34,226 bases of DNA from the NCBI GenBank assembly GCA_913009825.1, contig CAJVYQ010000060.1:1-34226 (forward strand). Direction: 5' to 3'. This DNA is from an uncultured Deferribacteres bacterium. GTDB taxonomy: Bacteria; Zhuqueibacterota; JdFR-76; DREG01. The notes below the pieces were generated by a model. That model had not been told where the DNA came from. It was given only the letters and a program-made list of their open reading frames with translations, and ran no database searches. The position numbers were made by a program, and so were the translations under genes. Shown in pieces: positions 1-34,226 of the stretch. How positions within the stretch are numbered: position 1 is the stretch's first letter; each line of letters begins with the position of its first letter.

Positions 1-121
1 GCCGTGAACGACAAGGCTAAGAAATGAAAGGGCGCTAAAGCGTCCTATTTACGATAGCATCCTTCAGGATGCTTTCATGTCTTAGCCTGAGGGTTCACTC
101 TCAGGCGACCTGAATAGTTAC
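1..121. repeat. left arm of 121-bp terminal inverted repeat
   Basis: Bases 1-121 are the exact reverse complement of 34101-34221. The arm can fold into an outer stem (15-30 with 72-87, one mismatch) enclosing two small hairpins (30-35/40-45 and 57-62/67-72), followed by a third hairpin (85-91/100-106). The first hairpin is cut by the window edge; the right arm holds it complete. The inner end reads CCTGAATAGTTAC, close to the termini of the elements at 3063 and 5436. It is probably one copy of a dispersed palindromic element. Confidence 0.9.
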
Positions 122-250
122 CATTATTTTTTATTTTACAAGAAAGGAATAAATGTTTTATATTTCAAATTAAATCATTTTTACCACTGATTCAACAAAA
201 AAGGCAATCAAACCGTTTTCCCGCCGTTAAAATTAAATATCAGACAAAAA

Positions 251-279
251 TTGCATCTTTAGATGAATTTTACTATATT
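251..279 (+). promoter_or_regulatory. possible sigma70-like promoter for the glucan phosphorylase
   Basis: TTGCAT at 251-256 and TATATT at 274-279 are separated by 17 bases, about 100 bases upstream of the phosphorylase start. The rest of 122-375 is AT-rich with no gene visible. The match is to the general bacterial consensus; promoter rules of this lineage are unknown to me. Confidence 0.3.
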
Positions 280-375
280 TCTCTCATTTGAATTGCGAAT
301 AAATTTATTTGGCGATAAGCCGATATAATAATATATTCATGATCCTCATGGTAAAAACAGAATTCGGAGAAGAGT

Positions 376-2931
376 ATGCCGCAAGTTAAAACATTTACCG
401 TTGTTCCGTCGATCCCCAAAAAACTGTACCCCCTGAAAGAGTTGAGTTACAATTTATGGTTTAGTTGGCATCCGGAAGTTGTGAGCCTGTTCCGGCGGCT
501 GGATATCAATTTATGGGAAGAGGTCTACCATAATCCCATCCTTTTTTTAGGAAGAATCAGACAGGATCAATTGGAGAGCGCCGCCAAAGACGACGGGTTC
601 ATCACCCAATTGAACCAAGTCTACCGGGACTTTCAACGATATATGAAAAATACCGGCATGTTTCAGCACGATCTTGATAAACCGCTGGATTTTACCATCG
701 CTTATTTTTCTGCGGAGTATGGCATTTCCGAATGCCTGCCTGTCTATTCCGGCGGTTTGGGAATCCTGTCCGGGGATCACCTTAAGTCCGCCAGCGATTT
801 AAACCTGCCCCTGATCGGTGTTGGTCTCCTGTACCAAAAGGGATATTTTCATCAAAGCCTGAATAGCGAAGGATGGCAGCAGGAAATTCTCAGAGAGAAT
901 GATTTTTTGAACATGCCGATTCAAATGGAAAAAAATGAAAACGGCATCCCACTGCAAATTTCCGTCAAACTGAAGGGAAGAGATGTAGGCGCGTACATCT
1001 GGCGGGTTCAGGTCGGCAGAGTACCTTTGTACCTTCTCGACACGAACATACCGGAAAATATTCCGGAAGACCGGATGATTACAGCTCAATTGTACGGCGG
1101 CAACCGCGAGATGCGTCTGCGGCAGGAAATTATCCTGGGAATCGGCGGCGTCCGGGCTCTTCACCTGCTCGGCTATGATCCAACTGTTTTTCACATGAAC
1201 GAAGGGCATTCCGCTTTCGCCGGTCTTGAGCGCATGCGTATTTTGATGAAAGAAAAAAAATTGAGTTTTGCAGAAGCTTATGAAATTATCTATGCCAGCA
1301 ACGTTTTTACAACGCATACACCGGTACCGGCAGGCAATGACATTTTTAGCACAAAATGGATGGAATCCTATTTCGGTGGATATTTGAAAGGGCTGAACAT
1401 AAGCCTTTCCGATCTGTTGAATCTGGGCAGACAGCAGCCGAATGATACTGGCGAACCGTTCGGCATGACGGTGCTTGCCATTAAAACCAGCGCTCAGGTT
1501 AATGGCGTCAGTGAATTGCACAGCACCGTTTCCCGCAAGATGTGGCAAAAAATCTGGCCGGATTTAAGAGCGCAGGATATCCCCATTGTTCCTCTCACCA
1601 ATGGCATCCACGTTCCCTCGTGGGTATCTCTTGATGCACGTCTGATATTCGACAGATACCTGAGCAGTCGCTGGATTGAAGATCCCGACAATCAAAAGGT
1701 CTGGGAGGGGATAAAAAATATTCCGGACAGCGAATTATGGCGCATGCATGAGAGACACCGGGAGCGATTGGTTGGATTTTGCCGGAAGCGTTTGCAGCAT
1801 CAATTAGCCCAACGGAATGCTTCAGCAAAAGAGATAGACGATGTTTCACAAGTTCTCAATTCCGAAGCCTTAACCATCGGTTTTGCCAGACGGTTTGCAA
1901 CTTACAAACGGGGAACGCTTTTGTTCAGGGATCAGGACCGATTGGCTGCTTTGCTGAACAATCCGGATCGTCCGGTACAAATTATTTTTGCCGGCAAGGC
2001 TCATCCGGCGGATAACCCGGGAAAAGAGTTGATTAAGAATATCATTCAGACAGCAAAAGATCCTCGTTTTCGCAGCAGTATTGTTTTTATTGAGGATTAC
2101 GACATAAATGTGGCGCGCTATCTGGTGCAGGGCGTAGATGTCTGGTTGAATACTCCCCGCCGTCCTCTGGAAGCCTGCGGCACCAGCGGCATGAAAGCCG
2201 CTGCAAACGGCGCGCTGAATATGAGTATTCTGGACGGATGGTGGTGTGAAGCCTACAATGGTCAAAACGGCTGGGCCATTGGTAACGGAGAAGAATATGA
2301 CGATCCACTCTATCAGGATGAGATCGAAGCAAAAGCCATCTACGAACTGCTGGAAAAAGAAGTGGTGCGTTTATTTTTCTACCAAACTCATGACGGCCTG
2401 CCTAAACAATGGATCGCCAGAATGAAAGATTCCATGCAGACAATTTGCCCGATGTTTAATACACACCGCATGTTAGAAGAATATTTACAGGAATTCTATG
2501 TTAAAGGTGCGGACATCGGCAGAAGGCTGACAAAGGATAATTGCAAAAATGCCCGGAAACTGGCGAAATGGAAACAGCAGATTATTTCCCGCTGGGATCA
2601 TATTAAAATAAACCTAATCGAGTTCGAGAATCATCAGGATATTCCGGTTGGCGACAAAGTGCCGGTTAATCTGGATATAGAATTAGGCGACATTCATCCC
2701 GAGGAAATCAGAATCGATTTGTATTATGGCCCCGTCGATGCAAGGCAGGAGTTTATTGCAACCCAAATAGCAGCGATGCAGTTTGAAGGCAGTGATGAGT
2801 GGGGAAATTACCGCTTTACGGGAGAGATAACGGCCGAAAGTTCCGGTGCAAACGGTTTTTTGGTAAGGATATTGCCTCAAAATGAATTACAGTTAGACCC
2901 TTATGAAACAGGAAAAATCATTTGGCTTTAA
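376..2931 (+). CDS. glgP: alpha-glucan (glycogen) phosphorylase, GT35
   Basis: This 851-residue protein should release glucose-1-phosphate from alpha-1,4-glucans in the cytoplasm using pyridoxal phosphate. It is of the bacterial/archaeal alpha-glucan phosphorylase type of about 850 residues: an N-terminal DUF3417-like region (about residues 10-120) followed by the phosphorylase core. The core shows GGLGILSGDH near residue 126, HMNEGHSAF near 273, and GTSGMKAA with the expected PLP lysine at K607. The AUG is preceded by a GGAGAAGAG ribosome site at 366-374. It is the only gene on the plus strand and converges on the minus-strand block, so it is probably its own transcript. No other glycogen gene is in view. 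The family call is firm; the natural chain length of its glucan substrate cannot be read from the sequence. Confidence 0.95.
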   Translation: MPQVKTFTVVPSIPKKLYPLKELSYNLWFSWHPEVVSLFRRLDINLWEEVYHNPILFLGRIRQDQLESAAKDDGFITQLNQVYRDFQRYMKNTGMFQHDLDKPLDFTIAYFSAEYGISECLPVYSGGLGILSGDHLKSASDLNLPLIGVGLLYQKGYFHQSLNSEGWQQEILRENDFLNMPIQMEKNENGIPLQISVKLKGRDVGAYIWRVQVGRVPLYLLDTNIPENIPEDRMITAQLYGGNREMRLRQEIILGIGGVRALHLLGYDPTVFHMNEGHSAFAGLERMRILMKEKKLSFAEAYEIIYASNVFTTHTPVPAGNDIFSTKWMESYFGGYLKGLNISLSDLLNLGRQQPNDTGEPFGMTVLAIKTSAQVNGVSELHSTVSRKMWQKIWPDLRAQDIPIVPLTNGIHVPSWVSLDARLIFDRYLSSRWIEDPDNQKVWEGIKNIPDSELWRMHERHRERLVGFCRKRLQHQLAQRNASAKEIDDVSQVLNSEALTIGFARRFATYKRGTLLFRDQDRLAALLNNPDRPVQIIFAGKAHPADNPGKELIKNIIQTAKDPRFRSSIVFIEDYDINVARYLVQGVDVWLNTPRRPLEACGTSGMKAAANGALNMSILDGWWCEAYNGQNGWAIGNGEEYDDPLYQDEIEAKAIYELLEKEVVRLFFYQTHDGLPKQWIARMKDSMQTICPMFNTHRMLEEYLQEFYVKGADIGRRLTKDNCKNARKLAKWKQQIISRWDHIKINLIEFENHQDIPVGDKVPVNLDIELGDIHPEEIRIDLYYGPVDARQEFIATQIAAMQFEGSDEWGNYRFTGEITAESSGANGFLVRILPQNELQLDPYETGKIIWL

Positions 2932-2958
2932 CTATTGACTTTCCGGGAAAACGATAAT

Positions 2959-2999
2959 TGTCGAAACCGTCAAAGTTTCTCTAACGGTATTTTTCGACA
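2959..2999 (+). terminator. hairpin after glgP, possible terminator
   Basis: An 8-bp perfect outer stem (TGTCGAAA 2959-2966 with TTTCGACA 2992-2999) encloses a 4-bp stem (CCGT 2967-2970 with ACGG 2984-2987). It starts 27 bases after the phosphorylase stop. No clear U-tract follows, so it may only protect the mRNA end. Confidence 0.35.
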
Positions 3000-3062
3000 T
3001 ATTGTGGGTTGTAAAAATAATAAATACATTTTACACTATCGATCTCAGACTTTGGCAGTTTT

Positions 3063-3230
3063 GTAACTACTCAGGCAGGCTTATTGTTTGATATACAGAA
3101 AGCCTTCGGCTGAACCCTTCGATAAGCTCAGGATAAACTTGACGAAGGGCCCGGGCCGGCTTAAATAGCTATGCTGAGCGGGGTCGAAGTGTGATTGCAG
3201 TTGATTCATGGAGCATACCTGAGTAGTTAC
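3063..3230. repeat. palindromic element A with GTAACTACTCAGG termini
   Basis: The 168-bp element begins GTAACTACTCAGG and ends with the reverse complement CCTGAGTAGTTAC. Inside are segments of the CCCTTCGA...AAGCTCAGG type seen as dispersed repeats in many environmental genomes. It is homologous, in the same orientation, to 5436-5573, and its terminal motif resembles the inner end of the window-terminal repeat. It fills most of the 334-base gap between glgP and the phosphodiesterase. Confidence 0.75.
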
Positions 3231-3265
3231 GAAGTTCTATCAGTAAATCAGCAAAGATGCAAATA

Positions 3266-3787
3266 TCAATCGAAAGAATCGTCGCTAAAATCAAAATCCG
3301 CATGATTCATTTCACAAAAGGTAAGTTTCCGAAAGCGTAATTTTTTTCCCTCTTCAATGGTCAGCAAAATGCCCGACGGCGAATGGCTGCAATTGGAAGA
3401 ACCCGGATTCACCAGCCAGATATTTTCATGCCGCCTGAGATAATATTCATGTGTGTGACCAAATACGATCACGTCCAAATGAGCTTTTTGAAAATGGCGC
3501 CTCAGTTCATTTACAATATTGCCCCGATGGAAACTATCTCCGTGTATCAGACCGAAGCGGACGGAGGCTAACTCCACAATCCTCTCCCGGGGTAGCTGAT
3601 GGGAAAGCTCAAAAAAATCGATATTGCCGCACACCGCGTAAACCGGCGCAATAACCTGCAGATCCAACAGCACATCCCGGCTGCCCAGATCCCCGGCATG
3701 GAGTATACAATTGACGCCCGCGAATTTTTCATAAAGATCGTTGGGGACGGATCCGTGCGTATCTGAAAGTATGCCAACCCGATGCAA
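3266..3787 (-). CDS. MJ0936/YfcE-family metallophosphodiesterase
   Basis: This small (about 173-residue) calcineurin-like phosphoesterase probably hydrolyses phosphodiesters in the cytoplasm with two bound metals. All core motifs are present: SDTHG at the N-terminus (D9, H11), HAGDLG, a CGNID motif, LIHGDS, and FGHTHE followed by NPGS. The frame opens upstream at GTG 3793, but GGGAG (3797-3793) overlaps that codon and sits five bases before UUG 3787, so UUG 3787 is the better start. The NhaC antiporter gene ends 29 bases upstream of this start, so the two are probably co-transcribed. Family assignment is firm; the physiological substrate is unknown, as for most members. Confidence 0.88.
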   Translation of the reverse strand: MHRVGILSDTHGSVPNDLYEKFAGVNCILHAGDLGSRDVLLDLQVIAPVYAVCGNIDFFELSHQLPRERIVELASVRFGLIHGDSFHRGNIVNELRRHFQKAHLDVIVFGHTHEYYLRRHENIWLVNPGSSNCSHSPSGILLTIEEGKKLRFRKLTFCEMNHADFDFSDDSFD

Positions 3788-3816
3788 AAGCACTCCCGTT
3801 CAATTTTGCAACAATA

Positions 3817-5232
3817 TCAAATCAACCCGGCAAAAAGGAATAGCACCAGCGCAACAGCCCCGGCCAAAAGTGCGTAGGGCAACTGGGTGCGAACATGATC
3901 GATGTGGTCCGATGCGGAGGCCATGGAGGCGATTATGGTGGTATCCGAAATGGGAGAACAATGATCGCCGAATACGCCGCCGGCCAAAACAGCCGCGATG
4001 GAAGTGCTCAGATTAACATTCAGAGAAAGTGCCATGGGCACCGCAATGGGGATCATAATAGCGAACGTGCCGAAACTGGTTCCGGTTGAAAAGGCAATGA
4101 AGGAGGAAACCAGAAACACGATGGCCGGCACCAGCGCCGGACTGATCAGTCCTTTTGCCTGCTCAGCCACATAAATGCCCGTGCCCAATTCCTTGCAGGT
4201 TGTGCCGATGGCAAAAGCAAGCACCATCAAAACCGCCATGGGCATCAAACCGCCGATTCCTTTAAAAAACAGATCGGTCATTTCGGAAAAGGAAAAGATT
4301 TTTTGCCATTTGTACATGATGCCGGCAGTGGTCAAAGAGGCGAGAACAGCCCAAAATACAGCCGTTGAGCCGGAGCCGTCCATGATATTTCCTTTTCCGG
4401 TAATCAACAGTCCCAACGGCATCATCACCACCATCACGGCGATGGGAACGAGCATGTTAATAACACGAGGTTCAACCCCTTCTTTCACCGGGATTTCCAC
4501 CACTTCGCTGGAAATAAGCGGTTCGGCGCCTTCGCGCAGAACTTTCCCCTCCTCCCGGGCGCGGAATTCCGCCGCCCGCATGGGGCCGAAATTCCAGTCA
4601 AAAAGAATTACGATCACTACCAGAAGCACTGCGGCAAGCGCATAAAAATTGAGGAACAACGCTTTGGCAAACGTAACGGTGGGATTTTCAATTCCCTGAT
4701 TGTTCAGTAAACCGATCACCACGGCGCCCCAGGCGTTCAGCGGAATCAGGATGCAAACCGGCGCCGAGGTGGAATCCAGGATGTAAGCCAGCTTCTCACG
4801 GGATATTTTCAACTGATCGAACACCGGCCGGGCAATGGCGCCGCGCACCAAAATGGTGATGCTGGATTCAATAAAAAGCGCCAGACCGATGAGCCAGGAT
4901 AACATGGCCGCATGCTTCCGGGACTTACTCCAACCGCGCTTGCTTCCCCAGCGAATGAATCCTTCCACACCGCCGGATCGCTGCATAAAGGCCAGAACCG
5001 CACCGACCATAGCGCTGAAAATGACTACGCGGGTATTGTCGGCGTCGGCGAATACGTCGACACATGCCTCTAACGCGTTTACAAATCCCGTAACCGGATT
5101 CCAGTTGCTCATCATCATCCAGCCAAACCAAATGCCGAAAAACAGAGAGATAAAAACCTGTTTCGTACGAATCGCCAAAAGGATTGCCATCAAAGGGGGA
5201 AGAATGGAAATCCAACCGTAAGTTTCCTGCAT
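3817..5232 (-). CDS. NhaC-family Na+/H+ antiporter
   Basis: This is a hydrophobic 471-residue inner-membrane protein with about a dozen predicted helices. It carries the NhaC-family signature GDHCSPISDTT near residue 422 and a conserved SSFIAFSTGTSFGTF stretch before it, consistent with exchange of Na+ for protons or a related organic-ion exchange. The frame extends to 5430, but the extra 66 residues are basic, low-hydrophobicity and repeat-adjacent. AUG 5232 starts at MQETYGW, just before the first helix, with a GGA about seven bases upstream. It precedes the phosphodiesterase as a probable two-gene unit. NhaC, NhaD and C4-type carriers can be confused by hydrophobicity alone, but the GDHCSP motif favours NhaC. 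Confidence 0.88.
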   Translation of the reverse strand: MQETYGWISILPPLMAILLAIRTKQVFISLFFGIWFGWMMMSNWNPVTGFVNALEACVDVFADADNTRVVIFSAMVGAVLAFMQRSGGVEGFIRWGSKRGWSKSRKHAAMLSWLIGLALFIESSITILVRGAIARPVFDQLKISREKLAYILDSTSAPVCILIPLNAWGAVVIGLLNNQGIENPTVTFAKALFLNFYALAAVLLVVIVILFDWNFGPMRAAEFRAREEGKVLREGAEPLISSEVVEIPVKEGVEPRVINMLVPIAVMVVMMPLGLLITGKGNIMDGSGSTAVFWAVLASLTTAGIMYKWQKIFSFSEMTDLFFKGIGGLMPMAVLMVLAFAIGTTCKELGTGIYVAEQAKGLISPALVPAIVFLVSSFIAFSTGTSFGTFAIMIPIAVPMALSLNVNLSTSIAAVLAGGVFGDHCSPISDTTIIASMASASDHIDHVRTQLPYALLAGAVALVLFLFAGLI

Positions 5233-5435
5233 AGTTATTCCGTTGTTTGAGGTTCGTGTGTTTCCGAATTTATTTTTTAAAATATTGAATTTCGTTGTTT
5301 GTCCGGAACGAAATGTTTCGATACTGTCACTCTGAGCGCTTGACCGGTTCAGGCGGGGAAGCCCAATGAACCTTATCAGGATGGAGTAGAATACTCTCAT
5401 CCCTTTTTTTTGCAAACCGGACATATTCAAAAAAC

Positions 5436-5573
5436 GTCACTACTCAGGTATGCTTATTGTCTGATGTGCAGGAAGTCTTCGACTGAGTTTATCCTGAGCT
5501 TGTCGAAGGGCTCAGGATAAACTCAGTTGAAGCATGATTATAGCTAATTCATGGAGCATGCCCGGGTAGTTAA
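5436..5573. repeat. palindromic element B, relative of element A
   Basis: About 138 bp with the same borders as element A (GTCACTACTCAGG at left, CCCGGGTAGTTA at right), the same CTTATTGT segment inside the left border and the same TTCATGGAGCAT inside the right border. The centre differs: it contains a hairpin of GAGTTTATCCTGAGC and its near complement around 5484-5525. Together with the 203-base nhaC upstream region (5233-5435) it fills the gap before the next gene; no coding region is visible there. Confidence 0.75.
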
Positions 5574-5583
5574 AAGCTCAAAC

Positions 5584-6516
5584 CTAATGTTTTACCGGAT
5601 ACTCTTTTTTTCCCGCTTCGATGGGAATATCGAGAGTATTTTCAGCAGGAGGATACGAGCAATTATACACATGCGCGTAATTACAAAGGGGATTGAACGC
5701 TTCGTTAAAATCCAGGATGAATCGATCGGAACCCGGCTCTTTAATTTCAATAAATCTGCCGGCGGCGTAGGTTGCTTTGCCGTTTGTTTTATCGTTAAAC
5801 GGGATAAAAAGCCAGGCTTCCCCGGGGCCTTTGCCCATCTCTTTTTTGTAAGCAATCAAAGTTTTTTCCTGCCCTTTTATAGTAAAAAGAATTTTTGCAT
5901 AACGATAAAAAGTCTTGATCAGATTCCGGCTGGTAATCATTTGGATATGCTCCATCTTGTCGAATCGAACCAATCCGGCGGTGATCCTGTAAGCGGGGTC
6001 CGGAGGGAAATAGAAGAGATGCCGAAACGATTTCATCTCTTCCTTCTCCGGATCAAACACGATAATCACCAGTTTTTCATCGAGAGGATAGATGTCAAAA
6101 GAGAACCTTTTGTAGCCGGCTTTTGTCCGGCTTCCCGGGAAATCTCCCGGATTCACGAGTTTTCCACCGGCGCGGCATTTAAACTCCGGGGTGAAAGACT
6201 GCCACAGCCATTTGCCATCTTTCCGGGAAACAGAAATCAGCGCGCCCTCTTTTTTGCTTTCTGCAAGGCTGTAATTTCCGCCGGTATAAATCAGATAGCT
6301 AGTCCGGTTTCGAGGCGCCGTTAGTCTTTTCAGGCCGGCAAACGGAGAGGTAAGCGATGTTGCAAATTCCTTATCTTTGGCCTCTCTTTCTTTTGTTATT
6401 TTCTGCTGCCAATGGTTAATGTCCGTAGTTTGGTCCCGCTTTTCACAACCGGAAAAGGAAAAGATCATTCCGAACATAAAAAACAGCGTCGTAAGACAAA
6501 AGTCTCTTTTTCTCAT
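5584..6516 (-). CDS. DUF1684 lipoprotein
   Basis: The 310-residue protein has a lipoprotein signal peptide: MRKR, a hydrophobic stretch, and FSGC with the acceptor cysteine at C24. The C-terminal part has the DUF1684 signature: a TNGKATYAAGRF motif, then LDFNEAFNPLCNY, a CSYPPAEN motif and an IEAGKKEY end. The N-terminal HWQQKI...REAKDKEF helix and the central FPPDPAYRI also fit the family. No enzymatic role is established for DUF1684, and two copies of its upstream half may be present. AUG 6516 has GAGGT about seven bases upstream; the frame continues to 6627 but without signal-like sequence. It is expected at the inner face of the outer membrane or on the inner membrane. No functional partner is evident in the neighbours. 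Confidence 0.8.
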   Translation of the reverse strand: MRKRDFCLTTLFFMFGMIFSFSGCEKRDQTTDINHWQQKITKEREAKDKEFATSLTSPFAGLKRLTAPRNRTSYLIYTGGNYSLAESKKEGALISVSRKDGKWLWQSFTPEFKCRAGGKLVNPGDFPGSRTKAGYKRFSFDIYPLDEKLVIIVFDPEKEEMKSFRHLFYFPPDPAYRITAGLVRFDKMEHIQMITSRNLIKTFYRYAKILFTIKGQEKTLIAYKKEMGKGPGEAWLFIPFNDKTNGKATYAAGRFIEIKEPGSDRFILDFNEAFNPLCNYAHVYNCSYPPAENTLDIPIEAGKKEYPVKH

Positions 6517-6625
6517 TTTTTTACCTCGATATTCCCCCGGCAGGCAATCATAACCATTTTCATATTTGAACCGATTTGCCCGCTGCCATTTGATAATATG
6601 AATGACCAGTTCGAAACCAGTCTTC

Positions 6626-6671
6626 AACTCCGCTCAGACTGGCCTAAGAGTAAGCCATAGTGAGCGGAGTT
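6626..6671. repeat. short inverted repeat between lipoprotein gene and serS
   Basis: AACTCCGCTCA (6626-6636) and TGAGCGGAGTT (6661-6671) form a perfect 11-bp stem. An alternative hairpin pairs CCAGTC (6618-6623) with GACTGG (6637-6642). It lies just downstream of the serS stop on the minus strand. It resembles the other dispersed palindromes here and could double as a transcript end. Confidence 0.6.
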
Positions 6672-6691
6672 AAACTGTGGCTACCATGAAA

Positions 6692-7987
6692 TTAAGATTG
6701 ACTAAATTTCAGCCGGTTATTCATATTGATTATATCCGTCCCCATGTAAGGCCGCAGCACTTTCGGAACCATCACAGTTCCCTCATCGGTTTGGTAATTT
6801 TCCAGAATGGCAATGACGGTGCGGGGCAGCGCCAGGCCGGAACCGTTAAGCGTGTGGACGTACTCCGGTTTGGCGTCCGAAGTTCTGCGAAAGCGGATGT
6901 TGGCCCTTCTCGCCTGAAAATCGATAAAATTGCTTACCGAGGAAACTTCCAGATACTTCTGCACACCGCCGGCCCACACCTCAATATCGTAGCATTTTGC
7001 CGCGGCAAAACTCAAATCGCCGGAGGCTAATACCAGAACCCGGTACGGCAATTCCAGCAATTGTAACACTTCTTCCGCATTCTGCAGCAGTGTTTCCAGC
7101 TCGTCGTATGAATTTTCCGGTTTCACAAATTTAACCATTTCCACTTTATCAAACTGATGAATGCGCATCAGGCCGCGTGTATCCCGGCCATAAGAACCCG
7201 CCTCGCGCCGGAAACAGGGAGTGTAGGCCGTGTAAGAAATGGGCAGTTGGGCGCCATCCAAAATTTCACCCTGAAACAGGTTGGTAACCGGCACCTCCGC
7301 TGTTGGAATGAGGAAAAGATCGTCCTGTTCGATGTGGTACATGTCGTCTTCCAGTTTGGGCAACTGACCCGTACCGAACATAATATTCCGGCGCACAACA
7401 AAGGGAGGCGAGATTTCCGTGAAACCGTGTTTCTGCGTATGCAAATCCAGCATAAAATTGATCAGCGCCCGCTCCAATTTGGCGCCCAGATATCTAAGCA
7501 TGATAAAATTGGAACCGGACAATTTGGCTCCCCTTTCAAAATCCACAATCCCCAATTTTTCACCCAATTCCCAATGGGGCAGCGGCTCAAAATCGAATTC
7601 CGGCTTTTCTCCCCGGAATTTAATTTCCTGATTCGCGGATTCATCGCCAATGGGGACGGAAGGATGAGGAATGTTGGGAATCCAGATCAAAATATCTTTC
7701 ATGGCCGCGTCGAGCCGGGCAATCTTTTCTTCGTATTCTTTGATGGCAGCCGACACTTTCTGCATCTCGGCAATGGGCTTGGCGGCGTCTTGTTTTGCCT
7801 TTTTCAATTCGCCGATCCGTTTGGAAGCAACGTTCCGTTTGTGCTTCAAATCCTCCACCTGACGCAGAGCTTCCCGTTTCTCCACATCCAGTGCCAACAG
7901 ACGATCCACATCGGCTTTTTCATTTTTATTTTTGATCGCTTCGCGAACGAGAGCCGAATTTTCACGAATAAATTTCAAATCAAGCAT
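6692..7987 (-). CDS. serS: seryl-tRNA synthetase
   Basis: This 431-residue class II aminoacyl-tRNA synthetase charges tRNA-Ser, and tRNA-Sec if present. The first 110 residues form the tRNA-binding coiled-coil arm, rich in Lys/Glu/Ala. Motif 2 (CFRREAGSYGRDTRG, about residue 258) and motif 3 (GLALPRTVIAILENYQ, about residue 384) are intact. The AUG at 7987 gives the canonical MLDLKFIREN start; GGAGG lies about 11 bases upstream, slightly far. The frame runs on to 8074 through a palindromic repeat and is not coding there. Length is normal for the family. Two palindromic elements sit in the leader region. Confidence 0.96.
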   Translation of the reverse strand: MLDLKFIRENSALVREAIKNKNEKADVDRLLALDVEKREALRQVEDLKHKRNVASKRIGELKKAKQDAAKPIAEMQKVSAAIKEYEEKIARLDAAMKDILIWIPNIPHPSVPIGDESANQEIKFRGEKPEFDFEPLPHWELGEKLGIVDFERGAKLSGSNFIMLRYLGAKLERALINFMLDLHTQKHGFTEISPPFVVRRNIMFGTGQLPKLEDDMYHIEQDDLFLIPTAEVPVTNLFQGEILDGAQLPISYTAYTPCFRREAGSYGRDTRGLMRIHQFDKVEMVKFVKPENSYDELETLLQNAEEVLQLLELPYRVLVLASGDLSFAAAKCYDIEVWAGGVQKYLEVSSVSNFIDFQARRANIRFRRTSDAKPEYVHTLNGSGLALPRTVIAILENYQTDEGTVMVPKVLRPYMGTDIINMNNRLKFSQS

Positions 7988-8025
7988 GGAAAAGAAATCC
8001 TCCAAAATATTTCCGATAATAAAAA

Positions 8026-8073
8026 TGTCATTTCGAACGCTCGCCCTATCCAGACGGAGAATACGGAATGACA
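8026..8073. repeat. TGTCATT-type palindromic repeat upstream of serS
   Basis: TGTCATTTCG (8026-8035) pairs with CGGAATGACA (8064-8073), nine of ten positions. Elements with TGTCATTYCGA ends are common dispersed repeats in Bacteroidota-like and Ignavibacteria-like genomes. It lies within 90 bases of the serS start. Confidence 0.65.
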
Positions 8074-8091
8074 TAAATCTGTCTGTTAATC

Positions 8092-8177
8092 AAACCCTCC
8101 CGCAGGTTTTTCTTGATAAAGAAATTCGAATATTCAGGCTCAGACTAATCAATTCAGAATAACCTGCGGAAGGGTTT
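8092..8177. repeat. 86-bp element with 17-bp inverted ends upstream of serS
   Basis: AAACCCTCCCGCAGGTT (8092-8108) and AACCTGCGGAAGGGTTT (8161-8177) are inverted copies with one mismatch, enclosing 52 AT-rich bases without an open frame. It stands next to the TGTCATT element, giving two stacked palindromes between serS and the DegT gene. Confidence 0.75.
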
Positions 8178-8308
8178 CCTTTATTTAGTCAACAGCGTCA
8201 TGAATCGAGCTCATTCTACTGCACAGTTTTTCAAAAAACCAAATTGTGACCTGCCGGATCAATTTAAAAGCTCGTCTTAACAAGTTGCACGATTCCTATA
8301 AAACCGGC

Positions 8309-8329
8309 GGACGATTCGGCGAATCGCCC
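8309..8329 (-). terminator. probable terminator of the polysaccharide gene block
   Basis: On the minus strand a 9-bp stem (one G-U pair) with a 3-base loop, centred on GATTCGCCGAATC, is followed after a few bases by TTTTAT. It starts 20 bases after the DegT stop codon. Confidence 0.5.
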
Positions 8330-8348
8330 TACATTGCAAGAGCCCGTC

Positions 8349-9452
8349 TTATTTCCGGAATGCCAGAATCTGTTCCGCTACATAATTTTGATGATCCTGC
8401 GGCAGTTCGGGATACATGGGCAGTGAGATCACATGACTGGAAATCTGTTCCGAAACCGGAAAATCTCCCTCTTTGTAACCCAACGATGCAAAGGCCGGCT
8501 GCAGATGGAGCGGAATGGGGTAATGAATTCCGGTGGCAACGCCTTTCTCTTTCAGAAAATTTTGCAGTCCGGTGCGGTCGAAAACCTGCAACGTATATTG
8601 ATGATACGTATGTGTATTGTAATCAGGCGTATAGGGGAAAACAACATCATCTAATTCCCGAAGCATTTCAGTGTAGCGCGCTGCGTGCTGACCGCGTTTT
8701 GCGTTCCATTGATCAATGTATTTCAGTTTAACATTAAGAACAGCGGCCTGAATGGAATCCAGCCGGCTGTTAATGCCCAATAGCAGATGACGATATTTGG
8801 ACGCAGAACCGTGAACACGGATCATGCGGATTTTTTCGGCGATTTCATCATCGTTGGTCAGCACTGCGCCGCCGTCCCCGTAAGCGCCCATGTTTTTACC
8901 CGGGAAAAAGCTGATGCAGCCGATATCACCCAATGTGCAGGTTTGCCTGTCTTTATACGTGGCGCCGATGGCCTGGGCACAATCTTCGATGACTACTAAA
9001 TTGTGTTTTTTGGCGATGTCCATAATCAGATCCATATCCGCCGCCTGGCCGTAGAGATGCACCGGAACGATCGCTTTGGTTTTCTCCGTGATCTTCGCCT
9101 CAATCTGATTTGGATCGATGCAGTAGGTTTTGGGGTCCACATCGACAAATACCGGTTTTGCGCCGAGGAGAATCATAACTTCGATGGTGGCAATGAATGT
9201 CATGGGCACAGAAATAATTTCATCACCGGCGCCGATTCCATGCGCCATCATGGCCAATTGCAGTGCGTCTGTACCGGAAGCGCAGCCCAGCGCATGTTTT
9301 ACGCCATTGTATTCGGCCAGATTTTTTTCAAACTCTTTACTTGCTTCACCTAAAATAAAATGCCCGGAATCCAAAACAGCATGAATGGCCCGATCCATTT
9401 CATCTTTAATGTTTTTATACTGGGTTACCAGATCAACCGACGTTACATTCAT
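8349..9452 (-). CDS. DegT/DnrJ/EryC1 family sugar aminotransferase
   Basis: The 367-residue PLP enzyme probably transfers an amino group to a keto-sugar nucleotide. It has the DegT-family fold markers: SGTDALQLA near residue 59, VPMTFIAT near 82, IEDCAQAIGA with D157, and FFPGKNMGAYGDGGA with Schiff-base lysine K186, plus HYPIPLHLQPAF near the C-terminus. AUG 9452 has GGAGG in good position. The gene follows the sugar phosphotransferase by 19 bases and shares a block with a Gfo/Idh dehydrogenase. That pairing is typical of UDP-3-amino-sugar routes such as WbpB/WbpE or the GnnA/GnnB pair, where a dehydrogenase makes a 3-keto sugar for this enzyme. The exact sugar is not readable. No acetyltransferase is in view. 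Confidence 0.92.
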   Translation of the reverse strand: MNVTSVDLVTQYKNIKDEMDRAIHAVLDSGHFILGEASKEFEKNLAEYNGVKHALGCASGTDALQLAMMAHGIGAGDEIISVPMTFIATIEVMILLGAKPVFVDVDPKTYCIDPNQIEAKITEKTKAIVPVHLYGQAADMDLIMDIAKKHNLVVIEDCAQAIGATYKDRQTCTLGDIGCISFFPGKNMGAYGDGGAVLTNDDEIAEKIRMIRVHGSASKYRHLLLGINSRLDSIQAAVLNVKLKYIDQWNAKRGQHAARYTEMLRELDDVVFPYTPDYNTHTYHQYTLQVFDRTGLQNFLKEKGVATGIHYPIPLHLQPAFASLGYKEGDFPVSEQISSHVISLPMYPELPQDHQNYVAEQILAFRK

Positions 9453-9471
9453 TTTTCCTCCATTTTTGAAT

Positions 9472-10869
9472 TTAATGACCCTTACCGGCCAATATAGTGT
9501 AGACCGTGTTAATTATGATTTTTAAATCCATTCTTAGCGACATATTTTCGATGTAGTACAAATCGTACTGAATTTTTTTTCGGACATCATCAAAAGACTG
9601 ATCGTATCGATGTTTGATTTGCGCCCATCCGGTAATACCGGGACGCACCCGGAAACGGCGCGTATAGTAGGGAATCTCTTTCTTTAAGCGACGGACAAAA
9701 AAGGGCCGCTCCGGCCGCGGGCCGACCAGGCTCATATCGCCTTTTAACACATTCAGCAATTGCGGGATTTCATCGATGCGCAGTTTGCGGATGATTTTTC
9801 CCACCCGGGTAACGCGCGGATCATTTTTATCCGCCCACACCGGCCCGCTGATCGATTCCGCATCCCTTACCATGGACCGGAATTTATAAACATGAAATTT
9901 TTTGCCGTTTCTGCCTACCCGTTCCTGGCTGTAAAAAATAGAACCGCGGGAATCGAGTTTGATAGCCAGCGCAGCCAACAACCACAGCGGGGAAAAAGCG
10001 CTCAGGACAAAACCGGAAAAGAGAATATCGAACAATCGTTTCACCCGCCGCTCCCATTGCGGCATCAGCTCAGGGAATATTTCGATCAGCGGAAATCCGT
10101 AAATCTGGTTGGTACGCGCCTGGCCGACGACAATATCATAAAGATCGGGAACGATTTTTAAGTTCACTTTCAGACCGTTACAGGCGCCAATCACATCGAA
10201 TACTTCGTCACGCTCCTTCGTTTCCAGTGCAATGATCACTTCCTCGATCTGATTCCTCGCCAAAACGACTTTTAGATTTTCTATTTCGCCCAATACAGGG
10301 ATGGCCGGCTGAGCATAATCATCCTGCCGGCGCAGCGGAATCACACCCAAAATTTTGTATCCCAGCGCCGGATATTCCTTCATCTTATCAAACAGTTCTG
10401 CAGCTTTTTTACCGCTGCCAACGATAACTGAATTTCGCTGCCCGATTCCATGTTCCAGCAATTTTCTTTGCAGCGTACGCAGGGACATGCGTCCGAAACT
10501 CACGGTACCAAGCAGCAGAAACCAGTAGGACACAATCATGATGCGGCTGATTTGTACCGGATTTTCCACATCCTGCTGAATATCCAGTGTGGCAAGAAAA
10601 ATGAGAACCACACCGAGAGTGATGGTTTTGAACAGGGAGATGAATTCATCAAACCGGGATTGAGCGTACCAGGAACGGTACAAACCAAAGAACAGAAACA
10701 ACAGTAACCAAGCCAGGCAGAGGAATCCCGAAGCGACACTCAGGTCTGTTAGCGTCAGAAAAGAAGAATATCCCAATTCCTCACGCAGTTGGACCCAAAA
10801 GAAAAATGACAAATTAATGGTCGCCACATCGGAAATTATCAACAAAATTCGTTCTATGAGTTTGGGCAT
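9472..10869 (-). CDS. polyprenyl-phosphate sugar-1-phosphate transferase (exopolysaccharide priming)
   Basis: The 465-residue inner-membrane enzyme loads a sugar-1-phosphate from a nucleotide sugar onto undecaprenyl phosphate, the first committed step of a surface glycan. Residues 1-120 contain about four hydrophobic helices. Residues 140-240 form a CoA-binding-like central domain, with [14 protein letters not shown]. The C-terminal 200 residues are the bacterial sugar transferase domain: a membrane helix after [10 protein letters not shown], then [32 protein letters not shown] and RPGITGWAQ. This is the WbaP/CpsE architecture. AUG 10869 has GGGA about six bases upstream. The first sugar (Gal, Glc or a diNAcBac type) cannot be decided. 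Confidence 0.94.
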
Positions 10870-11000
10870 AAATTCCCATCGGGATAAGCTGGAATATTGG
10901 CATAACAGGCATTACGGTTAGAATCTTTTCCCTGCCAATATTTCACTATTCCGGAATTCTAATAAAAAATTCAAGGTTTTGACTAAAAGTGAAATTTAAT

Positions 11001-11115
11001 TTCAACCTAAATTGAGCGATTCCCAACCCCAAATTGCCACCTGATAGGTGTCATGTCATTCAGCCTGCCTGCTGCAGGCTGAATGACATGAGAAATGCTC
11101 AGTTTAGGTTCAACT
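11001..11115. repeat. MITE-like element with 17-bp central hairpin
   Basis: Outer ends TTCAACCTAAATTGAGC (11001-11017) and GCTCAGTTTAGGTTCAA (11097-11113) are inverted copies, 15 of 17 positions. Inside, a perfect 17-bp stem (11052-11068 with 11074-11090) has a 5-base loop. No T-run follows it on either strand. It lies between the glycosyltransferase stop and the phosphotransferase start and would be transcribed if these genes share a transcript. The rest of the 252-base gap holds no gene. Confidence 0.75.
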
Positions 11116-11121
11116 AAAAAC

Positions 11122-12159
11122 CTAATGATGCGATTTAAACAGCCCCACCCAAAAGCCAAAACCGAAACTCAACTGCATCATTATAAATGCAAGCGGAAGC
11201 ACCGGCAGATGTTTCCATCCGCTGCGAGAGGCGGTGGTCAGTGTGGCAACGGTTAAAAATAATACGTAAAGAAGCAACAGGGCCATAAAAAATGGTTTCA
11301 TACTTGCACTAAAAAATGAAAATATACCGGTAACCAACAGAGATAATACGAACATAGGCGGAATCAGATGGAGCAGTTTGAGCGCATCGATATGTTTTTT
11401 AACCACGTTAACGCGAAAGATGCCGTAACGAAAAAACTGTTTTCCCAGTCTCAGCAAATTTTTTCGCGGCAGATAATAAGAAACAATCTCAGGCGAAAAA
11501 TAGATTTTATGACCCGCTTTACGAATGCGCCAGTTCAGTTCCGCATCTTCGGAAATAATTTTCTCTTCTTCAAAATAACCGACCTCGTCGAACAGACTGC
11601 GATGGTACGCCGCATAAACTACCGTATCCACGAATCCGGCATTTTTGCGGTAGCGGTACGGCGCGCTCATGATGCCAAATGGGGACCCCATGGCATACCC
11701 GATGGCCTGCTGCACATAAGTTTCACCCAGGTTAATCTGTGTGCCGCCAACACAGGGCACCGATTGTTGGCGCATGTACCTAATGTTTTTTGTGATAAAA
11801 TCCTGTTCCACTTTTGTGTGAGCGCCCAAAATGACAACCACTTCGCCGGAAGCGGCTTTGATGCCGATATTCAATCCTCTGGGTGTTATGCGGTCCGGAT
11901 TGGAGAGTAGTTTCATATTCGGATGAGCAATTGCATATTCCTGCACTATCTCATCGCTGCCGTCCGTGGAAGCGCCGTCGACAACGCAAATTTCTATCTT
12001 ATTAGCCGGATAATCCTGAGCAAAAAGCGAAGCCAGACAAACGGAGATGTTGTCCCTTTCATTAAACATGGGGATCACAACCGAAACCAACGGCTGTTCC
12101 GAAGAAAGCAGGTTTTTTTCTGTCTTATTTACCAAAAGTGTCACAACATCATTTTTCAT
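11122..12159 (-). CDS. glycosyltransferase family 2, ExoA-like
   Basis: The 345-residue protein probably adds a sugar to a lipid-linked polysaccharide repeat unit at the cytoplasmic membrane face. The GT-A domain begins at about residue 24 with VSVVIPMFNERDNI, then VVDGASTDGSDE, and later EDAELNWRIRKAG, which supplies the acidic acceptor/metal motif. After about residue 265 come three hydrophobic helices, matching the ExoA class of integral-membrane GT2 enzymes in succinoglycan-type clusters. AUG 12159 has GGA about seven bases upstream. It is followed by the priming transferase and preceded, 51 bases away, by the dehydrogenase. Donor and linkage are unknown. Confidence 0.92.
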   Translation of the reverse strand: MKNDVVTLLVNKTEKNLLSSEQPLVSVVIPMFNERDNISVCLASLFAQDYPANKIEICVVDGASTDGSDEIVQEYAIAHPNMKLLSNPDRITPRGLNIGIKAASGEVVVILGAHTKVEQDFITKNIRYMRQQSVPCVGGTQINLGETYVQQAIGYAMGSPFGIMSAPYRYRKNAGFVDTVVYAAYHRSLFDEVGYFEEEKIISEDAELNWRIRKAGHKIYFSPEIVSYYLPRKNLLRLGKQFFRYGIFRVNVVKKHIDALKLLHLIPPMFVLSLLVTGIFSFFSASMKPFFMALLLLYVLFLTVATLTTASRSGWKHLPVLPLAFIMMQLSFGFGFWVGLFKSHH

Positions 12160-12210
12160 TCAAATTCCATCGAATACAGGGGATCAAAAAGAAGAAAAAC
12201 AGATCGATTC

Positions 12211-13224
12211 TCAATCCAGACTATCTACATTCACGACGATGCCATTGTGGTTCATGGAATATTCCGCCGCTTCCAGTGCTTTCACCACGCGTAAACCGTT
12301 GGCGCCGTCGGTTTTTGGCACGGTTCCTTCCTGACAACAGGTGATAAAATGATCCATCTCTTTGCTTAGCGGTTCAAAAGAGTCCAGACGGGGACTGAGC
12401 ACATCGCCCGAGCGGTAACTAAGATGATATTCGCCGAATGTTTCCGGGTCTTTGTAATCTACGCCTTTGTCGTAAATTTTCACCTTTTCGATATTTTCAG
12501 TATCGTCATAAACCAGCATTTTGTTGGCGCCGACGATGGTTGTCCGCCGCAATTTACTGGGCGCCAGCCAGCTCAACTGCACATTGGCGATGCAGCCGGA
12601 GGCAAATTCCAGGTTCACAAAAGCCACATCGGGAATACCGGGCTGGACAAAATCACGCCCCATGGCAGAAACACGCACCGGTTGTTCTCCCAGCCAGTAA
12701 AAGATACTGGAAAAATCGTGCGGCGCCAGATCCCAGATCACGCTCACATCTTTCTGATGCAGGCCCAAATTCACGCGGGAAGAGCTGATATAGAACAACT
12801 CCCCCAACTCGCCTTTTTCAATCAGCTCTTTGATTTTCAACACGGGCGGGCTGTATTCAAAGGTGTGTCCTACCATAATTTTGCGCTGCGCCTGCTCCGC
12901 CAGAGCAATGAGATTCTCCCCCTCTCGCCGGGAAGAAGTAAACGGCTTTTCGACAAACACATGCTTCCCCGCCTGCAATGCCTGCTTTGCCAGGGGATAA
13001 TGGAAAGAGACGGGCGTGGCAATAATCACTGCATCGATTCCGTCGTCATCCAGCACCTGTTGAAATTGAGTTGTAACCTCCACAACCGGATAACGGCTTT
13101 TAATTTTATTCAACTTGCTTTCATCCAGATCGCAGGCAACCAACCGGTCGCAGCCAGGCAGTTCGTACAGATTGCGTAATAAATTAGGCCCCCAGTAACC
13201 CAGACCAACGACAGCAATATCCAT
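12211..13224 (-). CDS. Gfo/Idh/MocA family NAD(P)-dependent sugar dehydrogenase
   Basis: The 337-residue cytoplasmic oxidoreductase has an N-terminal Rossmann fold (GLGYWGPN at 7-14), the family EKP motif at 92-94, and a C-terminal substrate domain with VIWDLAPHDFS near residue 165. Members of this GYWGPN subgroup lie in many surface-polysaccharide clusters and are often annotated as UDP-N-acetylglucosamine 3-dehydrogenases, although I cannot confirm the substrate. It is the first gene of the polysaccharide block in transcription order. With the DegT aminotransferase downstream it gives the oxidise-then-aminate logic for making a 3-amino sugar. AUG 13224 has a weak AAGAG site. Confidence 0.9.
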   Translation of the reverse strand: MDIAVVGLGYWGPNLLRNLYELPGCDRLVACDLDESKLNKIKSRYPVVEVTTQFQQVLDDDGIDAVIIATPVSFHYPLAKQALQAGKHVFVEKPFTSSRREGENLIALAEQAQRKIMVGHTFEYSPPVLKIKELIEKGELGELFYISSSRVNLGLHQKDVSVIWDLAPHDFSSIFYWLGEQPVRVSAMGRDFVQPGIPDVAFVNLEFASGCIANVQLSWLAPSKLRRTTIVGANKMLVYDDTENIEKVKIYDKGVDYKDPETFGEYHLSYRSGDVLSPRLDSFEPLSKEMDHFITCCQEGTVPKTDGANGLRVVKALEAAEYSMNHNGIVVNVDSLD

Positions 13225-13649
13225 GGTTTTCTCTTTTCAAAATAAAGTTAGTAAAATATCCTAATTTTCTAAACTTATAAAATAAAGAATTAATATGTTA
13301 AAAATCAAGGAGAAAGCGGGGGGAAAATTTAATTGAATCCGAATATTTTTTGATATTAAATAAAAGGATATCCGGGCAAACTACAGGTGCATAAAATCAG
13401 AGACAAATAAGCCAATCTTGTTTACTTTCTCATTCAATTTCCATGGCGCGACAGATTGCCGGGCTGTAATATCTGCTCTCGTTATCATAAATCACATTCA
13501 ATAACAACGTTTTCTGCTACCTCCCGGCGGTTATTCGCTTTTGTAGAAATTGTGCAACTATTCAGCCCGGGAATACTCGAAAAACACAAAAAATACTGCC
13601 TTGTCGGGAGTTACAGGCCTTCCCGAATTTATTGCTTTGGTTTTAGCAC
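13225..13649. other. gene-free gap upstream of the polysaccharide block
   Basis: This 425-base stretch is AT-rich next to the dehydrogenase start and probably holds the promoter of the polysaccharide genes, but no clear -35/-10 pair stands out. TCGGGA (13604-13609) and TCCCGA (13621-13626) form a weak hairpin, with a T-run on the minus strand about 10 bases later, a possible transcript end for the gene at 13650. A 66-codon plus-strand frame (13456-13656) has no recognisable features. Confidence 0.5.
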
Positions 13650-15425
13650 TCAGTGAACCTTCTTTATAATTTCTTCTTTGTTAAAATCCAAAATTATTTC
13701 CTCTTTCCCGTGTTTTACTTTTAAAACACGATCATTTCCTTCCAGGTAAGGACTGTCAAAAAGGGGCATTTTGCTCAGATCAACAAACTTGCCGTTCAGA
13801 TAGCGTCGATCCGGAAAACGGAACTTCATCTCATCCCCGGAAGATGTTGTGTATTTTACTTTCACCTGGCTTTCCAGCTTGCTGAGATCAAGTTTGGTTC
13901 GCTCCATGCTGTCTTTAAAATCTTGCCAACTTTTGAAGTCGGCGCTCTCGAAAACTTCGGTTATCACCCCGTTTTGTAAATGGGGGCTGCGGAACCGGAA
14001 ACAGGTTTTCTCTTCGTGCCAGGTGCCCGGCTGCAGCGGCCGCACGGCGATGTATGCCTCGCCGCCCCGGCAGAATATCCAGCCGTTTTCGCCTTCTTCC
14101 CGCTTTTTCAGGCTTTTAGGGAAATAGTAATCGATATGTTTAAAAGGCGTTTGCGCATCTAAGTTGTACAGCACAATGATGCAGTTTTTATGCTGAAATG
14201 TTCTTTCGTAGGGCGAGCCGCCGGTCCATTTATCCTCTTTGTTGTAGGTGCCCTTCGATTTGATCACCTCGGAAACCATCACTTTCAGCTTTTCCGGGAA
14301 AAACATACCCAGCTCTTTATATGAGTAATACGGATGCAGAGAAAACAGTTCGTCCGCTTTCATCCTATCGTCGTAAAGATAGGTGACGCCCCAGGTGTGG
14401 ATTTGAATAGGTTGCTGCAAACCGCCGTCCAGGCAGCCTAACGAGAAATTTTTGCTCATGTAATTGGTTTTGTAAACTGGCGGATTCATCTCTTTGTCAA
14501 AACGGATGATGTTACGCACGCGTTTCTTCTCAAAAGATACGTACGGTTTGTCCCGGTCGGTGGCAATTCTTTGGATCACTTCCGGAAGCCGGTAACCGGA
14601 CAGGGCGGCAAATACAGTGAAACTCAGGGAGGCATTTTTAGGAAACGGCGTATCGCCGAAAAAGATGTAGCCGAAACCAACGGATCCGTCTTTGCTCGGA
14701 TCAAGAATATCCTGGTCGTAGACCCGGCTGTGGCCGCCGGTGTAAGCGCCGCCCAGATAATCGCCGGCATAATCCGCCAATAGCCAATTCAGCGCCATCT
14801 CCGCCTTCTGTTTCATCACCGGATCCCGCACAAATTCATACAGGACAAACAGCGAACCCAGGTAAACCTGCAAATAATGGGGGGAATCAAATTCGCCCTG
14901 TCCGATTGTGGTGGCGATTTCCAGCCACGAATTTAACAGCCCCTGTGCATCCTCATAATTTTCCTGCGAACTTCTGCCGTTTATCCATTTGTCGGCCGTC
15001 ATATCCGGCCAGGTTTGTGCGGCCAGCAAAAGCGCTGTGTGCCACATCACCCAGTGATTCTCCGTGTCACCGCGGTAGGGCCAGTAAGTTTGCCACACCT
15101 GTTTCGCCTTTTGGTGAATTTCACTGGTCCAGTAATCATATCCGTACAAATAACAGCCCATCATGGGCAGACTGTAAAACATGTCGCCGGATGGATTCTC
15201 CAATTGAATCATAAAATCTTTTCTGCATTTTTCGATGTTCTGCCCCAGGCGCAGCCGGGCTGCGATCTGAAAAAAATTGGCGACCTTGCCATCCGGTGTG
15301 GCATAATAATGCAAAATTTTATTTTTTCTAACTTCGATTCCCTGCCCCCAGGTATGGTTTGTTGTTTGAGCCGAAACAACTGCAGCGATAAATCCGACAA
15401 AAAGCAGCATTGTAATATATTTCAT
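13650..15425 (-). CDS. secreted protein, possible alpha/alpha-toroid glycan-active protein
   Basis: The 591-residue protein has a clear Sec signal peptide (MKYITMLLFVGFIAAVVSAQ, cleavage near residue 19-20). The N-terminal half is helical with aromatic-rich repeats (GYDYW, ENHWVMWHTALLLAAQTWP, a GGAYTGGHSR motif), reminiscent of (alpha/alpha)6-toroid enzymes such as polysaccharide lyases. The C-terminal third looks beta-rich, ending in short strands such as KVKHGKEEIILDF. I do not recognise a named family, and catalytic residues cannot be assigned. GAGG lies six bases before AUG 15425. It follows the beta-propeller gene by 88 bases. A role in processing or binding an extracellular polysaccharide is inferred from fold hints and from the flanking glycan genes. 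Confidence 0.75.
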   Translation of the reverse strand: MKYITMLLFVGFIAAVVSAQTTNHTWGQGIEVRKNKILHYYATPDGKVANFFQIAARLRLGQNIEKCRKDFMIQLENPSGDMFYSLPMMGCYLYGYDYWTSEIHQKAKQVWQTYWPYRGDTENHWVMWHTALLLAAQTWPDMTADKWINGRSSQENYEDAQGLLNSWLEIATTIGQGEFDSPHYLQVYLGSLFVLYEFVRDPVMKQKAEMALNWLLADYAGDYLGGAYTGGHSRVYDQDILDPSKDGSVGFGYIFFGDTPFPKNASLSFTVFAALSGYRLPEVIQRIATDRDKPYVSFEKKRVRNIIRFDKEMNPPVYKTNYMSKNFSLGCLDGGLQQPIQIHTWGVTYLYDDRMKADELFSLHPYYSYKELGMFFPEKLKVMVSEVIKSKGTYNKEDKWTGGSPYERTFQHKNCIIVLYNLDAQTPFKHIDYYFPKSLKKREEGENGWIFCRGGEAYIAVRPLQPGTWHEEKTCFRFRSPHLQNGVITEVFESADFKSWQDFKDSMERTKLDLSKLESQVKVKYTTSSGDEMKFRFPDRRYLNGKFVDLSKMPLFDSPYLEGNDRVLKVKHGKEEIILDFNKEEIIKKVH

Positions 15426-15513
15426 GATTTCCTCAATTTTCAGTTTCGCAAATCGATTTTTTTGATTTGACGATCCTTGCAGTTTTTCCTGTTTTTTTAT
15501 CTTTCGGCGTGTA

Positions 15514-16518
15514 TTATTTTATCACCAAATCGGCGACATGCGTGCCGTCCAGTGCAAACGGTTTCCAGGTTGCGCCATTGTCATTGGATTGCAAAATACC
15601 TTTGTTTGCCGTACCTGCGAAGAGAGTTTTTTCCTTATCCGGATGAATGATGATGTCGTAAACTGCCACGCCTTTCAGTCCGTTTGTCAGCGATTGCCAG
15701 GTTTTTCCTCTGTCGTTACTGCGTAAAACGCCATATTCAAAAGTTGCCGCGAAAATGCGCTGCAGATTTTTTCTGTCCACTTTGATGCCGTATATCGTTG
15801 CTTTTGCCGCATCGCCGGCGGCCTGTATCCACGATTTTCCCCGGTTGTCCGAAATGAAAATACCGTTATCTTCCGTGCCCAGATAAAGCCGGTCCGCTTC
15901 TTGGAAATCCTGGGCGATAGCATTCACTGCATAGTTGAAATTTGCAACGCTCTTAAACGACTTCCCGCCGTTGCGGCTGATGAGCAGGCCATCTTCCTCT
16001 CCCAGATAAATCCGCTCCGGTTTTTCGATGTCCGGCGCCAAACCGGCTACGAATCGTTTGGTGAGTCGGCGGAAATTTTCACCGTATTCCGTGGATTTGT
16101 ACAATCCGTACGCTGTGCCGATGTAAACAATTTTGGCATTTTGCGCAACGGCGGCGAGTTCCAGCACTTCGGTTATTTGCCATCCCGTGGTTACCCGCCA
16201 TTTTTTGCAAAAATTTTTGCTGACGAAAAAACCGTTGCCGTTGGCGCAGTAGATCAGACCCTGTGCAACATCGGGAAAAACAGCCACAGAAAAAGTGCGC
16301 ATGTTTTTGAAACCAATATTTTTTACATTCGATCCGTTATCGGCGACGCAAAACAGACCGGTACCGGGATTTTTTGCGCCAACGGTGAAACTCTTGTTGG
16401 AAATAACACCGGCGTAAATATTTCTCCTCCCGGTTTGAGCCGATACTTTTGCCGGGTTCACGGAAAAGGCGAACAGGACCATCAGGATCAGCCAAATCGA
16501 ATTAAACTGGATTTTCAT
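15514..16518 (-). CDS. secreted Asp-box (BNR/VPS10-like) beta-propeller protein
   Basis: The 334-residue protein starts with a Sec signal peptide ending near VSAQT (residue 28). The mature part repeats a sialidase-type Asp-box pattern: SRNGGKSF, SDNRGKSW, SNDRGKTW and SNDNGATW, spaced about 45 residues apart, each followed by a strand such as IYLGEEDG, LYLGTEDNG or LFAGTANKG. This is a seven-bladed-propeller pattern like VPS10/YCF48 photosystem-assembly-type folds. Such repeats are structural and do not imply sialidase activity; the conserved sialidase arginines are not seen. Probably periplasmic or exported. It is the first of two adjacent genes for secreted proteins. Confidence 0.82.
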   Translation of the reverse strand: MKIQFNSIWLILMVLFAFSVNPAKVSAQTGRRNIYAGVISNKSFTVGAKNPGTGLFCVADNGSNVKNIGFKNMRTFSVAVFPDVAQGLIYCANGNGFFVSKNFCKKWRVTTGWQITEVLELAAVAQNAKIVYIGTAYGLYKSTEYGENFRRLTKRFVAGLAPDIEKPERIYLGEEDGLLISRNGGKSFKSVANFNYAVNAIAQDFQEADRLYLGTEDNGIFISDNRGKSWIQAAGDAAKATIYGIKVDRKNLQRIFAATFEYGVLRSNDRGKTWQSLTNGLKGVAVYDIIIHPDKEKTLFAGTANKGILQSNDNGATWKPFALDGTHVADLVIK

Positions 16519-17126
16519 GTGTTTGTACTCCGTTGGTCAGAATTTTCCTGGACGGTTTTTGTAACGGTTCAGGCTAATATTCAGGTGAGTTTAATAAAAG
16601 TTTAGAGTCTTTTTACATCCCCCGTACCCCCCCGGGAGCTTAGCATTACTCATAAGTTTTCCTTGACTTTTGGATTTATATTGTGAGCAGAAAACATTTA
16701 TGGTTCTTCGTTTGGTTTCGCTTTAATCTTTTTATCTCGAAGGGATATATTGAAAATAGCCCCGGCATTCATGCCGGGGTCCGGTTAAGGTTATCGTTTT
16801 TCTTTCCGTCCCGTTAGGGGACGATTGGAACATATTATAGTCATAAGACCGGTTTCAACCGTCCCAACGGGACAAAGATATGTGTGTTATTTATTTCCCC
16901 GGCATGAATGCCGGGGCTATTTTCAAATTGTCCTTTGGGACATAAAAACCATCTTCAACCTGGCGGTTGTATATAACCGGGGGATTGTTGGAGAGTGTCG
17001 AGTCCAAGATAATGCCGGGAAATTAGGATTATTACGGCCTTTCTCCCAAAAAGTTGTGGGTAATGATAAACCTCGATGCGGGAGAACGGGGGATGTTCTC
17101 TCCATTCCCAATTCGCAGCTTCGTAA
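16519..17126. other. 608-base gene-free stretch with stacked palindromes
   Basis: The stretch separates the five-gene mannosidase cluster from the two secreted-protein genes. It contains the element at 16751-16925 and, around 16926-17126, further short inverted motifs (for example GGTTGTATATAACC). A TTGACT near 16662 on the plus strand has no partner at promoter spacing. No convincing gene is seen; a 145-codon plus-strand frame (16825-17262) runs through the repeat and into the amidohydrolase shadow. Confidence 0.6.
16751..16925. repeat. 175-bp element with 29-bp perfect inverted ends, each itself palindromic
   Basis: Bases 16751-16779 are the exact reverse complement of 16897-16925. Each arm contains its own near-perfect palindrome, CCCCGGCATTCATGCCGGGG or its complement. 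The centre has two more hairpin-forming motifs (GTCCCGTTAGGGGAC and GTCCCAACGGGAC), so the element contains palindromes at three nested levels. No coding sequence is inside. Confidence 0.88.
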
Positions 17127-18815
17127 TCACAATTTCACCCGCGCTAAAATCCGCTCCATGTTGCGCCCCAGAATATTACGCTTATCCTGCTCCGTAATAT
17201 CGGCATACGCCACCCAACCGAATTGCGGGGACGGGTCCCGCATGGGAGAATCCGAACCGTAAATCACCCTTTCCGAACCCACTTCCCGAACCATATATTC
17301 AATGCTGCCGTTTAGCACGGAAGTGTAGGTGATTTCCAAAAAACAGTTGGGGAATTGTTTTGCCAGCGCCACGTGTGTCCGGGCTGTTTGCCAGCTCCAG
17401 CCGGAATGGGCAAGCAGAAAAGAAATGTGGGGAAAACGCGCCGCCAGGTCCCGCATTTCCGCAGTAAAATGATCGGATGGGTGCATCAGAGCAAACAGAA
17501 AATGTTCGTTGCCGTACCGCCACCAGGGTTCGAACCGCGGATCATTGTAGGGGATGGCCATTTTGGGGAAATAGGGTTTCATGCCGGGTAGCCGCTTCTC
17601 TCTGTGATAATAATCGCACTCTTTTTGCCAGTCCGAAATATAGTTGGGATCAAGTGCGGCATAGCCCACAAGTTGGTCCGGGAACCCATGGACCGCCTGA
17701 ATAGTATCTTCATTGCCTAACCTGTAATCGCCCCAGATAGCTGTCCAGGAACTGATGCACGTTTTATTGACGCCAATTCTGCGGTTTCTTTCCACTACCG
17801 CCGCCGCATCGGCACGGTTCATGGCTGCCATGGCGGCGCCGTAACCCCCTTTCTGTGTAATATGCGCATGTGCGTCGATTACGATCATGTCAGCCACAGG
17901 TTGTGCCGCCAGCGCCAATTGCAGAATTTTGTCTTCCGGTTCTTTTTGCGGGTATGAAGGCAACGGTTCCGTTATCTTCAGCAGCCGTTTTAAATTACCC
18001 CCGGCGATGGCGCGCTTTTGCTCGTCGGTAATGTCGGCATAATCTACATAAGCCCGGGCGGCGCCTATGCTTTTCTGCGGCCACTGGGAGCCAAAGAGCA
18101 GTCGCCCGCAGCCGATTCGGCTGCACCAAAATTCCAGCATTCGGTTGCCCTGATAATTGGAAAACTCAAAATGCAGATTTCGAAAACGATCTGCCATCGG
18201 AATCAATGTGCGGGTGGCTTCCCAGCGAACGCCGTGCAGCAGAACCGGCAGCCGGGGGAAACTGCCGCACAGCCAGGCCAGTTCATCCCAGGTTATTTGC
18301 ACATCATTTTCGTACTCGCCGCAATCGACAATCAGAAGAATGCCCGCCTCCTGCAGATGGAAAAGTAGTTCGCCCAGTGTATGTTGATCGACGGAAAATT
18401 TGTAGGTGCGGGGGAAAATTTTCATTGCGTGCACATTCTCTTTTTCCATTTCACGCACCAGCTCTCTTGGATGGGGAAACTCGCCGGAATGATGCGGCAT
18501 TCCCACCCGGCAGGGAAACAAACGCGGATGTTTCCTGCAAACCTTCATAACAATGGGATTGCCAACAACAGGATGCGTCTCGGCGGCCTGATGGGCATAC
18601 ACCAGCGCGCCGTCAATCCGGCACCGTTCCATTTCGGCAAGCAGTTCTTCGGTGCGCCAGGGAGCCCGAATGTCCCTTCCCGCGTACCTGCCGATGGCGG
18701 CATAACAGTTGAAGTATTGAATATGGTTATCCACGGAAAATTTCAAATTCCTCTGTTTTAAATCCAACTTAATTGGAGGGGTACGGAGGTTGTTAAAAAG
18801 CTTCCAACCAATCAA
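17127..18815 (-). CDS. tandem amidohydrolase-2 protein with one degenerate and one intact domain
   Basis: The 562-residue protein contains two amidohydrolase (PF04909-like) TIM barrels. The second (about residues 310-562) has the metal motif DAHAH (H316, H318), H445 in ALMHPSD, H470 in LLAHSGW and D522 in YGSDSPM, so it is probably an active hydrolase or decarboxylase. The first (about 33-285) has the same layout (LLHGVRW, FGSQWP, DITDEQKR) but NCYAA where HxH is expected and Q244 instead of the catalytic Asp, so it is probably inactive. The frame opens at UUG 18815, with AGGT about six bases upstream; UUG or GUG codons near residues 24-28 are alternatives. It lies 69 bases after the class III aminotransferase gene and is the last gene of the cluster. 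Substrate unknown. Confidence 0.85.
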   Translation of the reverse strand: MIGWKLFNNLRTPPIKLDLKQRNLKFSVDNHIQYFNCYAAIGRYAGRDIRAPWRTEELLAEMERCRIDGALVYAHQAAETHPVVGNPIVMKVCRKHPRLFPCRVGMPHHSGEFPHPRELVREMEKENVHAMKIFPRTYKFSVDQHTLGELLFHLQEAGILLIVDCGEYENDVQITWDELAWLCGSFPRLPVLLHGVRWEATRTLIPMADRFRNLHFEFSNYQGNRMLEFWCSRIGCGRLLFGSQWPQKSIGAARAYVDYADITDEQKRAIAGGNLKRLLKITEPLPSYPQKEPEDKILQLALAAQPVADMIVIDAHAHITQKGGYGAAMAAMNRADAAAVVERNRRIGVNKTCISSWTAIWGDYRLGNEDTIQAVHGFPDQLVGYAALDPNYISDWQKECDYYHREKRLPGMKPYFPKMAIPYNDPRFEPWWRYGNEHFLFALMHPSDHFTAEMRDLAARFPHISFLLAHSGWSWQTARTHVALAKQFPNCFLEITYTSVLNGSIEYMVREVGSERVIYGSDSPMRDPSPQFGWVAYADITEQDKRNILGRNMERILARVKL

Positions 18816-18884
18816 ATATTACCTGAATATTCACCAAATATGTTTCTAATTTTCATTTCACCGCTGCCGATAACCGTCTCTTTT

Positions 18885-20087
18885 TCAGAGTAATTTCTTC
18901 AATGCTTCTCTTATTTTTTCCAGTGTTTCATCGATATCGCTTTCCTTGTGAGAATAACTGATGAACCAGCGATCATTGGCGAAGATGCCTTTTTCGTAGA
19001 GGAGAGAGAAAAGCCTGTTTTGCCGGCGACTGTTTTCTTTTTCATTACCGGTATTGAATTGAATGAACGGCGCAGGAGGCAGACCCGCGGCATAAGCGGG
19101 CGTACCGGTTTCCCGGATGATTTCAGCAAAACCGTCCTGTAACCGTTGTCCCATTTTGTGAATCTGTTCCTGAACCGGTTCGTTCTGCATTACGGCCATT
19201 GTAGCCTTCCCCGCGGCCAGAGATAAAGTCTCTCCCGCATAAGTGGTTGTGATGATGGTTTTTTGCAGCGCTTGCATGTATTCCCTTTTGCCGGCAAAAG
19301 CAGACAGAGGATACCCGTTTGCCAATGCCTTTGCATAAGCCGCTAAATCCGGCGTGACGCCGTAATATTCCTGTGCGCCCCCGGGGGCCAGGCGAAATCC
19401 GGTGAGCACCTCGTCAAAAATCAGCAGGGCGCCGTATCGGTCGCATTTTTTGCGCAGCAGTTTAAGGTATTCCTCACCCGTGTCTTCATTCCATTCGTAC
19501 GGCGCAACAACGGCGCAGGCCAGCCTTTCTCCCGCTTCATCGAACGCCGTTTCAACCGCCTGCAGATCGCCGTAGGCAATATCACGGATATATTCCCGCA
19601 ACACTTGGGGCACGCCGGGGGTAGGCCAGTTGAAAGCAAAAAGATCGTGGTAGCCGTGGTAGCCGCTGCTTAAAATGTGCTCCCTTCCCGTGCAGGATCG
19701 CGCCAGTCGGACGCAGGCTGTGCAGGCATCGGCGCCGGTTTTCATGAAACGGATCTGTTCAAGCCAGGGCACATTGGCCATAATCGCTTCCGCCGTTTCC
19801 AGTTCCAGCGGACTGGCCATGCTGAACAGAACGCCTTTTTCCATCTGGGCGCGAACAGCGCGGTCAACCTCCGGGTACCGGTAGCCTAAAATGATGGGAC
19901 CCAACGAACAGCGGTAATCGATATATTCCCGGTCGTCCAGATCCCACATGCGGCAGCCGTTTGCCTGTTTGATGAAAGGCGGCATAAATTCTTCCCAGTC
20001 CGGATTGAGCCGTTTAGCGTTGGTTTGGGTTGCCCATGGGATGCGGTTCAGAGCCTTATCGTACTGCTTTTTATTTTTTGACGTCAT
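18885..20087 (-). CDS. class III aminotransferase, glutamate-1-semialdehyde aminomutase-like
   Basis: The 400-residue PLP enzyme has the fold-type I class III markers: MKTGADACTACVRLAR near residue 115, SGYHGYHD near 141, FDEVLTGFR with D225, YAKALANGYPLSAFAGK with PLP lysine K253, and TTYAGETLSLAA after it. It resembles HemL-type aminomutases but has no haem-pathway neighbours. Inside a glycan-catabolic-looking cluster it more likely aminates or deaminates a keto-sugar or sugar-acid derivative; similar enzymes act in antibiotic and nucleotide-sugar routes. Its start overlaps the end of the GH38 gene by 17 bases, so translation is probably coupled. The product is unknown. Confidence 0.88.
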   Translation of the reverse strand: MTSKNKKQYDKALNRIPWATQTNAKRLNPDWEEFMPPFIKQANGCRMWDLDDREYIDYRCSLGPIILGYRYPEVDRAVRAQMEKGVLFSMASPLELETAEAIMANVPWLEQIRFMKTGADACTACVRLARSCTGREHILSSGYHGYHDLFAFNWPTPGVPQVLREYIRDIAYGDLQAVETAFDEAGERLACAVVAPYEWNEDTGEEYLKLLRKKCDRYGALLIFDEVLTGFRLAPGGAQEYYGVTPDLAAYAKALANGYPLSAFAGKREYMQALQKTIITTTYAGETLSLAAGKATMAVMQNEPVQEQIHKMGQRLQDGFAEIIRETGTPAYAAGLPPAPFIQFNTGNEKENSRRQNRLFSLLYEKGIFANDRWFISYSHKESDIDETLEKIREALKKLL

Positions 20088-22785
20088 CTCTTTTATTTTG
20101 TCCGAATTTTAATCTGATGGAAACGATTTGATTGGCCGCGGCGGTAAACTGAATTTTGTTTCTATTTTCAATCGATAACTCCTTTTCATCTGTTTCATTG
20201 AGACGGGTGAGCGTGGCCGAGGCCAAATATCCTTTTGTCTGTAAAATTCCGTTTACGGGATTGGCCGTTGGATTGTAACACCGCAGAATGTATCCCTTTT
20301 CATCTTCGGCCGGTTTGAAAGTGGAAAAAACCAGCGCATCCGGCGAGAGTGAAATGCCGAATGAATTCCAATTTCTCACCGCAATGCCGCTTCTGCGCAC
20401 GGTTCGACAGGGAAGATGAAAAGCTTCCAGTTGTCTGTTGATCGGCGCGTAATCCCTGAATGCCTGTGCGGAATGGGGGATGACCGCGTACTGAAATGTG
20501 TGTTTCCCCCGGCATTGCGCTTCTTCCGCTTCCGTGATCCAGCCGGCGTCGCCGCCGGGACGTGTAAGCAGGTCTCCGCCGGATAATCTGCCGACGCAGC
20601 GCAGCAGGGTGATGGCCAGTGTGCCGGAGCGGCCGGTTTTTAATTCATACTCCGGCAATCCCTCCGTGGCAACGGTGAGTCCGTTGTCACCGTCCAGAAT
20701 GGTTACGCCGCGCTGCATGGGATGGACGGAACTGGGAACCTCGATTTTAAAATCGGCGGGATCCACTTCCGTATGCTCCCGTTTTGTGATGCAGAACTGG
20801 CTGTCGGCATAACTCACATCGGTGCGAAAACCGGAGGGGAAAAGCACTCGCAGGCGGTGATCTTTGACAATGTTGTCAATTTTCGTCTCAAACTCGATGC
20901 GCGGTTGGTTATGATAGATGAAAATAGTGGACGTTATCGGCACAGCGGTCATTTCCTGCCGCCGCTTTTTACGGTTTTCCGTCAAACTTTTAGGCAGTCG
21001 CAGTTTCAGGTATATGCACAGGGCAGCGCGTAATGGACCGGTTTCAACCAATTTAATTTTTGCGATAACGTCTGTGGAAGTGATGATTTTATCTGCCGGG
21101 GGATAGGAGTAATTGTATTCATCGCCGGCATCGCCGCCGTCTTCAAATATGTGGAAGCCGGAAAAATGTTGGCTGTTACTTTTGTCGGTCACATTGATGG
21201 AACCGTTGGGCGCCGCTTCCACTTTCAAAAAGTCGTTTTCGATGAAATTGCTGCCGGTTTTCAATTTGCTTTCATAGCTCGGGAATCCATCGGCAGGTTC
21301 TGTTTTCAATTGAACCAATCCGAGTCCCGGAATCTGTTTAACATCTAACAGCAGAGTGAATCTTTCCACCATGTTTTTGGTCGGGTAGGAATAATCGCTG
21401 TAGCGCAGGCTGTAGGTTTCCGGATCATGCTGCAAAATTTGATATGATATTTCGCGGCCGTTCGTATCTTTTATTTTGAACCCCGAAATCAACGGCGGTT
21501 TGGGTGCAGGTTTCAGATCGGGATTGAGTCCCACAACGGTTTTCTGTCTGAAAAATTCAAAGGCCGCCTCAACCGGATGGCTCACTTCTCTTGTCTGCGG
21601 ATTGAAGATCAGCACATTCTCCCGGCCGGTGAAAGCATCCGGGAAAAAATGACGCACCGATTTTTCCAGAACCGCTTCGCCGATTTGTGCGCATTTATCG
21701 AACCGGGTTTCCATCTCCCGGTGCACTTTATCGATGCTGCACCCGCAAATGGAATCGTGCGGATGATTTTGCAGCAGCAGTCTCCAGCCCCGATCAATCA
21801 TGGGGAAAAGATGCTCGCGGCCGGCTAGAGTCGCCCAGGCGGCTAACGGTTCAATATAACGGCTCAATAACTTTTCACAACGGTGATTGGCCTGTTTCAA
21901 ATAGATGCGGGAAGAATAGACTCCGGAATTCACCACAAACGCGTGACGGTAACCCCACCTCAGTTCACCATTCACCTGTTTGAGTGAGGTTGGATTTTGC
22001 TCCAAATACTGTTTCACCGCGGCGACGTAACCGGGGATGTTACTGTGAATAAATTGTCCGTCGCAATTTTTCGTCATGGTTTGCAGCGCCTGCGGCAGGT
22101 ACGGTTCCGGGAAATGATGGTCGCCGCCGTTCATGCACAGGCGGTGCGGTGTGGTTGCCCGCGGAGCCAGAATTTCTTTTAACTGATTTCCCTTTTTGAT
22201 GAACGCTTCCGTGGAGTTTTCGCCGATATACGCATCGCCGTAGCCGTTGGGCGGCAGATGAATCATCAGAACCGTGGAGCCGTCCGGAGATTGCCAGGTA
22301 TATTCCGATTTCTCCTGCCCCGGTTCGCCGCCGAAACCGCGGTAGACAATGGCGGTGTCCATGTTAAATCCGCACAGTATAGCAGGCATCATGGCCAAAT
22401 GACCGAAGGAATCCGGGATGTAACCAACCTGCATAGCGCACCCGCCGAACTTTTGTGCAACTTTTTGTCCGAACAGCAGATTGCGGATGGTCGATTCCCC
22501 GGAGACCAGAAATTCGTCCGGTAATACGTACCAGGGACCTATGGAAATCTTCCCGGCGCGAATATACTTTTTCAGTTCTTCGGTTCCTTCCGGAAAAATC
22601 CCGGCGTAATCTTCCAGAATAACGGTCTGTCCGTCCAGCGTAAAATATCTGTAATCGGAATTGGTCTGGAAAATATGTAAAAGCGAGTGGATCAGATCGG
22701 CCAGATCCAACCGAAATGTTTCAAAAGTTTTGTACCATTCCCTGTCCCAATGGGAATGGGAAATAAAATGATAGATTGGTTCCAA
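20071..22785 (-). CDS. glycoside hydrolase family 38 alpha-mannosidase
   Basis: The 904-residue enzyme is of the MngB-like bacterial GH38 class, about 900 residues. Zinc and substrate motifs are visible: HSHWDREWY (H10, D14) at the N-terminus, GYIPDSFGH with nucleophile D125, and NHPHDSICGCSID near residue 340. The C-terminal beta-sandwich domains follow. No signal peptide is seen, so it probably acts in the cytoplasm on imported or phosphorylated mannosides, hydrolysing with retention. The frame opens at UUG 22785, since no in-frame AUG lies near the HSHWD motif; AAAGAGAAAG lies about 8-12 bases upstream. It overlaps the aminotransferase gene and follows the isomerase-like gene by 70 bases. 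Linkage specificity is unknown. Confidence 0.92.
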   Translation of the reverse strand: MEPIYHFISHSHWDREWYKTFETFRLDLADLIHSLLHIFQTNSDYRYFTLDGQTVILEDYAGIFPEGTEELKKYIRAGKISIGPWYVLPDEFLVSGESTIRNLLFGQKVAQKFGGCAMQVGYIPDSFGHLAMMPAILCGFNMDTAIVYRGFGGEPGQEKSEYTWQSPDGSTVLMIHLPPNGYGDAYIGENSTEAFIKKGNQLKEILAPRATTPHRLCMNGGDHHFPEPYLPQALQTMTKNCDGQFIHSNIPGYVAAVKQYLEQNPTSLKQVNGELRWGYRHAFVVNSGVYSSRIYLKQANHRCEKLLSRYIEPLAAWATLAGREHLFPMIDRGWRLLLQNHPHDSICGCSIDKVHREMETRFDKCAQIGEAVLEKSVRHFFPDAFTGRENVLIFNPQTREVSHPVEAAFEFFRQKTVVGLNPDLKPAPKPPLISGFKIKDTNGREISYQILQHDPETYSLRYSDYSYPTKNMVERFTLLLDVKQIPGLGLVQLKTEPADGFPSYESKLKTGSNFIENDFLKVEAAPNGSINVTDKSNSQHFSGFHIFEDGGDAGDEYNYSYPPADKIITSTDVIAKIKLVETGPLRAALCIYLKLRLPKSLTENRKKRRQEMTAVPITSTIFIYHNQPRIEFETKIDNIVKDHRLRVLFPSGFRTDVSYADSQFCITKREHTEVDPADFKIEVPSSVHPMQRGVTILDGDNGLTVATEGLPEYELKTGRSGTLAITLLRCVGRLSGGDLLTRPGGDAGWITEAEEAQCRGKHTFQYAVIPHSAQAFRDYAPINRQLEAFHLPCRTVRRSGIAVRNWNSFGISLSPDALVFSTFKPAEDEKGYILRCYNPTANPVNGILQTKGYLASATLTRLNETDEKELSIENRNKIQFTAAANQIVSIRLKFGQNKRDDVKK

Positions 22786-22817
22786 ATTGCATTCTTTCTC
22801 TTTTTAAACTTTTTAAT

Positions 22818-22849
22818 CCCGTTTTTAAATCCCGGGGATTAAAAACGGG
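22818..22849. repeat. loopless palindrome between two cluster genes
   Basis: A 32-base palindrome (CCCGTTTTTA... with ...AAAAACGGG, one bulge) centred on CCCGGGG starts six bases downstream of the isomerase-like stop. On the plus strand a T-run follows, but both genes here lie on the minus strand, where no T-run follows. It may cut or attenuate the transcript between the two genes, or be another dispersed palindrome. Confidence 0.6.
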
Positions 22850-22855
22850 GGTTTT

Positions 22856-23647
22856 TTATTTTTTTAGAAAATTCTTCACGATTTCCAGATTTCGTTTGGA
22901 ATTTTCAATCAGCGGCAGGCAGTGCGTCTCGATGGTGATATGCTCCACCGGCTTATCCCGCTGCAGGGAGGCAATTTGTCCCGGCCAGTCCACTACGCCT
23001 TCGCCAATGGGCACACATTCCAGCAACGCTCCTTTTACGGTGTCTTTCACATGGACATTGACGATCCAATTTTTAAGGGCATTATATCCATCCGGGAAGG
23101 GCGTTTCCGGCGTTCCCAATGCGTTGGCGGGATCCCAGTTTGCCCGCAGCGCGGGAGAATTTACTTTGGCTAAAAGTTGCGCTGTGTTGCTGCCGGTATC
23201 GAACCAAAATCCGGGCTCGTTTTCCACAGCGACGGTCATCCCTTCTTTTTGCGTCAATCCGGCCACTTGCCTGAAGATTTCGACAACCCGTTCTTCATCT
23301 TCCGGTTTGTCATCCTCCAATCTCTGCACGCCGAAAACAATGATCATCTGCGTGCCAAATAATTTGGCCAGCCGGAAAGTTTCGGGCAGTGTTTTTTTCA
23401 TTTCCCGCTGAAGCTGATCCTGATCGGCCAGCGTGCCTTTGAAAGTGCCCGGCGAAAGTGCCGTAATCCGGATGCCGTGTTTTTTCTGCAAATCCAGGAT
23501 GGTTAGCACATCTTTCTCACTGATGTCCGGTATCCGGTTGGCGCCGATCATCCTTAATTCGTAATCTTTTATTCCCCAGGAAACGCCAATGTCGACGGCT
23601 TCCGTCACATCGGCGGAAATTTCGTCCGTTACAAATCCGATTCGCAT
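22856..23647 (-). CDS. xylose-isomerase-like TIM barrel (sugar phosphate isomerase/epimerase)
   Basis: The 263-residue protein has the AP-endonuclease-2 / xylose-isomerase-like barrel pattern: MRIGFVTDEIS at the start, AVENEPGFWFDTG near residue 165 supplying a metal Glu, ANWDPANALGT near 192, NVHVKDT near 215, GEGVVDWPG near 235 and ITIETHC near 250. These residues bind a divalent metal and isomerise or epimerise sugars. The frame opens at GUG 23656 overlapping the upstream stop, but AUG 23647 has GGGA about four bases upstream and gives the natural family start. It is directly downstream of the Tat-exported aminotransferase gene. The substrate is unknown; the family includes inosose dehydratases and tagatose epimerases. 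Confidence 0.88.
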   Translation of the reverse strand: MRIGFVTDEISADVTEAVDIGVSWGIKDYELRMIGANRIPDISEKDVLTILDLQKKHGIRITALSPGTFKGTLADQDQLQREMKKTLPETFRLAKLFGTQMIIVFGVQRLEDDKPEDEERVVEIFRQVAGLTQKEGMTVAVENEPGFWFDTGSNTAQLLAKVNSPALRANWDPANALGTPETPFPDGYNALKNWIVNVHVKDTVKGALLECVPIGEGVVDWPGQIASLQRDKPVEHITIETHCLPLIENSKRNLEIVKNFLKK

Positions 23648-23655
23648 TTTTCCCA

Positions 23656-24936
23656 CTATAATTTTTGTGCAGCTTTCACGGCATGCAGTACTTTTTCTAC
23701 TTCGTTAAAAGAGTTGTAAAGATGGAACGAAATCCGTATCCCGTTCAATCCTCCTTCGTAAATGCCGCGGGTGCGCAGGTTGTATTTTTCAGCCAGAAAT
23801 TTTTGCAATTCTCCGTATTCAATATTTTTCAGTTTGAAGGTGATCATGGCGCTGTGTTCCGCCGGATGCTGCGGCGATAAAACCTGCGCGCCGATGCGGT
23901 TCAATCCATCGATAAACGCCGCCGCCATGGCGTGATCCCTTTTCCAGATGTTGTCGATACCGATTTTGAGTAAAAAATCCATCGCCGCGCCCAAGCCGAC
24001 AAAAAGCGGCACATTCACCGTGCCGTACTCATAACGCTGGGCGGTAGAATTGATGTGGAATTCGCCGGTGCGCATATCAAAATGTCCTTCGTTGGAATAA
24101 GCGCCGACAAATTTTGCATCGATCAGATCCAGGTACTCTTTCCTAACGTAAATCAGGCCTGTGCCCTTTGGCCCTATCAGCCATTTGTGTCCGCTGGTGG
24201 CGTAGGCATGACAGCCGGTTTCATGCACATCGACAGGCAGCATACCGGGCGATTGGGCGCCGTCGATGAAATACCACAGGTTATATGCTTTAGCCAGTTC
24301 GCCGATCTTTTTCACCGGCATCACCTGTCCCGAGGCTGTGGTTACATGGGAAATGCTGATTGCTTTTGTTCGTTTGTTGATCAGCTTTTCGATGCGATCG
24401 ATATTCTCCTGCGCCGAGGTCATGGAAGGGACAAACACCTTCATTTTAATGCCGTCCCGCTTTTGCCGCGCCAGCCAGGAGATAGTGTTGCCCACATGTT
24501 CGTGGGTAGATGTGATCACTTCATCCCCCTTTTCAAACGGGAACCCGTTGCAGACAATGTTCACTCCCTCGGTAGTGTTTCTGGTGTAGGCCATCTCATC
24601 CGTTTCGCAGTGGAAAATTGCGGCGGCTTTCTCTTTAATATCATGCCAAAGTTGGTGATTGTGACCCGGTTCGCAAATCTTTTCCAGTTCGTCCATTTTA
24701 CTTTTAACCGCATCGATGCAAACGTAGGGTGATGCGCCCAATCCGCCGGTGTTCAGATAGGTACGTTCTGTTGTCAGTGGAAATTGGTCACGAATCAACG
24801 ACCAGAATTTTTCATCACTGGGATCGATATGGCCGTTTACACGGGGCAGTAACGCAGGAAGATTCTTAAACTTCGGGAGTGAAAAAATGCCGGCGAATCC
24901 ACCGCCGGCCAATTTAAAAAAATTACGCCTTTTCAT
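23656..24936 (-). CDS. Tat-exported class V aminotransferase-fold enzyme
   Basis: The 426-residue protein starts MKRRNFFKLAGGGFAGIF, a twin-arginine-type signal with RR at 3-4, FK and a weakly hydrophobic stretch, so it is probably exported folded with its cofactor. The rest is a class V PLP fold of the isopenicillin-N-epimerase / cysteine-desulfurase-like branch: TYLNTGGLGASP near residue 59, AYTRNTTEGVN near 116, FIDGAQSPG with D225, and TSGHKWLIGPKGTG with Schiff-base lysine K251. The end shows RTRGIYEGGLNGIRIS. No catalytic cysteine loop typical of desulfurases is visible, so epimerase, lyase or aminotransferase activity are all possible. It is the first gene of the five-gene cluster in transcription order. 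AAAGGA lies a few bases before AUG 24936. Confidence 0.86.
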   Translation of the reverse strand: MKRRNFFKLAGGGFAGIFSLPKFKNLPALLPRVNGHIDPSDEKFWSLIRDQFPLTTERTYLNTGGLGASPYVCIDAVKSKMDELEKICEPGHNHQLWHDIKEKAAAIFHCETDEMAYTRNTTEGVNIVCNGFPFEKGDEVITSTHEHVGNTISWLARQKRDGIKMKVFVPSMTSAQENIDRIEKLINKRTKAISISHVTTASGQVMPVKKIGELAKAYNLWYFIDGAQSPGMLPVDVHETGCHAYATSGHKWLIGPKGTGLIYVRKEYLDLIDAKFVGAYSNEGHFDMRTGEFHINSTAQRYEYGTVNVPLFVGLGAAMDFLLKIGIDNIWKRDHAMAAAFIDGLNRIGAQVLSPQHPAEHSAMITFKLKNIEYGELQKFLAEKYNLRTRGIYEGGLNGIRISFHLYNSFNEVEKVLHAVKAAQKL

Positions 24937-25120
24937 GATGGGTGTCCTTTTGAGATGTTTGTTGGGAGTAAATTTTCGGGTCTCCTATAGAATTTGTGAG
25001 TAAAAATCAAAACATAAGCCGGCAAAAAGAAAGGTTTTTTTAGGCATAACAATGGTGATAACATAATTTAAGAAAGAAGGAAAGGCCAATAATTCGACTT
25101 TTCCCTGTTATTGCCCTTAA

Positions 25121-25193
25121 TCCGGTTATCTCCCGGCGGGTTGCTCCTCAGCAGAGCCTGTTTCCCTGTCTGCAAGGCAGGCGTTTCACCGGA
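25121..25193. ncRNA. structured palindromic region, possible non-coding RNA or repeat
   Basis: An outer 6-bp stem (TCCGGT 25121-25126 with ACCGGA 25188-25193) encloses short pairable segments: CCC/GGG in 25132-25140, CTC/GAG around 25145-25155, and GCCTG/CAGGC (25156-25160 with 25178-25182). It is GC-rich in an AT-rich gap and lies about 185 bases upstream of the Tat-exported enzyme gene on the minus strand. I could not match it to TPP, FMN, SAM, cobalamin, ZTP, glycine or cyclic-dinucleotide riboswitch cores, so it is only a candidate. Confidence 0.3.
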
Positions 25194-25236
25194 TGGCCAA
25201 ATATACTAAAATAATTGGAGAAATCAAAAACAATTG

Positions 25237-25700
25237 AGCATCACTATTCTTATTTTGTCGATTATTGCACCACTAAAAAGCCAAAATAAAGAAATAGCGA
25301 TGCTGGTAAAAACAGTACTAAATCATTGTCTTAAATTCCACAGTTTTGTTTTCTCGAAAGTAAGTTCAGACCTCGTTAAATTTGATAAATATTAGGTTGA
25401 ATAAGCGGACAAAGATCATCATAAATTTGCACTATATATTGCGTAAGTACTTGTTTTTTAGTTTAAAGTCAAACATGCAGTGTTCAATTATTCATGGATT
25501 TTCTCACAATTAACTAGTAAACAAGAACTTAATGAACAATAAAATACCTGATTTAACGAGGTCTGAAGTTTGGTTGAGAACGGTCACAATGAGAGCATTA
25601 TTGTAAATATTACGGCATGAAAGAGCAGATAACTCGGATTTAGATGAAATGAAAAAAGCAGCAAATACCTTAACAAATCACAAAGAATAGACCTCGTCGA
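25237..25700. mobile_element. decayed insertion-sequence-like region
   Basis: A 21-bp imperfect inverted pair (25237-25257 with 25282-25304) runs into a 31-codon transposase-like start. A perfect 17-bp inverted pair follows (TTCAGACCTCGTTAAAT 25365-25381 with its complement 25551-25567), and a third copy of its AGACCTCGT core lies at 25689-25697. No intact transposase is present. The arrangement suggests the worn remains of one or more elements in the 782-base gap 24937-25718, where no functional gene was found. Confidence 0.4.
25300..25395 (+). pseudogene. 31-codon relic resembling the start of an ISL3-type transposase
   Basis: The open frame begins MLVKTVLNH and continues with KFHSFVFSKV before a UAG at 25393-25395. 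ISL3-group transposases I know often start with a similar MLLKTILN...KSFVY stretch, so I read this as a truncated N-terminus. The following DNA carries no zinc-finger or DDE motif. The match is from memory of the family, not from alignment. Confidence 0.35.
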
Positions 25701-25718
25701 GTTTGGTATTTCATTGAA

Positions 25719-26243
25719 TCATAATTCATTGATTAGCGGTAATTCAATCTCATCAACTTCCAGAATTTGCGCCAGTCCTTTCCTGGCAATGGAACGATCG
25801 ATCGCCAGCCAAAAGGTATAATTATAATGAGCAAAAAAATAATGAATCTGACTATAACCAACAACGGAATTGATATCCAGACCGCGTGCCTTGAATTGAG
25901 CATATTGACTAAAACCGGTATCCTCTTCTCTGATCTTTTTTCTCATTTCATGAATATATTTATCGGCCAGAAATAGATATTGAAAATAGCTCACATATAT
26001 CGTTGCCTGGTTTTGCTCAGATTGATAATAAAGAATGATATTATCCTGGGAAGACACATCTTTCATGTGCAAACGGGAGATAATTTCTGCCGCATCTTTA
26101 CCTGTGACTTTTTTAAATAATTCCAGACCTTGAATTTCGTTCGGCATCATCGCCTGATGAATATCAAAATTGCACGAAAATGTGACGACCGGCAAAACAA
26201 CTAATAATGGAATTAAGTTATATGTTTTAAACTTTTTGGGCAT
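25719..26243 (-). CDS. small putative lipoprotein of unknown function
   Basis: The 174-residue protein begins MPKKFKTYNL followed by a hydrophobic stretch and VVTFSC, a lipobox-like motif with cysteine at about residue 24, so it is probably a lipoprotein. The mature part is mixed helical with several aromatic residues (YYQSEQNQ, YFQYLFLADKY, YSQIHYFFAHYNYTFW) and a central EIISRLHMKDV. I do not recognise a family. It lies just beyond a strong hairpin that follows the YHS gene, so it may need its own promoter or readthrough. The ribosome site is weak (GGA about nine bases before AUG 26243). Its position at the end of the copper island hints at, but does not show, a link. Confidence 0.65.
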   Translation of the reverse strand: MPKKFKTYNLIPLLVVLPVVTFSCNFDIHQAMMPNEIQGLELFKKVTGKDAAEIISRLHMKDVSSQDNIILYYQSEQNQATIYVSYFQYLFLADKYIHEMRKKIREEDTGFSQYAQFKARGLDINSVVGYSQIHYFFAHYNYTFWLAIDRSIARKGLAQILEVDEIELPLINEL

Positions 26244-26267
26244 TTACAAAGATCCGGTTATTAAAAG

Positions 26268-26303
26268 GGTCCGGCCGGCATTAGTTTCAAAACCGGCCGG
26301 ACC
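26268..26303 (-). terminator. intrinsic terminator after the YHS-protein gene
   Basis: GGTCCGGCCGG (26268-26278) and CCGGCCGGACC (26293-26303) make a perfect 11-bp GC-rich stem with a 14-base loop. On the minus strand it is followed by CTTTTAAT, as expected for Rho-independent termination of the copper island transcript. It starts eight bases after the YHS stop. Confidence 0.75.
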
Positions 26304-26311
26304 TTCTTTAT

Positions 26312-26485
26312 CTAATGATGATGACCTGCATGCTCGTTATTTTGCTGCACGTACGGTTCCGGTTTTTCATCAAACGACTGCTTGCAAGATGGTGAACAGA
26401 AAAAGTAAGTTTTTCCGCGATACTCACTTTTCCCGGCTGGGGTCTTTTCATCCACTTTCATGCCGCACACTGGGTCCTTAGCCAT
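26312..26485 (-). CDS. 57-residue YHS-domain protein with histidine tail
   Basis: The short gene encodes a single YHS domain: MAKDPVCGM at the start (C7), SEYRGKTYFFCSPSCKQSF in the middle (C30, C34), then a tail ending in EHAGHHH. The three cysteines match the first three of the YHS domain at the N-terminus of the CopA in this window (C8, C31, C35), so the two are close homologues. YHS domains bind copper or other soft metals, so this is probably a small cytoplasmic metal-binding protein, perhaps a chaperone or buffer for CopA. The AGGAG six bases before AUG 26485 supports translation. Too short for most automatic thresholds; its role is inferred from the domain and its neighbours. Confidence 0.88.
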   Translation of the reverse strand: MAKDPVCGMKVDEKTPAGKSEYRGKTYFFCSPSCKQSFDEKPEPYVQQNNEHAGHHH

Positions 26486-26615
26486 GATAATCTCCTATTT
26501 ATAGTTAGTGATTTTTTTATTTTCTATCGATTTAGGCTGACGAGTCTTGTCGACCTGCAATTTTCCATTACTTCATATTGGGCTTCCGCATAAAATCAAA
26601 GGAACAAAATTAGTT

Positions 26616-29018
26616 TTAAACACTATAATTTATATTAATTTTTAATTTCCCCAAATAAATTGCCAGGCAGGCGATAGCCAAATAACAAATTACACCCAGT
26701 AAAAGCGCATAAGAAAATCCGAACAAAATACCAATTATCATCGTTAAAGCCGAGCCGACTACCGAAGCCAATCCGTTGACTCCCCACATCCAGCCAATAT
26801 ATTCTTGAACAAAATAGTCTTTCATCAGACGGATAGACAGTGGAAACGGAAATCCCAATACAAAGCCAAGTGGGATTAAAATCATAATTGTCAGCGTTTT
26901 GGGTGAATACGATAAACCGGAAAATAGTTGATCGAAAACAAATAAGAAAATGATTGTCAGAATTGAAACCACTATTGCCGCTATAAAAATAAACACATTC
27001 AGGCGTTTCTTTATGAGAGAACTAATGAAGCTTCCAATTCCTGTGCCTAACAGCAAAGAAAATAACAGCACTGTTAGTGTTAAAACCGGTTGTCCAAGGT
27101 AAAGTGTCAACTTTTGGAACAGGGCAATTTCGAGTAACATAAACCCTGCTCCCAACAGAAAAAAGAGCCAGAGAAAACTTTTTAGCTGGGGAAATTGACA
27201 AAAATGTTTTAAAATGATTTTTTGCCCGCCATTTGGTTGATTTTTAACAAAAAGAGGAATGGTCATCAATACAAAGATTACAATGATAAAAATTGAAAAG
27301 AGGCCAAATGGTTCCGGTAATCCTGGTTCAAAATTATAAAAGAACGGACTGTCATCAGTAGTAGGTTCTATATTTATTGGGATGCCACTCAATAATTGTT
27401 GTAACGTTAACTTCCCGTTTGCTATATCGACAAGAATCTGGTCAAACATCCGCCATTCAAAATCGATTTGCAATTTTTCCGAAGAGGTCAGGGTCATTTG
27501 TTTGACAAACGGAATGTAAAAATTTCCTTGATCAAATCTAAGCTTATGGCTTATTTGGTGTCTAATTTTGCTCGCCAAACTGTCGAATGGTTCCTTCTTT
27601 ATTACAACTGTCGGCATCATTCCGGAGCTAATTGTGTAAAGGTGTTTCATCGCTTCAGCCTGACTTATATTTTGCTTTTCAAATGCTGTCAGTGCGAGCC
27701 CTATCAAACGATATATCTCCGCTTCGTTATGAGCGACGATGACGATTCGGCCTTCCGGCGTAAGATGATTCAGGAAATCCTCAAACGCCTCTACGGTGAA
27801 AAGAAAATTTTCCGTTAATGCAAATCCTTCGCGGCTGCGGCTGCTTTTGGTGATCGGAATCGAGAGCATAATCAGGTCATATTGATTGTGGGTGGTGCGA
27901 AGATAGTTGCGTCCTTCCTGAATTACAACCCGGACATTTGGATTTGAAGTATAAATACCGCCGTTGAATTTTTCATATTTTTTCACCAATGCAACCAGAT
28001 CCGGATTGACTTCGACGGCCGTGATATCTTTTACTCCGCCAAGAAGAGAAACCACAACATCGCGGCCGCCGCCGGGACCGATAATCAGCGCGTTGTTTTT
28101 TTCGTTCTCTTTCAAAAAATAAAACGGAAAGAACAGGCCAAAATGATTGACAAGATACGCCTGAGATCGCTCATTACTGAGAAGGGAATCCAGATTATAC
28201 ATAACAGTACCGGCAGCTCCATCGACAAAAAGAACCATTTCATTTGGTGAAACCGGACTTCGTAAAAGATCCGTCCGCCCAAAAGCGCTCCATCGGCTTT
28301 CTACAATTTTAGCCTGTTCTTTTGGATTTTTCAACATACGGTACATATCTTTGTTAAAATCGGTGGCAATGGGCACCTGAGTAGAAAAATCTTCCGGTAA
28401 TAAAAAAATGACAAGAAGAATCGCCGCAACAATTAATTTTCTGGCAAACGACCACAGACTTTCAGTCATGCTAATTAAAATTGCACCGGTGACAGCGATA
28501 AGAGCGGTTACATAAACCGCTTTAACTCCGCCAAAAATGTTCAGAAAATAAACGGAAGCGAGAACGCCCATCGTCGCGCCGAGCAGATCGAAACCATATA
28601 AAATGGAACTTTTTACCGGATATTGTTGAAAAATTGCCGAAAGAGTCAAGCCGGCAAAAAAGAAAGGAAGTGTTGCGATCAAAATATAAATCCACACCCG
28701 GAAAGACGCCCAGCCGGTACTCTCATAAATTGGTAATTTAATAATGAGAAACGCAGATAAAGAAATTAAAAAAGCAAACGTTACCGCTGTACTGCCAAGC
28801 CCAAACCCGGGCATCTTTTTTTGCCACACTCTTAACATCATACCGCCCAGCCCCATACCCAGTAATGAGAAGGAGATTACAGCGAAAACAAAATGATAAG
28901 ACAGCATTACAGAAAAAATTCTTGTGAGAATAATTTCAAAAGATAATACACTGCCTGAGATAAAAGCGGTTGCAATTACAACAAGCCGGAACCGATAAAC
29001 CCGGTTGTTTTGGTTCAT
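26616..29018 (-). CDS. multi-pass membrane protein with spermidine-synthase-like domain
   Basis: The 800-residue protein has N-terminal membrane helices (about residues 12-210), a soluble Rossmann methyltransferase-like domain (about 250-540) and C-terminal helices (about 570-800). The middle domain has the SAM-binding GPGGGRD at 314-320, acidic AVEVNPD near E336 and EGRNYL at 368-373. The segment where aminopropyltransferases carry their catalytic Asp (DVI..D..DP) reads DLIMLSIPITKSS (381-393) and lacks it, so polyamine synthesis is doubtful. Membrane-embedded proteins of this kind are widespread and mostly uncharacterised. AGGAAGA precedes AUG 29018. It lies between the rhodanese and YHS genes of the copper island, which may or may not be functional. 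Confidence 0.85.
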   Translation of the reverse strand: MNQNNRVYRFRLVVIATAFISGSVLSFEIILTRIFSVMLSYHFVFAVISFSLLGMGLGGMMLRVWQKKMPGFGLGSTAVTFAFLISLSAFLIIKLPIYESTGWASFRVWIYILIATLPFFFAGLTLSAIFQQYPVKSSILYGFDLLGATMGVLASVYFLNIFGGVKAVYVTALIAVTGAILISMTESLWSFARKLIVAAILLVIFLLPEDFSTQVPIATDFNKDMYRMLKNPKEQAKIVESRWSAFGRTDLLRSPVSPNEMVLFVDGAAGTVMYNLDSLLSNERSQAYLVNHFGLFFPFYFLKENEKNNALIIGPGGGRDVVVSLLGGVKDITAVEVNPDLVALVKKYEKFNGGIYTSNPNVRVVIQEGRNYLRTTHNQYDLIMLSIPITKSSRSREGFALTENFLFTVEAFEDFLNHLTPEGRIVIVAHNEAEIYRLIGLALTAFEKQNISQAEAMKHLYTISSGMMPTVVIKKEPFDSLASKIRHQISHKLRFDQGNFYIPFVKQMTLTSSEKLQIDFEWRMFDQILVDIANGKLTLQQLLSGIPINIEPTTDDSPFFYNFEPGLPEPFGLFSIFIIVIFVLMTIPLFVKNQPNGGQKIILKHFCQFPQLKSFLWLFFLLGAGFMLLEIALFQKLTLYLGQPVLTLTVLLFSLLLGTGIGSFISSLIKKRLNVFIFIAAIVVSILTIIFLFVFDQLFSGLSYSPKTLTIMILIPLGFVLGFPFPLSIRLMKDYFVQEYIGWMWGVNGLASVVGSALTMIIGILFGFSYALLLGVICYLAIACLAIYLGKLKININYSV

Positions 29019-29124
29019 TTTATTCTTCCTGTCAATTTAATTCGATATTCACTGCCTGGGAACAGAGTAACCGCGGTTCATTCTATGAATCCCTGAGTAA
29101 AATTTAAATTCTGAAACGAGGTGG

Positions 29125-29580
29125 TTATTTATGAATCAATTCATATCCTTCCTTCACCCATGCTTTCATACCGCCCGGCACATCATAAACATTGGTATAG
29201 CCTGATTGTGCTAAAGTTTTTGCAGCAATCGCGCTCATGTGGCCGCTGCGGCAATAGAGTACAATCCTGGCATCTTTTTGCTCGGGTAATTTATCCAGAT
29301 TTTCCGTTAGTTTATCAAATGGGATGAACAAGTCTGTTCCCGGTAATTCACCGGCATACGGAATGTGGACGTTAACGAACAGAAAATTTTTCTTGTTCAA
29401 TTCAGTTTTTAATTGCTTGATCGACATTTCATAATAACCGCTTTGTTGAGTTGTTTTTTCCTGTTTTGTCTCCTGTACAGATTCGGATTTAAGATTTTGC
29501 TTTCCGCATTGGATTAATAAAATGCCGGAAAGAATACCGATCACGCCGATGATTAATATCTGTATTATTTTTGATTTCAT
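29125..29580 (-). CDS. membrane-anchored rhodanese-domain protein
   Basis: The 151-residue protein has an N-terminal hydrophobic segment followed by LLIQC (C25), a lipobox-like but non-canonical site (Gln before Cys), so it is a lipoprotein or simply membrane anchored. The rhodanese domain (about 50-150) has FVNVHIPYAGELPG, then LYCRSGHMS with the sulfur-carrying cysteine C110, and VYDVPGGMKAW, a typical single-domain fold. It likely handles sulfane sulfur in the periplasm. The setting with CopA and a cupredoxin suggests metal or thiol stress. The stop lies 106 bases before the membrane protein start. Confidence 0.85.
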   Translation of the reverse strand: MKSKIIQILIIGVIGILSGILLIQCGKQNLKSESVQETKQEKTTQQSGYYEMSIKQLKTELNKKNFLFVNVHIPYAGELPGTDLFIPFDKLTENLDKLPEQKDARIVLYCRSGHMSAIAAKTLAQSGYTNVYDVPGGMKAWVKEGYELIHK

Positions 29581-29632
29581 AATGTTTCCTTTTCTTTCTT
29601 GATTTCTATCAATTAGACTTCTTTTTCTCCGG

Positions 29633-29980
29633 TTAATTTGTCCTTTTCACTTTCGACAGTATTTCTTCCGGATTGGAGCAGCAGGGCAAAGACCGTGCGG
29701 TAATATTGTCTCGTTCATTCTCTTCAGTAAAACCCCATTTGGCCAGTTTTAATCGCTGCCAAAATGATCGTTCCACAACAAGACCGGCAGAAGTGATTTG
29801 TTCTAAAACCTGTTTGAATATCTGTCTGCGCAGGTTATAGCGGACAATAACGCTTTGTTGTTCGTCGCCCGGTTCCGCGCCGGCCGCCGGATCCGTTGCA
29901 GACAGCATTTTATTCAATTCGGCAATTTTCTTTTTATCGGCCGGTTGGTTCAGCCGGAGCTTATGTATTTTCATAATCAT
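29633..29980 (-). CDS. 115-residue protein of unknown function with C-terminal CC motif
   Basis: I do not recognise this protein. It is basic, mostly helical and has no signal peptide. The N-terminus has KIHKLRLNQPADKKKIAELN, the middle VRYNLRRQIFKQVLEQITSAG, and the end RSLPCCSNPEEILSK with a vicinal cysteine pair near residue 100. Such a pair could bind a soft metal, an idea supported only by its position between the cupredoxin gene (11 bases upstream) and the rhodanese gene (52 bases downstream). GGAGG five bases before AUG 29980 favours that start over AUG 29974. Confidence 0.75.
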   Translation of the reverse strand: MIMKIHKLRLNQPADKKKIAELNKMLSATDPAAGAEPGDEQQSVIVRYNLRRQIFKQVLEQITSAGLVVERSFWQRLKLAKWGFTEENERDNITARSLPCCSNPEEILSKVKRTN

Positions 29981-29991
29981 GATGACCTCCT

Positions 29992-30369
29992 TTATTCCTC
30001 GACAATTAATTTTCCATGCAGCATGTTCATATCGCAGTGAAAATCAAATTCACCGGTCTGTTGCGGCAAAATTTCAATCACGGTATTTTTAAAAGCGGGA
30101 AGCTCCTGTCTCAATCTGAAATCGGGAAAAACAACCGTCTCGGAGCAGGAGGAAGTTTCGTCCCGGTAAAAATTCAACCGTACCGGTTTGTTCTTTTTCA
30201 CAACAATCAACTCCGGATCGTATCCGCCTTTCACGAGGATTTTCACATCCTGCACTCCCGATGATTCCTTTGCTGTAACACTCTGTTTTTTATAGAGGAA
30301 AAAATACCAGATCACTCCCGTCGCCAGGAGCAACCCAAACAACGTTACAAATATTTGATCTGAATTCAT
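29992..30369 (-). CDS. membrane-anchored cupredoxin
   Basis: The 125-residue protein has one N-terminal helix (about residues 6-24) and a C-terminal cupredoxin domain. Copper ligand candidates are C75 in SSCSETVVFPDF and the FHCDMNMLHG segment, with C112, M114, M116 and nearby histidines. This is the arrangement of small cupredoxins often found beside CopA. It probably binds Cu in the periplasm, receiving it from or delivering it to the pump. The frame opens upstream to 30420, but AUG 30369 has AGGAG seven bases before it and gives a clean N-terminal anchor. It follows copA by 54 bases. Confidence 0.88.
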   Translation of the reverse strand: MNSDQIFVTLFGLLLATGVIWYFFLYKKQSVTAKESSGVQDVKILVKGGYDPELIVVKKNKPVRLNFYRDETSSCSETVVFPDFRLRQELPAFKNTVIEILPQQTGEFDFHCDMNMLHGKLIVEE

Positions 30370-30423
30370 TTTAATTCTCCTTATTACCAAACCACAGTTT
30401 AAAAATGAGAGTATAAACAATTT

Positions 30424-33081
30424 CTATTGCGCCGGTTTAAATTTGCGTAAACGCAGGGCATTCGTTAGCACAGTTACACTGCTGGCGGCCATTGCCGCCG
30501 AAGCGATAATGGGACTGAGCAGTATACCAAAGAAGGGGTATAAAATACCCGCGGCTAACGGGATCCCCAGCGAATTATAAAAGAACGATCCGAACAGGTT
30601 CTGTTTGATATTGCGCATCGTTGCTTTGCTCAACTGAATGGCTGTTGCTACACCGGACAACTTACCGCGAATAAGCGTAATATCACTTGCTTCTATGGCA
30701 ACATCGGTACCAGTACCGATGGCAATGCCCACATTTGCCTGAGCCAGAGCCGGAGCATCGTTTATACCATCGCCGACCATAGCAACGGTGTGTCCCTCCT
30801 GTTGCAATTTTTTCACTTTATTCGCTTTCTCATTGGGCAGCACTTCGGCAAAAACCCGGTCGATGCCCACCCGGCTTGCAATCGCTTCCGCAGTTCGGGT
30901 ATTGTCACCGGTAATCATAATCACTTCCAAACCTAACTGCTGCAGTGAGGCAATAGCTGATTTTGAATCCTCTTTCAACGGATCGGCAACCGCCAGAATA
31001 CCGGCCAATTTTCGGCCGAATGCCACGAACATGGGCGTTTTGCCCTTTTCAGCAAGATTGCGCGCTTCCGAAATGAAATTCTCAATTTCAACCTGCCGGT
31101 CCTGCATCAGACCGGTATTCCCCAACAGCACTTCATTTCCCTTCACAATACCGCTCACACCGTAACCGGGGATCGCTTCAAACTCCTCTGCTTCCGCCAA
31201 CACCAATTGCTTTTGCTTCGCACTGTCCACAATGGCTTCGCCAAGAGGATGTTCGGATCGTTTCTCCAGAGATGCGGCAATGGATAACAGTTCGTCCGGA
31301 GACATACCGTTAAGGGAAATGATATCGGTAACTTCCGGCCGGCCCAATGTGATCGTCCCGGTTTTATCCAGTACAATGGCTGTCAGTTTATGGGCGGTTT
31401 CCAGCGCTTCACCGCCTTTGATCAGAATGCCGTTTTCCGCGCCCTTGCCGGTGCCAACCATAATTGAAGTAGGTGTAGCCAGGCCTAATGCACATGGGCA
31501 GGCGATGATCAGTACCGTTACAAACGTGATCAATGCGAATGTCAGCTGTGGTTCGGGGCCAAAATCATACCAGAGAATAAAGGTTAAAATTGACATCACA
31601 ATGACGATGGGTACAAAATAACCTGAGATAACATCCGCCAGTCGCTGGATGGGCGCTTTGGTGCTCTGCGCTTCCCGCACCATTTTTACAATTTGTGCCA
31701 GCATGGTGTTTTTACCCACTTTGGAAGCCTTGAATTTGAAAGAACCGGTCTTATTGATGGTTGCGCCGATTATTTCCGCGCCCGATTTCTTCCTTACCGG
31801 AATCGGTTCACCGGTAATCATCGATTCATCGACGGAGGAACTTCCTTCCACAACGACGCCGTCCACGGGAATTTTTTCGCCCGGGCGAACAAGAATCAGG
31901 TCGCCAACCAATACTTCATCCACCGGTATATCCGATTCTTCACCGTTACGGAACACCCGGGCCGTTTTAGCCTGTAAACCCATCAAGCGCTTGATCGCTT
32001 CCGAGGTTTTCCCCTTTGCTTTTGCTTCCAGAAGTTTGCCTAACAGAATCAGCGTAACAATCACTGCTGTAGTATCAAAATAGATGTTACGCATACTCTC
32101 AGGAAAGACTGACGGTAAAAATGTGGAGATGGAAGAATATAAAAATGCCGCTCCCGTTCCTACAGCGATAAGTGTGTTCATGTCCGCCGAATGATGTCTG
32201 AATGCGCGCCAGGCGCCGACAAAAAATTGCATGCCGCTGAAAAACAGAACGGGCAGTGTAAGCAAAAATAAAAATATCCAGCGAGCCTGTTGGGAAACGG
32301 ATGTTCTGAAAGGTATCAGTTCCGGAAATGAGCCGATTAAAACCGGAACCGAGAGGATGGCTGCCAATAAAAACTTTCGTCGCAGTTTTTTATATTCGCT
32401 TTCCCTTTGTTCTTTTTGAATATCTTCCGGCATCTCTTCTTTTAGAAGAACAGGCTTGTAGCCAACTTCTTCAATTGTGTTTTTGATTATCTCCGGGCCA
32501 GCCAATTCCGGCAGGTATTCGATACGAGCTTCTTCCAGACTCAGATTAACGGAAGCCTTAAGAACTCCCGGTGTAGATTGCAGCGCCTTTTCTATTTTCG
32601 ACACGCAGGAGGCGCAGGACATACCCTGAATTCCGATACGGATAACGGCGCCGCCTACCTGGTATCCGGCCGATTCCACCGCTTTAAACAACTCCGGTGT
32701 GGCAATTTTGTGAGAATCGAAAGAGACATGCGCTTTCTGACTGGCAAAATTTACGGACGCTTTCTTCACTCCGTCCATATCCTGTAAAGTTTTTTCAATG
32801 GTAACCGCACACGATGCGCAACTCATGCCCACAATAGGAAGTTCCAATTTCAGGAAATCTGCACCTTCCGTCAAATCAGTTGAGCGTTTTTTCTTTTCAA
32901 TTTTTGCATCAGACTTTTTTTCTTCATGGTTGTTCGAACCAATGTAATGAGCGGGATTTTTACGGAATTGCTTCTCGCAGGATTCCGAACAAAAGAAATA
33001 TTTCTCGCCGGCAAATTCGGCAACACCTTTTGCTTGCTCCGTATCGATTTCCATACTGCAAACCAGATCTTTTACTGTCAT
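30424..33081 (-). CDS. copA: copper-translocating P1B-type ATPase with YHS and two HMA domains
   Basis: The 885-residue pump exports Cu(I) from the cytoplasm. Order: a YHS domain (about residues 1-46; C8, C31, C35), a Lys/Glu-rich linker, HMA1 (GMSCASC 85-91) and HMA2 (GMSCASC 153-159), then the eight-helix ATPase core. The core shows the actuator TGEP (423-426), the membrane metal site CPC (C528-P-C530), the phosphorylation motif DKTGT (D572), a TGDN motif and [10 protein letters not shown]. Cu(I) is the likely ion because CPC and two CxxC HMA domains are typical of CopA. AUG 33081 is preceded by GAGGGA. It starts the run of copper genes downstream of the DUF3347 gene. The extra YHS domain at the N-terminus is less common than HMA repeats. 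Confidence 0.97.
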
Positions 33082-33360
33082 TTTTCCCTCACTTGATTTT
33101 ATTTGTACTCGTTTTATCGTTCGGTCTTAAACCGGACGAACAGGACTCACAGATTTTGTTCATATTGAATTCTATTTGCCGCCTGATTAAGCCTGTTTAT
33201 TGTATTTTATTCAAATAGTGTGCCAGGAATTGATTGCCGGGCTTTATTATTAATAAATAAGTGGTTAGCGAAATTGAAGATGGAGAAAATAGAAATGAAA
33301 AGTAAAATTTTGCAGAATATTCTACAACGAGCCTGTTGAATTATCAGCAATCCGCAATAA

Positions 33361-33393
33361 AAACCTTCCAGGTTTTTGAAACCTGGAAGGTTT
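33361..33393. repeat. 33-base perfect palindrome
   Basis: AAACCTTCCAGGTTT (33361-33375) and AAACCTGGAAGGTTT (33379-33393) form a 15-bp perfect stem with a 3-base loop. On the minus strand it lies between the DUF3347 gene and copA. Palindromes of this CCTTCCAGG type are dispersed in many environmental bacterial genomes. Confidence 0.75.
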
Positions 33394-33441
33394 AAGCGAA
33401 GCGATAGGAAGGAGGGAAAATTCCCTGTCCTGATAAGAAAA

Positions 33442-33466
33442 GACCGGAAAGGGATATTCCCGGTTC
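33442..33466 (-). terminator. possible terminator of the DUF3347 gene
   Basis: On the minus strand ACCGG and CCGGT (33464-33460 with 33447-33443) form a short stem followed directly by TCTTTTCTTATC. It lies about 30 bases after the stop. The stem is short, so termination may be partial. Confidence 0.4.
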
Positions 33467-33495
33467 GGGGTGATCAGCAGCATCCGGGCCTTTTT

Positions 33496-34053
33496 TTACT
33501 TGCCCGCTCTGATTGTTTCGATTACCTGGCCGCATTTCGGCATATCGGCTCCCAGATAAGGATTCAGAATTTCTTTGGAATCGCTTAACCATTTACCGCC
33601 TTTCTTATTGAATGCCATCGGGCAGTACTGCCGGTACAATGTTACAGATAGCGGACCGTAATCTTTTGCCAGAATACCGATCTGTTTCGATAGTTCCGAG
33701 AATGCCGCGCGCTGCGTTTTCAAATCCGGTGTTTTTGCAATTTTCTCCGTATTCTGGCGCAGTAATGCTGCACGTTTCTGCCATTCTTTTTGTTTCATTT
33801 TTGCCAATAGTTTGCTGTCTACCGCTGCAAGAGATTTTTTTAGTTGCTGCGCCGATTTGGCTGCCTGTTTAAAGCTGCTTTGTCCCAGCGCATCTTTCAC
33901 TTGAAGATAGGATTTTACTACGCTATCCAATTGTGTCCGGAACTTTCCGGAAACGGGTTTCGTATCGGAATTTCCGGCTGAAACTCCGCTCTGACTCAAT
34001 AAAACCGTGCCGATCAATCCGATAAAAAATAAAACATTGATTCTTTTTCTCAT
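33496..34053 (-). CDS. secreted DUF3347 copper-resistance-associated protein
   Basis: The 185-residue protein has a Sec signal peptide (about residues 1-26, ending SGVSAG). The mature part starts with a helical region rich in Lys/Ala/Gln, then the DUF3347 signature: RQYCPMAFNKKGGKWLS (Cys144) and NPYLGADMPKCG (C174). This family is often found with CusB-like copper exporters or fused to them, and its CPM segment is a likely metal site, so it probably binds copper in the periplasm. AUG 34053 follows GGAGGT by six bases; AUG 34080 lacks a ribosome site. It lies upstream of copA in the same direction but about 414 bases away and is probably a separate transcript start. Confidence 0.88.
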   Translation of the reverse strand: MRKRINVLFFIGLIGTVLLSQSGVSAGNSDTKPVSGKFRTQLDSVVKSYLQVKDALGQSSFKQAAKSAQQLKKSLAAVDSKLLAKMKQKEWQKRAALLRQNTEKIAKTPDLKTQRAAFSELSKQIGILAKDYGPLSVTLYRQYCPMAFNKKGGKWLSDSKEILNPYLGADMPKCGQVIETIRAGK

Positions 34054-34100
34054 TTTGTACCTCCTGTGTTGTTTGTTCATTTTTAATTCACAAGTTATTT

Positions 34101-34226
34101 GTAACTATTCAGGTCGCCTGAGAGTGAACCCTCAGGCTAAGACATGAAAGCATCCTGAAGGATGCTATCGTAAATAGGACGCTTTAGCGCCCTTTCATTT
34201 CTTAGCCTTGTCGTTCACGGCAAGGC
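34101..34226. repeat. right arm of the terminal inverted repeat
   Basis: Bases 34101-34221 are the exact reverse complement of 1-121. The last 22 bases complete the hairpin GCCTTG (34205-34210) with CAAGGC (34221-34226), so this arm ends exactly at a hairpin edge. The arm totals 126 bases and folds into the same stacked hairpins as the left one. Its inner border GTAACTATTCAGG recalls the elements at 3063 and 5436. Confidence 0.9.

Follow-up and report, generated by a model that had tools for sequence, protein, structure and literature searches.

A conserved gene cluster of Zhuqueibacterota predicted to act on an acidic polysaccharide

The locus and its closest described counterparts

The described systems closest to our locus are the xanthan clusters of Microbacterium sp. 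XT11 and R. UCG13, in which an external polysaccharide lyase and a cytoplasmic GH38 enzyme without a signal peptide are encoded in one cluster (PMC10881899). Alginate and GAG lyases of three families provide catalytic sets for comparison: N201/H202-Y258-H413 in Alg17c (PL17), or with Y450 as the base, N186/H187-Y239-H405 in PL39, and N192-Y246-H401 in the PL35 enzyme GAGase II (PMC12088678, PMC4765187). Streptococcus pyogenes SpGH38 (PDB entry 2wyh) is an alpha-1,3-mannosidase with the metal ligands His13, Asp15, Asp125, and His351 (PMC2815779), and PvdN of Pseudomonas is a Tat-exported PLP enzyme that acts in the periplasm in the tailoring of pyoverdine (PMC6206403).

The locus studied here lies in a 5.1-Mb draft genome of KSB1, the phylum recently named Zhuqueibacterota (PMC11683472). 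The window, by which we mean the whole stretch of DNA analyzed, is one entire contig of 34,226 bases. Its cluster has a predicted layout like that of the xanthan clusters but contains no GH5/GH9 xanthanase, GH88, or ABC transporter, and its candidate lyase is not a recognizable PL8; in addition, it encodes two PLP enzymes, a TIM barrel, and a double amidohydrolase (Table 1). A literature search returned no described cluster of this composition.

Table 1. Features of the cluster, in order of transcription
Feature	Coordinates	Strand	Basis
AT5, Tat-exported fold-type I PLP enzyme (predicted)	23656..24936	-	Pfam Aminotran_5 6.6e-63
Iso (barrel), sugar isomerase/epimerase-like TIM barrel, cytoplasmic (predicted)	22856..23647	-	Pfam AP_endonuc_2 8e-26
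GH38, alpha-mannosidase-type hydrolase without signal peptide	20071..22785	-	four Pfam GH38 domains
AT3, class III (glutamate-semialdehyde-aminomutase-like) PLP enzyme	18885..20087	-	Pfam Aminotran_3 3.3e-46
Amido, double amidohydrolase-2 protein	17127..18734	-	Pfam Amidohydro_2 8.5e-20, second half
Repeat-bearing stretch, palindromes and 17-nt imperfect end repeats	16615..17096	none	
BNR, exported BNR/Asp-box (sortilin-like) repeat protein (predicted)	15514..16518	-	Pfam Sortilin-Vps10 2.1e-18 and BNR repeats
H591, exported polysaccharide-lyase-like protein, 591 aa (predicted)	13650..15425	-	predicted fold, invariant residues

An earlier note made from the DNA alone had described the first five genes as a packed, single-strand cluster. 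Their positions, strand, and domain assignments are borne out by Pfam, and the 17-bp overlap and 70-bp gap that it gave are correct. The barrel ORF opens at GTG 23656, but its orthologues start at the methionine corresponding to ATG 23647, and with that start the 8-bp gap after AT5 also holds. The 69-bp gap before Amido does not, as it rests on an upstream TTG at 18815. Amido orthologues start about 27 codons further inside; the window gene probably does so at the GTG near 18734, which puts it about 150 bp from AT3.

The five-gene boundaries were also drawn too narrowly. BNR and H591, at 13650-16518, belong to the cluster as well, and these two exported genes are the most informative about its function. 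In the closest named relative, candidate division KSB1 bacterium OFTM356 (locus L032), the five genes are followed after 36 bases by the BNR-repeat protein and then by the 591-aa exported protein; the corresponding Amido-BNR gap in the window is 608 nt. This gap holds a stretch with palindromes and inverted arms, and pieces of 16700-16960 recur elsewhere in the draft genome, on other contigs, the best match being 98% over 204 nt. The cluster was probably interrupted here by the insertion of a mobile or repetitive element. An Rfam scan of the window gave no match. Promoter and terminator sites in the window were no more frequent than in shuffled sequences, and operon limits therefore cannot be set that way.

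Conservation and gene neighborhoods

A full-collection scan with AT3 found OFTM356 as the only named relative. It carries all seven genes in the same order, with protein identities of 50-71%. The five-gene order, whole or as pieces at contig ends, is also present in genomes G030, G001, G024, G036, G048, and G053, and the genomes that share it or its pieces represent three families of the phylum. In the f16 family, BNR and H591 are placed upstream of AT5 instead.

We then assessed co-occurrence from presence calls in 82 genomes of the phylum, counted also by its 23 families. AT5 and the barrel are both present in 32 genomes (p = 2e-10, a genome-level value inflated by relatedness among genomes), AT3 is accompanied by H591 in 20 of 21 genomes, and the tandem amidohydrolase by AT5 in 27 of 28. 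Counted by family, the associations of the barrel with H591 (p = 1e-4), of AT5 with the barrel (3e-4), and of the amidohydrolase with AT3 (3e-4) persist. The possibility, raised in the earlier note, that the genes do not occur together elsewhere is contradicted both by the conserved order and by these statistics.

The GH38 gene behaves differently. Its orthologue is found in only 10 of the 82 genomes, all of which also carry AT3 and H591, and its association by family is not significant for most pairs. AT3, Amido, AT5, the barrel, and H591 are present together in genomes without this GH38, and in loci L112-L114 AT5 and the barrel are separated by the gene of an unclassified protein of 766-777 aa. 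Because GH38 is the rarest member, we rejected the view that it is the heart of the system. Given its restriction to 10 genomes and its mostly nonsignificant family-level associations, it is best seen as a lineage-specific addition and the most dispensable member.

Three modules recur separately in the relatives: AT5 with the barrel, AT3 with the amidohydrolase, and BNR with H591. The BNR orthologue adjoins Amido in L032, L036, and L052 and H591 in most other loci; BNR-H591 flank Amido in L046, L083, L084, and L085; and L107 and L109, though they lack AT3 and Amido, have H591 immediately ahead of the AT5-barrel pair. Each module has its own company. Heparinase-like lyases, a GxGYxYP hydrolase, and URO-D family, B12-binding, and RACo-like proteins are encoded near AT5 and the barrel; SSF symporters, a ROK kinase, and MetE-like and URO-D proteins near AT3 and the amidohydrolase. 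Outside the phylum, BNR and H591 occur near SSF, SMP-30, and enolase-superfamily genes (L137 and L141). Genes near related loci also encode heparinase II/III-like lyases, a sugar-acid dehydratase, an RraA-type aldolase, SMP-30, and GH116, and sister loci encode a Na+:solute symporter alongside. A phmmer search of the heparinase-like protein L032:2823-5135 against PDB sequences gave no credible relatives, and a 558-aa helical protein (L036:1546-3222) was left out of the analysis at a model pLDDT of 42.

Relatives of AT3 are also encoded on two plasmids. On that of the haloarchaeal Halomontanus rarus, an AT3 homologue is accompanied by two double amidohydrolases but not by H591, next to genes for a DegT aminotransferase, a BadF-ATPase, a tagatose-bisphosphate-aldolase subunit, and a sugar isomerase. 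An epimerase-family protein from this plasmid is 51% identical to one encoded near the KSB1 amidohydrolase of L084. The second relative (~39% identity), on a Methylomagnum plasmid, belongs to a region of biosynthetic appearance that also contains transketolase halves and a NeuAc-synthase-like gene.

Predicted activities of the encoded proteins

H591 matches no Pfam or NCBIfam model, lyase models included, and neither phmmer nor a 13-row profile found credible relatives among PDB sequences. An AlphaFold2 model built from 13 relatives (mean pLDDT 82) has a helical barrel and beta-sheet of the GAG-lyase-superfamily type, as in the PL17, PL39, and PL35 alginate and GAG lyases. Foldseek matched the model to chondroitinase, PL8, PL17, PL35, and PL33 structures (best E 1e-6, probability 1.00), and the 28 PDB entries at E ≤ 0.001 are all chondroitin, hyaluronate, GAG, alginate, or xanthan lyases, although identity to the matched lyases is about 10% and TM scores reach only 0.34-0.45. 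Asn-123, His-124, Tyr-184, and His-343 are invariant in 13 of 13 family members. By sequence spacing, the distances from Asn to Tyr (61) and from Tyr to His (159) are close to those in PL17, PL35, and PL39 (53-57 and 155-166); model confidence in this region is moderate (block means, 76-80). CBM9 was matched in 3 of the 13 members, all longer relatives. A uronate lyase is a good prediction for H591. The protein is encoded in 37 of the 82 genomes yet covered by neither Pfam nor NCBIfam, which makes it a promising candidate for a new family of lyases.

AT5 begins with the twin-arginine sequence MKRRNFFK, and the arginine pair is kept in six orthologues. The PLP-binding His-Lys of the motif SGHKW is conserved, but the stretch aligned with the cysteine-desulfurase loop contains no cysteine (RTRGIYEGG in AT5 against RSGHHCA). 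In the absence of this catalytic C-terminal-loop residue, we rejected a cysteine desulfurase. AT5 resembles PvdN in its twin-arginine signal and class V fold, and its PLP chemistry would likewise be periplasmic. Nonetheless, it scores only 112.9 bits against the PvdN equivalog cut-off of 650, and no siderophore genes are located near AT5. The barrel scores below the NCBIfam cut-offs for L-ribulose-5-phosphate 3-epimerase.

HemL and related sugar and aminoglycoside aminotransferases align with most of the length of AT3, and the PLP lysine is conserved. AT3 was rejected as a glutamate-1-semialdehyde aminomutase, as it falls below the cut-off of every such model (261 versus 527 bits for TIGR00713) and is shorter in the stretch aligned with the substrate loop. 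The description of Amido as a tandem amidohydrolase agrees with its length and its homology to split paired genes; Pfam, however, matches the second half only. Numbered from the TTG start of the ORF, the second-half metal ligands His-316, His-318, His-445, His-470, and Asp-522 are present in 11 of 12 relatives. The HxH motif is absent from the first half of the window protein and of all but one aligned relative, the exception being the second of the haloarchaeal proteins in L103; in this part of the alignment the L046 row is incomplete. A profile search against the PDB returned only a predicted amidohydrolase of unknown function.

All four GH38 domains (PF01074, PF09261, PF07748, and PF17677) score above their cut-offs, with E = 2.1e-30 for the N domain. 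In alignments with bacterial GH38 enzymes of solved structure (E = 1e-120 to 1e-113), the zinc and nucleophile motifs HSHWDREW, PDSFG, and NHPHDSICGCS are matched. Homology to SpGH38 and to the GH38 protein of PDB entry 3lvt is near whole-length, and the SpGH38 metal and nucleophile motifs are retained (HSHWD, PDSFG, and NHPHD). SpGH38 is active on N-glycans, whereas the window protein is distant in sequence and has another gene context. The sole NCBIfam match is mannosylglycerate hydrolase, MngB, which we rejected at 518.6 bits against an equivalog cut-off of 1138.

A proposed catabolic route and its alternatives

We propose that the seven genes form a catabolic locus, functionally similar to a polysaccharide utilization locus (PUL), whose substrate is an acidic heteropolysaccharide containing uronate and probably alpha-mannose as well; we give this reading a probability of roughly 60%. 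It draws on gene content, gene order, co-occurrence, export signals, the predicted fold of H591, and intact active-site motifs. Xanthan clusters pair an external uronate lyase with an internal GH38, and on that precedent the single reading that fits best is a glycan that is acidic and contains mannose. No Pfam SusC or SusD match was found among the larger window proteins, so this is not a Bacteroidota-type PUL; in the broad sense of the term, co-localized and conserved glycan-active enzymes are what the locus contains. The window cluster itself has no transporter and no unsaturated-uronyl hydrolase. Two GH88-family matches are on other contigs of the genome; G013 and G028 have cluster genes but no GH88-family match. 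GH38 might also have its substrate in an alpha-mannoside other than that of the proposed glycan.

In the proposed route, exported H591 would cut the glycan by beta-elimination beside a uronate, with Asn-123 and His-124 neutralizing the carboxylate and Tyr-184 and His-343 serving as acid and base. Exported BNR would assist it, probably as a glycan-binding partner. The oligosaccharides would be imported into the cytoplasm, where GH38 would take off alpha-mannose. In the periplasm, AT5 may act on a substrate that bears an amino group. Degradation of an unusual sugar acid, possibly an aminated one, would be completed by AT3, the barrel, and the half of Amido that keeps its metal site. The best reading of the layout thus places H591 and AT5 outside the inner membrane and GH38, the barrel, AT3, and Amido inside. 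AT5, AT3, and their link to sugar aminotransferases suggest the nitrogen theme, and the AT3-DegT linkage makes an aminated sugar plausible; the substrate, like the reactions of the nitrogen enzymes, is inferred. In outline, the glycan catabolism put forward earlier is upheld by the content of the locus and by the catabolic neighbors in relatives. Of its further suggestions, chemistry outside the inner membrane is supported by the predicted export signals of H591, BNR, and AT5, and the lyase-like H591 favors an acidic sugar.

The main rival is biosynthesis or decoration, because polysaccharide genes adjoin the cluster in the window: a DegT aminotransferase, a bacterial sugar transferase, a GT2, and a Gfo/Idh gene follow just downstream on the same strand (8349-13224). 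The PLP enzymes and the barrel would then make an amino sugar of a surface polysaccharide, trimmed by GH38, with H591 as an editing lyase of the kind present in alginate operons. The Methylomagnum relative of AT3 fits this picture. Yet such neighbors are not beside the cluster in relatives, where catabolic genes stand instead, and we saw no conserved glycosyltransferase or polymerase accompanying it; we consider biosynthesis unlikely.

Just as unlikely, in our estimate, is that the locus degrades a cyclitol or small sugar acid in methylated or aminated form, with H591 and BNR serving a separate glycan and sharing the locus loosely. The URO-D, B12-binding, and RACo-like genes beside AT5-barrel modules elsewhere are typical of demethylation, and the haloarchaeal AT3 and double amidohydrolases near DegT, BadF-ATPase, and sugar isomerase genes do without H591. 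Against a loose association stand the position of H591 right in front of the AT5-barrel pair (L107 and L109), the flanking of Amido by BNR-H591 in four loci, and the near-constant company of H591 and AT3.

A mannosylated small molecule such as mannosylglycerate, which the earlier note had offered as an option, is improbable. An MngB-type GH38 would leave the aglycone to the PLP enzymes and the amidohydrolase, in keeping with its sole NCBIfam match, but its score is far below the cut-off, no PTS gene lies alongside, the other five genes occur together without it, and the conserved H591 and BNR would have no role. Chance or misassembly of unrelated genes, favored by nothing beyond the absence of a described pathway, is rejected because gene order is kept at such protein divergence in separately assembled genomes, together with statistical co-occurrence.

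Returning to the proposed catabolic locus, a bolder version is one that we hold only tentatively. H591 may found an undescribed uronate-lyase family, usually with its own BNR partner, and AT3 with the half-degenerate double amidohydrolase may form a new route, conserved in KSB1 and with a haloarchaeal parallel, in which an unusual sugar acid released by the lyase is stripped of its nitrogen and opened. Most likely, the conserved cluster enables KSB1 bacteria to cut and feed on an acidic polysaccharide by means of a predicted lyase of an unclassified family and an unexplained pair of nitrogen-handling enzymes.

Little is known of the carbon sources of KSB1, an uncultured phylum. A conserved and testable glycan locus would tell what these bacteria of sediments and hot springs eat, and the repeated pairing of AT3 with the amidohydrolase suggests a sugar-acid route that matches no described pathway we found and that could be assayed with purified proteins.

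Repeats and neighbouring genes in the window

The stretch separating the double amidohydrolase and BNR genes contains 40-nt inverted arms that hold two 20-nt palindromes; imperfect repeats of 17 nt lie at its ends. Parts of this stretch were also found on other contigs of the source genome, for example at C30:59561-59764 (204 nt, 98%) and at C37:1-114. It has probably arisen by insertion of a repeat or a mobile element between these two genes.

On the 5' side of AT5, the gene for the Tat-exported PLP enzyme, we noticed a 20-nt inverted repeat (window 25362-25381 and 25551-25570; arms 95% complementary, spacing 169 nt), which may have a regulatory role or may represent a repeat. The polysaccharide biosynthesis genes in the window do not adjoin the cluster in relatives.

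Features of the window and of a second H591-type locus
Feature	Coordinates	Strand	Content
Polysaccharide biosynthesis genes	window 8349-13224	cluster's strand	DegT aminotransferase, bacterial sugar transferase, GT2, Gfo/Idh oxidoreductase
Repeat-bearing stretch	window 16615-17096		palindromes, inverted arms, imperfect end repeats
800-aa protein	window 26616-29018		weak spermine-synthase-like domain, middle part only
L120 locus	G000:C19:1-18000		H591 paralogue, BNR, SSF symporter, heparinase II/III-like protein, Gfo/Idh

Paralogues and recurring neighbours

The source genome carries a second locus of the type of H591, the exported lyase-like protein, with a 43% paralogue (L120), and a third, more distant paralogue at L121 (G000:C37). 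A protein of ~550 residues (L036:1546-3222), with homologues near AT5 or H591 in L033, L038, L112-L114, and L122, gave no Pfam match and is possibly a further glycan-active enzyme.

The second double amidohydrolase of Halomontanus rarus (L103:19619-21307) has HxH in its first half and has lost the metal ligands from its second, the reverse of the pattern in the double amidohydrolase of the window.

AT5-barrel loci with corrinoid-related genes

At L110 (G005) and L111 (G006), genes for a RACo-like corrinoid activator and for a fumarate-reductase-like, FAD-binding protein lie beside the AT5-barrel pair; these two assignments were checked against Pfam in L110. Other neighbours, assigned by sequence inspection only, are a corrinoid protein and one resembling a TonB receptor, and L111 additionally encodes a URO-D-like protein. 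These neighbours suggest demethylation of the substrate.
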